Origin: a virus
Direction: 5' to 3' (one strand)
DNA length: 42,732 nucleotides
Virus record (IMG/VR): IMGVR_UViG_3300045972_000485
Coordinates: 1-42,732 of that record
In this document: positions 1 through 42,732 of the stretch, piece by piece
Layout: each line of letters opens with the position of its first letter
How positions within the stretch are numbered: the stretch's first letter is position 1
Program-made: the position numbers and the translations under genes
The notes under the pieces: generated by a model
Databases searched by the model: none
What the model saw: the letters and a program-made list of their open reading frames with translations, nothing else
Told to the model about the DNA's origin: nothing

Positions 1-1
1 T

Positions 2-220
2 ATAAAAATTCATGGTGGTAAAGGCAGTGCCAAATATCATGCATACAGAGGAAATCACTACACCCTTGGGCAGCTGCATAAAATGTCGACGAATGGGATT
101 GCTTTACGTGGGCTCCAAAAAAGACTATTGACTGGTAGCAGTATCGAAGACGCTATACATAAACCACTGCATAAAAATAAGCCATTCAATCAAAGAGAAT
201 TGACACACATAGAGGAATAA
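2..220 (+). CDS. 3' end of a gene with a homing-endonuclease-type helix-turn-helix tail (partial)
   Basis: The frame is open from the left edge to a TAA at 218-220, so only the last 72 codons are present. The segment TLGQLHKMSTNGIALRGLQK followed by RLLTGSSIEDAIHKP fits a short DNA-binding helix-turn-helix found at the ends of phage HNH and GIY-YIG endonucleases (pattern: L..L....GI....L..RL..G..IE.A...P). Three complete homing-type endonucleases elsewhere in the window support the reading. The catalytic part, if there is one, lies outside the window. It could instead be another phage DNA-binding protein. The motif is read by eye. Confidence 0.6.
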   Translation: MKIHGGKGSAKYHAYRGNHYTLGQLHKMSTNGIALRGLQKRLLTGSSIEDAIHKPLHKNKPFNQRELTHIEE

Positions 221-247
221 AGTAGCTTGGCGTTACCGGAGGCCATT

Positions 248-706
248 ATGTCATTTTACTCAGAAGAGAATGTTTCGCATGTTATTACCCAAGCCAAAGA
301 GTTCGCCTTATACCTAGCAACTAACTCATTAAATGCGACACCAAATCCTATTAAGCAAAATGCTAAAGTCACGGCAAAAGTCTTCTTCACTTTCTATAAT
401 AACCTCCAAACCAAACTCGCAAACGATTATTCTGCAGCTGTAGTAATTGGTGAAATGAGGGGAATCGAAAGAGTCATTAAATATTTGGAAGAAACTGACG
501 TCTTTAAGAATGAAGCCGAAAGAGATGAGCTCTATGGAGACATGCTATTCGTGATTAACGACCTCTCAAAGAGATGTAAAAAAGATTTTAATTTTGAATG
601 CAATGTTGATCAAGAGTTTATTGTTAAACGGACGGAGGAATACCTTGCGAGGCATGCGAGTCCCAGATCCGACGAAGCGTATCCTCTAAATCAGAGTCAT
701 TCTTAA
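248..706 (+). CDS. hypothetical protein, 152 aa
   Basis: I do not recognise this protein. It is soluble, largely helical and acidic to neutral, with no signal peptide, membrane segment or obvious motif. I chose the ATG at 248 because GGAGG lies just upstream; an ATG-like extension to 227 has no ribosome site. It follows the partial gene on the left and is one of the few rightward genes here. Its last 83 bases overlap the 3' end of the convergent gene at 624-938, so the tail (ARHASPRSDEAYPLNQSHS) may be a low-constraint extension. Confidence 0.6.
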   Translation: MSFYSEENVSHVITQAKEFALYLATNSLNATPNPIKQNAKVTAKVFFTFYNNLQTKLANDYSAAVVIGEMRGIERVIKYLEETDVFKNEAERDELYGDMLFVINDLSKRCKKDFNFECNVDQEFIVKRTEEYLARHASPRSDEAYPLNQSHS

Positions 707-938
707 ATCCATACCCAGCCAAAATTTGGATAACTTCAATCCATAACTTAGTGGCCCTTTCCATGTCATCTTCGGGAATGAAGAAATGCCCTTTTAAATC
801 ATTGATTAATTCCCGGGGATCAAAATAATTACAACTAAAATAATATCCAGTATCCCAACCAAGGGAGCCGTCCTCTATCTCGTGCCAGTTCTGAAGCTGA
901 TTATTTTCGACAATGTATTTAATAATGTCAGCTCTCAT
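624..938 (-). CDS. hypothetical protein, 104 aa
   Basis: Small acidic protein of unknown function. Trp- and Tyr-rich stretches (LQNWHEIEDGSLGWDTGYYF) suggest a compact globular fold. Its start overlaps the stop of the upstream gene by four bases (ATGA), typical of translational coupling in this leftward operon. It is the last gene of the operon driven from the palindrome promoter near 1887. The 3' end runs into the convergent gene at 248-706. Confidence 0.6.
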   Translation of the reverse strand: MRADIIKYIVENNQLQNWHEIEDGSLGWDTGYYFSCNYFDPRELINDLKGHFFIPEDDMERATKLWIEVIQILAGYGFKNDSDLEDTLRRIWDSHASQGIPPSV

Positions 939-1423
939 GCGGCCCTACCTTTTGGTTTATAGTGTTTTTTCCAACTGTCGCCATATAAAGTTTTGAGAAT
1001 TGTTGGATCGCTAAAAAGATCCGCCCGGGCAATGGCCACTGGTTGGATACGATAAATGCTAGTCGAGAGCTCTTGCTCGGCCAAACACCAGCGAACATAC
1101 CTTGTAACCAGAATATTGTCGAGCCCCCGCAAAGCCTGCTCTTTTCGAGCTTCATTAATGACTTTCAAGTATGAACCAATTGGATCATTACTTGATTCGA
1201 TTTCGAGCATTCGCAGCCCTACATCGATCGGATTCGTTACTGCCCCAGTCATGACCATCGAAGCCAGAACTTCAAGCAAACCATCATAAGGCACTAAGTA
1301 GTACCAGAACGGATGTTGCTTAATAAGGCCATTCGAAAGCGTGCCTAAAACATGCTCCAAATTATCCAGATCCCATCGCCTAATCATAGCGAAGGAATCC
1401 TTGTCTAGTATCGACAGATCCAT
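935..1423 (-). CDS. hypothetical protein, 162 aa
   Basis: Unrecognised soluble protein. An in-frame ATG lies at 1435, but the ATG at 1423 is preceded by a strong GGGGGGA ribosome site and gives the start MDLSILDKDSFAMIRRWDLD, so 1423 is preferred. The C-terminus is basic (DSWKKHYKPKGRAA), possibly nucleic-acid or surface binding. It sits third in the leftward operon 1844-624 and overlaps the next gene by four bases. Confidence 0.6.
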   Translation of the reverse strand: MDLSILDKDSFAMIRRWDLDNLEHVLGTLSNGLIKQHPFWYYLVPYDGLLEVLASMVMTGAVTNPIDVGLRMLEIESSNDPIGSYLKVINEARKEQALRGLDNILVTRYVRWCLAEQELSTSIYRIQPVAIARADLFSDPTILKTLYGDSWKKHYKPKGRAA

Positions 1424-1434
1424 AGATCCCCCCA

Positions 1435-1680
1435 TTATTTTTGTAAGTGCAGCCCATAGTATGTTTCATCGCCACTGCTTAAATCCCTGTCTGGGTCGAC
1501 AGTGTAAAATGATGTCTCATTACCTTGTTCATAACATCCGTAATTATTTGAAAAGAACTCGAGAGCTTCTGTTTCATTTTCGAATTCCAGATCTTGTTTT
1601 TTGAACCCTGTTTCTTCAAAGTCCCCACGGGTAGCAGACTCTTGACTAATAACTTGATACGTGACGTTAGCTTTAATCAT
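1435..1680 (-). CDS. hypothetical protein, 81 aa
   Basis: Small acidic protein with a very good ribosome site (AGGAGG) eight bases before the ATG. The sequence has aromatic and acidic stretches (LEFENETEALEFFSNNYGCY, TETFYTVDP-like segments) and no membrane segment. Function is unknown. It is the second gene of the leftward operon from the palindrome promoter; its last codons lie beside the possible extended start of the next gene. Confidence 0.6.
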   Translation of the reverse strand: MIKANVTYQVISQESATRGDFEETGFKKQDLEFENETEALEFFSNNYGCYEQGNETSFYTVDPDRDLSSGDETYYGLHLQK

Positions 1681-1688
1681 AAGGCCTC

Positions 1689-1844
1689 CTAACAGTTAAT
1701 AACCAACATATTTTTTAACTGAAGATCAGTCATTGTTTCTAAGTATTCACGGTATTCTTGAAGTTCAACTTTTGTGACGGCTTTACTAGGGTTACTATGG
1801 ATAGCAGATTTAAGCAAAGTTTCGATTATCTCTTGTCTATTCAT
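1689..1844 (-). CDS. small protein, 51 aa, first gene of an operator-controlled operon
   Basis: The short ORF starts MNRQEIIETLLKSAIHSNPS and ends QLKNMLVINC. GGAGG lies eight bases before the ATG, and a sigma70-like promoter with an embedded palindrome lies about 30 bases further upstream. Predicted mostly helical, with no Cys pairs or membrane segment. Function unknown. As leader gene of an early-type operon it may be a small regulator or host-modifying protein, which is inference from position only. Confidence 0.65.
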   Translation of the reverse strand: MNRQEIIETLLKSAIHSNPSKAVTKVELQEYREYLETMTDLQLKNMLVINC

Positions 1845-1874
1845 AAAACCTCCAAAAAGTAAGTTCTTACCCTG

Positions 1875-1903
1875 ATACTACTCCTTTTGACTCAAATAGT
1901 CAA
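1875..1903 (-). promoter_or_regulatory. leftward promoter with palindromic operator in the -35 region
   Basis: On the minus strand, TTGACT (1903-1898), a 17-base spacer and TAGTAT (1880-1875) form a sigma70-type promoter. The palindrome TTGACTCAAATAGTCAA (1887-1903 on the plus strand; 6-bp arms, 5-bp centre) covers the -35 box. The same arrangement recurs at 10160, 11250, 17821 and 21918. A protein bound to the palindrome would block the polymerase. Confidence 0.75.
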
Positions 1904-1913
1904 GCTTTTTTAG

Positions 1914-1923
1914 ACCTAATATT
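1914..1923 (+). promoter_or_regulatory. candidate phage late promoter (ACCTAATATT)
   Basis: Exact ACCTAATATT, 23 bases upstream of the ATG at 1947. One of six intergenic or junctional copies placed before rightward transcription units. It lies 10 bases from the palindrome that serves the divergent leftward promoter. Confidence 0.65.
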
Positions 1924-1946
1924 TTAATCAGTTGGAGTAATAATTT

Positions 1947-2732
1947 ATGGCTACAGATTATCTAAAAGATTGGACTAAGAAAGTTGACGCTAAAAATGGT
2001 GGATTTCACTTGGCCCATAAAAGCGGGAATCACACTATATCGTTCCTGCCTAATAAAGAAAAAGGTGGTTATGACGTTAAGCATTCCGGCAAGCAGGTTG
2101 GACATCATCCATCAGCGGCAGGGGCCTTAAAGATCGCAGCAAGCTATTTTAAACAAAATTACAATAAAGAGGCTCCGGCCAATGTCAATTTCTCCTCAGC
2201 ACCGGCTAAAAAGCCGATTATTAAAGCTGAAGGTGCCCCCAAACAAGATTACTTCAAAAGTAAGTTAGCCTCTTCCGAACAAACACCCCATTCAAAAGGG
2301 AATAAATACCAATCCCCAGCGGAAGGGACTTCAACGTTAGATGAACAACGTCATGCAAATATTAAAGGGGTAAATTCCCCAATGGATAGTGCTGGATCAT
2401 CAAGTAAAACAAAAAGCCCTCATGTCTTAAATGAAATTAAATCAATTAAGCCTAATCTTCCAAAGTCTGAATTAAATAAAGCTAAGGTAGATGAAGGAAA
2501 GTCAGTCGTTGAAAAAGTTAATGACCGCAATGGCCGCTACTTCCGTGATCGATTGGTTAACCTTAAAGGTGCATTCGCAAAAGAATCTATTCAAAATAAA
2601 AACCAAGCTAAATCTCCTGATATGGAATTCTCAACTCCACACACAAAAGAATCAGTTAAAAATAATGCCAAAATGACTCATAACAAAACTATGAGCTATT
2701 TAAAAGAAGTCAAACCAAAATTACCACAATAG
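1947..2732 (+). CDS. Lys/His-rich protein with KPNLPKSE motif, 261 aa
   Basis: Very basic, low-complexity protein, mostly disordered after about residue 70. Residues 1-75 (KNGGFHLAHKSGNHTISFLP) could form a small domain. KPNLPKSE occurs near residue 168, followed by a segment LNKAKVDEGKSVVEKVNDRN that has a clear relative in the next gene (LNKARIDDGKSLAHKV). Residues 85-90 also share DYFKSKL with the next gene, and the C-terminus ends VKPKLPQ. The pair are therefore paralogous in their linker and motif parts. First gene after a late promoter motif, so probably a virion, assembly or injected protein. No enzymatic motif seen. Confidence 0.75.
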   Translation: MATDYLKDWTKKVDAKNGGFHLAHKSGNHTISFLPNKEKGGYDVKHSGKQVGHHPSAAGALKIAASYFKQNYNKEAPANVNFSSAPAKKPIIKAEGAPKQDYFKSKLASSEQTPHSKGNKYQSPAEGTSTLDEQRHANIKGVNSPMDSAGSSSKTKSPHVLNEIKSIKPNLPKSELNKAKVDEGKSVVEKVNDRNGRYFRDRLVNLKGAFAKESIQNKNQAKSPDMEFSTPHTKESVKNNAKMTHNKTMSYLKEVKPKLPQ

Positions 2733-2741
2733 AGGATATCT

Positions 2742-4427
2742 ATGGATTTTAAATCAGCAATTGAAGAAGCAAAAAAACTAATTAAGCATTTGGAAGAAAA
2801 TCCAGCTGAATTAGAAAAGTTAAATAAGGCTACTTCCCCATTACAACAAAATGCGCTTCACAGAAAAACTTCACCAAAAGGTGTTCATCAAGCTGTTGAT
2901 CCAAAAGGTGGCTCTACTGCCCATGGTGAAGCTGCAAAATTAGGAATGAAGGATACTTCGAAAGTATGGGCCAAAGAAGCTCACGGACAAGTTCGGTCAG
3001 AGCAAAAAGCAATGCCGAAACCTAATCTTCCAAAGTCTGAAATGCAAAAAGGGGATTATTTTAAAAGTAAATTAGGTAAAGTTTCTTCACATCAACCAAC
3101 ACGTACTGGCCCCGATAAAGTCCATGCCGCTGGCGGTGGTGGAATTCACGGTAAACATGACGTTAAAGGTGTTCATAGAGATAGATTAAATCAAAGAGCT
3201 GGTAGTCATGAAAAATCTCGTTTAGGGATTTTACAAGATAAGGCTAATGCAGATGTTCCAGCTCATAAAGATGCATGGAAAGAACAACATTTAATCCCTG
3301 AACATAAAGCAGTAATCGCTGAACAAAAAGCAATGCCTAAGCCTAATCTTCCAAAATCTGAAATGCAAAAATCAGCTAAAGATATGTGCAAAGAAGAATG
3401 GGCTCCAAAGTTCCATAAATCTGCAGAGAAAGGCGTTCACCAGTCCGTTAATGCAAAAGGCGGAGCAAGTGAAGCTGGCGATAGAGCTAGAAGTGCAGAG
3501 AGAGGAAAGCCCCATGGATGGGTCGAATCTTCTTATTCTCATAAACAACAAGCTAAAGAGGCTCACGGCAAAGTAATTGCTGAGCAAAAAGCAATGCCTA
3601 AGCCTAATTTACCAAAGTCTGAGCTAAATAAGGCAAGAATAGATGACGGTAAATCATTGGCCCATAAAGTGGCTTTAAGACAAAACCGTAACTCTCGTGA
3701 TGTAAAAGAAACAAGAACTCCAACTGGGCAAAAAAATAGAACAATGTCGGCTTCAAATAAAAGAGCTGGCGAACTAGAAACAAAATACAGACTACAGACC
3801 CCAGTAGGGAACTTTAATCATGTACCGGAAAGACGTCATGGTGAAAAAATCGTAGGAGCTCCTAAGAGATCAGACGAGGATAAATCAGGTGTTCATCACC
3901 ATTCAAATACATTCGCTCAAGGGCAAATGAAGAATAAGGCCGTTGATGGCCATGGAACTTTCAGTGAAAAAGGCGGTAAATCGCATAGACTTGGTGGAAA
4001 ATACCATGCACCGGGCGGAGCTCATACAGCTCATAACGATATCATGAACGCTCAGTCAAGAATTAAACCAAACCTTCCAAAGTCTGAATTCAAGAAAGAT
4101 GAACTAGAAACAGGATTAGACGTTATTCGTGACGCTAATGTTGAAACATCTAAAAAAATGCGAGAAATGTTAAATGATACAGCTGTTCAAGCGGGAAAGA
4201 TCGCAGAGAAATTTGCGTCAGGAAAAGGAACTTTGAAGGCAGCTATTGGGACTAAAAACCAAGCTGAAGAAGAAAAGAAAGAATTCAATGAAGCAGTAAC
4301 GAAAGCTGAAGTTGGGGACAAGCTACCAAACGGATTGGTTTTGTTAAAAAAGCCAACTAAAGGCAAGAAAGGAAGCAAAATTCCACCTCCACCAAAAGAC
4401 GAAACTCCTAAAAAGGAGAAGAAATAA
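2742..4427 (+). CDS. repeat protein with four KPNLPKSE motifs, 561 aa
   Basis: Basic, His- and Lys-rich, mostly disordered. KPNLPKSE occurs near residues 93, 200, 287 and 443, the first three inside a longer repeat EQKAMPKPNLPKSE(M/L). A second repeated unit, KGVHQ.V..KGG..., occurs near residues 46 and 230 and leads to AKEAHG.V...EQKAMPKPNLPKSE. The last 100 residues are more helical, and the C-terminus is a Pro/Lys tail. No enzyme motif is visible. The protein lies between a late promoter and the sheath gene, which suggests a late structural, scaffold-like or packaged protein. The repeats may be docking or processing peptides. Ends by overlapping the next start (TAATGG). Confidence 0.75.
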   Translation: MDFKSAIEEAKKLIKHLEENPAELEKLNKATSPLQQNALHRKTSPKGVHQAVDPKGGSTAHGEAAKLGMKDTSKVWAKEAHGQVRSEQKAMPKPNLPKSEMQKGDYFKSKLGKVSSHQPTRTGPDKVHAAGGGGIHGKHDVKGVHRDRLNQRAGSHEKSRLGILQDKANADVPAHKDAWKEQHLIPEHKAVIAEQKAMPKPNLPKSEMQKSAKDMCKEEWAPKFHKSAEKGVHQSVNAKGGASEAGDRARSAERGKPHGWVESSYSHKQQAKEAHGKVIAEQKAMPKPNLPKSELNKARIDDGKSLAHKVALRQNRNSRDVKETRTPTGQKNRTMSASNKRAGELETKYRLQTPVGNFNHVPERRHGEKIVGAPKRSDEDKSGVHHHSNTFAQGQMKNKAVDGHGTFSEKGGKSHRLGGKYHAPGGAHTAHNDIMNAQSRIKPNLPKSEFKKDELETGLDVIRDANVETSKKMREMLNDTAVQAGKIAEKFASGKGTLKAAIGTKNQAEEEKKEFNEAVTKAEVGDKLPNGLVLLKKPTKGKKGSKIPPPPKDETPKKEKK

Positions 4428-4660
4428 TGGCCAAGAAACAATTTGGTGACATTACCGTGAATATCGAGACCCAAGAAGATGAGGTCGTTGCCCCAGTTAT
4501 AATCGCAGAACCAGCTAGAAGAATTCTATCTTTTGAGCAGTGGTGGGCGACTCAGCAATTCCCAGCACACCTCTTTGGCCCATTACAGACTCATATGGAA
4601 AAGAAAGGATACGTCACGTCCCAAGACTTTGAAGCAGGCGTCAAGAACTTTGGGTTATAA
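4427..4660 (+). CDS. hypothetical protein, 77 aa
   Basis: Short soluble protein: an acidic N-terminal strand region, then a helical part, FEQWWATQQFPAHLFGPLQT and a C-terminal MEKKGYVTSQDFEAGVKNFG. Coupled to the previous gene by a one-base stop/start overlap. Function unknown; its place just before the sheath suggests a late gene. It probably abutted the sheath gene before the GIY-YIG endonuclease was inserted. Confidence 0.6.
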   Translation: MAKKQFGDITVNIETQEDEVVAPVIIAEPARRILSFEQWWATQQFPAHLFGPLQTHMEKKGYVTSQDFEAGVKNFGL

Positions 4661-4666
4661 GGATTT

Positions 4667-5209
4667 ATGAAGATTTACAGTATTACGAATAATATTAATG
4701 GAAAGCAATACGTAGGATTAACTACTACTCCAATAGTACGTAGATGGTCTGCGCATGTATGCTCCGCCCATTCCATTAAAGCTAAAAATAAATGCCGAGC
4801 AATATCTTCGGCAATAGTAAAATACGGCAAAGAAAACTTTACTATTAAAGAGCTTGAAACGGTCGAGGATAGAGATTTGCTTGGGAAACGGGAGGTTTAT
4901 TGGATCTCAGCGTTAAACACCGTTTCTCCAAATGGATACAATTTGCGGACTGGTGGGGAAGTCGGTTATTGCCATCATCCCGAAAGTAATGAGCAGAACC
5001 GGCAATCTAAAAAAGGGTGGAAACTCTCCCTCGAAGCTCTACAAAGAAGAAAAGACAGAAATGCACTAGTGAAAAACCCATTTTATGGGAAAAAACATAA
5101 ACCGGAATCTATAGCCTTAATGATTCAGAAAAAGAAAGCCTATTTCATGGATCGTAAGAATAAAACATTAGAACCTAATATTATTGATAATTCACAAGGA
5201 GACTCATAG
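4667..5209 (+). CDS. GIY-YIG homing endonuclease, 180 aa
   Basis: Homing-type DNA endonuclease that cuts related phage genomes and spreads by repair. The GIY-YIG domain covers about residues 1-95: YSITNNINGKQYVGLTT carries the paired YSI/YVG motif, with the conserved Arg (RRW) near 25, Glu in REVYWI near 76 and Asn in NGYNLRTGG near 90. The C-terminal part has a NUMOD3-like DNA-binding motif (NPFYGKKHKPESIALM). It is a free-standing gene between a small late gene and tail sheath. Its final codons (EPNIID) read through a late promoter copy and its stop overlaps the sheath start. GGAT precedes the ATG. Confidence 0.9.
   Translation: MKIYSITNNINGKQYVGLTTTPIVRRWSAHVCSAHSIKAKNKCRAISSAIVKYGKENFTIKELETVEDRDLLGKREVYWISALNTVSPNGYNLRTGGEVGYCHHPESNEQNRQSKKGWKLSLEALQRRKDRNALVKNPFYGKKHKPESIALMIQKKKAYFMDRKNKTLEPNIIDNSQGDS
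5173..5182 (+). promoter_or_regulatory. candidate late promoter for tail sheath
   Basis: Exact ACCTAATATT, 26 bases before the sheath start codon, located inside the 3' end of the endonuclease gene. Confidence 0.65.
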
Positions 5210-7989
5210 TGGCACAATCTTATATTACTGACTCGGGATCACAACTTTATGTGCCGGGAACGTATGTTAATCAGGAAGTAAAAACACAAGCATCGAACAT
5301 TGGTACAGCCGGTGTCCTAACTCTTATCGGTGAAGCCGATGAAGGCCCAGATTTCTCACTAGAGGCTGATCTTTCAGACGTAGTTTACACTCCTGACCAA
5401 TACGGTTATGTAGTAAGTAAATTCGGTAGCGGTAGAATTGTAGAAGCTTTTGCTCATGCAACTAAAGCAGCGAACGACCCAGCTATTACTGGTGCTGTTC
5501 AAGCAATCCGTATCGTTAAAACAAACAAATCAACGCCTGCTACTCTTTCAGTTACAAAAGCTGGATTCGGTGGATATGCGGATCTTGCAGCAAAGAAATT
5601 TGGATACCCGGGAAATCTTGTAAAGATTAAGTCGACAGTATCTCAAAACGAAATTGCTCCAAAAGCAGAAGGCATCCTTTACGCACCAAACTTCGCAGCT
5701 GCTTCAACTTTTGGATTACGTCCAAATGGTGCAGCGGTTAATACAGTTTCAGTTAACGTAAAAATGATTGGTAGCGATTTAGCTGCAGCAATCAATTCAA
5801 TCGATCTAGGGATCTTAGCAACTGGTGGGAAAGTAATTAAGCCATTAACTGGTTTAGGAGCCCTTACTAAGACTATCTCTACAGCTCTAGTATCTGGTTT
5901 CACTGATCGTTTAACAATCACTCTTCAATCAGGATCAATCTTTTCGACTGTTCCAGTAGAAGGGCAAACATTAATTATCCCAGACAGTGACTTTGGTGTT
6001 GGACACGTTTCAGCTATCAAAGGAACTTCATCAGTTAATAACGCTGGTGCATACGTTGTTGTTCAAGTAGTAAACACTGCTTCAAACGCCTCTATCACAG
6101 TTAAAAAACTTTCTGGCCCTGCAGGAGCAGTAATTGGTGTAGCTTCAGGTGTAGTAAATGCAGCTGACGATGATATTATCCTATTCTCAAATATCAATAT
6201 CTCTAATAAAACTGGTATGGATCGCCAAGCAACTGTTGGCCTAACTGGTACTTTTACAACAGTATCAAATGACGGTGCAAACGTAGTTGTTTCAGTTCCA
6301 ACTGGATTCGTAGCTCAGCCAAAAGCTGGTGACATCGTGAAGTACTTAACTGCTTTCGCTGGTGTTAACGCTGGTTTCTACGAAGTAGTATCTTCAACAA
6401 TCAATACAGTAAACTTAGTTAGACTTTCAGACGGTTCAGCTGGTGCAACTGGTTCAGCAAACGTAGTAGTAGCAATTACTCAATCAACTCAACCATTCCT
6501 AGTATTAAAACCAGAAATCGATGGTGTTGGTAAAACGCTTGAGTTCATTGGTGACGTAGAAGCTATCTTTTTAGATAAATCTACTTATGCTGGTGCATCT
6601 CTTTCTAACAAAATGTTAGTATCTGCTTCTGAAAAGAAAATGGCTTTCTTAGTATCTAAAGGAACTCAACAATCTACTTATACAATCGGTGGAGATGTCG
6701 TTGTTCAAATCGGATGCTCTCAAGAAAATTCATTCATTAAAGTTCTAGCTGATAGGATTGAATTCTACAAATCAAGTACATTAGCTTTTACTTGTGCATT
6801 CAACCAATTCAAAATCTTAAAAGACTTAGTAGACTTCATTAACTCTAAGAAAGATTTCACAGCGGCAGTTACTCTTGCAAAATACACAACTTTTGCTTGT
6901 AGTGCTTTACCAAAAGGAACATTCACTATTTCAGTTGCTGGAACTAGCAAGTCATGTCTACTTAAAAAAGATGCTTACGATTTCAAAACAATCGTTGGGG
7001 CATCACCACTTATCTCTGTATCAATGGTTGGGGAAGGATTACCAGAAGTAATCACGCCAGACCAATTCTTAGATGGTGGATCAAAAGGTGGAACAACTTC
7101 TGCAGACTTCATTGCTGCAATCGAAGCATGTAAAAAACTTGACCTTAACTTTATCGTACCACTTATCTCTCAAGATGCTGACGCAGATATCTTGGAAGGT
7201 GAAACTGAATCTTCTTCTACTTACGTAATTGAAGCAGTTAACCAATATTTATCAGGTCACGTAATCGAGATGTCTACTGAGAAAAGAATGAGAAATCGTT
7301 CAGCTATCGGATCTATCTGGACTACTTACGATCTTGCAAAAGAAGCAGCTAATAACTTGGCAAACTTCAGATTCGGTCTAGCATTCGAAAAAGTGCGTAA
7401 CCCATCTGTAGACGGAACAATTAAAACATTCCAGCCATGGTACGCAGCTGTTAACGCTGCAGCTATGCAATTAGCAGCGGGATACAAAGGGATCGTTAAA
7501 AAAGGATCTCAAATCACTGGATTAATCTCTCCTGCAGGATTCGATTACACAAATCCGGGTGATCAAGAAGACGCTTTAAAAGCTGGTCTATTGTTCATGG
7601 AAAGAGTTCCGACTGGTGGATTCCGTTGGGTATCTGACCAAACAACTTACTCAATCGATAACAACTTCGTTTACAACTCTCTACAAGCTGTTTACGTATC
7701 TGACTTAATGGCCCTTACTTTAAAGGTTCGTTTCGACCGAGCTATCGTTGGTAAATCAGTTGCGGAAGTTTCTGCAGCTTCAGCTAAATCTTTACTTGAA
7801 ACAGAAATGTTCAACTTCTTACGTCTACGTTGGATCGCTCCATCGGATGATGCAGTAAAAGGTTACAAAAATGTTTCGATTAAATTAACTGGTGGAGTAA
7901 TGAGAATTGCTTTCGAAGCTAAAATCGCTGGATTAATTTACTTCGTACCAGTTGCAATGGCGATCTCTCAAGTAGAACAAACAGCATAA
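5209..7989 (+). CDS. contractile tail sheath protein, 926 aa
   Basis: Forms the outer contractile tube of a myovirus tail. The N-terminus (YVPGTYVNQEVK, then GVLTLIGEADEGP) and the C-terminal region, with long Thr/Ser/Val-rich strands and a final domain ending IYFVPVAMAISQVEQTA, fit the sheath family in layout. A late-gene conserved block near residues 690-760 (EMSTEKRMRNRSAIGSIW, NPSVDGTIKTFQPWY, GFDYTNPGD) matches the core sheath domain. At 926 residues it is larger than T4 gp18 (659), so surface domains have probably been inserted between about 150 and 560. Start is GTG with AGGAG upstream, overlapping the stop of the endonuclease. Tube protein follows. Confidence 0.88.
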   Translation: MAQSYITDSGSQLYVPGTYVNQEVKTQASNIGTAGVLTLIGEADEGPDFSLEADLSDVVYTPDQYGYVVSKFGSGRIVEAFAHATKAANDPAITGAVQAIRIVKTNKSTPATLSVTKAGFGGYADLAAKKFGYPGNLVKIKSTVSQNEIAPKAEGILYAPNFAAASTFGLRPNGAAVNTVSVNVKMIGSDLAAAINSIDLGILATGGKVIKPLTGLGALTKTISTALVSGFTDRLTITLQSGSIFSTVPVEGQTLIIPDSDFGVGHVSAIKGTSSVNNAGAYVVVQVVNTASNASITVKKLSGPAGAVIGVASGVVNAADDDIILFSNINISNKTGMDRQATVGLTGTFTTVSNDGANVVVSVPTGFVAQPKAGDIVKYLTAFAGVNAGFYEVVSSTINTVNLVRLSDGSAGATGSANVVVAITQSTQPFLVLKPEIDGVGKTLEFIGDVEAIFLDKSTYAGASLSNKMLVSASEKKMAFLVSKGTQQSTYTIGGDVVVQIGCSQENSFIKVLADRIEFYKSSTLAFTCAFNQFKILKDLVDFINSKKDFTAAVTLAKYTTFACSALPKGTFTISVAGTSKSCLLKKDAYDFKTIVGASPLISVSMVGEGLPEVITPDQFLDGGSKGGTTSADFIAAIEACKKLDLNFIVPLISQDADADILEGETESSSTYVIEAVNQYLSGHVIEMSTEKRMRNRSAIGSIWTTYDLAKEAANNLANFRFGLAFEKVRNPSVDGTIKTFQPWYAAVNAAAMQLAAGYKGIVKKGSQITGLISPAGFDYTNPGDQEDALKAGLLFMERVPTGGFRWVSDQTTYSIDNNFVYNSLQAVYVSDLMALTLKVRFDRAIVGKSVAEVSAASAKSLLETEMFNFLRLRWIAPSDDAVKGYKNVSIKLTGGVMRIAFEAKIAGLIYFVPVAMAISQVEQTA

Positions 7990-8000
7990 TTAAAATCATT

Positions 8001-8016
8001 AGGGGCTACGGCCCCT
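8001..8016 (+). terminator. hairpin between sheath and tube genes (weak terminator or stabiliser)
   Basis: AGGGGC, a TACG loop and GCCCCT form a 6-bp GC-rich hairpin, but no long T run follows. It may attenuate readthrough or protect mRNA ends so that sheath and tube are made in different amounts. Confidence 0.45.
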
Positions 8017-8039
8017 TATCCATGGATAGGAGATAAAAA

Positions 8040-8516
8040 ATGGCACAGGCAAAGACGCTCGTTGGTTCAAGAGCAAAGATTTTGATCAATGGTCAAGTCG
8101 TTGGGCTCTTCACTAACTGTAGTTGGTCAATAAGACAATCAAAAGAACCTTTATTCACGCTTGGTAGATACTCACCGGGAGAAATCGTTCCAACTTCTCA
8201 GGAAGCTGTAACAGTTACTCTTACAGGATACAGAGTAGTTGATTCAGGCCCATACAAAGTAGCAAACGCTACGTTACTAAAAGATTTATTGAATGAGGAA
8301 GATTTCTCAATCGTAATTCTTGATCGTAAAACTGGTCTATCATTATTCACAGCTGTTGGTTGTAGAGTACAAGGATGGTCATCAGGAGTTGCTTCTCGAG
8401 GTGTTTCTGATATCCGTTTAGATGTAATTGCATTACGTGGTGAAGATGAGTACGGAGCTTCTGTTGGCGGTGACGCTGAGAGTGCTTCAGCTGCTAACAT
8501 CGATGATGGGGCTTAA
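8040..8516 (+). CDS. tail tube protein, 158 aa
   Basis: Inner tube subunit of the tail, through which DNA passes. Size (about 17 kDa), position straight after the sheath and beta-rich sequence (ILINGQVVGLFTNCSWSIRQ, VTVTLTGYRVVDSGP, RGVSDIRLDVIALRGEDEYG) fit myovirus tube proteins. ATG with AGGAGATAAAAA upstream. A strong terminator ends the unit at 8594. Family assignment rests on context and fold pattern, not on a unique motif. Confidence 0.8.
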   Translation: MAQAKTLVGSRAKILINGQVVGLFTNCSWSIRQSKEPLFTLGRYSPGEIVPTSQEAVTVTLTGYRVVDSGPYKVANATLLKDLLNEEDFSIVILDRKTGLSLFTAVGCRVQGWSSGVASRGVSDIRLDVIALRGEDEYGASVGGDAESASAANIDDGA

Positions 8517-8593
8517 TTCTTAAAATAATACCTCGGATGTTCCACTAGTGAAAACTATGATGCCGAGGTTGCTTCATTTCTAGTCTAAGACGT

Positions 8594-8615
8594 ATGGGCC
8601 TTCGGGCCCATTTTT
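8594..8615 (+). terminator. rho-independent terminator after the tube gene
   Basis: ATGGGCC, TTCG loop, GGCCCAT, then TTTTA. A 7-bp GC-rich stem with a UUCG tetraloop and T run on the plus strand. It also ends the convergent leftward operon (last stop at 8614), though on that strand no T run follows. Confidence 0.85.
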
Positions 8616-8739
8616 ATTTCACAAAATGAAGGCTACTAAAACAAAAAATAATCGCAGACAATGCAAAAGTTATGATGAAGATCATGGCACTTTTTCTCTT
8701 CTTCATGCTATCTCCTATATTCTGATACCTTATTTTCAT
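8614..8739 (-). CDS. small single-span membrane protein, 41 aa (or 30 aa)
   Basis: Reading from 8739, the frame gives MKIRYQNIGDS followed by MKKRKSAMIFIITFALSAII and FCFSSLHFVK. A basic N-terminus and one hydrophobic helix make an inner-membrane peptide. Two starts are possible: 8739, overlapping the previous stop as TAATG, or 8706, with GGAG just upstream. The second is the cleaner signal peptide-like form. Last gene of the leftward operon. Phage peptides of this kind can alter the host membrane, which is inference. Confidence 0.55.
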   Translation of the reverse strand: MKIRYQNIGDSMKKRKSAMIFIITFALSAIIFCFSSLHFVK

Positions 8740-8897
8740 TAGAGCTGGCTCCATTTCATAAGTGCCATTCTCTTCCCTTTGCATTCAAAAACTTCCCAAG
8801 TAGTCCAGCCAAAAATACCAATGTTTGTTCGACTTATTGCGCAGACTAATTGTTGCCATGCTTCTGAATGATACTCTACAACTTTTTCATTTTCCAT
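8739..8897 (-). CDS. small protein, 52 aa
   Basis: Starts MENEKVVEYHSEAWQQLVCA and ends RMALMKWSQL. GGGAG lies seven bases before the ATG. Aromatic-rich middle (IFGWTTWEVFECKGKRM) looks like a small beta fold, similar in feel to phage-encoded short proteins of unknown role. It begins two bases after the stop of the gene at 8899-9174 and overlaps the next start by one base, so it is firmly part of the operon. Confidence 0.6.
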   Translation of the reverse strand: MENEKVVEYHSEAWQQLVCAISRTNIGIFGWTTWEVFECKGKRMALMKWSQL

Positions 8898-8898
8898 T

Positions 8899-9174
8899 TT
8901 ATGCTCCCTGACCTATAATACTTTTAAATACTGGGGTATCGACAAGTGGTAAGTCTGAGGATTTTGATTCCTCCATCTTAGGTTCGAATCCTAATACCCC
9001 AACCATTTTTTCAAGCATTTTTACTTCCAATTCCATCCCAATGCGATCTTTATAGTCAAAATTAATTAACTTAACTTTTAAAGCGTCGATCTGGGCTTGG
9101 ATTACTTCAACTGGCTGCCCTTTATATACTCTTTCTGTCGCTAATCTTTTTAATGTTCTGAATGATCGTGGCAT
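8899..9174 (-). CDS. hypothetical protein, 91 aa, with a tRNA gene antisense to its 3' part
   Basis: The first 57 residues are basic and helical (RTLKRLATERVYKGQPVEVI, KVKLINFDYKDRIGMELEVK). AGGAG lies seven bases before the ATG, and the spacing to neighbours is operon-like. The last 35 residues (VGVLGFEPK onward) are simply the reverse complement of the tRNA-Gln gene at 8932-9005, so this tail is dictated by RNA structure and probably has no fold of its own. Function unknown. Confidence 0.6.
   Translation of the reverse strand: MPRSFRTLKRLATERVYKGQPVEVIQAQIDALKVKLINFDYKDRIGMELEVKMLEKMVGVLGFEPKMEESKSSDLPLVDTPVFKSIIGQGA
8914..8919 (+). promoter_or_regulatory. -10 box (TATAAT) of the tRNA gene
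   Basis: A perfect TATAAT lies 12 bases before the first tRNA base, in ACCTATAATAC. No good -35 box is seen 17 bases upstream. It would drive rightward transcription of the tRNA through the antisense of the 91-aa gene. Confidence 0.5.
8932..9005 (+). tRNA. tRNA-Gln (anticodon UUG)
   Basis: A full cloverleaf can be drawn. Acceptor stem TGGGGTA/TACCCCA, D stem GAC/GTC, anticodon stem GAGGA/TCCTC with loop TTTTGAT (anticodon TTG), T stem TTAGG/CCTAA with loop TTCGAAT, discriminator A and encoded CCA. It closely resembles bacterial tRNA-Gln, including the unusual first U-A pair. It decodes CAA, a codon common in this AT-rich phage. It overlaps the opposite-strand gene at 8899-9174. Confidence 0.95.
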
Positions 9175-9182
9175 ATAGACTC

Positions 9183-10106
9183 CTATCTGTTGATATAACT
9201 TTGTAAATAAACCCAGTGATCTGCTCTTAAAGTCGTATTCAATGAATAACTATCATGTCCATCAGGAGAGTTATTCGGATCATTCGGATCATAAGCAGCA
9301 CCACTGAAATGAGTTATGTCGTAGTTATATTGACTGATTTCAGCTTCGGCCATTTGTATAGCTTGAGTCGATCCAGTTAACACACTGGCAATAAAAGCTT
9401 TCGTATAACCGCTCGTTGGGTAATTAACAAACAAGTTCGACAATCTATTCCCAGCATATGATCCAACTTGGTTAAGACACATTAAAACTCCTGCATCCGG
9501 TGCTAATGAAGATGAGAAATAGATGATGTTATTCGTTGGATTTCTATAAGTATTCACGAGTGATGAAGCTCCACCAACAGTATTGATTCCAGCATCACTA
9601 ATTCCGTTCACACACTTAATAACCGCAGTATAAGTAAAGTTGGCCAACATTGCTTTACGAGTTGATAAACCACCATAACCGCTTAGAGTATTTGTATCAT
9701 CGTAAGTTTCCCAACCATTACCAACTAAGATTTCATGCGTTCCATCTGGGTAAGTCTTACATTCAATATAGCTCCCGCTGACAATCCCAAACCCAGTATC
9801 TTTGTAAACGAATGGATAATCAGTCGCATTCCAACGAGCATAGTTAGTTCCTAAGCCTGTATTGATGGCCACAACCGAAGCCGAGTATTGAGTGGCATAT
9901 GTTGCAAAGATTGCTTCAGAAGTTGAGTGATGAGTATCAACCCCTTCAACTAATGCGGCATTATTGTTGTTGTTATTTTGATTCTGGTTATTATTATTGT
10001 TGGTCGTAGTGGTAGTTGCCGTATCAGCAACTGTGCTACCAGCTCCGCCGCCACCTTTACAAGCTACAAAAGACATTAGTAAGAACATAAGCATGATATT
10101 TTTCAT
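9183..10106 (-). CDS. secreted lipoprotein with poly-Asn linker, 307 aa
   Basis: The signal peptide MKNIMLMFLLMSFVAC ends in a lipobox, so the Cys at about 16 would be lipidated after cleavage and the protein anchored in an envelope membrane. A low-complexity linker follows (GGGGAG, Thr run, then about 15 Asn/Gln) to about residue 50, then a globular domain of about 255 residues with several Cys and many Tyr/Asn, which I do not recognise. The upstream in-frame ATG at 10160 lacks a ribosome site and lies in the promoter, so the ATG at 10106 with GGAGG is chosen. It has the best promoter in the window. It may modify the host surface or exclude other phages, which is inference. Confidence 0.8.
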   Translation of the reverse strand: MKNIMLMFLLMSFVACKGGGGAGSTVADTATTTTTNNNNNQNQNNNNNNAALVEGVDTHHSTSEAIFATYATQYSASVVAINTGLGTNYARWNATDYPFVYKDTGFGIVSGSYIECKTYPDGTHEILVGNGWETYDDTNTLSGYGGLSTRKAMLANFTYTAVIKCVNGISDAGINTVGGASSLVNTYRNPTNNIIYFSSSLAPDAGVLMCLNQVGSYAGNRLSNLFVNYPTSGYTKAFIASVLTGSTQAIQMAEAEISQYNYDITHFSGAAYDPNDPNNSPDGHDSYSLNTTLRADHWVYLQSYINR

Positions 10107-10131
10107 TTGGAACCTCCCAGTTCTTACTCTG

Positions 10132-10160
10132 ATTATAATGCATATGACTATTTTAGTCAA
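10132..10160 (-). promoter_or_regulatory. consensus promoter with operator for the lipoprotein operon
   Basis: Minus strand: TTGACT (10160-10155), 17-base spacer, perfect TATAAT (10137-10132). The palindrome TGACTAAAATAGTCA covers the -35 box. A second, imperfect copy (AACTAAAATAGTCTA, 10170-10184) lies 10 bases upstream. Confidence 0.85.
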
Positions 10161-10181
10161 TAACTAATTAACTAAAATAGT

Positions 10182-10523
10182 CTATTTTTTCGTATCTAAG
10201 TTCTTTAAAATAGGTCTAAGGCTAGATTCCAGCTCCCCTTGAGGATACGGCCCAATCAATAACTCATATAATTCGATGACCGAGACATCTCTGAGTTTCA
10301 CTAGAACCTTAGACCGTCTCGATACACCGTTACTATCTTTTTCCATTGGAACATTAATTAAATGAGCTCTTTTCAATTGAGACTGAATCTTATTGAAAAA
10401 CATTTCCGTACAGTCAAAATTTTTGTACACGTATTGAATAAGATCTTCTCTCGCAACTGGTTCGGTGCGACTAAGTTGATTCTTCATTAAATCATACGCA
10501 ATTAAAAAACTTTTCGGAAACAT
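10182..10523 (-). CDS. hypothetical protein, 113 aa, possible winged-helix
   Basis: Helical start (FLIAYDLMKNQLSRTEPVAR), then FFNKIQSQLKRAHLINVPME followed by SRRSKVLVKLRDVSVIELYE. The helix-helix-strand pattern resembles a winged-helix DNA-binding fold, but this is weak. GAGGAG lies upstream of the ATG. It follows the HTH gene at 10535-11203 in the same operon, so a regulatory partnership is possible. Its stop codon overlaps the distal palindrome of the next promoter. Confidence 0.55.
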   Translation of the reverse strand: MFPKSFLIAYDLMKNQLSRTEPVAREDLIQYVYKNFDCTEMFFNKIQSQLKRAHLINVPMEKDSNGVSRRSKVLVKLRDVSVIELYELLIGPYPQGELESSLRPILKNLDTKK

Positions 10524-10534
10524 AAAAACTCCTC

Positions 10535-11203
10535 TTATTTCGCCAGAGCTTTAGCTGCTTTCTCAGCGGCTTTAGCTTCTTTTTCAGCTTGCTTAATTCT
10601 ATCTTCCAAAGTCTTAATCTTGGCCACAAATCTTTGTGAGCTCTGAATACGCCAGATAGTATTTTTCTCTGCATATTCGTCGACGATTTGTACTGCTATT
10701 TGTGTCCCGGGCTCTATTACAAACTTGTTTAAGCCTACGAGCTCTCTCAGTTCCAACACTGCTTGATCCAATTCGCCGTATAATGGCTTGATGGTATCTA
10801 AAGTAGCATTGATACTAATAATCGTACTGACTAATCTTTGAGCCTTTTCTTCAGGCTGTTCAATTACAACTGGTGCCGGAACAACTTCAACTTCTACGTT
10901 TTCCACTTCCCTCTCCTTGTTAAAAGAAGGATTATTGATGAAGTATCTTAAAGCGTCAATGACTTGTGGAAAATCACTGTCATTACAACGTCCATAATAT
11001 TCGAAATCATGCAAGATACTTTTCATTGGCCGACCTTCCGGGGTCTTATCAGGAATCTTGTCAGCCCGCTTCTCTTGAATGACTCGATCAATCAATAATG
11101 GTGAAAGATCTACGGATTTACTGATTTGATTAATGGACGCTTTATCCCGATACATAATCATGATAGTTCTTTTAGTATCTTCGCTAATCTGTTTCTTGCC
11201 CAT
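10535..11203 (-). CDS. helix-turn-helix protein with C-terminal coiled coil, 222 aa; candidate repressor
   Basis: Residues 5-45 (TKRTIMIMYRDKASINQISK, then SVDLSPLLIDRVI) fit a resolvase/transposase-like helix-turn-helix. Residues 100-190 are mixed, and the C-terminal 40 residues are an Ala/Lys/Glu coiled coil (AEKEAKAAEKAAKALAK), likely for multimerisation. It is transcribed directly from a promoter bearing two tandem palindromes (11234-11265), the layout expected of an autoregulated repressor. It could instead be an activator or a structural DNA-binding protein. The start ATG has GAGGG upstream. Confidence 0.65.
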   Translation of the reverse strand: MGKKQISEDTKRTIMIMYRDKASINQISKSVDLSPLLIDRVIQEKRADKIPDKTPEGRPMKSILHDFEYYGRCNDSDFPQVIDALRYFINNPSFNKEREVENVEVEVVPAPVVIEQPEEKAQRLVSTIISINATLDTIKPLYGELDQAVLELRELVGLNKFVIEPGTQIAVQIVDEYAEKNTIWRIQSSQRFVAKIKTLEDRIKQAEKEAKAAEKAAKALAK

Positions 11204-11221
11204 AAACCCTCACTTATCATC

Positions 11222-11265
11222 ATGTTATTCTTTTTAACTCAAATAGTCAAGACTATAATAGTCAA
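11222..11265 (-). promoter_or_regulatory. leftward promoter with tandem operators
   Basis: Minus strand: TTGACT (11250-11245), 17-base spacer, TAACAT (11227-11222). Palindrome TTGACTATTTGAGTTAA covers the -35 box at 11234-11250. A second palindrome with perfect arms (GACTATAATAGTC, 11251-11263) abuts it, centre-to-centre about 15 bp. Such pairs usually allow cooperative binding. Confidence 0.78.
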
Positions 11266-11276
11266 AGCATGAAAAA

Positions 11277-11286
11277 ACCTAATATT
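11277..11286 (+). promoter_or_regulatory. candidate late promoter (ACCTAATATT) for the appendage genes
   Basis: Exact ACCTAATATT, 58 bases before the ATG at 11345 and 11 bases from the tandem operators. Confidence 0.65.
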
Positions 11287-11344
11287 CCTTTAGTAAAACA
11301 CGGGTTTTACAGGCCAAGGGTGGCCAAATGTTCAAGGGAACGCT

Positions 11345-11935
11345 ATGCTTACTGAAAAGAAGTGGCCATCGGTCATTTTAAATCCAATTCAAGTTGCAGA
11401 CTCAGTAATCACCGTCGCAGATGTCTACGGACTTCACCCTAAACAACAAATTACCCTATTCAAAACGGGCCTAGATCCATTAGAATGCGAAGTTAAACGC
11501 ATTATTTCCAAAACCCAATTCTACGTCGGTGAAATCGGCGGAAAAATCAGCAAATACTTGAATCCAACTGAATATGATGGGGGATCAATTACTGTTAGTG
11601 AGCAGGAAAGAAATACCGTTGATGCCAATGCTGGTATTCGTGCCGCATACGCAGAAGAACCAACCGTTGCCCTACGTAACGCCTTAGTCGATTACTACGG
11701 GAACTACATTGATTCCGAAGTTACGGATGATGGTAAGAATGCCCTTGTAGTCGCTGCTCAGATTGATATCCCATTTGGATTCAAGCCAAAGAAGTATGAC
11801 CAAGTATCATTGGAAAGAGACAGTCAGACAAAAGATATTGTCCACGCCAAGTTTTATTACCGCTCAGTTCTACAAAAAGATTTATTACTCACATATGACA
11901 TTGATGACGACTTAATCGATGTAAGGGAAGTGTAA
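11345..11935 (+). CDS. structural protein, probable tail appendage, 196 aa
   Basis: Unrecognised. The N-terminal half is beta-rich (DSVITVADVYGLHPKQQITL, then FKTGLDPLECEVKRIIS), as in virion adaptor domains; the C-terminal half reads GFKPKKYDQVSLERDSQTKD, then YYRSVLQKDLLLTYDIDDDL. First gene after a late motif and directly coupled to the next gene (TAATG). Probably a connector or base for the fibre proteins that follow, by position only. Confidence 0.65.
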   Translation: MLTEKKWPSVILNPIQVADSVITVADVYGLHPKQQITLFKTGLDPLECEVKRIISKTQFYVGEIGGKISKYLNPTEYDGGSITVSEQERNTVDANAGIRAAYAEEPTVALRNALVDYYGNYIDSEVTDDGKNALVVAAQIDIPFGFKPKKYDQVSLERDSQTKDIVHAKFYYRSVLQKDLLLTYDIDDDLIDVREV

Positions 11936-12201
11936 TGGCCACAATAATTATACCACCATCAAAAGATATCGCAGATGTCGTAATTAAAAAAATTAAAGAC
12001 AAAGAAGTTTACCTATTCAATGCGATTGAGGGGGCTTTCGATATGGCCATCAAATTTAACGTAGATAGGATTTTAACGTCAGGTAGTTTGCCTAATGGTG
12101 CAAAGCGACTGAATTATGATCCAACAGCTAACGTCTATTACGATGCAGGGCCAGAAATTATAACGGATAATGATGGAAACGTCATTGTAAGCAAGGGATA
12201 A
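11935..12201 (+). CDS. small structural protein, 88 aa
   Basis: Starts MATIIIPPSKDIADVVIKKI; carries a run of strands toward FNVDRILTSGSLPNGAKRLN and ends in a DNDGNVIV turn. No signal peptide or membrane helix. One-base overlap with the previous gene shows coupled translation. Likely a small subunit of the same appendage. Function unknown. Confidence 0.6.
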   Translation: MATIIIPPSKDIADVVIKKIKDKEVYLFNAIEGAFDMAIKFNVDRILTSGSLPNGAKRLNYDPTANVYYDAGPEIITDNDGNVIVSKG

Positions 12202-12203
12202 AT

Positions 12204-13190
12204 ATGGGTCTCCACTCACAACTAAACGGTACAGATCTACATAGCCCCTCAAGAGAATGGATCGAGAATACGACCGGTGCCACACTTTTAAAACTTCATT
12301 GTGTTAAATATACTGGTATAGGAACGCACTTTCCAACGATAGGGTACTCAATACCTATTTCAGATATTGTTCGAGGGATTACGACAGATGATATCCCAGA
12401 TGGGAAAGTTGGAACGATATGCGTAATTGGATGGATTCAAAGAATTGACACTAGTGCATGGGCAGACGGGGCAAAGCTTTATTGCTCTGCCGGTGGGAAC
12501 CTTAGCGATGTAGTCGCAGGCTTACCAGTTGCCGTTGTCGTAAAGTCTCATGCCACATTAGGCGTACTCTACGTTGACTCCCAAGGGGTCACATCAAGCG
12601 ATATCGCTGCTTCCGTTGGAGCTTTCAGTTGGTCACTAAGCGGAAATGATTCATCTCTTCACCCATTCCCATTACAATTGGGAACTATTGATGCAGCAAG
12701 TGTCCCGGTTATCACAAACAATACCCAAAGGTTGTTAATTACGGACATCGGTAGAATCGGGATTGGAGATGTTCAGCCAATGGCCGGGCTCCACATAAAA
12801 TTCCACCCAGCATTCCCGCAGTCAGGGAAAATGTTTGACACGTTCACCCTTTCAACAAATAGCACCACTCAAACAACTGGATACGCTTTTACTTTGCCAA
12901 GTTATTCCGTGGCCACATTTACCGTTACGTTAACGGCTCGTACAGCTGATGGAACTCAGAAAGCAGTAATCAAAAAGACTGCGAGTTTTTGTAAGGATGC
13001 TCCTGCAGGTAACGTACAACAACTGAAATCAACTCAAACAGATTATATGATTCGTGACCTGCGATTCCAATTGGACTTTAAGAAAACCTCAACTTCTGTC
13101 CAAGTGAAAGTAACGGCCCCAGATACTACAGTAACTAACTGGCATGGAACAGTGGAACTAGATTTGTTTACGGAGACAGCACCCCTATAA
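12204..13190 (+). CDS. fibre/appendage-like structural protein, 328 aa
   Basis: Beta-rich, Thr/Ser/Gly-rich protein. The first 130 residues resemble capsid- or tail-associated small domains (CVKYTGIGTHFPTIGYSIPI, GDAVA-like and DGAKLYCSAGG). The last 100 residues (TQTTGYAFTLPSYSVATFTV onward) form a jelly-roll-like domain whose pattern, ending VTNWHGTVELDLFTE, resembles the C-terminal domain of the next gene (INWSVSYRVFTVA). It may be a host-contact fibre or a decoration protein. No catalytic motif seen. Confidence 0.65.
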   Translation: MGLHSQLNGTDLHSPSREWIENTTGATLLKLHCVKYTGIGTHFPTIGYSIPISDIVRGITTDDIPDGKVGTICVIGWIQRIDTSAWADGAKLYCSAGGNLSDVVAGLPVAVVVKSHATLGVLYVDSQGVTSSDIAASVGAFSWSLSGNDSSLHPFPLQLGTIDAASVPVITNNTQRLLITDIGRIGIGDVQPMAGLHIKFHPAFPQSGKMFDTFTLSTNSTTQTTGYAFTLPSYSVATFTVTLTARTADGTQKAVIKKTASFCKDAPAGNVQQLKSTQTDYMIRDLRFQLDFKKTSTSVQVKVTAPDTTVTNWHGTVELDLFTETAPL

Positions 13191-13191
13191 A

Positions 13192-13201
13192 ACCTAATAT
13201 T
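13192..13201 (+). promoter_or_regulatory. candidate late promoter (ACCTAATATT) for the fibre gene
   Basis: Exact ACCTAATATT immediately after the TAA of the previous gene and 36 bases before the ATG at 13238. No palindromic operator nearby. Confidence 0.65.
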
Positions 13202-13237
13202 CAATAGACTTTCTTATATTTCCCATGGAGGGGACTT

Positions 13238-15001
13238 ATGGCACTAGCTAATTTAATTGATCAAATCACTATCGGCGAAAAAATAAATGCAGTTATTGAC
13301 GCAAACCCAATGGTTAACGGTTTTTCCGCTACTATTGGTTCAACTGCCATCTGGGATGATACTCTTAACGTATCTCACCAATACATCAAAAGAAGTGCAT
13401 CAGACACTGGATGGGATGAAATTAGTACATCACTAATGGGTGGAGTGCATGCAGGTAACTTCGGTTATTTACCAATTTTCGATACAAACGCAACTGGCTA
13501 CACTGTTGGTGATACTTACCTACAAAATACTCAGCCAATTAAGCTCGCTATTGCTGCTCAAGCAACTAGAACGGCAGCTTTAACTTATACAATCCCTAAT
13601 CCGGGTGACGCAATTGCCTCAGCTCAATTCGTTTTAACGGAAGGTGCTCAGACTATCAATGGTGCAAAAACTTTTGGCAGTGCTGTAGTATTTAACGGTA
13701 ACGTAACCATCGCAGGAACATTAACTACAGTTAACGCAACTGACCTAGTTATCTCTGACAGATTGATCACTTTAAACAAAGGTGGGATCGCTGCTACTGG
13801 TGCTGGTGCCGGATTTGAAATCGAAGAAGCTGGTGCTATCACTGGTTCGATTAAAGTTGATGCATCAAGAAACGGATACGACTTCACAGCTCCAAACATT
13901 GCTAGCACTTTATTCTTAGATCAATCAGCTCTTACAGCTAACCGTACACAAAAAATCGCTGATACAGCGGGCACTTTCGTAATGAGAGGATCTGCTACTC
14001 CGGGTGTAGCTGGCCAAATTACTTTCTGGTTAGACGCAAACAATCAAGTATCAGACTCAGCATTATTCTGGGATAATACAAATAAATGGCTAGGGATTGG
14101 AACAACTCCATCAGTGGCTTTAGATGTAAACTCAGCTGTTCGTTTCAGAACATTGGCTACTGCAGGATTTGTTAAAAACTCTGCAACTGGTGCGATCTCT
14201 ACTGCAACAACTGTTAACTTAACAAGTGAAGTTTCAAACGTATTGCCAGTTATTAACGGTGGTACAAACCTTTCAACTGCTCCATCAAATGGTCAGTTAT
14301 TAATTGGTAACGGAACTGGATATGCTCTTGCAACTTTAACTGGGACAACCAACCAAGTATCAGTAGCAAACGCAGCTGGTTCAATCACTTTATCTTTACC
14401 ACAAAGTATCAATGCGGCAGCAACTCCAACATTTGCTAACGTAACATTATCAAACAACACAATCGGATCGATTCTATTTGCTGGTACAGCTGGTGTAGTT
14501 TCTCAAAACAATACAAAACTTTTCTGGGATAACACTAACTTTAGATTAGGTCTAAACGTAGCCGCTCCAACTGTAGCTTTAGACGTAGCTGGGGACATCA
14601 AGTTCACTGCAACTTTAACTCAAGTATCTGGAACAATTTCAGATGTAGTAACTCAATCAACTGTTGCAACAACTGACGCAACTGTTACTTCTGCAGCGGT
14701 AATCACTGTTCCAAGTAACCAAGTAATGATGATCGAAGCTCGTATCGTTGGTAGAAAAACTGCCGGTACTGGTTCAGGAAATATTGGTGATGCAGTTACT
14801 TACATCCGTACAGCATACGTAAAAAACATTGCTGGTGTAGTAACTCTACAAAAAGTTCAATCAGATTTTACTGCAGAAGATATCACTTCTTGTAACGGAA
14901 CAATCGACGTAACAGGTGTAACAGCTCGTGTACGTGTTCAAGGTTCTGCAAACGATAACATCAATTGGTCAGTATCATACAGAGTATTCACAGTAGCTTA
15001 A
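13238..15001 (+). CDS. tail fibre-like protein, 587 aa
   Basis: Long Ala/Thr/Asn-rich beta protein. Residues 1-65 (ITIGEKINAVIDANPMVNGF) are shared with the small gene at 15039. Residues 135-220 contain TINGAKTFGSAVVFNGNVTI, then GTLTTVNATDLVISDRLITL, a pattern common in phage tail fibres and spikes. Two repeats of the form LFWDNTN(K/F)(W/R)LG(I/L) with VALDV occur near 280-300 and 428-450, and the protein ends in a jelly-roll-like domain with VRVQGSANDNINWSVSYRVF. Probably the receptor-binding or side fibre. GGAGGGG precedes the ATG. A strong terminator follows. Confidence 0.8.
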   Translation: MALANLIDQITIGEKINAVIDANPMVNGFSATIGSTAIWDDTLNVSHQYIKRSASDTGWDEISTSLMGGVHAGNFGYLPIFDTNATGYTVGDTYLQNTQPIKLAIAAQATRTAALTYTIPNPGDAIASAQFVLTEGAQTINGAKTFGSAVVFNGNVTIAGTLTTVNATDLVISDRLITLNKGGIAATGAGAGFEIEEAGAITGSIKVDASRNGYDFTAPNIASTLFLDQSALTANRTQKIADTAGTFVMRGSATPGVAGQITFWLDANNQVSDSALFWDNTNKWLGIGTTPSVALDVNSAVRFRTLATAGFVKNSATGAISTATTVNLTSEVSNVLPVINGGTNLSTAPSNGQLLIGNGTGYALATLTGTTNQVSVANAAGSITLSLPQSINAAATPTFANVTLSNNTIGSILFAGTAGVVSQNNTKLFWDNTNFRLGLNVAAPTVALDVAGDIKFTATLTQVSGTISDVVTQSTVATTDATVTSAAVITVPSNQVMMIEARIVGRKTAGTGSGNIGDAVTYIRTAYVKNIAGVVTLQKVQSDFTAEDITSCNGTIDVTGVTARVRVQGSANDNINWSVSYRVFTVA

Positions 15002-15009
15002 TAACTAAT

Positions 15010-15026
15010 GGGCCTTCGGGCCCTTT
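15010..15026 (+). terminator. rho-independent terminator after the fibre gene
   Basis: GGGCC, TTCG loop, GGCCC, then TTTAT. The stem is short and the T run is interrupted, so some readthrough into the downstream small gene is likely. Confidence 0.7.
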
Positions 15027-15038
15027 ATAGGTTTTAAA

Positions 15039-15254
15039 ATGGCAGTTCTAGTCGACGAAATTACATTAGGCGAAAAGACTTTATATATCTTGGACACTGA
15101 TCCTTCATCAGGTGTTGGATTCGACGCTAATTTGTCTGATCTTGCCTTAGATTCACTCGGTAACATGTTTATTAAAGTCGGAGCTCTTGCAACTGATTGG
15201 GCACGACAAGCAACTGAAAGCGACGCATTAGCGTATGCATTAATATTTGGATAA
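15039..15254 (+). CDS. small paralogue of the fibre N-terminal domain, 71 aa
   Basis: VDEITLGEKTLYILDTDPSS and GVGFDANLSDLALDSLGNMF, then IKVGALATDWARQ, follow the same order as the first 65 residues of the 587-aa fibre (ITIGEK..., GFSATIGSTAIW, IKRSASDTGWDEIS). It is thus a stand-alone copy of that domain, perhaps a cap, adaptor or attachment piece for a second fibre chain. Weak ribosome site. It lies directly before the structural gene at 15258. Confidence 0.7.
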   Translation: MAVLVDEITLGEKTLYILDTDPSSGVGFDANLSDLALDSLGNMFIKVGALATDWARQATESDALAYALIFG

Positions 15255-15257
15255 TTC

Positions 15258-16118
15258 ATGGCAAAATCCGTTATAAATTCCACATTAACTTTTACCCCAG
15301 CAAGTAAGACAATCGATTTCGCTAACGTGCAAGCGTTCGACTTACGAGACGTATTCGCTATCGTAAACGTGACTGCCGGAAAAATAATTTACGCACCGGG
15401 GATTACTGGTAAAGGATACACAAACCTTACTGGAACAGTCCTGACGCTTCAATACGACACTACTGCAATGAATGCAGCTGATGTAATTGCGGTTCAATAC
15501 GACGATTACATGCTTCAGAGTGGGGTTTATAATACTACTCTTCCAACTGTAACAAATGGTCAAAAAGTTGTTTGCCAAACAGATTCTCGTGGTCGCCAAA
15601 TAGTAATTGCTACTCCAACTGATGGGGTAGATCAAACGTATTCGGCAACAGTATCCTTCACCGCTCCGGCAACTGCCACAGATATTCTAACTATTACTGG
15701 AAGCGCAAGTAAAGCTGTCAGGATAGCTAAGATCATGGTCAGTTGTACTCAAACGACTGCCGGACTGGGAACATTCTACTTACTCAAAAGATCCACTGCT
15801 AATACTGGTGGGACATCTACTATTTTAACAGCTGTTCCCCATGACTCACAAAATAATGCAGCAACAGCCGTAATCAGAGCTTATACGGTCAACCCTACAG
15901 CTCTTGGAACATTGGTCGGGAATATGGCCATTTTTAAAAAAGAGTTTCCTGCACCAGCTTTCGCTAACTCAGACGTTAATCCACTAGTTTTAGTATTCGG
16001 CGGGAATAGTCAGGGGATTACTTTAAGAGGAACTGGCGAGATCTTATGCCTCAACCTTAACTCGATCACTCAGACAGGTAACATAATTGCCATCACTATT
16101 ACGTGGACAGAGGAATAA
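15258..16118 (+). CDS. fibre-associated structural protein, 286 aa
   Basis: Beta-rich, Thr-rich. The N-terminal third (STLTFTPASKTIDFANVQAF) and the C-terminal 150 residues (YSATVSFTAPATATDILTIT to IIAITITWTEE) look like two beta-sandwich domains separated near residue 120. No catalytic residues seen. Coupled to its neighbours by short spacing (GGATAATTC before the ATG). Position suggests a tail-tip or fibre subunit. Confidence 0.65.
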   Translation: MAKSVINSTLTFTPASKTIDFANVQAFDLRDVFAIVNVTAGKIIYAPGITGKGYTNLTGTVLTLQYDTTAMNAADVIAVQYDDYMLQSGVYNTTLPTVTNGQKVVCQTDSRGRQIVIATPTDGVDQTYSATVSFTAPATATDILTITGSASKAVRIAKIMVSCTQTTAGLGTFYLLKRSTANTGGTSTILTAVPHDSQNNAATAVIRAYTVNPTALGTLVGNMAIFKKEFPAPAFANSDVNPLVLVFGGNSQGITLRGTGEILCLNLNSITQTGNIIAITITWTEE

Positions 16119-16121
16119 TTC

Positions 16122-16718
16122 ATGGATGTTTCATGGACAGTAATTAAAAATCAAATTGTAACTAAAAACTTATTGCCGCAAATATTAACGGTTAATGATT
16201 CTTTTTATGTCATCGTATTCGATGGCCCATTCAAATTAGAGTGTACTGTTGAAAAATCTTCACCAGATGCAACCGATCTTCAAACAAACATACTCCCCCT
16301 TGCAAACAGATCCCTTATTGCAACAGCTCAGTCCCCTTTCGCTGCCAAAAACATTGGTACAAAAAAACTTTATAAAAGAGTTCATGGAAAAGTATTCGCT
16401 GTAAATAACGGAATCAATGTTCTGGATTTCAAGATCCCTTACCCATGGATAAAGATCACTGGGGTAGAAATCATTAGTGCGGAAAGTCTCGATCGAGTAA
16501 ATCTGTACGTATTAGATGATGAGATTGGAACATACAGTAAGACTCCGAATGCTCAATTAAACCAATTCGCCTATGACCTCTGTTTAGTTAAAGATTATTA
16601 CGAACATAAAAGTGAATTTGATGCAGACCTTTATTACGGGATGCACATTCGTATTGAATACAACTCTCAATCAGTAAAAACTATTGGCCTTAATTTTATT
16701 CTTAACGAGGTTAAGTAA
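16122..16718 (+). CDS. structural protein, 198 aa
   Basis: Unrecognised. Mixed alpha/beta with aromatic-rich strands (DSFYVIVFDGPFKLECTVEK, VLDFKIPYPWIKITGVEIIS). No signal peptide or membrane helix. Its start follows AGGAATAATTC, four bases after the previous stop, and its stop abuts the next start. It closes the appendage block before the lysis-type genes. Confidence 0.6.
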   Translation: MDVSWTVIKNQIVTKNLLPQILTVNDSFYVIVFDGPFKLECTVEKSSPDATDLQTNILPLANRSLIATAQSPFAAKNIGTKKLYKRVHGKVFAVNNGINVLDFKIPYPWIKITGVEIISAESLDRVNLYVLDDEIGTYSKTPNAQLNQFAYDLCLVKDYYEHKSEFDADLYYGMHIRIEYNSQSVKTIGLNFILNEVK

Positions 16719-17300
16719 ATGCGCAAATTATTATTAAAACTATCATCGTGGATCTCGCCTAAGATGGCATTGATCCATATGCCTTTTTCCCGTAAACTAA
16801 TTGTTGGGAGTGACTTCCATGAATGCTTACCTCTATTAAAGACTGGTCGATTACTTCTATCCAGAACTGATGGTGAACTCTCTAATATTTTCATCCCGGG
16901 ATTCTGGTCTCACGTAGGAATGGTTACTGAAACTAATTCTGTCATTGAAGCCGTTACTCACGGAGTCCATGAAATAGATCTTTACACTTTCTTTTTAGAT
17001 AAAGACTATGTTTGTTTACTAGAGTGTAATTATTTAACTGAAGCTGAGCAAGCTATTGCAGCTGAATGGGCCATTAAACAAACTGGTAAACCATATGATT
17101 TTGGAATGGTTTTATCGAATGAAAAAGCCTTCTTTTGCAGTGAATTAGTGTACTGGGCTCAAAAAGCTGCGAATCCTAATATTCCATTTGTACCAGAAAA
17201 AACTTTCGGAATGGATACGATTACTCCCAATGATTTTTGGGCAGCTAATAAGTTCTATAAAGTAATTTGGCAATCAGAGAAATCGAAAACAGCTATGTAA
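16719..17300 (+). CDS. permuted NlpC/P60-like (YiiX-type) peptidase, 193 aa; candidate lysin
   Basis: Resembles circularly permuted NlpC/P60 cysteine hydrolases, which often cut peptide bonds in peptidoglycan. His is at about 65 in FWSHVGMV, Glu near 77 in VIEAV and the nucleophile Cys near 140 in FFCSELVYWA, in the His-then-Cys order of the permuted family; TGKPYDFG lies just before the Cys. No signal peptide, so release would need a holin or another route. It precedes a coiled-coil/TM protein and an envelope metallopeptidase, so a lysis role is plausible. It may instead act on host lipid or protein substrates. Confidence 0.7.
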   Translation: MRKLLLKLSSWISPKMALIHMPFSRKLIVGSDFHECLPLLKTGRLLLSRTDGELSNIFIPGFWSHVGMVTETNSVIEAVTHGVHEIDLYTFFLDKDYVCLLECNYLTEAEQAIAAEWAIKQTGKPYDFGMVLSNEKAFFCSELVYWAQKAANPNIPFVPEKTFGMDTITPNDFWAANKFYKVIWQSEKSKTAM

Positions 17301-17317
17301 TATATTGAGATCGTGTT

Positions 17318-17791
17318 ATGGATATAAGATTAGAAATTAAAGAAGATATTAAAGACTTAACAGACAAGATACATGCTGTTGATAATAGTCTTACTGAGCA
17401 TAAAACTCATTACGCTTTAAGAGCTAATCAAATCGATCAGATCCAAGAACAGCAAATGAAGACTAACGAACATTTAGCTGAGTATAATAATCAATTAACG
17501 TTACACATTGCTGGGGTTCAAGAACTCAAGTCAATGAACTCGAACCTTATAAAATACATCCACGCAATTAAAGACGATATCGATAAAGAATTTGAAGTTA
17601 TTGAGAAACGATTAGAGATCACTGAAGCCCCTATTAAATGGTGGGAATCAACTAAAAGTATCGTTTACATCACTTGGTCAGTCATTGCAGCGGTCGCTGC
17701 AGCTTATGCCTTCTACTTCCAAGTCTGGACAGTTAAACCAGATCCTAAGCCTATGGAACCTGTAGCTCCAATCACTAAAATCATTAAGTAA
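17318..17791 (+). CDS. coiled-coil protein with C-terminal membrane helix, 157 aa
   Basis: Residues 1-110 form long heptad-rich helices (EIKEDIKDLTDKIHAVDNSL, LQELKSMNSNLIKYIHAIKD-type). Residues about 122-142 (IVYITWSVIAAVAAAYAFYF) form one membrane span, followed by a short Pro/Lys tail (KPDPKPMEPVAP). This resembles XhlA-type holin helpers or phage membrane anchors more than a classical holin. Seventeen bases after the peptidase gene, so likely its partner. Exact role uncertain. Confidence 0.65.
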   Translation: MDIRLEIKEDIKDLTDKIHAVDNSLTEHKTHYALRANQIDQIQEQQMKTNEHLAEYNNQLTLHIAGVQELKSMNSNLIKYIHAIKDDIDKEFEVIEKRLEITEAPIKWWESTKSIVYITWSVIAAVAAAYAFYFQVWTVKPDPKPMEPVAPITKIIK

Positions 17792-17820
17792 TTACGGCTC
17801 CTTGCCTCTTCTTATTCTTA

Positions 17821-17849
17821 TTGACTATTTGAGTCAATGGGTATAGAAT
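17821..17849 (+). promoter_or_regulatory. rightward promoter with palindromic operator
   Basis: TTGACT (17821-17826), 17-base spacer, TAGAAT (17844-17849). The -35 box lies in the perfect palindrome TTGACTATTTGAGTCAA (17821-17837). It drives the lipoprotein metallopeptidase gene and is the only rightward member of the operator set. Confidence 0.78.
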
Positions 17850-17866
17850 TGATGTAAGAGGTATCT

Positions 17867-18556
17867 ATGAAACACTTATCAATTCTATTCCTGATCGTTC
17901 TTGCTTCATGTAAGCCATCAGATAAATATTCAGTTGATAACCTTTACCCAATACCTGCTAATCCAACTATTATTTCCAGCGATCTTGCTTCAACTGAGCA
18001 AATCGAAGAACCTCAATTACAGCCATACGTTGACGCATTTTATAATTTAAAAAGTGATGCTGGAATTGGTGCTGATGGGCATAGAGTTTTTTACAAGTTA
18101 AAAGACCTGAGTTCATATGGCAGTATCCTTGGTCGTTGTGAAACATACAATAATGCAAACATTGTTTACGTAGATAATACGTTTTTTGCCAGTGCTACAG
18201 CATGGGATATTAAATCAGTTGTGTATCATGAATTTGGTCACTGTGATTTAGGTCGTGCGCATAGAACAGTTTACTGGCAAGGAACAATGGCCAATTACTC
18301 AGGGATCAAACCGAATTGGGGTAGCTATACTCGTTACTTATCTGACGGAGTAACGGCTAATCCAAACTATAGAGGGGAATGGCCACTATCTTTGATGCAC
18401 CGTTCAGTTGTTCGTCAAGCAAAATTTCAAGTTGAATATGACTATTACGTATATGAATTATTTCACGAAGGATTGTCAGAAGTCCCAACTCTTGGTAACA
18501 GTAGTCAAAATTGTGAAGCTCGTTTTGAGTTAGACGGTAACATACATTTCGAATAA
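17867..18556 (+). CDS. lipoprotein zinc metallopeptidase, 229 aa
   Basis: The signal peptide MKHLSILFLIVLASC ends in a lipobox with the lipidated Cys at about 15. The zinc site HEFGH begins near residue 121 and continues CDLGRAH, giving HExxH plus a third His seven residues on; with the Gly this recalls the metzincin layout but has one extra residue. Likely an outer-membrane-anchored or periplasmic protease acting on envelope proteins. Its own operator-controlled promoter sets it apart from the late structural unit. Target unknown. It might aid lysis, superinfection exclusion or host surface change. Confidence 0.8.
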   Translation: MKHLSILFLIVLASCKPSDKYSVDNLYPIPANPTIISSDLASTEQIEEPQLQPYVDAFYNLKSDAGIGADGHRVFYKLKDLSSYGSILGRCETYNNANIVYVDNTFFASATAWDIKSVVYHEFGHCDLGRAHRTVYWQGTMANYSGIKPNWGSYTRYLSDGVTANPNYRGEWPLSLMHRSVVRQAKFQVEYDYYVYELFHEGLSEVPTLGNSSQNCEARFELDGNIHFE

Positions 18557-18609
18557 TTCCCAATCTATAATCTTTGTGAGACTAAACCATCTTAACAAAG
18601 GATTATTGG

Positions 18610-18951
18610 ATGAAAAAATTTGCACTTATCGCATTACTCTCGATTCTATCAACGTCAGCTTTTGCTTCTGGAACAATCTCTGCTCAAGTCAGTGAAGCAA
18701 ACACTAAGAAAGAACATTTCGCAGTAGGTCTAAATATTTATGAGCCAGTTGTTGGCCCACTGGTTTATCAGTCATATACTGGTACAGGTGACAATCATAA
18801 ATACGGCGGGGAATGGCTTACAACAAAACACCAATTAGATCTAGCTATCAGCAAAGTAACTGTTAGTCCGGGCTTCGGAGTTAACTACACAACTTACGAC
18901 AAGATATGGGACAATGAAGTGTTTTTAAAAGTCGGTTATAAACTTTGGTAG
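18610..18951 (+). CDS. exported protein, 113 aa
   Basis: The signal peptide MKKFALIALLSILSTSAFAS fits Sec export with cleavage after SAFA. The mature part (about 90 residues) is beta-rich, with Tyr/Gly (VGLNIYEPVVGPLVYQSYTG, LAISKVTVSPGFGVNYTTYD) and ends KVGYKLW, a final aromatic as in outer-membrane beta-barrels, though it is short for one. A TATAAT at 18566-18571 lies 39 bases before the ATG and may be its own promoter. AAAGGAT precedes the ATG. Function unknown. Confidence 0.65.
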   Translation: MKKFALIALLSILSTSAFASGTISAQVSEANTKKEHFAVGLNIYEPVVGPLVYQSYTGTGDNHKYGGEWLTTKHQLDLAISKVTVSPGFGVNYTTYDKIWDNEVFLKVGYKLW

Positions 18952-19625
18952 TGGATACTTTAAAACCAAAAAAAACAAGACCAAGACGTTTGCCGGTACT
19001 CGAAAGGTACGGCAAACTAAAGGTTTTAGCGAAAAATGGAAGGAAACTTCACTGTCTTTGTGATTGTGGGAATGAATGTTACATTGAGTTGACGAATATC
19101 AATCGTGGATACACTAATTCTTGCGGATGCTTAGCAAAAGAAAAATGGAAGCTTGAATTAGATGGTTTTAAAGTTTGTTCAAAGTGCCACATCCAATTCC
19201 CATTAGAAAAGTTCAGCGTTCAAAAAACCCGTACAAGTGGATATGCATGTTGGTGCAAAGCTTGTGTGGTTAAAAACAGTTCAATGCATCGCCAAAATAA
19301 TAAAATTAAACATATGTATTGGGCCATCAAAGTACGTGCTAATAAAAAGAAAATAGAATTTAATATTGGACATAAGGATTTAATAATTCCAGAAAAATGT
19401 CCATTACTTGGAATTCCATTAAACGAGCCTCAGAGTGGTAAGCTATCTAAGGGTAGTCCTTCTGTTGACAGGTTTGATCCCTCAAAAGGGTATGTGAAGG
19501 GTAATATTTGGGTTATATCGAATCGAGCTAATACCTTAAAGAATAATGCCTCAATTGAAGAGCTCGAATTATTAGTTAAAAATTTAAAGAAAGAAATTAA
19601 ACGGAGAAAAGAAGATGAAGAATAA
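18951..19625 (+). CDS. HNH-family homing endonuclease with zinc ribbons, about 224 aa
   Basis: The N-terminal region has a CDCGNE...SCGCL zinc-binding segment common at the front of phage HNH proteins, then two further CxxC pairs (CSKC, CWCKAC). The nuclease-like core lies at the C-terminal half: CPLLGIPL, SPSVDRFDPSKGYVKGNIWV, then ISNRANTLKNNAS, the pattern of a large phage HNH subfamily. Start is GTG at 18951, overlapping the previous stop, or a TTG at 18945; neither has a clear ribosome site. The end overlaps the next gene by 11 bases. Probably a mobile insertion. Confidence 0.8.
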   Translation: MDTLKPKKTRPRRLPVLERYGKLKVLAKNGRKLHCLCDCGNECYIELTNINRGYTNSCGCLAKEKWKLELDGFKVCSKCHIQFPLEKFSVQKTRTSGYACWCKACVVKNSSMHRQNNKIKHMYWAIKVRANKKKIEFNIGHKDLIIPEKCPLLGIPLNEPQSGKLSKGSPSVDRFDPSKGYVKGNIWVISNRANTLKNNASIEELELLVKNLKKEIKRRKEDEE

Positions 19626-20610
19626 AACGCTGTTTGTTATTTCAGTTATCAGCAATACAGCTCGCTACCAGTCGAGAGTTAAATTATTTAAACAATTCGA
19701 GCAGCACATGAAGGACTCCCCTCATGTGCACTTGATTACTGTAGAAATGTGTTTCGGAGACAGACCTTATGAGGTCACTGAAGCAAATAACCCTAATCAT
19801 GTCCAACTAAAGTCATACGATGAATTATGGCATAAAGAGAACATGATCAATATCGGGATTAAGCAGCTCTACAAGATCGCCCCAGACTGGGAATATGTTG
19901 CATGGATCGATGCCGACATTCACTTCCCACGTCATGACTGGGCACTTGAAACAATGCATAAGCTTCAGCACTTCATGGTACTCCAATTATTCTCATCAGC
20001 CGTTGATTTAGGCCCTAAGCATGAAGTCTTACAAGTTCATAAAGGATTTGTATGGTGCTGGCAAGAAAATCGCTTTGAGCCTGATTTAGGTGGGATTATT
20101 AGTAATAACCCATACAACAAAAAAGACTTACCAGCGAAGTATTATTGGCACCCGGGATATGCATGGGCAGCGAGAAGAGAAGCTATGGAAGCATTAAGAA
20201 CCCATTCAACTGGGCCATTAATCGACTTCCCTTGTATTATTGGTGCCGGTGATCATCACATGGCCTTAGCAATGATTGGTCTGGCCGAGAGATCTGTTCC
20301 TACAGGACTGCACCCAAATTATTTAAAGGCCGTATTACAATGGCAGAAAAATGCTTTGGATTTCGTGAAGAAAGATATTGGGTATCTTGACTGTACGATT
20401 CTACATTATTGGCATGGTAAGAAAGCTGAAAGACGTTATTGGCAACGATGGGATATTCTCAAAAATAATGAGTATGACCCAGAGACTGATATTCGCCGAG
20501 ACAATTCTTCTATGATGTCATTAGTTGTTCAAGATGAGAGACAGAGAAGATTAAGAGACCATCTCCGTCACTACTTCCAAGAAAGAAATGAAGATTCGAT
20601 AGACATGTAG
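19615..20610 (+). CDS. glycosyltransferase-like protein (GT-A fold), 331 aa
   Basis: The core motif YVAWIDADIHFPRHDW contains a DxD-type metal-binding triad (DAD) flanked as in GT-A glycosyltransferases, preceded by HKENMINIGIKQLYKIAPDW. The middle (YYWHPGYAWAARREAMEALR) and LIDFPCIIGAGDHHMALAMI look like acceptor or second-substrate regions. No signal peptide, so it acts in the cytoplasm. It might glycosylate virion proteins, DNA or host surface precursors; the substrate cannot be told from sequence. A strong terminator follows. Confidence 0.75.
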   Translation: MKNKTLFVISVISNTARYQSRVKLFKQFEQHMKDSPHVHLITVEMCFGDRPYEVTEANNPNHVQLKSYDELWHKENMINIGIKQLYKIAPDWEYVAWIDADIHFPRHDWALETMHKLQHFMVLQLFSSAVDLGPKHEVLQVHKGFVWCWQENRFEPDLGGIISNNPYNKKDLPAKYYWHPGYAWAARREAMEALRTHSTGPLIDFPCIIGAGDHHMALAMIGLAERSVPTGLHPNYLKAVLQWQKNALDFVKKDIGYLDCTILHYWHGKKAERRYWQRWDILKNNEYDPETDIRRDNSSMMSLVVQDERQRRLRDHLRHYFQERNEDSIDM

Positions 20611-20614
20611 TAAG

Positions 20615-20636
20615 GCCACCTTCGGGTGGCTTTTTT
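20615..20636 (+). terminator. rho-independent terminator
   Basis: GCCACC, TTCG loop, GGTGGC, then six T. It ends the rightward unit just after the glycosyltransferase-like gene. The convergent leftward gene stops inside its T run. Confidence 0.92.
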
Positions 20637-21183
20637 ATGAGAAATATGTTTTGGCCGGGATCAAATCCTGCATTATAAATACGCCTTGCTCAACAAGGAA
20701 TTCGTGAAATTTAAGAACATTGTCAAAGTCATTAATGGGGCCAAGTGTCCACGGAGTTCTATCCCCAAACTCCAAAGTACAACACCCACCTAATAAAAGC
20801 TTATTGTTTACCAGCATGATTGTCCCAAGTAAGTTATATTGGGAGTCATTCGTATTGATCCACATAGGCGTTTTTTTCAGGAAAGAGCTATAGTTTAGCA
20901 AGTCAATCGATTGATCCATTAAAGTAAAATACAAATCCTCTGTTTCAGTCGTGGCCCAAATATTCAGTAAGGATTCTATATTATTTACGTCATTTAGTTC
21001 GATCTCTTTAGTAGTTTTAAAAATTAAATAATCTTTGAATGCTGGTCGATATACACCAAGCAACTTTCTTGCCTTATAGGTATCATGCTCAAAGAATCCG
21101 ATCTCAAATCCCCATGTCTGGTTCTTGAAAGGGTCGACTCTACAGATCATTTTGAAAGTATATGGAGTCCGTTCAATTCGCAT
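20635..21183 (-). CDS. hypothetical protein, 182 aa
   Basis: Unrecognised soluble protein with alternating strands and helices (YTFKMICRVDPFKNQTWGFE, IGFFEHDTYKARKLLGVYRP) and a C-terminal FHEFLVEQGVFIMQDLIPAK. No membrane segment or signal. GGAG lies before the ATG. Last gene of the leftward operon from the palindrome promoter at 21918. Confidence 0.6.
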   Translation of the reverse strand: MRIERTPYTFKMICRVDPFKNQTWGFEIGFFEHDTYKARKLLGVYRPAFKDYLIFKTTKEIELNDVNNIESLLNIWATTETEDLYFTLMDQSIDLLNYSSFLKKTPMWINTNDSQYNLLGTIMLVNNKLLLGGCCTLEFGDRTPWTLGPINDFDNVLKFHEFLVEQGVFIMQDLIPAKTYFS

Positions 21184-21191
21184 AAAAGCTC

Positions 21192-21341
21192 CTAATTCAT
21201 TATATTGAAAATTATCAAATCACTTTCTTTGCAGTGCTCTGTATCTATTGTTTTTTTAATATATTCGTTCGCATCTTCGACGGTCTCAAATTTAATATTA
21301 ATAAATTTTCCTTCCCTCATGTCCCATATTCTGTAAAACAT
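21192..21341 (-). CDS. small protein, 49 aa
   Basis: Reads MFYRIWDMREGKFINIKFET then VEDANEYIKKTIDTEHCKES and DLIIFNIMN. GGGAG lies five bases before the ATG. Compact alpha/beta pattern of the kind seen in small phage early proteins. It fills the gap between the two neighbouring leftward genes, which supports it as a real gene. Function unknown. Confidence 0.6.
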   Translation of the reverse strand: MFYRIWDMREGKFINIKFETVEDANEYIKKTIDTEHCKESDLIIFNIMN

Positions 21342-21350
21342 AACGACTCC

Positions 21351-21860
21351 CTATGCAGCGAACAATCCTGTTACGCCTTTAGCTTTTGGGTATTTAAAAA
21401 AAGCTCTGTTTTTATTTTTACATAATTCCTTATACTCTGCATGATCAATTTTACCACCACGGATTTTACTTAAACTAAAAGTTATGCCATCACTTGATAC
21501 AGATGTTTTTAAGACCGCCTTAATCTTTTGACCTTTTTCGTAAGTTATACAAGCAAATTCAGAATACCAGCTTTTTGCTTTTACGTCATTGCATGAATAA
21601 AACGGAATCGATCTATCAATACCTTCAACCGTTACGTAGCCATCGCCATCTGGACGAGACCAATTAACTGTTGCAATTACTTCTTTTCCATCATACTGCT
21701 CAGCTAATTCAGCGTATTCATTATGAAGGCTACGACGTACTTCCCGAACCTTTTCAAATGCTGTAATACGAGCTTTCTTAGTTTTTAGGGAATAGGCACG
21801 TTTTTCAAGAGTTGTGAGTTCGTTTCTCAGTACCATTCTTGATTCGTTTGTTGTTGCCAT
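21351..21860 (-). CDS. hypothetical protein with OB/cold-shock-like C-terminal domain, 169 aa
   Basis: Residues 1-60 are strongly helical and basic (NELTTLEKRAYSLKTKKARI). Residues 60-125 (VIATVNWSRPDGDGYVTVEG, SIPFYSCNDVK..., YEKGQKIKAVLKTS) follow a strand pattern like a cold-shock or OB fold, which binds RNA or single-stranded DNA. The similarity is weak and read by eye. First gene after the operator promoter, so probably an early regulator or nucleic-acid binder. GGAGG precedes the ATG. Confidence 0.6.
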   Translation of the reverse strand: MATTNESRMVLRNELTTLEKRAYSLKTKKARITAFEKVREVRRSLHNEYAELAEQYDGKEVIATVNWSRPDGDGYVTVEGIDRSIPFYSCNDVKAKSWYSEFACITYEKGQKIKAVLKTSVSSDGITFSLSKIRGGKIDHAEYKELCKNKNRAFFKYPKAKGVTGLFAA

Positions 21861-21889
21861 AAGTCCTCCAAAAGGTTAGGTGATAACTA

Positions 21890-21918
21890 ATATTAAACTA
21901 TATGACTCAAATAGTCAA
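21890..21918 (-). promoter_or_regulatory. leftward promoter with palindromic operator
   Basis: Minus strand: TTGACT (21918-21913), 17-base spacer, TAATAT (21895-21890). The palindrome TTGACTATTTGAGTCAT covers the -35 box. Same geometry as the other members of the set. Confidence 0.75.
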
Positions 21919-21929
21919 CATATTATTTG

Positions 21930-21939
21930 ACCTAATATT
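21930..21939 (+). promoter_or_regulatory. candidate late promoter (ACCTAATATT)
   Basis: Exact ACCTAATATT, 11 bases from the palindrome on the opposite promoter and only 6 bases before the ATG at 21946. If it is a -10-like element, the transcript would begin at or near the start codon. Confidence 0.6.
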
Positions 21940-21945
21940 ATCTTT

Positions 21946-22572
21946 ATGAAAATCCACGATAAGTATCTACAAAGAGAAGGTATTCAGACTCGTAATGGGG
22001 CAATGGCTAAACAGCCGGGTCGCTATGAGTTGGACAAAGAAAGCCTACAGCACCATTTAAACCATGGATCTTACTCGATTCTATCGGCAGGTAATCCAAA
22101 TGCCCAGAAGCTGGATGACAAAGAAAATGCTAAAAGACATGCAGACTTACAAAAAGAACTAGTGGCCCATGGAGCTATTTTCCATGAAGGGAAAGGCGTT
22201 TATGGTGGGCATTCAGAACCAGTAATTATGGTTCACCACAGAGGCAACGTGACCCCAGAACTAATTGAGAAACTGGGTAATAAGTACGGACAAGAATCAG
22301 TCTTTCACAGCAATGCGAATAACCATGAGCTCAAATATGTCACTGGGGCCCAAGCTGGTCATTACCATACTGGGAAAGGTCATGAGTTCGGTGATTCATT
22401 CGATGATAACTTTACGGATATCCCAGCATCAGGAAAATTCCAAGGTAATTTAGATTTCGATACGGTTCATAAAAGTAGCCATAAAGAATTAATGCACTAC
22501 GAGTTCCCGCTCGCATACGGCAAAAAAGCCAAGGTGAAGCACATTGTTAACACTAATCATTTCTACAATTAA
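21946..22572 (+). CDS. DUF3293-like protein, 208 aa
   Basis: Residues 20-130 contain YSILSAGNPNAQKLDDKENA, then KRHADLQKELVAHGAIFHEG and VYGGHSEPVIM, ending KYGQESVFH. This matches from memory the order of the DUF3293 family, small proteins of unknown role seen in phages and bacteria. The C-terminal 75 residues are His-rich. No signal peptide or membrane helix. No ribosome site before the ATG at 21946; an internal ATG at codon 20 is an alternative. Placed behind a late motif. Confidence 0.7.
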   Translation: MKIHDKYLQREGIQTRNGAMAKQPGRYELDKESLQHHLNHGSYSILSAGNPNAQKLDDKENAKRHADLQKELVAHGAIFHEGKGVYGGHSEPVIMVHHRGNVTPELIEKLGNKYGQESVFHSNANNHELKYVTGAQAGHYHTGKGHEFGDSFDDNFTDIPASGKFQGNLDFDTVHKSSHKELMHYEFPLAYGKKAKVKHIVNTNHFYN

Positions 22573-22870
22573 AAAGAGTTTTTCCAAAGGTTTTTGGTTT
22601 CCAATGTTCTTGGATAATCAAACCAACAAACCTTCAATCACTTTAACTTATTCAATCATGAGTTTTTTGGTGGCCATAGTCAGTGTTGCTGCTCGTCATT
22701 GGTTCGTCTTTTCATGGACTGCTACAAGTGCAGCGATCATTCTATGGTTTTTATCAACTGTACTATATATTATCCGCAAAATAAACAAAGCATCATTTGA
22801 TGTCGATGATAAAGAATTCTCAATCGAGAATACTGAATCAGAGAACCCCGTATTGGCTGCCAAGGTTTAA
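22544..22870 (+). CDS. small inner-membrane protein with two spans, about 108 aa; possible holin
   Basis: Two hydrophobic segments (SIMSFLVAIVSVAARHWFVF and AAIILWFLSTVLYII) followed by an acidic tail (DVDDKEFSIENTESENP). Size and topology fit a small phage holin or membrane modulator. The start is uncertain: TTG at 22544 has AAGGTG upstream but overlaps the previous gene by 29 bases; ATG at 22604 is later and lacks a site. The 3' end overlaps the convergent gene at 22838-23221. Confidence 0.55.
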   Translation: MLTLIISTIKKSFSKGFWFPMFLDNQTNKPSITLTYSIMSFLVAIVSVAARHWFVFSWTATSAAIILWFLSTVLYIIRKINKASFDVDDKEFSIENTESENPVLAAKV

Positions 22871-23221
22871 TACCTCGTCCTTAGTCATTGCAATTTTGTC
22901 TTCGAAGAACCATTTCGCAAGCATCTCATAATGTTTTGCTGCGGCCATAGCTTCTTTCCGAGGAATAATTGGTTTAATATGATAGAAATTCTCCATTGCA
23001 CTACGCATAATACTTGTTCTTTGTAGAGGTAGTACAAAACTGTCGGCTTCAATGCCATCTAAGTCTTTTGCTAAATCAAGGTAAACATCTAGTAGCGAGC
23101 TTGCGAGACTTTTATTGCAATCATCGTGGCTCATCAATCTCTGAACCCAATTCTTCAAAATATATTTTAACGCTAGTTGTTCTTCTGGTTGTAAATGAAT
23201 CATAAAAAAACTTTCTTTCAA
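22838..23221 (-). CDS. hypothetical protein, 127 aa
   Basis: Helical, Leu-rich protein (LKYILKNWVQRLMSHDDCNK, SLLDVYLDLAKDLDGIEAD, then HYEMLAKWFFEDKIAMTKDE). Start is TTG at 23221, with GGAGG five bases upstream; the internal ATG that gives MIHLQPEEQ has no site. Function unknown. Divergent from the gene at 23299, sharing a palindromic intergenic region with it. Confidence 0.6.
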   Translation of the reverse strand: MKESFFMIHLQPEEQLALKYILKNWVQRLMSHDDCNKSLASSLLDVYLDLAKDLDGIEADSFVLPLQRTSIMRSAMENFYHIKPIIPRKEAMAAAKHYEMLAKWFFEDKIAMTKDEVLNLGSQYGVL

Positions 23222-23252
23222 TTGGGCCTCCTACGACAATCAATGCTCTGAT

Positions 23253-23267
23253 CTATAATCATTATAG
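23253..23267. promoter_or_regulatory. perfect palindrome CTATAATCATTATAG between divergent genes
   Basis: A perfect 15-bp palindrome containing TATAAT on the plus strand and TATAAT-like on the minus strand, centred in the gap between 23221 and 23299. It may give a -10 box to both divergent genes or be an operator. No clear -35 boxes. Confidence 0.5.
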
Positions 23268-23298
23268 GTTCAATAATTAACACAAGGATGTAAGCCAT

Positions 23299-23727
23299 AT
23301 GAGAACGATTCTCATCGAAAAAAATGAAGACTTTAAATTTGATACAGATGCCCAAGCCACGCTTAGGATCAACTCACTTTTATTGCCTGACCTAATACTT
23401 GAAGGAACAAAGCTTCTTAGTTACCCATTTTACGTAAAGCCGATTTCTGGGGATCTAAGCGGATTAGATATTAACTGTAGATTAACACCGGAAATGATTT
23501 CTCGTGGCGTCATATTACTAGGAGCGTATATCGATGGAGATAATTTGTGTATTGGCATTAATGGTAACTGTAGAATTCCCGAGGATATGGATGCTTTTAG
23601 AGTTTCTTTCTTTGAACGGATTCAGATTAGATCTATTCAGCCCCCTCAAGCCGCTGAGTTTCTAGTTAATACATTAAAAGAGATGGAGCAGTTAAAGAAA
23701 CCAGCTCCTAAGAAAGGAAAAAAATAA
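23299..23727 (+). CDS. hypothetical protein with dUTPase-like beta pattern, 142 aa
   Basis: The stretch LTPEMISRGVILLGAYIDGD then NLCIGINGN recalls the core of trimeric dUTPases, and the preceding LILEGTKLLSYPFYVKPISG is beta-rich, but the catalytic residues are not clearly present. It may be a structural protein of that fold. Lys/Pro-rich C-terminus. Starts the tail-assembly block and overlaps the next start by one base. Confidence 0.55.
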   Translation: MRTILIEKNEDFKFDTDAQATLRINSLLLPDLILEGTKLLSYPFYVKPISGDLSGLDINCRLTPEMISRGVILLGAYIDGDNLCIGINGNCRIPEDMDAFRVSFFERIQIRSIQPPQAAEFLVNTLKEMEQLKKPAPKKGKK

Positions 23728-24101
23728 TGGAAATATCATCATCATTCGCCTTAAATATTATTGGGACAGATACTCAACAACCATTTACTGGAACATTTAA
23801 AGTAAAAGCTTTGCTTACCCGTAAAGAACAATTCCTTGCGGATCAATACCGCAGAGATCTTCTAGGCCCAAATCCTGAAGCAGCAATGCCTCAACTAATT
23901 GGTGAAGCATTCATGATGGCCCAATTAAAAGTGCGCTTACTTGAATCCCCTGATTGGTTCAAGAACTCTAATTTTGGATTAGATCTTTTAGACTCAAATA
24001 TTACCCCAACAATTTTTGAAAAATGTATGGCGGAAGTAGATAAGAAAAAAGAAGAATTTAAAGCGTCGGCTGACGTAGCGGCGATAGGAATGAAGTCGTG
24101 A
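23727..24101 (+). CDS. probable tail assembly chaperone-like protein, 124 aa
   Basis: Position, upstream of the tape measure and after the tail module, matches the tail chaperone that guides tube length. Sequence begins with a short beta section (FALNIIGTDTQQPFTGTFKV) then helices (KEQFLADQYRRDLLGPNPEA, GEAFMMAQLKVRLLE, KKKEEFKASADVAAIG). No frameshift signal that would fuse it to the next gene is seen. Its stop overlaps the next GTG start. Confidence 0.6.
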   Translation: MEISSSFALNIIGTDTQQPFTGTFKVKALLTRKEQFLADQYRRDLLGPNPEAAMPQLIGEAFMMAQLKVRLLESPDWFKNSNFGLDLLDSNITPTIFEKCMAEVDKKKEEFKASADVAAIGMKS

Positions 24102-24325
24102 GCCCAATAACTTTCGTTCGTTGGTTAGAGGGGTACTTAGAAGATCGTGAGCTTAATCAGACCTCAGTAGAGAAGATTAAGTCGAAACTGAAAGAAGTCC
24201 AAGAAATACTTCCAACAACTGGTGGATGGATACCTCGAGATATTCAGCCATATGTTAGCCCGTACTTCACCCCAACAATTACTTGTTCAGGAAATAATGG
24301 AGACTCTAATGTGTTACCTCGTTGA
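24098..24325 (+). CDS. hypothetical protein, 75 aa
   Basis: GTG start overlapping the stop of the previous gene by four bases (GTGA), a coupled arrangement. The first 40 residues are helical (VRWLEGYLEDRELNQTSVEK), the rest Pro/Gly-rich (PTTGGWIPRDIQPYVSPYFT). It overlaps the next gene's start. Role unknown, probably part of tail assembly by location. Confidence 0.55.
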   Translation: MSPITFVRWLEGYLEDRELNQTSVEKIKSKLKEVQEILPTTGGWIPRDIQPYVSPYFTPTITCSGNNGDSNVLPR

Positions 24326-24497
24326 TAAATATTCCGACTTAATCATTGAAGTCACTCCCTATACTATTGACCCTTTTATTGAGTTTACTTTCCCAAGTGG
24401 GCAAGTCGTTACGTTTGGTGGCGAACATTATAAGAAGTTTGCTCAGCATGGGCCCATGATCCAAAAACTGGATGATGAATTCGTGTACTTGGATTAA
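24309..24497 (+). CDS. small protein, 62 aa
   Basis: MCYLVDKYSDLIIEVTPYTI, then DPFIEFTFPSGQVVTFGGEH and a C-terminal KLDDEFVYLD. I chose ATG at 24309 for its GGAG six bases upstream; ATG at 24297 is four codons earlier with a weaker site. Beta-rich, no membrane helix. Part of the compact run leading to the tape measure. Function unknown. Confidence 0.55.
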   Translation: MCYLVDKYSDLIIEVTPYTIDPFIEFTFPSGQVVTFGGEHYKKFAQHGPMIQKLDDEFVYLD

Positions 24498-24498
24498 G

Positions 24499-24954
24499 AT
24501 GGATTCAGAGACTTTCCGGGCCATACAAGTTTTAGCACTGCAGGCGATAGAAGATCCCCAATATGAGGACTTTTATCGCTCTGTCTGTCGTTGGTTCAGT
24601 GAAAAATTCTCTACTTCATTACCGACTGTTGAAGAGATGGCAGATCAATATGTCCTACGTCATTACTATGAAACCGTTTATGGGGAAGTAAAGGATGCTA
24701 CTGGGGAACATGCAAAAGATAACTACGAAGCTTTAAAAGCCTCTGTCCTCCAAACAGAAGTAGAACAGACTGAGGCAGAAATAGACGACGATGCTTGGGC
24801 CAAAGAGATAGCGGATGAACTGGCAAAACAGACCTCTCAAGCAATCTCTAAGACAATGGCCGAAATTGATGAGCATATCAAAACTATTCAAAGTGGCGAA
24901 ATAATGGATGAATTCGCCAGCGATGATTCAGATGACGAATTTGATGATGAATAG
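24499..24954 (+). CDS. acidic protein before the tape measure, 151 aa
   Basis: Residues 5-60 (IQVLALQAIEDPQYEDFYRS then VCRWFSEKFSTSLPTVEEMA) and DQYVLRHYYETVYGE form a conserved-looking helical domain that I recall from tail-region phage proteins. The C-terminal half is very acidic (ASDDSDDEFDDE). The ATG at 24499 follows the previous stop by one base; a longer frame to 24472 has no site. Role likely in tail assembly, not proven. Confidence 0.6.
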   Translation: MDSETFRAIQVLALQAIEDPQYEDFYRSVCRWFSEKFSTSLPTVEEMADQYVLRHYYETVYGEVKDATGEHAKDNYEALKASVLQTEVEQTEAEIDDDAWAKEIADELAKQTSQAISKTMAEIDEHIKTIQSGEIMDEFASDDSDDEFDDE

Positions 24955-24961
24955 CCAAAAA

Positions 24962-24971
24962 ACCTAATATT
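24962..24971 (+). promoter_or_regulatory. candidate late promoter (ACCTAATATT) for the tape measure
   Basis: Exact ACCTAATATT seven bases after the previous stop and 32 bases before the ATG at 25004. Confidence 0.65.
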
Positions 24972-25003
24972 CTAACTAAATCCTTTCAATAACATAGGTT
25001 ACT

Positions 25004-27310
25004 ATGGCCTTAAAAATCGAATTTTCCGCCTCATTTAGAGATTCCGAAACCACACTCAAGGTTTTGAACGAACTTAACAAAGAGATGCATGCTCTATCAG
25101 AGAGTGCTCAAGGTGTTGGGGGCTCGGCAGCGAAAGCTTTCGAGGAAATGAAGCGTCAGATCGGTGAATTTGAAAAGTCGACTTCAGCTGTAAAAGGACT
25201 GAAAGATCTTAATAAAGAACTTGCTGAGCTTGCTGGTATGCAATCTGGTATGCAGAACTTTGGGCGTTCATTTAGTGAATTAGGCAAAGCGATGAATCAG
25301 GGTCTGGGAATGGCCACTGATCAATTAGTCAGTAACTTTAAGCAGAAGCTTGAAGGTCTGAAGGTTGAAGCGGATGATACGGCGAAAAAGCTACAAGACT
25401 CACTTGGTAAGCTAGATGATACTCTCCTTACTAAACAACAAAGAAAACAGCATGAAGGCGAAGCTAAACAATATTCTGTAACGCTGGCAAAACAGCAAGA
25501 AGATATTAAAATAGCTGAACAGAATCTCATGATGAATCAGCCCCGAGGAATGTTGGCCGGTGGCTCTATCGCCAGTACGCTAACTAATATTGGAACTTAT
25601 GGTGCCGCAGCCGGAATCGCCTCACAAGGGGTTCTACGATTTGGTGAAGGTATTCATGAAGCTTCAATGTCTGGGGTTCGAGCGAATATATCAAATCGAT
25701 ATCTACAAATGCAGGCAGGTGAACAAGCCGCTGCAGGCGATCCAACCCTTGCATTAATGCAACAAATGGGTGTTGGTGAAGAAGCTGGATATCAAGGATC
25801 TGCTCTAAACTATTTCGATAAGGCCCGAGGGTTCTTAGGTGGAATGGGAGTTATTGGCGGACTTGCGACAGCGGGTGTTGCCGGAGCTTCATTAATGACT
25901 GGGGGATTGGCCCTTGCACCCGGTCTCGCATTATTAAGTGGTCTAGGTGTTGCTGGTGGATCTCTTGCGAGTTATCGCTCGGGTGATGAAGCTGTAGCAT
26001 CAAGACAACAAGAACTCCGTGGCTTCGATATGCAGACATACTCGAAGATCTGGGGGCCTGGCCAACAAAGGTATCAATCGATTTATGACAGTCAAAAAGA
26101 CATGCTCATGAATCAGGGTGATACAAAAACTCTTTCAACACTTGAAGCTTTAAATGGAGCCGGAATAAGTGACCGAAGAGCATTACCAGTTATGGATCAA
26201 ATGGATCTATACGGAATGCCATTGGGTGGGGAATATAAACAATCCACATTCAAACACTACGATGAAAAAACCGGTCAATATATTACTGATCGTTCGAAAT
26301 ATGCTTCAGTAGATAAGACTCAGATTTATAAAATTCAGCAAGATCTTGGTTTAGGCCAAGGGGCGATGACTGAATTGATCCGTCAAGGTGGTAGCGATAA
26401 TACTGTTAAGTCCCTCGACTTGGCCCTTGGAAGTAGTGATTTAACTAACCGTAGAGCAATGTCATCTCTCGCAGAATCATATGCCCAAATCACTGGTAAA
26501 AGTGCGACAGGTTTCGCTGAATCAAGTGGTGCCTATAGTACAGTGAATGCCGCTGTTCAAGCAATCAAAGGTGGGAACTCAAATATTAGTGATATCGATG
26601 CAGCAACTGCAGCTGGACAAGTCGGTAGTAAAGTTCAATCAATGTACAATAACCCAGTTTCTTTATTGGGTAGTGCGATTGATAACAATATGATCCAAAT
26701 GGGTGTCAGTGATCCAACGGCTCGTCTCGCTATTAGACGTGAAATGGAAGCTGGAAACTTTGATCGAGCAAATAGATTAATTGCTGGGATTACTAAGCGT
26801 TCACCGGAAGATGTTCAAAAAGAAATTCAGGGAACTAGAACTCGTGTCGCAGAAAATATGAAGAGTGTTCTTCAGTCAGATCCAAATACCGAAGCAGCAT
26901 TTTCTAAAGAGGGAATGAGTGTTGCGGGTACATTATTTGGGGCCGATGCAAAAGGTGCCCAACTTGGACTAGATAAGGCCATGTTCGGTGCAATTGAAGG
27001 TAAAGGCGTAATCACTGGTAAGGCAGCGACGGATGGGAAACAATTAACTGCCGGTGAAGTTATCGATTCGGCTCAAGCAGTAAAGGGCGGAACTGAGCTT
27101 CAAGTAATTCGTGAAACAACTGAAAAATTAGGTCAAAATATTTCCAATGTTATCGGGGAAAGTTTCCGTAAACTTGGTGATCAAATCCTTAAAGACGCTC
27201 AAACTGCTAATGCGAAAACTGAGTCGAAAAGAGCCGAGATGAAATCTAATAAGGTTACTCCTAGATCAAGTCAGGATGATTACGCAAACCAAAGAACTGG
27301 TTCGTACTAA
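25004..27310 (+). CDS. tail tape-measure protein, 768 aa
   Basis: Sets tail length and sits in the tube until DNA ejection. Long alpha-helical N-terminus (about 1-170: ETTLKVLNELNKEMHALSES, KLQDSLGKLDDTLL) followed by Gly/Ala-rich hydrophobic helices near 180-215 and 275-320 (GVIGGLATAGVAGASLMTGG), then a mixed C-terminal part. These features and the position before hub genes are typical. At roughly 0.15 nm per residue the tail would be near 115 nm, a rule-of-thumb inference. Late motif upstream. Confidence 0.82.
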   Translation: MALKIEFSASFRDSETTLKVLNELNKEMHALSESAQGVGGSAAKAFEEMKRQIGEFEKSTSAVKGLKDLNKELAELAGMQSGMQNFGRSFSELGKAMNQGLGMATDQLVSNFKQKLEGLKVEADDTAKKLQDSLGKLDDTLLTKQQRKQHEGEAKQYSVTLAKQQEDIKIAEQNLMMNQPRGMLAGGSIASTLTNIGTYGAAAGIASQGVLRFGEGIHEASMSGVRANISNRYLQMQAGEQAAAGDPTLALMQQMGVGEEAGYQGSALNYFDKARGFLGGMGVIGGLATAGVAGASLMTGGLALAPGLALLSGLGVAGGSLASYRSGDEAVASRQQELRGFDMQTYSKIWGPGQQRYQSIYDSQKDMLMNQGDTKTLSTLEALNGAGISDRRALPVMDQMDLYGMPLGGEYKQSTFKHYDEKTGQYITDRSKYASVDKTQIYKIQQDLGLGQGAMTELIRQGGSDNTVKSLDLALGSSDLTNRRAMSSLAESYAQITGKSATGFAESSGAYSTVNAAVQAIKGGNSNISDIDAATAAGQVGSKVQSMYNNPVSLLGSAIDNNMIQMGVSDPTARLAIRREMEAGNFDRANRLIAGITKRSPEDVQKEIQGTRTRVAENMKSVLQSDPNTEAAFSKEGMSVAGTLFGADAKGAQLGLDKAMFGAIEGKGVITGKAATDGKQLTAGEVIDSAQAVKGGTELQVIRETTEKLGQNISNVIGESFRKLGDQILKDAQTANAKTESKRAEMKSNKVTPRSSQDDYANQRTGSY

Positions 27311-27330
27311 CTCAATCTATAATATAACAT

Positions 27331-29925
27331 ATGGCAATAGAATTAACACCCGCTCCTAGATATATCGTGCATGCAAACAGCGACCTTGACAGTGAAGGCG
27401 ATGGATTATTTCATTCAACTTCCCCAAGCTGGCTAGTTTGTTTCGTTCCATTTGATGAACCGGCTTCGTCATATACTTCCTCATTATCAGAGGCCATGAA
27501 AGTCAAGAAGCCAATTGTTGTACAAAACGACTGCATTAGCGTGTCGGTTAGTAGACCAAAAGGTAGCTTCACAAAGACTGCTTCATTATCAATGAAGATA
27601 AGTGACGTCTTTTTTCAAAATGCTATTGCGACAGGTGATAAAGTTTTTATTTGGATGAGTAACAATCAAGAAGATATGGATCTCATCGCTGGTAGATTAA
27701 AAGGTGAAGCAAAAGGCTCATTAAATGATTGGTCTTCAGGTTTAAAATTTGAAGGTCGAGTCGTTAATATTGGTTCAATGGATGAAATGGCCATTAATGG
27801 TCAAAGAACTTTAGTACAAAGTATTTCATGCCAATCATTCGTCGAATTATCATCATCGCTTTACCATACATACTTACAACGTGGGGCATTAGACTTATTT
27901 GCCAGCACCCCATCTGGGGCCACAAGCATCACTAATGCTCAAGTAGTTGAACAAAAGTTCAATGACCAAGCTTTAAGAAATGCTCTCGGGAATACTGCCC
28001 TACATTTCTTTGATATTTTTCAAACTGGTCAGGCTCAATCACCGGATCATATCATTTCGAATCTCATCATTTTAACAATGGGTGTTCCAAACGATAAACA
28101 ATCAATCAATATTATCAGTGGAACAAGTCAGCAAACTGCGCTTGGTACACCAAATGATGCAATTAGAATCCCGAAAGAAGTGGCCACAATTCTTGGTAGG
28201 CCTAAAGCTACATACTTATGGGAAACTTATAATTTTTATCTAGGTAGACAAAAGTACGGGAATAAAGGCGGGGCGATCTGGGAACAGTTCAATCCAGAAA
28301 TCGATGAAACAAAAATCGACACTAAGAATCCTACAGACAACGTATTCTATTTCTCCCCATACAGACTAAAAGGTGTCGTGCCTTATATTCCGCCTGCATG
28401 GAATAACACCCCTATTTGGAGTGTTTGGAATCAATACTTACATCCATTACTAAATGAGATGTACACTTGCTTACGCATTAACCGATACAATCAAATCCTC
28501 CCATCAGTCGTAGTAAGAGAGCAGCCATGGTCAACCGGGCTATTTAATTATTTACAGAATGGTTTACCGATGAAAGATATTCAGACATCGGACAATTCAA
28601 CTGATAACAGTAAGAATAAAACGAAAGGTGCTAAAAAAGGTGCTACTCCAAAGAAGATCATTTTAAAAAACAGTGAGCCAATGCTCACTGAGAATCTGTC
28701 TCGGACTTTCTTCCATAATCTTCCACGCTGGGTGCTGGATAACTCAATGGTGCGTGCCGTTGATTTATCATGCAGCGAAAGTGACCGAGTAAATTTCATC
28801 CAAGTCTTTAGTAAAATGGCCGGATACGAAGCTCTCGGAGCAGATCCTTCCTCAACTGAAAGCTTAAAACATGGGCAATTAAATGCCGGTAACTTTGTTA
28901 TTGATCAAAAAGATATCCAACGTCATGGACTGAAAGCATTCGTCGCAGAAAGCGATTACGATTCATTGGCGAGAACTGGGAAAGATGTTGGAACATTAAA
29001 GGCCGCAACTTTAACTGGTGCTAAGGATTCAAATACCGCCCGCTATATCGGGAATAAAACTGTTCAATACAAAACAAATGATAATACCTCTGTCTTATAT
29101 AAAGGCGGGAGTAGGGCATGGAGAAATAATAATCCGGGTAATATTCGGATTAGTGACTTCTCTATCTCAAAAGGTGCCATTGGTAGTGAAGGGGATTTCG
29201 CAATCTTTCCTACATACGAAATGGGTTACTCAGCGATTGGTGACTTGCTTGCAGGCCCAGCGTATAATAACTTAACGATCTATCAAGCGATTCGTAAGTA
29301 TGCACCACCAATTGAAAATAATACCTCGTCGTATCAACAACAAGTAAAGAAATATACTGGACTGGATATTAACCGCAAGATCTCTTCTTTAAGTGCCATC
29401 GAACTCACTAGAGTATCAGATGCGATTCAAAGAGTTGAGGGTTATACAGTGGGAACTACCGAAGAAATTTCGGGAGTTGAGTCAACAAATTTCACTGTTG
29501 AAACTAATACTAAGAACGATGACAAATCTGCTCTCGCTGGATCATCGTCTCCATTATGGGCAAAGATCCTGGCCGACTGGAAGTTCAATGGTCATCTAAA
29601 ACTGAAAGGTAATATTCGTACTGTGGGAATCGTTGAACCAATTTGCGAAGGTGATAACGTCGAAGTAAACGGAATTGTTTTACATATTGATAACGTAACT
29701 TTCCAAGGAAGTTTGGGAGCTGATGGTAGAAAATCATTCAGTACATTCTTGAGCGTATCAAACGGAATAATGGCCCATAACTTAAACGAAAAAGATGCTC
29801 CTACTTATCCGATCCATTTATCAATTAGACCAGAATCATTAGACGTTCGAGGTTATACAGAAATCCAGAACAGGGTCTACGATGAGAAACGTGATTCTAA
29901 CGGTGAATTAATCGGGGGTGCTTAA
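27331..29925 (+). CDS. baseplate hub protein with embedded lytic domain, 864 aa
   Basis: Begins with beta-rich hub-like sequence (IVVQNDCISVSVSRPKGSFT, GRLKGEAKGS-type) as in T4 gp27-like proteins. Residues about 590-690 contain RAWRNNNPGNIRI, GDFAIFPTYEMGYSAIGDLL and YQQQVKKYTGLDI, a pattern typical of virion peptidoglycan-cutting domains with the NNPGN motif. The last 120 residues are again beta-rich (VEVNGIVLHIDNVTFQG). Probably joins tube to spike and carries a lysozyme-like activity that opens the wall during infection. A TATAAT at 27318-27323 lies seven bases before the ATG, with no ribosome site. Confidence 0.8.
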   Translation: MAIELTPAPRYIVHANSDLDSEGDGLFHSTSPSWLVCFVPFDEPASSYTSSLSEAMKVKKPIVVQNDCISVSVSRPKGSFTKTASLSMKISDVFFQNAIATGDKVFIWMSNNQEDMDLIAGRLKGEAKGSLNDWSSGLKFEGRVVNIGSMDEMAINGQRTLVQSISCQSFVELSSSLYHTYLQRGALDLFASTPSGATSITNAQVVEQKFNDQALRNALGNTALHFFDIFQTGQAQSPDHIISNLIILTMGVPNDKQSINIISGTSQQTALGTPNDAIRIPKEVATILGRPKATYLWETYNFYLGRQKYGNKGGAIWEQFNPEIDETKIDTKNPTDNVFYFSPYRLKGVVPYIPPAWNNTPIWSVWNQYLHPLLNEMYTCLRINRYNQILPSVVVREQPWSTGLFNYLQNGLPMKDIQTSDNSTDNSKNKTKGAKKGATPKKIILKNSEPMLTENLSRTFFHNLPRWVLDNSMVRAVDLSCSESDRVNFIQVFSKMAGYEALGADPSSTESLKHGQLNAGNFVIDQKDIQRHGLKAFVAESDYDSLARTGKDVGTLKAATLTGAKDSNTARYIGNKTVQYKTNDNTSVLYKGGSRAWRNNNPGNIRISDFSISKGAIGSEGDFAIFPTYEMGYSAIGDLLAGPAYNNLTIYQAIRKYAPPIENNTSSYQQQVKKYTGLDINRKISSLSAIELTRVSDAIQRVEGYTVGTTEEISGVESTNFTVETNTKNDDKSALAGSSSPLWAKILADWKFNGHLKLKGNIRTVGIVEPICEGDNVEVNGIVLHIDNVTFQGSLGADGRKSFSTFLSVSNGIMAHNLNEKDAPTYPIHLSIRPESLDVRGYTEIQNRVYDEKRDSNGELIGGA

Positions 29926-30752
29926 TGTTTAGCGGTTTATTTTACGGAGTCGTTGAAGAAGTTTACGCCCCAAATCATATCCATAACAGATCCAAGGTTC
30001 AATATGAATACAAGGTTCTTATTACCCATGATGCTTACAGTCAGATGCCGACTCATTGTACTCGCATGGACTCTTATGGTTCGTATCACAATTTTGAAGA
30101 TGCGATCCTTGCAAAAGGCTACCGAGTATTAGTGCAATTCCCTCGTGCAGAAGGAACCATTGGTATCATTATTGGTGGGATCAGAACTACCGTTAATAAG
30201 AAGATCGATTCAAATGAAGGCTACTTTTATCGCCAACGCTTCAATGAGATTGAGACATACATCAACAATCTGGGTACGTGGCAAGTAAAGAGCGATGATG
30301 GCCCATCAATGACTTTAACCAAAGATAAGATTGTTTTAGATGATTCAAAAGGTGACAAAATCACCGTAGATAAAGTTACTAAGACGATTACGATGGAGTG
30401 TCAGGATTGGAATGTTATTGTCCGAAATAATGTAAATATTCAAGTCAACAATGATGCCGTAATCAATGTCACAAACAATACAACTGTCACAACCAAAAAC
30501 TTAGTCGCTAATACTGAAAATGCTACGATCAATAGTAGTCAAAAAACGACGGTGAATAGTAAGCAAGATGCTACCGTTAATGCCCAAAAGGTTAACGTAA
30601 ACGCAAAAGATTCAGTGAATATTAAGGCGGGGAAAGTGAACCTGAATGGTAAAAATTCTGGTGTAACAACGGCCAATAGTCATCTTGGGGTAATCGATTT
30701 CATCACTGGAATAAGTGTCCAAGAATCGAAAACGGTTTTTGGTGACATCTAA
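29925..30752 (+). CDS. baseplate central spike protein (gp5/gpV-like), 275 aa
   Basis: An OB-like N-terminal domain (about 1-95: YRVLVQFPRAEGTIGIIIGG) is followed by a T4 gp5 C-terminal or gpV-style repeat from about 155 to 245 (TNNTTVTTKNLVANTENAT, VNAKDSVNIKAGKVNLNGK), which forms the intertwined beta-helix needle. No lysozyme domain here; that role may be carried by the hub. Start overlaps the previous stop (TAATG). Confidence 0.82.
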   Translation: MFSGLFYGVVEEVYAPNHIHNRSKVQYEYKVLITHDAYSQMPTHCTRMDSYGSYHNFEDAILAKGYRVLVQFPRAEGTIGIIIGGIRTTVNKKIDSNEGYFYRQRFNEIETYINNLGTWQVKSDDGPSMTLTKDKIVLDDSKGDKITVDKVTKTITMECQDWNVIVRNNVNIQVNNDAVINVTNNTTVTTKNLVANTENATINSSQKTTVNSKQDATVNAQKVNVNAKDSVNIKAGKVNLNGKNSGVTTANSHLGVIDFITGISVQESKTVFGDI

Positions 30753-31453
30753 TGGCCATCAATCCAGTGGCCTTCGAAGCCAAAGTTAAAGAGCTTTATA
30801 CAGCAAAAATTGTCGGCCTTAGTGGACAGAACCCTTTTGCCCAAAAGAACCCCTCATATTTAATCGAGTTCATTCATTCAATAAGCAATACCCTTGCAAT
30901 GGACTGTCTACAAATAACTTGTGTAACAGTTGATGCTGGTATAGGTGCTGCTCCCCCAATGCCGGGTGTCGGTATTGGTAAAATGACGGTCGTAAATGAA
31001 CCCCTACTTGGTCGCATTTATACCAGAGTAAGGGAAGCAGTTATCCGAGAATTTGGGAGAACTGCTCATGAAGCATGGCCGCCGACTGAAGGATCGGGGA
31101 TTTACTTGCGGGCAATTCTTGAATCATTCACTCAAACAACTACAGATTTCTACAATAAGAACCTTACAATCGCCTCTGTACATCCCTTCGTTTACACCGG
31201 GGCGTATAAGGTCACAAATGGTGGTTTTTTAGCTCCTCAACCTAATATTATAGCATCAGACATTATGGGGAAAGCCCCCTCTCTCAAAGGTCGGTTCTGG
31301 CCAATATTCGTTAAAGCCTTTGCTGATGGGTATGTCGAATATATTCAACAAGATCTCACTGGAACAGGTGCGATCACTGGTATTTGTGTCCCAAGTGTTG
31401 CCCAAGTATGTGGTTTACCCCTTCCCGGTGCAGGTACTGGCACAATAATTTAA
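30752..31453 (+). CDS. baseplate-associated protein, 233 aa
   Basis: N-terminal helices (NPVAFEAKVKELYTAKIVGL, LIEFIHSISNTLAMDCLQI), a Gly/Pro loop (GIGAAPPMPGVGIGKMT) and a C-terminal Gly/Cys-rich tail (ICVPSVAQVCGLPLPGAGTG). Position between spike and wedge proteins points to a baseplate subunit. Not a family I can name. It contains one internal copy of ACCTAATATT at 31240. Start overlaps the previous stop by one base. Confidence 0.65.
   Translation: MAINPVAFEAKVKELYTAKIVGLSGQNPFAQKNPSYLIEFIHSISNTLAMDCLQITCVTVDAGIGAAPPMPGVGIGKMTVVNEPLLGRIYTRVREAVIREFGRTAHEAWPPTEGSGIYLRAILESFTQTTTDFYNKNLTIASVHPFVYTGAYKVTNGGFLAPQPNIIASDIMGKAPSLKGRFWPIFVKAFADGYVEYIQQDLTGTGAITGICVPSVAQVCGLPLPGAGTGTII
31240..31249 (+). 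promoter_or_regulatory. internal copy of the late motif (uncertain)
   Basis: Exact ACCTAATATT inside a coding region, 214 bases before the next gene. Codons spell QPNII, so it may be chance. It could also give extra transcripts of the wedge gene at 31464. Confidence 0.3.
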
Positions 31454-31463
31454 GGAAATTTTC

Positions 31464-33983
31464 ATGGCAGGCCCAAACAGAACTGATGCAAATGACGACA
31501 TTTTCTGGGAAAATGAAGCGAACCAAGAAAGATTTGGTTTCGGTAAGGGTACAGGTGGGGGAAACGAACTCATTGCGCTAAGTGACTTCTTTTATAATAA
31601 TTATGGAATAGACGGAACAGACTGGGCCAAGACTTTTGGCTATAGCTTTGTTGTCTACGATCGCTCAAGTGGGGCATATAGAAGCTTAGCTTTACCACTA
31701 TCCCCTCAATCAATTTCAATCGATGTCCCAGCTGCGACAAACCTTTCCGTTACTATGAAAGGTATTGTTGAAGAGAACAATGGTGCACCACTTAGAAGGA
31801 TTTCTATCCGTGGTACAAGCGGAGTAATCTTTGCGAGCTCAAGCAATCCGCCTAATTCAAGTGGGCCAACTGGATTAATGGGATCATTATTCCGCAATAC
31901 AATTAATAGTGCCGGTAAAGTGGTAGGGAATTACCAAAAGCTGAAAGGATCTTTCGGTGACAGTGGCCCCAGAGCTGAACCATTGAATCATGACGTAACT
32001 AATGTTCCAAATAGTGGGTACTTATTTATTCATGGACTCATCAATTTCTTAGATCAATACCTCGCAATGAAGAAGCAGAAGAAACACAAAAATGTGCGTC
32101 TCCAATTCTTAATGCATAAAGACCGCATGTACTGGGATTGCACACTGACTAATTATTCAGTTCGTAAATTACCCGGGACATTAGAATATGAATACGACAT
32201 TTCATTAACTGCTTGGAGAAGGTCAGCTACTCCTGCCGGTGATGGTAGACGTAGCCCAGAGAAAATCTCTCAGACTCCATCAAAAGATTTGAATGGCCTT
32301 GCTAAACTCCTTAATGGATTAAAGAATGCTAGAAAATTAATCAACTCTTCGGTTGGTGTCCTAACTGGTATTCGTTCCGATGTCGATCAATCCCTAATGG
32401 GGCCAATGCGTGAAGCGATGATGATGATTGGTGAAGCTGTTGGAGCCGTTCATACCTTAATTGATTTCCCGGGATCATTAATTAATTCGATGAAGGCCAG
32501 TATTGAGCAAAGTATCGTTGCTGCTAAAGGTGCTGCATTATCATCTGATCAAGTATCAGCCGCTGGTAAAACTCTCCAAGCAAGCGGTATGTATGCCACA
32601 ACAGCGGTTCAATCATCTGCTATTCAATACCAATCATTTGACGTCCTAGATTCACTTGCGGCAGAAACTGAGAGCCAGTCATCGACCGGTAACAGTTCTC
32701 CAATGGATACTTTATTTAATGACCAAATCAATTACCAAAACTTTTTAGATTCGTTTACGCCTGACTCATTGAATGTTACCCCAGAAGTTCAAAACGCATT
32801 ACAGGCAGAGATTGACCGAGTATCAGCATTCACAATTGAAGATCTTGCTTCTCGTAGACAATTGATTGAGGAGTACGCCAATAGTATCTCAGCTGGTTTA
32901 GGCGGGACAAGTTCAACATTTAATCGAGTAAATGCGCAGCCAACTAAAACAACTTATAAAACTCTTTCAACTGATGATATTACATTATTAAATGCCATGA
33001 ATGATATAATCATGGGAATTGATGCCATGAGTGCGTATTTACGTAATCAGGTAAAACCAACGTCAGAAGATTACTATGAGTATTATGCTCAATTAGCGAT
33101 CGCAAATGAGATCCCATTCACGACGAGTCAATCAAAATTCTTTGTACCATTTCCATACGGTGCATCATTAGAATCATTGGCCGTACAATATTTGGGAAGT
33201 GCTGATCGATGGATTGAAATCGCTGCACTAAATGGATTAAAAGCCCCGTACATTGATGAAGATGGATTTATAATTCCTTTCCGTTCATCTGGAAATGGTA
33301 ACAGTTGTTTAATTCCATACAATACTGATATCTATATTGGACAAATAGTCGAGTTGGCTTCTGATAGTCAGCCTATATCAGTACGTAAGATCAATTCAAT
33401 CGATACTCTTTCCTCAATCGAAATGATTGTTACATTTAATGGTACAAATGACCTAAATAAGTACACAATATCGGATAATGCCCGCATCAATGCTTACTTA
33501 CCAGATACCGTTAATTCACTTAAATTAGTTGCTATCCCAAGTGGGGGGGACGTTTCAGACGTTAATCGAATTAAGACTTCTCCGGGCCGTGACGACCTAG
33601 ACTTCCTTACCTCAATGGCCAAGATCGATTTACTTCTTACTACAGATGGGGATCTTGCTTTAGATGGTACAGGAGATTTCAAAGAGAGTGTTGGTCTACA
33701 AAACTTATTCCAAGCCGCAATGATTAAGCTCCAAACAAAAGTTGGTACTCTCGTTAATGATCCACAGTTTGGGAACCCGGCTCAGGCAGGGGCGAGCATT
33801 GCTGAATTGAATGCAAAAGATCTGATTAAAAGATTGTCTGGTTTATTTAAAGATGATCCACGCTTTGGGCCTATCCTTGCAGCTTCAGCTCAAGTCGTTG
33901 GTGGTTCAGTGACGATTAATATCTTGATCAAAGTAGCGGATCTTGATTATCATTTACCGTTAAGCGTTCAAGTGCCACTTTAA
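31464..33983 (+). CDS. baseplate protein with LysM-like and gp25-like C-terminal domains, 839 aa
   Basis: N-terminal region (LALPLSPQSISIDVPAATNL then SVTMKGIVEENNGAPLRRIS) resembles a baseplate protein family seen in several myoviruses. Middle 240-480 is helical. Near residues 550-600 a LysM-like segment appears (YGASLESLAVQYLGSADRWI then EIAALNGLKAPYIDEDGF). From about 705 to the end (LDFLTSMAKIDLLLTTDGDL onward, then QAAMIKLQTKVGTLVNDPQF) is a gp25/W-like wedge domain. One polypeptide thus combines modules that T4 keeps apart. AGGAAA precedes the ATG. Confidence 0.75.
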   Translation: MAGPNRTDANDDIFWENEANQERFGFGKGTGGGNELIALSDFFYNNYGIDGTDWAKTFGYSFVVYDRSSGAYRSLALPLSPQSISIDVPAATNLSVTMKGIVEENNGAPLRRISIRGTSGVIFASSSNPPNSSGPTGLMGSLFRNTINSAGKVVGNYQKLKGSFGDSGPRAEPLNHDVTNVPNSGYLFIHGLINFLDQYLAMKKQKKHKNVRLQFLMHKDRMYWDCTLTNYSVRKLPGTLEYEYDISLTAWRRSATPAGDGRRSPEKISQTPSKDLNGLAKLLNGLKNARKLINSSVGVLTGIRSDVDQSLMGPMREAMMMIGEAVGAVHTLIDFPGSLINSMKASIEQSIVAAKGAALSSDQVSAAGKTLQASGMYATTAVQSSAIQYQSFDVLDSLAAETESQSSTGNSSPMDTLFNDQINYQNFLDSFTPDSLNVTPEVQNALQAEIDRVSAFTIEDLASRRQLIEEYANSISAGLGGTSSTFNRVNAQPTKTTYKTLSTDDITLLNAMNDIIMGIDAMSAYLRNQVKPTSEDYYEYYAQLAIANEIPFTTSQSKFFVPFPYGASLESLAVQYLGSADRWIEIAALNGLKAPYIDEDGFIIPFRSSGNGNSCLIPYNTDIYIGQIVELASDSQPISVRKINSIDTLSSIEMIVTFNGTNDLNKYTISDNARINAYLPDTVNSLKLVAIPSGGDVSDVNRIKTSPGRDDLDFLTSMAKIDLLLTTDGDLALDGTGDFKESVGLQNLFQAAMIKLQTKVGTLVNDPQFGNPAQAGASIAELNAKDLIKRLSGLFKDDPRFGPILAASAQVVGGSVTINILIKVADLDYHLPLSVQVPL

Positions 33984-34519
33984 AGCAGGGATCTTCTTTC
34001 GTATTCTAATTTTCGTTGTCGGGATTCCTCATTTTCTCGGTCTCGTCTTTTTTGACTAGATCTATTCCCAATGATCCTCTTTCTCTCTAAATTTTTTATT
34101 CGATATTCTTCATTTTTAATTAATGTACAGATTATACACATGCTTCCGGCAAGACCTTTTCTTTTTCCAGACCTATGAATATAAAAGGCGGTAAAATTAA
34201 AAACACTGTCACATCCACTGCAAGGCTTAGCTACCCACTCACCTAGATCATTTTTCACCCATCCTTCATGCAATCTTCGATGATCAGATTTAGACAGTAG
34301 CTCTAAGTTATCTGGGGCATAATTACCCTTGTTAAAGTCCTTATGATGAATATCGTGACCTGTAGGCTTCTCACCATAGATAGATTCCCATACTTCAACA
34401 TGAATTAATATTCTTAATTGAAGGCCATTGACTCGAACTTGATAATAGGGATAACCCTTCTTATCTACAAAGATCTTATACCCTTTAAAGGTATTATGAT
34501 TGTCCACATGAACCTCCAT
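33980..34519 (-). CDS. HNH homing endonuclease, about 179 aa
   Basis: The HNH motif is GHDIHHKDFNKGNYAPDNLE followed by LLSKSDHRRLH, with the two His and Asn in place. An upstream strand-rich part (GYPYYQVRVNGLQLRILIHV) matches the family. A zinc pair (CSGC...CIIC) and a highly basic C-terminus (KRIIGNRSSQKRRDRENEE) likely bind DNA. It lies antisense right at the end of the baseplate gene, a typical free-standing mobile insertion. Start ATG at 34519, or GTG at 34507 with GGAGG five bases upstream. Confidence 0.88.
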   Translation of the reverse strand: MEVHVDNHNTFKGYKIFVDKKGYPYYQVRVNGLQLRILIHVEVWESIYGEKPTGHDIHHKDFNKGNYAPDNLELLSKSDHRRLHEGWVKNDLGEWVAKPCSGCDSVFNFTAFYIHRSGKRKGLAGSMCIICTLIKNEEYRIKNLERKRIIGNRSSQKRRDRENEESRQRKLEYERRSLL

Positions 34520-34598
34520 ACCTGTTTTATGTTTAATATGGCATGTCTATTGCTATATAGAATTATAGTTTTCTTAACCAATGTAAAGGAGAAATTAT

Positions 34599-34916
34599 AT
34601 GAGCAAAAAACCTCGGAAAATGGACGCTACTCAGATCCAGAAAATCAATGAAATGCATGCATCAGGAATGAATGCTTACCAGATAGCTAAGAACTTGAAC
34701 ATTCCGCCCGGTGTGGCAAAATACCACATCGATAGGAATAAGCTCCTCACTATTACTCAGACGCCCATAAACGCCCCAAAGCAAAATATTACACCGGCTC
34801 CACGCAACAATAATGAAAATTATTACAAGCAGGAGTTGGATAAAATGTATATGCAGGAAATTGGGAAACTAAAACATAAGAATAAACTTCTCGTTGAGAT
34901 TATCTCTCAATTATAA
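34599..34916 (+). CDS. small helix-turn-helix protein, 105 aa
   Basis: Residues 8-48 (ATQIQKINEMHASGMNAYQI then AKNLNIPPGVAKYHIDRN) form a clear resolvase/sigma-4-like helix-turn-helix. The C-terminal 35 residues are coiled coil (YYKQELDKMYMQEIGKLKHK). AAAGGAG lies before the ATG and a TATAGA/TATAAT-like box is upstream. Probably a regulator; it and the 222-aa HTH protein are the two candidates for binding the palindromic operators. Confidence 0.7.
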   Translation: MSKKPRKMDATQIQKINEMHASGMNAYQIAKNLNIPPGVAKYHIDRNKLLTITQTPINAPKQNITPAPRNNNENYYKQELDKMYMQEIGKLKHKNKLLVEIISQL

Positions 34917-34950
34917 TCTACGTTCGGTAGAGCTCAATTTACTATCAATT

Positions 34951-34990
34951 CAAATTACGGCCTTTAAATAAGAAAAAAGGTCGTAATTTG
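34951..34990. other. long imperfect hairpin between convergent genes
   Basis: CAAATTACGGCCTTT (34951-34965) pairs with AAAGGTCGTAATTTG (34976-34990), with a single G-T mismatch and a 10-base A-rich loop. It sits between convergent genes and may act as a bidirectional terminator or transcript end. No T run of terminator quality follows on either strand. Confidence 0.5.
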
Positions 34991-34993
34991 CAC

Positions 34994-35371
34994 CTAAAGT
35001 TTTACTTTCGCCCACAACTGCAAAGCTGTCCTTGCCGTATATCCTTCGTCTGCAATTTCTTCCCCATCATTGTCAATTTCATAAATGGGACATGAATCAG
35101 GATTGTCATAAGTCTTTTTATCGGCATACCAATTCAGGGCTGTTAACAGGATCTCTTCTCTATGTCGCAAGAAACGAATTGTGGCTGCATCATCAGCCCA
35201 ATCTTTTACAGTTGGTATGCACTTCATTCCTTCACGGAACCCATGCTTAACAGATTCTAAAATTGCATCATTCATCTGGTCTTTTATTTTGAATAATGCC
35301 CAGAAAGGGTCTTGCTCAGGAGTTCCAGTATTAAGGAATTGAGACAGCTTCTCTTCGATTAATTTTTCCAT
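34994..35371 (-). CDS. hypothetical protein, 125 aa
   Basis: Starts MEKLIEEKLSQFLNTGTPEQ; helical, with a C-terminal MEIDNDGEEIADEGY-type acidic stretch and RTALQLWAKVKL. ATG at 35371 has AGGAG five bases upstream; a GTG two codons earlier is less likely. Behind a possible structured leader (35398-35505). Function unknown. Confidence 0.6.
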   Translation of the reverse strand: MEKLIEEKLSQFLNTGTPEQDPFWALFKIKDQMNDAILESVKHGFREGMKCIPTVKDWADDAATIRFLRHREEILLTALNWYADKKTYDNPDSCPIYEIDNDGEEIADEGYTARTALQLWAKVKL

Positions 35372-35397
35372 AGACACTCCTAAAAAAAGATTTAAAG

Positions 35398-35505
35398 GCT
35401 GATGCTGCTAACTACGCACTCATTTAACTGACCTTACCTCTGTCAGCACCTACCAGTCATAACTAGAATTCGCCCGCTACTCTAGTAAAGCGGACTGCCC
35501 ACCGG
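35398..35505 (-). ncRNA. possible structured leader RNA of the 34994-35371 gene
   Basis: The 130-base gap has higher GC than its surroundings and several hairpins: CCGCT/AGCGG (35474-35478 with 35489-35493) and CTGAC/GTCAG (35428-35432 with 35442-35446). TGCTG (35403-35407) can pair instead with CAGCA (35444-35448), which excludes the second hairpin. This suggests two alternative folds, as in a riboswitch or attenuator. No known family recognised. Confidence 0.35.
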
Positions 35506-35508
35506 CTC

Positions 35509-35892
35509 TTATTTACATAAATCGTTATACTTCCATTCAAATTCTTTTAACCGTTCAATTTCTGCTCTTAAAGTCTCATTACTGGACTGATACCCAGCTG
35601 CTCTACAGGCGAGTGATTGAACTTCATTTACGAGAGGTAAGAAGTTCTGCATTGCTGCACAAGCAAAAGCTACATCATCAGCTCTGTGAGCTACATACCC
35701 TTTATCAACTTCTTCAATGTTTTCTGAACAAGTAACCCATCTATTCCATGGCCCACGAATTGTACCATCCTCGAGGCCATGATCATACCAATTTACTACT
35801 TGAGTAGACTTGGTAATAACATCTTTCAATTCCAGAAGTTTTTCTGGTGTAAAAACTGGTCGGTATTTTCTTAAATCGATCTCATTTTCCAT
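35509..35892 (-). CDS. hypothetical protein, 127 aa
   Basis: Mixed alpha/beta protein with LRKYRPVFTPEKLLELKDVI, then WYDHGLEDGTIRGPWNRWVT and a C-terminal helix (YQSSNETLRAEIERLKEFEW). I recall this kind of short protein in phage accessory regions but cannot name the family. GAGGGG precedes the ATG. It overlaps the previous gene's stop by eleven bases. Confidence 0.6.
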   Translation of the reverse strand: MENEIDLRKYRPVFTPEKLLELKDVITKSTQVVNWYDHGLEDGTIRGPWNRWVTCSENIEEVDKGYVAHRADDVAFACAAMQNFLPLVNEVQSLACRAAGYQSSNETLRAEIERLKEFEWKYNDLCK

Positions 35893-36205
35893 TGGGAACC
35901 CCTCGGTATTTACTTTTAATTTCTAATAAATGAGATTCATAATCTAATCCAGCTTCAGTCATAAATTCGCCTAAGTCGTGCAAAAAGACTTCATCATCGG
36001 GTCTTATATATTCACTAATAGCTGACGTTGCTGCACTGAAAGCTTTTTCGCATTCTGGGTGTTGTTTGGTTGTCACCATCTGATGGTCATATACCCCGTC
36101 GATTCTACTATAATGGAAACCTTTCGGGATTATGATTCCACAACAATCACATGTATGATTCCGATTGGCTTTAGGTGCCGAATGTCTCGACATTGACCAG
36201 CTCAT
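35882..36205 (-). CDS. zinc-finger-like small protein, 107 aa
   Basis: Near residues 17-50: NHTCDCCGIIIPKGFHYSRI, then a His/Cys pair (HPEC), giving a CxxC plus H/C zinc-binding site that recalls phage treble-clef proteins. The C-terminal part is acidic and helical. GGGGGA precedes the ATG, which overlaps the stop of the HD gene. Probably nucleic-acid or protein binding. Confidence 0.65.
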   Translation of the reverse strand: MSWSMSRHSAPKANRNHTCDCCGIIIPKGFHYSRIDGVYDHQMVTTKQHPECEKAFSAATSAISEYIRPDDEVFLHDLGEFMTEAGLDYESHLLEIKSKYRGVPNGK

Positions 36206-36693
36206 TAATCCCCCAATAAATAAGCAAGAGATTCGCTATATTTCTTAAATCTCGCAGCATCTTTTTCTGTGATCGTTACATTATTTCGTATGAAACGCCC
36301 ATAGTCCATATTATCTCGCAAGTCTGCAATTTTTACTTCACGAGCCAATGAACAATACTTAATTCTACGTAAGTAAAACTTATTAAAATTTTCCACAGTT
36401 TGGTATTTCTCCCATCGCCTTTTCGAAGCATGCTTATCAAGACGATATAGAGCAAAGCATTCCTTTTCAGAGAGAAGACCAGTCTTTGCTAATTCCCATA
36501 CAGGCAAATGCCCGTCTTCTGCAAGGTCATGAAGTAGCCCAACGATTTTCGCTGAGATCGTTTCCCCGGCATAGGCAACTCGTTCAAGGTGTCCAATGTA
36601 ATCTTCGCCAACTTTATCCAGCTGCCCTTTGTGTCCTAATGTCGCAATGATGCGGATAGTTTCTAGTCGTTTTTTATTAGTTAAAATTTTCAT
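36205..36693 (-). CDS. HD-domain phosphohydrolase (SpoT/MESH1-like), 162 aa
   Basis: HD-superfamily metal hydrolase. His in LGHKG near 21, the second in YIGHLERVA near 34, the HD pair in GLLHDLAED at 54-55 and a further Asp in KIADLRDNMD near 125 match the H...HD...D pattern. The KRRWEKYQTV-like middle and position resemble small (p)ppGpp hydrolases or nucleotidases. It might counter host stringent response or clean nucleotide pools. No ribosome site of note before the ATG. Part of the leftward operon carrying the ABC genes. Confidence 0.75.
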   Translation of the reverse strand: MKILTNKKRLETIRIIATLGHKGQLDKVGEDYIGHLERVAYAGETISAKIVGLLHDLAEDGHLPVWELAKTGLLSEKECFALYRLDKHASKRRWEKYQTVENFNKFYLRRIKYCSLAREVKIADLRDNMDYGRFIRNNVTITEKDAARFKKYSESLAYLLGD

Positions 36694-36698
36694 TATAT

Positions 36699-37004
36699 CT
36701 ACGCCTTAGTCCACTCACTCACAAATTCTGCTTCCTGCATTTTCGCCAATCTTTTAGTTCCCATATATTTCCCGTCTTGCTGAAATTTTTGTCTGGTTCT
36801 TCTAACAGATTCCATTGTGCAGGTTTCTTTATCTAGTAGAATCGATTTGAATTTTGCATAAGGCTCTTCACCCAGCTCCTTCCTTAGATCACAGTACATG
36901 ACCAAATAAGCCAACCATAAGGTTTTATCGCAGTCTCTTGCTTGTGGGAATTGAGCTAAGATATTTTCAACTTTGTCTTTTGCGTTCTGTAGATCTTTAA
37001 TCAT
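36699..37004 (-). CDS. hypothetical protein, 101 aa
   Basis: Helical (LQNAKDKVENILAQFPQARD), Trp/Tyr-rich middle (KTLWLAYLVMYCDLRKEL) and basic C-terminus (GTKRLAKMQEAEFVSEWTKA). Starts directly after the stop of the ATPase, so co-translated with it; AGGA upstream. Role unknown. Confidence 0.6.
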   Translation of the reverse strand: MIKDLQNAKDKVENILAQFPQARDCDKTLWLAYLVMYCDLRKELGEEPYAKFKSILLDKETCTMESVRRTRQKFQQDGKYMGTKRLAKMQEAEFVSEWTKA

Positions 37005-37844
37005 TTACATATTCCTAAATTCGTCTTTTACTTCACTAACAAAATCAGTGAACCTTGTAGTAGTAATAATCTCTGGGTGCCAGCACAATCCAGCATCAAC
37101 CAAAGAATACTCTTTCATAATCTTTGAGCCTTGGATCTTCTTACCATCTTCCCCAGTTTCACGCCCCATAAGCCATAGATGGTCACTGATAGAAGCTGCA
37201 GCGGTTACATCATGGGTAACAACAATGATCGTATTTAACTCGTGCATATTGGCTATACGGCTCAGTAAAGAACAGGTCTTCTCAAGCATTAATAAATCTA
37301 ATCCAGAGAATGGTTCATCCATTAACAAGAAATGCTCAGAGCATAGGACTTGCTGGATAATCGCCGCTCTTTGGCGTTGGCCACCACTTAATTGAGCCGG
37401 GTATAAATTACGTTTATCCGCCAATTCGAATTCATTCAAGTATTCCAGAACTTTTTCTTTGGCTATGTTAGCATTCTTTTCTTTTTGCATTGCCGATAAT
37501 AGCAAATTAGAAAAAACTGTACGGTGCTCAAATAATGGGTAGCTCTGGGCCACTACGCCAATCTCTCCTGCTTGCACAGGTTTACCTGAGTTATGGACAC
37601 TAACCAACCCACTTGTAGGAGTATTAAGCCCACTAATAATACGACACAACTGACTCTTACCAATTCCTGAAGGGCCTAAGAATCCAACAATTTGTCCAGT
37701 TGTAGAGTTCGGTCGAATAATATCTTTAATAGAGGCATTAACTCCTCTCAAAATACTCTTCCCTTCATACTCTAATGAGACATTGCTAATCTCTAAAAGA
37801 GTTTCGCCGTATGTAAATGAGTCCATATATTTTAAGGTTGGCAT
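37005..37844 (-). CDS. ABC transporter ATP-binding protein (NitT/TauT type), 279 aa
   Basis: Nucleotide-binding subunit that powers an importer. All motifs are present: Walker A GPSGIGKS near 57-64, Q-loop Gln near 100, signature LSGGQRQR near 152, Walker B LLMDEP near 173 with catalytic Glu 177, and H-loop His near 211 (VTHDV). The size and EYEGKSILRGVNASIK opening fit the nitrate/taurine/sulfonate importer family. Start ATG has GGGGATTC upstream and overlaps the previous small gene. Fully intact, so likely active. Confidence 0.9.
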   Translation of the reverse strand: MPTLKYMDSFTYGETLLEISNVSLEYEGKSILRGVNASIKDIIRPNSTTGQIVGFLGPSGIGKSQLCRIISGLNTPTSGLVSVHNSGKPVQAGEIGVVAQSYPLFEHRTVFSNLLLSAMQKEKNANIAKEKVLEYLNEFELADKRNLYPAQLSGGQRQRAAIIQQVLCSEHFLLMDEPFSGLDLLMLEKTCSLLSRIANMHELNTIIVVTHDVTAAASISDHLWLMGRETGEDGKKIQGSKIMKEYSLVDAGLCWHPEIITTTRFTDFVSEVKDEFRNM

Positions 37845-38053
37845 TCAGAATCCCCTTCGGGCTTATCTAGCTTCCAGACACTCCTAAAAGTTTCAGTATC
37901 GAGATCCCCTTGTTCATGTCTTGTTATTTGATTAACAATAGTCAGGAGATTAATTGCATGGTCTGGATTAAACATTCCAGTCAACAGCCTAATCAAGGCA
38001 ATGGCATCAATTTTTTTATCTAAGTACTTTTTAAGTAAATCACTAATTTTCAT
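37832..38053 (-). CDS. small protein inside the transporter operon, 73 aa
   Basis: Helical, MKISDLLKKYLDKKIDAIAL then IRLLTGMFNPDHAINLLTIV. Start overlaps the permease stop by four bases (ATGA); the 3' end overlaps the ATPase start by 13 bases. No membrane helix. Such a tightly coupled small gene may regulate or assemble the transporter, which is inference. Confidence 0.6.
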   Translation of the reverse strand: MKISDLLKKYLDKKIDAIALIRLLTGMFNPDHAINLLTIVNQITRHEQGDLDTETFRSVWKLDKPEGDSECQP

Positions 38054-38835
38054 TTACGCTCCGTAAGTAAATTGCTATATGGGCAAAAGAGGCTCTTCAT
38101 TAATCCAATTGCGTAATCCTGTCCTAATCCCATCAGTAATACCATTAATTGAATGGCCATAACAGAGGACAAGTTAAACTGTTTATTAACATTTAATAAC
38201 ACTGTTCCGACCCCACCTTCTGAGCGACTAATCCCTTCAACAAAAGAAATCATTAACCAGCTCATCGCAGCGTTCTGTCTCATTACATCAAATACTTTAT
38301 CGGCCTGGCCAAGGATAATTACTTCCCAAACCACTTCCCATTCTTTCATGCGTAAAGTCCGGGCCAGATCGAATTGAACTTTAGGGATAGAATTTAATAC
38401 ATCTGCCATTGATGTTACAAAAAATACGGATACTGAAAACACCAATAAAGAGAGTTTCAGTGTATGTGCGGAACTAGACATTAAAGTAAAAAAGAAAGTT
38501 AGCCCTACCATTGATAAAAACCGCAGCTTGCTAACGAATCCAACAATTGGTCGAAAGAAAGGTAGGGTCGTAAGATAAGCCAATATAAGAGACACGATTG
38601 TTGAGTAAGCAATCGCCTGAATGTTTAAATTAAAACTGATGAATAAATCACTACCGATTCCCTTCCCCCATAGATCAGTTAAGGAATGGAATGTCTCGCT
38701 TGGAGTCGGTAAAAAAACAGAAGGTGAGAGGAACCATACCACGCAGAGTAAAGCTATTTGGGCATATACTAACATCATGGCGGTAGATTTATTTAAAGTC
38801 TTATTGAACGTAAAAATATGTATCACAGTATCCAT
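38050..38835 (-). CDS. ABC transporter permease (SsuC/NrtB-like), 261 aa
   Basis: Membrane channel subunit. About six hydrophobic segments (e.g. AMMLVYAQIALLCVVWFLSP, YSTIVSLILAYLTTLPFF, LSMVGLTFFFTLMSSSAH). The EAA-like loop that contacts the ATPase is FDLARTLRMKEWEVVWEVII, then LGQADKVFDVMRQN. Length is normal for the family. GAGGGTGAG before the ATG. It sits three genes downstream of the OmpA-fused binding protein and one before the ATPase. Confidence 0.85.
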   Translation of the reverse strand: MDTVIHIFTFNKTLNKSTAMMLVYAQIALLCVVWFLSPSVFLPTPSETFHSLTDLWGKGIGSDLFISFNLNIQAIAYSTIVSLILAYLTTLPFFRPIVGFVSKLRFLSMVGLTFFFTLMSSSAHTLKLSLLVFSVSVFFVTSMADVLNSIPKVQFDLARTLRMKEWEVVWEVIILGQADKVFDVMRQNAAMSWLMISFVEGISRSEGGVGTVLLNVNKQFNLSSVMAIQLMVLLMGLGQDYAIGLMKSLFCPYSNLLTERK

Positions 38836-38849
38836 CTCACCCTCTTATA

Positions 38850-39062
38850 TTATTCGAAGTTTGCTTCAGCAATTGCTACGCAAACTTTATTAAGATCCCA
38901 GTTATTGCCCCATCGAGTTTCACAGGCATTAAGAAGATTATCAAGGTCAGCAATGCTACACCATACATCATCTTCCTGACCAATAACTTCTTTCACTACA
39001 CAATCTTGCAATGCAGCTATATTTTCATTTAAAACACTTTTTACAACAAATTTTATCGTCAT
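38850..39062 (-). CDS. small protein, 70 aa
   Basis: MTIKFVVKSVLNENIAALQD, then VIGQEDDVWCSIADLDNLLN and ACETRWGNNWDLNKVCVAIA. Soluble and acidic. The ATG at 39062 overlaps the previous stop by one base (TAATG), which settles the start over an upstream frame extension. Function unknown; member of the transporter operon. Confidence 0.6.
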   Translation of the reverse strand: MTIKFVVKSVLNENIAALQDCVVKEVIGQEDDVWCSIADLDNLLNACETRWGNNWDLNKVCVAIAEANFE

Positions 39063-39541
39063 TATAGAACCACCGCATAAACGATCGCTGCTAAAAATAC
39101 GACAATTACTATTCCAACAAACCAATGGGTCTCAGTATTCACTACCCCCGATTGTTGTACAATGATTGGCTGTTGCTGTTCCACAACTACTTGTTGCGGT
39201 TGATCATTTACGTAAACAACTTGTCTTGTAGGAGCAAGGGTATGGCCGAGCAATACTCCACCAACTACAGCACCCGCAACAACTCCACCAGAATATCCTC
39301 GTTGTCTTTCAACGATTGTAGTGTGGTTAATAACCGTTGTTGGAGCAACTGACGGACGAGTAATCGTCGCCGGACTTCCGCTGCTACGGCTTCCACCAAA
39401 ATAAGATCTCGAAGGTGACGACGAGAAGCTTGATCTACTAGAAGACGAAGAAAAACTAGATCTTGATCCACCTGAATATCCCCCACGAGCGAAAATAGTT
39501 GTACTGATCATTAACAAGAAAACTATTAGTAACCCTTTCAT
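39062..39541 (-). CDS. Ser/Gly-rich exported membrane protein, 159 aa
   Basis: Signal peptide MKGLLIVFLLMISTTIFA; then a Ser/Gly/Arg low-complexity region to about 60 (SRSSFSSSSSRSSFSSSPSR), a Val/Gln-rich part (VVYVNDQPQQVVVEQQQPII) with a Gly-rich motif (GGVVAGAVVGGVLLG) that looks like a glycine-zipper, and a C-terminal membrane helix (WFVGIVIVVFLAAIVYAVVL). Likely spans or decorates the envelope, with glycine-zipper oligomerisation possible. AAGGATGAATT before the ATG. Confidence 0.65.
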   Translation of the reverse strand: MKGLLIVFLLMISTTIFARGGYSGGSRSSFSSSSSRSSFSSSPSRSYFGGSRSSGSPATITRPSVAPTTVINHTTIVERQRGYSGGVVAGAVVGGVLLGHTLAPTRQVVYVNDQPQQVVVEQQQPIIVQQSGVVNTETHWFVGIVIVVFLAAIVYAVVL

Positions 39542-39552
39542 AATTCATCCTT

Positions 39553-39575
39553 AAAAAAATGGGGCCGAAGCCCCA
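39553..39575 (-). terminator. rho-independent terminator after the binding-protein gene
   Basis: Minus strand: ATGGGGC, TTCG loop, GCCCCAT, then TTTTTT. It lies within the operon, right after the OmpA-fusion gene and before the Ser/Gly-rich gene. Readthrough must be partial if permease and ATPase share the promoter, giving more binding protein than transporter. Confidence 0.85.
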
Positions 39576-39583
39576 TTGGTTAA

Positions 39584-41374
39584 TTATTCACCAAGTAACA
39601 CAATTTGAACTCTTCTGTTCGCTGCACGACCTTTCTCAGTTCCGTTGTCCTCAACTGGATCGCTAGATCCATGGCCTTTAACTTCAAAACGAGAATCAGG
39701 GAAATTTTCTGGTGCTTTAGCTTGTAGGAAAGCTTTAATAGCTGCAGCTCTTGCTTGTGATAAAGCAATGTTCTTAGTTTCATCACCAGTATTATCAGTG
39801 TATCCATTAACTTTAATGAATAATCCAGTAATCGCTAAACTGTCTTTCAGCTCAAGTAATTGTTTAACTCCTGCAGGTGTTAAAGTCGCTTTACCGATAT
39901 CAAAATTAATTGAATAGTTCTTCGCTGAAACCACACTTCCAGTAGCCGATTTAGTATATGATGGTACGTCAGCTGCACTTCCAGCCTCGTTCATAACTGC
40001 TTGGGCTCCTGTGATGAAAGACTTGTCTTCTAATTCTTTTACATCAGGGATAGGTGTTGCTTTGAAAAGTTCTGGGTATTGTTGTACAGCAATTGTAGAG
40101 AATGTTGTGTACGTTGAACGGAAATTGTCGTTTGAACCCGGAACAAGTCCAAAAAGAATTAGGTTGTCTGCGAGATTGTTTACTGCAGAACCACCTAATT
40201 CAACTTTATTTCCTTCACGATCAGTTTCAACTACGCCTTTAAAATACTTGTACCAGTACTTAGCATCTTGGTCGGCATAAAGTTTTGCTGATAGCTCAGC
40301 GGCTTTCATAAGTGATTTATCAAATGCTTTTACCTGATCCCCACCTTCGAAGATTGCGGCTACCATTTGAGTCACTTCTGGTCTATTTGCTTCAAAAAAC
40401 GCTCTTGATCCAATGACTACTGAAGGCATTTGTGAACGGTATTCTTTCGAAGAGACAACTTTAACTAAGCCTCCACGTTGTTGAACCGCTGTTACATCCC
40501 CCGGTGTCCAAGTAACGATTGCATTAATACAAACTTTCTTGATTTCACTAGTTACTTTCCCGTCCTTTACTACTTTACGGTCATCACATTTTTTAGCTAC
40601 GTAATCAGCCGCTGCAGCATTATAATCCGCAGAAGAGATCCAATTAATTGCGTCTGCATCCCAAGTTTTTTCATCTGGGTTGTTCTTTATCCCGTTATCA
40701 CCGGCCCATTTAAGTGCAATATTCCAGTCACCATCACGTAATACACCGGCAACTAATATTCCTTTAGCATTTTTTGGGTCACGTTTTACGTCAGGTGGTG
40801 CCATGAAAGCATCTTCTCCACGAGAATATCCCGGTGAAGCAATGACGGCTAATTGATATTTATCCCCAAGTTTCTTTAGCTGTGGATTAACTCCTGCAGC
40901 GAATTGACCAGCTCCATCACCCATTATGATAACGAAATTTGCCCCGGTAGAACATTGTTTTGCTCCGCCTGATATTTCTTTTGCGCATGCAATCAATTCT
41001 TCTTGCATTTTAACAGTATCATCTTGACGAGTTAATTGTAGATTTACTCCACGTTTCGCCATTAATGAGCCTTTAGATGTTTTAGCTCCACCATTTGCGA
41101 GGATTAGACCCATTTGGCTATTCCATTCCCAGATAGATCCACGAATCAAGACGCTTTCAACTGAGGCATCTCCTGATGTTGGAAGAGCTACTGGTGTTAC
41201 GTTCTGTACTTGAGCGTCTTTAACGTCTGGTAATACAGCTTTTGTTGGTACTAGAGCTGACATGAATCCAGTTTGTGGGATTAACCCGAAACGGTTAGCG
41301 ACTTGTACGCCACCGTAAAATGTTGCCGCAACGATCACGGCTAAAACGATTTTTGCTTTTGGTTTTAAATGCAT
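39584..41374 (-). CDS. membrane-anchored substrate-binding protein fused to OmpA domain, 596 aa
   Basis: Three parts. Residues 8-27 are one membrane helix (KIVLAVIVAATFYGGVQVAN), with no lipobox. Residues about 70-430 form a periplasmic binding-protein-like domain of the nitrate/taurine/phosphonate type (e.g. FVIIMGDGAGQFAAGVNPQL, VVIGSRAFFEANRPEVTQMV). The last 110 residues are an OmpA-type peptidoglycan-binding domain (FDIGKATLTPAGVKQLLELK, LSQARAAAIKAFLQ, NRRVQIVLL). Together it would bridge the inner membrane and cell wall. AGGAGG precedes the ATG. RefSeq has bacterial proteins of this type (binding protein/OmpA family), from memory. Confidence 0.85.
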   Translation of the reverse strand: MHLKPKAKIVLAVIVAATFYGGVQVANRFGLIPQTGFMSALVPTKAVLPDVKDAQVQNVTPVALPTSGDASVESVLIRGSIWEWNSQMGLILANGGAKTSKGSLMAKRGVNLQLTRQDDTVKMQEELIACAKEISGGAKQCSTGANFVIIMGDGAGQFAAGVNPQLKKLGDKYQLAVIASPGYSRGEDAFMAPPDVKRDPKNAKGILVAGVLRDGDWNIALKWAGDNGIKNNPDEKTWDADAINWISSADYNAAAADYVAKKCDDRKVVKDGKVTSEIKKVCINAIVTWTPGDVTAVQQRGGLVKVVSSKEYRSQMPSVVIGSRAFFEANRPEVTQMVAAIFEGGDQVKAFDKSLMKAAELSAKLYADQDAKYWYKYFKGVVETDREGNKVELGGSAVNNLADNLILFGLVPGSNDNFRSTYTTFSTIAVQQYPELFKATPIPDVKELEDKSFITGAQAVMNEAGSAADVPSYTKSATGSVVSAKNYSINFDIGKATLTPAGVKQLLELKDSLAITGLFIKVNGYTDNTGDETKNIALSQARAAAIKAFLQAKAPENFPDSRFEVKGHGSSDPVEDNGTEKGRAANRRVQIVLLGE

Positions 41375-41382
41375 AATGCCTC

Positions 41383-42393
41383 CTATAAGTATTTGCTTGA
41401 ACCAGTTGTCGTAGTTGTATTAATAAAAGAGTTACTTGAAAGATTTGCTGTTTCTTTTGGTGAAGTAATGAACATTTGATCACCTTTTGCAGACCATTCG
41501 TCAATCATGAGCATGCCTTTTTGATCGAACATTTCTTTATCCAAATCCATTCCAGTTAAAAAACCACCAGAATTTTGCATAAATCGCTCAATTTCCCCAA
41601 TCTGATTACCCATTCTATCAGCCATTAATTCCATAGAAAGATCAAATCTTTCTTTTTCGCCCGGATTCCCATCTAAAATTTTCATGGCCGATTTAAACGC
41701 ATTATACCCAGCTTGCATTCCTTCGCTCTCTTCCTTTCTAATCTTCACTTCATCAGTCATATCAGCTAGAACGAACTTGGCTTGCGAATACATTTTCTCT
41801 AAAATCTTTCTTAGATTAACGATCTTGCCTAAGACTTCTTCCAATCTATGGTTTGATTCTTGAAGACGACCGGCCTTGTTTGCTCCAAGTACAGCGGCAC
41901 TTTGATATTCTCTGTATTCTTGTGTTTCTGGCGAGAGCCCTGCTAAATGAGCTTTAGCTTGAGTAGCTTTACTTAAACTTTTTGTGATTTCATTACGATT
42001 ATCCGTAATTTTTTTATTAAGCTTAGACTCTTGACCGGCCAACAAGTTAAGTTGATCGCTCATCTTTCCTAAACTTTCTTGTAGTGTTTCTAAATAACCT
42101 TCAATGATCGCAATTGGGTCTAGTTCAATTACGAATCCAGTCATTTTCTTCATTGATATTTGGTAAATAGCCTTAACATTCAATTGGAATTTTTTATCCA
42201 TCAACACAACTCCAACAATACCTAACCCAATGGCCAGCATTGCAGTTTGAGTCGCTGTAACCAGCATACCTAGGATGAATGGTAGAGCTAAGAAGGCTGC
42301 GTAGCCGCCTAGACCAATGAAAAGTGCTAAAAAGATCAATCCAGTCTTCCCTTCTGGTCGATCCCAAAAGCCTTTTGTTGTAACATTCTCCAT
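41383..42393 (-). CDS. membrane coiled-coil protein, PspA/IM30-like, 336 aa
   Basis: Two hydrophobic segments near residues 15-60 (FLALFIGLGGYAAFLALPFI, AMLAIGLGIVGVVLM) followed by long coiled coil from about 85 to 230 (AIIEGYLETLQESLGKMSDQ, then LNLLAGQESKLNKKITDNRN), the layout of PspA/Vipp-like membrane-stress proteins, here with its own anchor. The C-terminal tail is Ser/Thr-rich. AGGAG lies before the ATG. Immediately upstream of the OmpA-fusion gene, so co-transcribed. Possible role in stabilising or remodelling the inner membrane. Confidence 0.7.
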   Translation of the reverse strand: MENVTTKGFWDRPEGKTGLIFLALFIGLGGYAAFLALPFILGMLVTATQTAMLAIGLGIVGVVLMDKKFQLNVKAIYQISMKKMTGFVIELDPIAIIEGYLETLQESLGKMSDQLNLLAGQESKLNKKITDNRNEITKSLSKATQAKAHLAGLSPETQEYREYQSAAVLGANKAGRLQESNHRLEEVLGKIVNLRKILEKMYSQAKFVLADMTDEVKIRKEESEGMQAGYNAFKSAMKILDGNPGEKERFDLSMELMADRMGNQIGEIERFMQNSGGFLTGMDLDKEMFDQKGMLMIDEWSAKGDQMFITSPKETANLSSNSFINTTTTTGSSKYL

Positions 42394-42394
42394 C

Positions 42395-42732
42395 TTAAAC
42401 TCCTAAGTAGATTTTTATGTCATTAATGTCGGTATTAATTTCTTGTACAATTGAATCCAGTGATCCGGTAAATTCAATACGTGAAACTTCTAGTTTTGTT
42501 TTCTGTGCTTCGGTTTCAACTTCCAAAGTGCTCTTATCTTTTTGCAATGCAGAAATCTCATCACTCAAAGCTTTGATCTGATTCTGCTTCTGTTCCAATG
42601 CTGCCGCAATCGCCGCTGTCTTAGTTTGGAACTGAGCCTGAAGATTAGTTAGATTGAGATTCACTTCATTCTGGAAATTGTTTGCTTCATTATTTAAGAA
42701 TTTAATAGCATTTTCTGCACCATCTAAGATGC
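42395..42732 (-). CDS. coiled-coil protein, 5' end beyond the window (partial)
   Basis: The frame is open to the right edge with no ATG in it; GTG at 42664 lacks a ribosome site, so the gene most likely starts outside. The visible 112 residues form coiled coil (KQNQIKALSDEISALQKDKS). It ends two bases before the start of the PspA-like gene, so it belongs to the same leftward operon. Confidence 0.65.
   Translation of the reverse strand, partial: ILDGAENAIKFLNNEANNFQNEVNLNLTNLQAQFQTKTAAIAAALEQKQNQIKALSDEISALQKDKSTLEVETEAQKTKLEVSRIEFTGSLDSIVQEINTDINDIKIYLGV

Follow-up and report, generated by a model that had tools for sequence, protein, structure and literature searches.

In phage phi29, a section of PMC3100819 describes a site for protein p4 that overlaps the -35 box of an early promoter and adjoins a divergent late promoter with a poor -35 (promoters A2b/A3). 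A comparable layout, with an operator over an early -35 box beside a divergent late promoter, is found in the window, i.e., the whole stretch of viral DNA analyzed here. The two systems also differ in several respects: p4 has an unrelated fold, recognizes a 15-base spaced target and works together with p6, whereas the candidate regulator in the present case is of the Rrf2 type. Moreover, unlike phi29, the window contains several such junctions, and late activation, viewed from the sequence alone, is a possibility here.

Late promoters of the T4 type (gp55) are described in part of PMC2988020 as -10-only elements that have no -35 box. The late motif of the window is likewise a -10-only element with no conserved -35 (34 sites from 6 sequences), and relatives of this phage encode a sigma-region-2 protein which, like gp55, may recognize it. 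The motif itself, NCCTAATMTT, is distinct from the T4 late box, TATAAATA. Among the Rrf2 repressors (IscR, CymR, NsrR), the core of the IscR Type-1 sites is given as GACT-N5-AGTC in a portion of PMC6599224, and the operators of the window share this core. Unlike IscR, the candidate protein of the window is about 110 aa long and is devoid of the Fe-S cysteine set.

The window, a virus record, is 42,732 bases long. Its tail sheath protein (positions 5209-7989; 926 aa) shows 36.7% identity, over the full length, to the sheath of Myxococcus phage Mx1, and it also matches contigs in IMG/VR, the longest of which measure about 160 kb; because of these sheath matches, the window is assigned to a large, Mx1-related myovirus, of whose genome it forms a part. 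The structural genes are oriented rightward, and several short accessory operons located between them are oriented leftward. A search of the open-licence literature for phage Rrf2 regulators and for Mx1 returned nothing on either subject; one listed paper mentions "Rrf2" a single time.

The records used for comparison are in part non-independent: L010 lies inside G004, G018 and G017 share 99.98% identity across 22.8 kb, and G015 and G024 largely coincide. The genes of the relatives were called by a crude script that missed the leftward genes of G017, and the counts of "divergent" arrangements in relatives are therefore lower bounds. One of the late-motif scans left out motifs less than 100 bases from the end of a record. 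Scans of the viral_contigs set for the operator together with the late motif gave no match in the exact form and 16 loci in a relaxed form, none of which encodes a relative, as judged by tblastn searches with 32 proteins of the window; when the operator was sought by itself, 19 loci were obtained, with no relative among them. Single-protein searches with 10535-11203 and 21351-21860 did not find relatives either.

The late motif, ACCTAATATT, occurs in its exact form seven times on the plus strand of the window and not at all on the minus strand, and its reversed control is absent. When up to one mismatch is allowed, the count rises to 14, compared with 5.0 expected, and none of 100 shuffles reached this number. 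Four of the exact copies are free of an operator: that of the tail sheath gene (5173-5182, +), which is kept in relatives, those at 13192-13201 (+) and 24962-24971 (+), and one at 31240, deep within a gene. In the relatives, the element upstream of the sheath gene reads CCTAATATT or CCTAATCTT. Within 75 bases before the sheath gene, CCTAATnTT is present exactly at 22 of 74 loci and with up to one mismatch at 39 (9 of 83 loci had been dropped because their match did not extend to the beginning of this gene). The corresponding numbers for the loci with a sheath match of E = 0 are 17 and 21 out of 21, a set that includes three near-identical pairs (L088/L089, L010/L011 and L086/L095). In whole records of relatives the strand of the motif agrees with the direction of the structural genes, with plus/minus counts of 0/13 in G020, 0/12 in G022 and 21/0 in G023, the reversed controls giving 0/0, 0/0 and 2/0, respectively. 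Alignment of the 34 late sites revealed no conserved upstream block, and a -35 box for the late promoter was therefore rejected.

The sequence-only reading had interpreted this motif as a late promoter, and the comparisons bear this out: judged by its strand bias and its recurrence before the sheath gene of relatives, CCTAATMTT is a family-wide, -10-only late promoter motif. Its natural reading is that of a promoter most likely recognized by a phage sigma-like factor. A protein of Mx1 matches Sigma70_r2 with an E-value of 8.9e-4, below the Pfam cut-off, and the sigma factor family phrog_351 with an E-value of 3.6e-7. Homologues of this sigma-region-2 protein were found in four of the six records searched; the window, itself a genome fragment, contains none. 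We infer that a protein of this Mx1 type would read NCCTAATMTT. The sheath copy of the motif lies inside the 3' end of a GIY-YIG homing-type endonuclease gene (4667-5209, +), situated between gene 4427-4660 and the sheath gene; in locus L008, the late motif directly follows the homologue of 4427-4660.

The operator was searched for as TTGACTN5AGTCAA. With up to one mismatch, the window contains five such sites, and the reversed control none; two further operators, at 10168 and 11249, carry two mismatches (of 12 positions in the case of 11249). The operators cover the -35 box and spacer of five sigma70-type promoters of the form TTGACT-17-TAnnAT, three of which belong to the divergent junctions. 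At junction 1, operator TTGACTCAAATAGTCAA (1887-1903) covers the leftward promoter 1903-1875 (TTGACT-17-TAGTAT); at junction 2, the outer operator TTAACTCAAATAGTCAA (11234-11250) overlaps the -35 box of promoter 11250-11222 (minus strand, TTGACT-17-TAACAT); and at junction 3, operator ATGACTCAAATAGTCAA (21902-21918) covers promoter 21918-21890 (minus strand, TTGACT-17-TAATAT). The remaining two are located over the -35 boxes of a leftward promoter at 10160-10132 (operator 10144-10160; TTGACT-17-TATAAT) and of a rightward promoter at 17821-17849 (operator 17821-17837; TTGACT-17-TAGAAT), the latter preceding a lipoprotein-like gene. The operator at 10168-10184 forms a pair with that at 10144 and overlaps the end of the Rrf2-like gene. 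There is no late motif near 10144, 10168 or 17821. By its position over the sigma70 -35 box, the palindrome occupies the place where a repressor would be expected to bind.

We rejected the interpretation of the palindrome as an extended early promoter element: neither the site at 10168 nor that at 11249 is accompanied by a matching -10 at a distance of 17 bases, and the second half-site is missing from the early promoters of relatives. Comparison with the IscR Type-1 core, YYGACTRWWWYAGTCRR, gives 15-16 matches of 17 at all seven window sites, and 12, 15 and 15 at the three sites of G017. Against the 25-base Type-1 consensus, the window sites score 17-19 of 25, and scores of 17 and 18 are common (90 and 26 window positions, respectively); the outer bases are thus at background level, and the reading as full IscR Type-1 sites was rejected. 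Two lipoprotein-like genes, 9183-10109 (-) and 17867-18556 (+), each possess an operator-covered sigma70 promoter of their own, and for the second a weak homologue exists in G010, transcribed leftward from a junction with an early/late gap of 2.

At the three divergent junctions, the palindrome TTGACTnnnnnAGTCAA ends 10, 11 and 11 bases 5' of ACCTAATATT, exactly where the sequence-only reading had placed both elements. The gap of 10 bases at junction 1 leads to the late motif at 1914-1923 (+), located 33 bases 5' of the ATG at 1947. At junction 2 (11.2 kb), a second, inner operator (AAGACTATAATAGTCAA, 11249-11265), which shares a 2-base overlap with the outer one, is followed after 11 bases by the late motif at 11277-11286 (+), ahead of the operon starting at 11345. 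At junction 3, the 11 bases separate the operator from the late motif at 21930-21939 (+), 16 bases 5' of the ATG at 21946. The same reading had assigned to every junction a leftward sigma70-like promoter and a rightward late motif. Such a pair is indeed present at each, but at 11.2 kb the leftward promoter uses the outer of the two overlapping operators and its -35 box is 26 bases away from the late motif. Consequently, the spacing that stays constant runs from operator to late motif, and not from one promoter to the other.

The junctions measure only 85-141 bases from start codon to start codon. A recent duplication of one junction was rejected as the origin of the others, as the bases between and around the operator and the motif differ. 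For gaps distributed uniformly on 0-35, the probability that three fall within one base is 0.0055, and for four gaps, including that of relative G017, it is about 0.0003-0.0016 (uniform on 0-35 or 0-20); both values are post hoc and indicative only.

G017, whose sheath is 45% identical to that of the window, contains the palindromes TTGACTTTTTAAGTCAA, TTGACTTGATTAGTCAA and TTGACTTGGCCGGTCAA. The last of these is found at the junction orthologous to that at 11.2 kb, over the -35 box of a leftward TTGACT-17-CATACT promoter, and is followed by 11 bases and then by ACCTAATCTT; the intervening bases differ from those of the window. Of 195 late motifs, drawn from 18 sequences, 15 are preceded at no more than 40 bases by a leftward TTGAC promoter, compared with about one expected by our own arithmetic from the genome-wide density (0.05-0.17 per kb and strand). 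Where a palindrome is present, the early/late gaps are 10, 11 and 26 in the window and 11 in G017. The gaps without a palindrome are 0, 0, 0, 1, 1, 2 and 2 (G010, G011 and G023), 31 (G010), 34 (G004), 37 (G011) and 39 (G022). The seven leftward early promoters of G011, G023 and G010 with a gap of 0-2 are positioned about one helical turn from the 10-11 bases of the window and G017.

The proposal that the fixed spacing reflects function is thus partly supported. The spacing recurs in G017, the only relative in which the palindrome is also present, and at 11.2 kb an extra operator, not the promoter, preserves it. The gaps of the other relatives vary, which is an outcome that the sequence-only reading had itself named as refuting, as far as spacing as such is concerned. 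On these comparisons, the fixed spacing is a property of the palindrome junctions and not a rule of the family.

In a survey of 86 sequences (2.79 Mb, partly redundant), palindromes with up to two mismatches were collected if a late-like motif followed them within 60 bases; the gaps were 10, 11 and 11 at the window junctions and 11 in G017. The other entries were the outer operator (26), one site on the opposite strand of the window (3-4), one in G017 (42-43) and those of the record that duplicates G017. Controls, consisting of palindromes of the same form and likewise allowing two mismatches, gave 1, 10, 6 and 3 matches near late-like motifs, with scattered gaps. A two-mismatch match alone therefore means little, and the weight of the evidence lies in position, promoter and orthology taken together. 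A de novo search for palindromes with 6-base arms found none in the relatives.

The candidate repressor is a probable Rrf2-type regulator of 113 aa, encoded by the second gene (10182-10523, -) of the leftward operon at junction 2. The Rrf2 identity is clear in G017, where the leftward operon encodes a protein of 114 aa that matches the Pfam Rrf2 family with an E-value of 3.7e-14, above the cut-off, and where the stop codon of this gene abuts a palindrome, followed by a gene for a secreted protein. The window gene is syntenic with it, ending at the operators 10168/10144, which are followed by a lipoprotein-like gene. The 30-bit cut-off of PF02082 is exceeded by the proteins of G017 (53.4 bits) and L010 (43.1 bits); the 10182-10523 protein gave no PF02082 match at E-values up to 10. 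Aligned with the profile of the relatives' proteins (hhalign), it reaches a probability of 69.5 and an E-value of 4.2e-5 over 96 columns, and its identity to the small homologues is 19-24%. Similar proteins occur in G004/L010, G020, G022, G010, G016 and G013, and in G011 a copy is located elsewhere in the genome. A profile of six of the relatives' proteins matches Rrf2 chains of the PDB, among them 1YLF, IscR and CymR.

An AlphaFold model of the window protein, fed with these homologues, is of middling confidence (mean pLDDT of 71); a Foldseek search with it gave CymR and 1YLF as top matches (E-values of about 0.01-0.02), with PadR, MarR and other winged helices mixed in. The translation contains a single cysteine, and the IscR-type set of Fe-S ligands (three Cys and one His) is absent; such ligands are not needed in every Rrf2 protein. 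We regard the Rrf2-type identity of 10182-10523 as probable, and its product as the probable binder of the palindromes. Other relatives possess the Rrf2 gene and lack the palindrome. The first gene of the same operon (10535-11203, -) codes for a rival candidate of 222 aa, with a weak match to the helix-turn-helix family HTH_38 at an E-value of 0.015, below the cut-off, and a host IscR-like protein is another possible binder.

The reading we favour, with modest confidence, is that the phage encodes an Rrf2-type repressor which, bound at sites close beside late promoters, shuts early accessory operons. Each junction would then constitute a back-to-back promoter pair, in which the leftward promoter would be served by host sigma70 and drive an accessory early operon, and the rightward, -10-only promoter would be read by the sigma-like factor of the relatives. 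A dimeric repressor, most likely the 10182-10523 protein, would bind the palindrome over the -35 box and spacer and thereby shut the early accessory operons, including its own. If the late motif represents the -10 element, the operator would occupy approximately positions -42 to -26 relative to the late start, within the region that an RNA polymerase would cover, and the leftward sigma70 polymerase, the repressor and the late polymerase would compete for a single stretch of DNA. Since the operator would fall within the space of the late polymerase, both promoters could not be held at once, and once the leftward promoter was shut, the late promoter would therefore be cleared. The fixed 10-11 bases would place the repressor and the late polymerase side by side. 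Of the elements of this scheme, the motifs, their positions and conservation, and the geometry of the promoters are observed.

Such proximity may also serve for active coupling, as the sequence-only reading had proposed, whereby the protein, centred at about -34, would touch the late polymerase and activate or time late transcription while repressing leftward, in the manner of p4 between A2b and A3 of phi29. The spacing indeed follows the operator, in that the weaker, extra operator at 11.2 kb is the one placed at 11 bases, the promoter being at a distance of 26, and G017 maintains an equal distance despite different intervening bases. An upstream helper is also plausible because the late promoters have no -35 box, and IscR, an Rrf2 protein, offers a precedent, being described in a section of PMC8593673 as both repressing and activating from sites at -35. 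However, the operator is absent from at least three well-placed late motifs of the window and from nearly all of those in relatives; as most late motifs have no operator, late transcription in general needs no such protein. We regard this coupling as unlikely, and hold the same view of its fullest version: a phage Rrf2-type two-way switch acting from one fixed site, which would repress sigma70 early operons and recruit or time a -10-only late polymerase, the 10-11 base spacing being kept by the operator-sharing phages despite extensive divergence.

The predicted overlap between the operator and the upstream footprint of the late polymerase would equally suit a protein that blocks both directions and holds the late operons until it is lost or diluted. 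This seems improbable to us: the structural genes on the right-hand side run in the same direction as operator-free late genes and would need equal timing, and the spacing leaves the -10 element uncovered. We give still less credence to mere packing, in which short intergenic regions crowd the operator and the late motif together and the equal gaps are coincidental. The short distances between start codons, the other short gaps in relatives and the small number of junctions would be in keeping with it, but all four operator junctions have 10-11 bases, with the low, post hoc probability given above for four gaps, and the fourth of them comes from a diverged relative.

Beside the 11.2-kb junction, the late leader contains three tandem hairpins (11293-11342, +), located in the stretch that separates the late motif from the start codon at 11345 and strongly supported by covariation. 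Hairpin leaders occupy the orthologous place in L010 (13676-13728), L178, L194, L187, L196, L159 and L224, and hairpins 1 and 2 mostly have ANGG-like loops. Among eight aligned leaders, 12 of the 18 pairs show changes on both sides, and the covariation score is 0.76, versus 0.30 in shuffles and no more than 0.16 when slid; the alignment left out a ninth sequence, G010, whose leader is without the hairpins. The covariance model gave one match each, at the junction, in eight distinct phages, including the window. Across 82 sources there were 10 strong matches, two of them duplicates (L010/L063 and L214/L224), and one weak match (E-value of 0.29). Seven of the eight distinct matches, like that of the window, are sequences from which the model was built, and no new phage was therefore added. 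In 77 further sources a single weak match was obtained (E-value of 0.07), and Rfam yielded no match for the leader in the window or for the L010 copy. The leader apparently occurs once per genome.

Additional genes of the window were also noted. The first gene to the right of junction 3 (21946-22572, +) matches DUF3293 and the S-adenosylmethionine lyase family; T3-type S-adenosylmethionine lyase enzymes are anti-restriction proteins, and by analogy an anti-restriction function is possible for this gene. Among the products of a leftward cluster (37005-42664, -) are an ABC-transporter ATPase, a protein that weakly matches a permease and one of 596 aa with an OmpA domain at its end; the window scan found no operator in this cluster. 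A tRNA-Gln gene (8932-9005, +) lies on the strand opposite to ORF 8899-9174.

The present analysis provides a testable early-to-late switch for a large and almost unstudied family of myoviruses. Its parts are a late promoter shared throughout the family, an Rrf2-type phage protein as the candidate repressor, together with its operator, and the junctions at which the two are joined. The covarying RNA leader nearby would be another control element of a late operon, distinct from the switch. Should the coupling prove true, an Rrf2 protein and a -10-only promoter would together make up an early/late switch.

Follow-up and report, generated by a model that had tools for sequence, protein, structure and literature searches.

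Why should a virus carry the genes of a complete ABC importer, with a binding protein apparently fixed to the cell wall, beside a membrane protein resembling PspA, and do these genes belong together at all? The question is raised by the window analysed here, that is, the whole 42,732 nucleotides of IMG/VR virus record IMGVR_UViG_3300045972_000485 (positions 1 to 42,732), in which the module occupies the region 37005-42732. All the genes named in an earlier note on this DNA are intact open reading frames of the minus strand, at the positions collected in Table 1. According to the ORF list, the core of the module runs on this one strand, 5′ to 3′, as coiled-coil protein, TM-PspA, binding protein-OmpA fusion, permease and ATPase.

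Table 1. Genes and domains of the module region and the basis for each (positions in the window)
Feature	Position	Strand	Basis and remarks
Coiled-coil protein, first gene of the module	42395..42730	-	5′ end beyond the window edge; 111 codons visible
TM-PspA, membrane hairpin and after it a long helical hairpin like that of PspA/Vipp1/ESCRT-III	41383..42393	-	Hydropathy, hhalign, Foldseek
Binding protein-OmpA fusion, 596 aa	39584..41374	-	Pfam OmpA, AlphaFold model, fold matches
N-terminal membrane helix of the binding protein, residues 9-27	41294..41350	-	Hydropathy; without lipobox
Periplasmic binding domain, NrtA/TauA type, residues about 75-470	39965..41152	-	Model, fold matches, conserved residues
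OmpA-like putative peptidoglycan-binding domain, residues 480-596	39587..39937	-	Pfam, conserved D527/R542, structural matches
Exported protein rich in serine and glycine, with a glycine zipper and a hydrophobic stretch at the C-terminus	39062..39541	-	ORF; local insertion
Small gene, 70 aa from ATG, local	38850..39062	-	ORF
ABC permease, NrtB/TauC/SsuC type, EAA loop about FDLARTLRMKEWEVVWEVIIL	38050..38835	-	Pfam, family profile vs PDB
Small gene, 73 aa, overlapping both neighbours, local	37832..38053	-	ORF
ABC ATPase with all nucleotide-binding motifs	37005..37844	-	Pfam ABC_tran, motifs

Related loci were collected through the binding protein, which yielded 103 non-redundant viral and 79 bacterial examples. 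The exact order of the five core genes is kept in 81 of the viral loci, and those departing from it are mostly cut contigs; among the bacterial loci the order is found in 21. Among the carriers are phages of soil bacteria, Lak megaphages, contigs of >400 kb and one phage of 735 kb. With such a distribution the genes are not unrelated neighbours, and the earlier opinion that a full importer set is rare in phages does not hold for the huge ones. Median gaps between module genes in viruses are, in order, 10, 63, 111 and 5 bp. Moreover, the importer genes co-diverge (Spearman 0.91 for each pair), as do the coiled-coil and TM-PspA genes with each other (0.69) and, more loosely, either of these with the importer genes (0.48-0.58), part of which is due to shared contig ancestry, since the figures lack a neutral-gene control. 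Judged from these comparisons of sequence, the five core genes are one conserved module common to phages and some bacteria.

Among about 200 related loci none contained a relative of the glycine-zipper gene or of the two small genes, previously counted as members, and for this reason we leave all three outside the conserved set. The coiled-coil gene at the edge of the window, absent from the earlier list, belongs to the set too.

The ATPase matches Pfam ABC_tran (1.1e-24), and a motif scan confirmed the earlier reading that every motif for ATP use is present: Walker A (GPSGIGKS), signature (LSGGQRQR), Walker B and H-loop, together with Q-loop and D-loop. Among 143 related ATPases, Walker A, signature and H-loop are retained in 129-140, and the nucleotide-binding motifs as a whole in 129-143, motif by motif. 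As a single protein, the permease scores slightly below the Pfam cut-off with BPD_transp_1 (5.9e-5), and the profile of its family run against the PDB finds NrtB (8w9m, 5.6e-10) and CmpB (9u9z, 6.5e-10), in agreement with the EAA-loop permease first described and placing it, as a BPD_transp_1 type, in the NrtB/TauC/SsuC group. For the ATPase, permease and binding protein together, these data support a type I ABC importer-like set of this group, with uptake as the predicted activity.

The OmpA domain of the fusion is readily recognised (Pfam PF00691, 8.9e-17), while the binding domain of the window protein matched none of the Pfam and NCBIfam binding-protein models, and no ligand was assigned by way of family models. 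The AlphaFold model of the protein (pLDDT 92.8) resembles in its fold NrtA, CmpA, TauA and SsuA, plus OmpA-like domains (Foldseek: 2g29, E 5.2e-11; 6ssy, 3e-8). Over 85 aligned members, the residues W84, D118, D153, S184, D188, D216, W289, P291 and D293 of the binding domain are near-invariant; they sit at strand ends, where they presumably line the cleft, and those of them that are acidic give a hint away from an anion as the ligand. D527 and R542 of the OmpA domain are invariant in 85 aligned members, the Asp/Arg motif is found in 159 of 178 relatives, and the fold matches 3td3, 3td4 and 3td5, structures that include diaminopimelate complexes. Sequence and model support the view of this domain as a putative peptidoglycan binder acting through a diaminopimelate-type Asp/Arg pair. 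At the other end of the protein, none of the 178 relatives has a lipobox and 155 have an N-terminal hydrophobic segment. A single N-terminal helix without lipobox is a trait of the family, and this helix would stay uncleaved. The predicted arrangement agrees with the binding protein anchored in the membrane and tethered to the wall that the earlier note had proposed. In one phage contig the binding protein is reduced to about 90 residues, the remaining genes of the module being kept.

TM-PspA contains two strongly hydrophobic segments, which by hydropathy form a membrane hairpin at residues about 19-65. The protein of the window has no match above chance in Pfam and does not reach the gathering score of PF04012; within its family, 15 of 88 members match this model at E up to 0.1, the best at 2.8e-5. 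Aligned as a family with classical PspA, it gave a probability of 92 and an E of 5e-7 in hhalign, and the nine top Foldseek matches of its model are all Vipp1/PspA structures, at E values (3.6e-3 to 2.4e-2) that start only at about 4e-3; coiled coils also tend to draw chance matches. Profile and model comparisons thus lend modest support to the PspA-like membrane protein of the earlier note: TM-PspA probably belongs to the PspA fold, with an alignable core helical hairpin, by a link weaker than that of the importer. We class it as a membrane-anchored relative, not as PspA, because the hydrophobic segments replace the amphipathic N-terminal helix. The coiled-coil gene scores 97 bits with a profile built from its relatives, which are about 190-280 aa long, and in most viral loci the gene immediately before the PspA-like one is a homologue. 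The idea that it is a second PspA was not supported. Kinship of TM-PspA with the bacterial transmembrane coiled-coil protein likewise found no support, the two aligning in the membrane part alone (probability 13); this bacterial protein is probably the TM-Snf7 of the literature.

The resemblance to bacterial loci brings in a system already described. Ravi et al. (2024; PMC11237479) reported a bacterial operon of PspA, TM-Snf7, an AAA+ ATPase, ABC ATPase, permease and PBPB-OmpA, which they interpreted as linking membrane remodelling with solute transport, in a main text that does not mention phages; no account of a phage version was found in open-licence papers. Their work and the loci found here bear out the mention in the earlier note of bacterial loci joining binding-protein/OmpA and PspA-like genes. 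The phage form shares with this operon the binding protein-OmpA, the permease, the ATPase and an adjacent PspA-superfamily protein with a coiled-coil gene, but it is compact, replaces classical PspA by a single TM-PspA and as a rule lacks an adjacent AAA+ ATPase. The window, whose end falls inside the first gene of the module, contains no AAA+ gene; about ten viral loci have a CDC48-like one, weakly similar to the bacterial AAA+, no more than about 9 kb away, and in two (L116 and L126) an AAA+ gene lies directly behind the ABC ATPase. With the NrtABCD/CmpABCD, TauABC and SsuABC importers the module has in common the permease and ATPase profiles and the fold of the binding domain, whereas its binding protein is helix-anchored, fused to OmpA and without a family-level sequence match in the binding domain. 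TM-PspA resembles PspA/IM30/Vipp1 of the ESCRT-III superfamily in its helical hairpin core and in profile and fold matches; it differs in the membrane hairpin that replaces amphipathic helix 0 and in a sequence far under the Pfam threshold. The OmpA domain agrees in fold, sequence and diaminopimelate-type Asp and Arg with the C-terminal domains of OmpA, Pal, YiaD and MotB, but is joined to an ABC binding protein, where the known ones are joined to a barrel, a lipoprotein or a motor stator. The module was not identified as a known defence system: PADLOC gave no specific match, the overlaps being limited to generic ABC, MotB/OmpA and coiled-coil domains.

Two versions occur on bacterial chromosomes: the compact set, in Acidobacteriota and Bacteroidota, and an extended set to which classical PspA and the AAA+ ATPase belong, complete for instance in an acidobacterial MAG (L190). 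Well-supported branches of the tree require the module to have passed four to five times between genomes of phages and bacteria, and AU tests, run on groups picked after the first tree, rejected one origin for all bacterial copies or for the compact acidobacterial ones. Plasmids searched for the binding protein gave only OmpA-domain matches, none covering 80% of the protein, and a nucleotide search of the window against the phage collection returned no match. As acidobacterial chromosomes hold the same module, with binding proteins 66-68% identical, one could suppose that misassembly, or else a recent capture of unrelated genes, has fused bacterial and phage DNA near 37 kb, an outcome that the earlier note had itself named as fatal to its reading. 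However, composition and skew continue smoothly through 37 kb, the ATPase gene abuts its neighbour at 37004/37005 and two other viral contigs contain both the module and a relative of the baseplate protein of the window, which makes a chimera unlikely. Moreover, the nearest relatives in the tree are two viral contigs, and of about 100 module-bearing viral contigs 30 were tested and 21 have a terminase; we consider such a junction highly improbable.

What could the module do? Beyond the observed parts, order, conservation and folds, we infer that the products form a physical complex, that transport is inward, that the membrane is protected and that the phage benefits. The explanation that we favour, and to which we give roughly an even chance, is that the importer, anchored to the wall, is coupled with a PspA/ESCRT-III-like scaffold and that together they would keep the inner membrane of the infected cell working. 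The five core genes would then be a single inherited envelope unit of large phages and some bacteria. ATPase and permease would make up an inner-membrane importer of type I, and the binding protein would be anchored twice, by its N-terminal helix at the membrane and by its OmpA domain at the wall; being so held, it would, we propose, deliver a small solute while the distance between membrane and wall stays fixed. TM-PspA, inserted by its membrane hairpin, may form with its coiled-coil partner a cytoplasmic scaffold beside the importer that stabilises or reshapes the inner membrane, so that during a long infection the membrane would stay energised and intact and uptake would continue. The conserved order in most viral loci, the tight spacing and the co-divergence speak for this explanation, as do the conserved ATPase motifs, cleft residues and OmpA Asp/Arg pair, the PspA fold and the bacterial operon of PMC11237479. 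Against it stand the weaker link of TM-PspA, the contig with a remnant of the binding protein and the lack of an AAA+ partner in the window.

The same importer could instead be an auxiliary one for a single scarce solute (e.g., a sulfonate, an amine or another small molecule), with the PspA-like pair as chaperone or passenger. The importer is complete, with conserved ATPase motifs and binding domain, its genes co-diverge most tightly within the module, its closest folds and profiles are those of nitrate, bicarbonate, taurine and sulfonate systems, and binding proteins of phage G match NMT1/THI5. Yet almost every viral locus that is not cut, and loci from several bacterial phyla, contain the PspA-like and coiled-coil genes as well, a wall anchor is unnecessary for plain uptake, and one specific nutrient ill suits the same kit in phages from unrelated habitats, all of which leaves this role rather unlikely. 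The double anchoring of the binding protein would also fit a sensor of wall damage, spacing or an incoming phage, signalling through the ATPase and permease to a PspA-like scaffold that seals the membrane or blocks entry of rival DNA. Damaged membranes are a known site of action of PspA proteins (PMC11237479), and the spread over many lineages of phages speaks more for a general role than for a nutritional one; but no match to known defence or exclusion systems was found beyond shared ABC and MotB/OmpA domains, the same compact form resides on bacterial chromosomes and no regulatory output gene was seen, so we take such a device to be unlikely. A bolder idea, which we regard as quite unlikely, is that huge phages broadly encode an ESCRT-III-like membrane-remodelling device locked to the host wall via a transporter, sealing injection wounds or shaping the membrane zone of giant-phage replication, and that some bacteria (e.g., certain Acidobacteriota) got their compact copies from phages.

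One gene order recurs from Lak megaphages to the 735-kb phage and the phages of soil bacteria, and the module has switched repeatedly between phage and bacterium. This suggests that large phages share a general need, which under our preferred explanation would be a working envelope in the infected cell, a need seemingly not recognised before. A PspA/ESCRT-III relative and a wall-anchored transporter would in this way enter phage biology, and the phage module offers a route to testing a bacterial operon so far known from gene context alone.

A cultured relative is at hand in Bacillus phage G, where gp243-gp250 include a permease, an ATPase and two NMT1-type binding protein-OmpA fusions. In the same stretch, gp246 matches the coiled-coil family weakly, and the PspA position is taken by gp247, a membrane coiled-coil protein with no significant match to PspA; both are likely counterparts of the coiled-coil and TM-PspA genes. 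The locus differs from that of the window in its gene order, its duplicated binding protein and its Gram-positive host. With most or all of the module in phage G, it is open to study now.

The window covers the entire 42,732-bp IMG/VR virus record, in a collection where records may be fragments, and encodes tail and baseplate-like proteins, homing and HNH endonucleases and one tRNA. Beyond ~34 kb almost every gene points leftward, and it is here that an earlier note had described an ABC importer set with a PspA-like membrane protein (hereafter TM-PspA). All of these genes were found, and the ABC ATPase keeps every nucleotide-binding motif, as that note had claimed. The coiled-coil gene is the first of the module, and the window end falls inside it. 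Because most of the phage's large genes have no PHROG or Pfam match (e.g., proteins of 561, 926, 587 and 768 aa), its lineage is largely undescribed. The leftward run also contains, two genes beyond the ATPase, a protein with an HD domain; among solved structures its best relative is a (p)ppApp hydrolase (7smg, E 6.5e-13), and a relative also occurs near the module in a 479-kb contig (L094).

Positions of the features discussed, each in its own sequence
Sequence	Feature	Position	Orientation
Window	ABC ATPase, 73-aa gene, permease, 70-aa gene, glycine-zipper exported protein, 596-aa binding protein-OmpA fusion, 336-aa PspA-like membrane protein, 3′ part of coiled-coil gene	37005-42730	leftward
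Window	HD-domain protein	36205-36693	leftward (-)
Window	Large genes, most lacking a family match	1947-31453	
L006, 187-kb viral contig	Reduced binding protein, then other genes	7267-10001	
L116, viral locus	CDC48-like AAA+ ATPase	6421-7857	
L126, viral locus	CDC48-like AAA+ ATPase	8775-10457	
L247, Bacillus phage G	Importer genes with two OmpA-fused binding proteins	3845-10930	

The possibility that the window is a chimera joining bacterial to phage DNA near 37 kb, raised in the same note, was rejected. GC content and skew are smooth across this point, and the ATPase end at 37005 abuts the start of the neighbouring gene at 37004. Moreover, two viral contigs (G002 and G025) each carry the module together with a 32%-identical relative of the window's 839-aa baseplate-like protein, and the window binding protein clusters with strong support with those of two viral contigs (L018 and L011).

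The same gene set, sought in other large phages, was found repeatedly. By tblastn, a 462-kb uncultured phage has binding protein and permease near each other, and Lak megaphages as well as a 735-kb phage have the PspA-like protein; all of them share the neighbour order coiled coil, TM-PspA, binding protein-OmpA, permease and ATPase. A binding-protein profile search confirmed 108 viral stretches, the best 80 of which were kept, and further loci came from an ATPase profile. Co-occurrence was counted in the 103 non-redundant viral loci having the binding protein and is conditional on this protein, used as bait: 81 loci show the exact five-gene order, in another 6 the coiled coil alone escaped detection, and most others are end-cut contigs. 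Median intergenic gaps along the module are 10, 63, 111 and 5 bp. Many of the contigs exceed 200 kb (the largest reaching 578 kb), and 21 of 30 tested have a terminase large subunit match, the viral status of those with no match being IMG/VR's own classification. In one contig (L006) the binding protein is reduced to ~90 N-terminal residues, with TM-PspA, permease and ATPase kept and no second binding-protein copy. A 595-kb phage (L248, LR756511) has a different arrangement, in which one run holds a von Willebrand-like protein with several genes that resemble the binding protein, a coiled coil judged PspA-like by eye, and the permease and ATPase.

In the AlphaFold model of the binding protein, built with 85 relatives (pLDDT 92.8), residues 5-28 form an N-terminal helix, which a flexible linker separates from the binding domain and the OmpA domain. 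Foldseek matched the binding domain to NrtA (2g29, 5e-11), CmpA, TauA and SsuA, and the second to many OmpA-like domains, including the diaminopimelate complexes 3td4 and 3td5. Asp527 and Arg542 of the phage protein's OmpA domain, which we take to be the diaminopimelate-binding pair as in other OmpA-like domains, are invariant in the 85 sequences or in nearly all relatives. Since a lipobox occurs in 0 of 178 relatives and an N-terminal hydrophobic segment in 155, the protein is likely anchored by an uncleaved N-terminal helix. W84, D118, D153, S184, D188, D216, W289, P291 and D293 sit at strand ends, where the NrtA/TauA fold is expected to have its cleft, and because they are invariant or nearly so the domain probably binds a ligand. 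The nearest solved relatives of the permease are NrtB and CmpB. The PspA-like protein has two hydrophobic segments within residues 19-65, followed by long helices; its profile matches classical PspA from bacterial loci (prob 92, E 5e-7), 15 of 88 family members match PF04012, and each of its top nine structural matches is a Vipp1/PspA structure, with modest E-values from 3.6e-3. For these reasons we class it as a relative of PspA that is anchored in the membrane, and not as PspA proper.

A scan of GTDB species genomes confirmed 260 stretches (the best 80 were kept) and revealed two bacterial forms. The compact one has the same five genes and occurs in Bacteroidota and Acidobacteriota (L168, L171 and L176), the acidobacterial flanks reading by eye as ordinary chromosomal genes (e.g., two-component systems, uronate isomerase, aspartate kinase, pilus assembly proteins). 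The extended one, as in locus L190, comprises coiled coil, classical PspA (PF04012 at 3.3e-15), binding protein-OmpA, permease, ATPase, a TM coiled-coil protein and an AAA+ ATPase, and fits the operon described by Ravi et al. (2024, PMC11237479), whose main text does not mention bacteriophages. Some ten viral loci (L116, L126 and eight others) have, in the vicinity of the module, a CDC48-like AAA+ gene that recalls the one in the bacterial operon; in two of these loci it immediately follows the ABC ATPase. Mapping phage and bacterial labels onto a tree of 110 binding-protein sequences takes 8 changes, 5 of them forced by strongly supported branches; a 57-row tree forces 4 and rejects a single bacterial clade. 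Compact acidobacterial copies fall among phage sequences, a placement that would allow phage-to-host transfer, in an unrooted tree whose sequences were sampled by similarity to the window and whose tested groups were picked after a first tree. The importer genes co-diverge (Spearman 0.91), coiled coil and TM-PspA less so with each other (0.69) and with the importer (0.48-0.58), part of these figures reflecting the shared ancestry of the contigs. The window itself is a mosaic, its importer nearest acidobacterial-type phages and its TM-PspA nearest other groups.

With the parts identified by sequence and fold, we infer that they probably form a complex, in which the importer would lie in the inner membrane, its binding protein fixed to both membrane and wall, and TM-PspA and the coiled coil would act as a scaffold on the cytoplasmic face. 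Transport would be inward, uptake of one solute continuing through a long infection, and the phage would gain an inner membrane kept sealed and energised throughout. The main rival readings are that the set is simply a nutrient importer, or that it serves as an envelope sensor or exclusion device.

A putative counterpart of the module is found in Bacillus phage G, where one run holds permease gp243, ATPase gp245, gp246 (a weak coiled-coil family match, E 5e-4), the TM coiled-coil protein gp247, and gp249 and gp250, two NMT1-type binding protein-OmpA fusions. Comparison of gp247 with PspA gave no significant match, and its candidacy as the TM-PspA counterpart rests on position and shape. The phage record annotates OmpA in gp249/250 and ABC in gp243/245; discussion of gp243/245/249/250 as a unit was not found in open-licence papers. 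OmpA-type anchors are usually regarded as Gram-negative, yet phage G, a giant phage in culture whose host is Gram-positive, encodes two OmpA-fused binding proteins.
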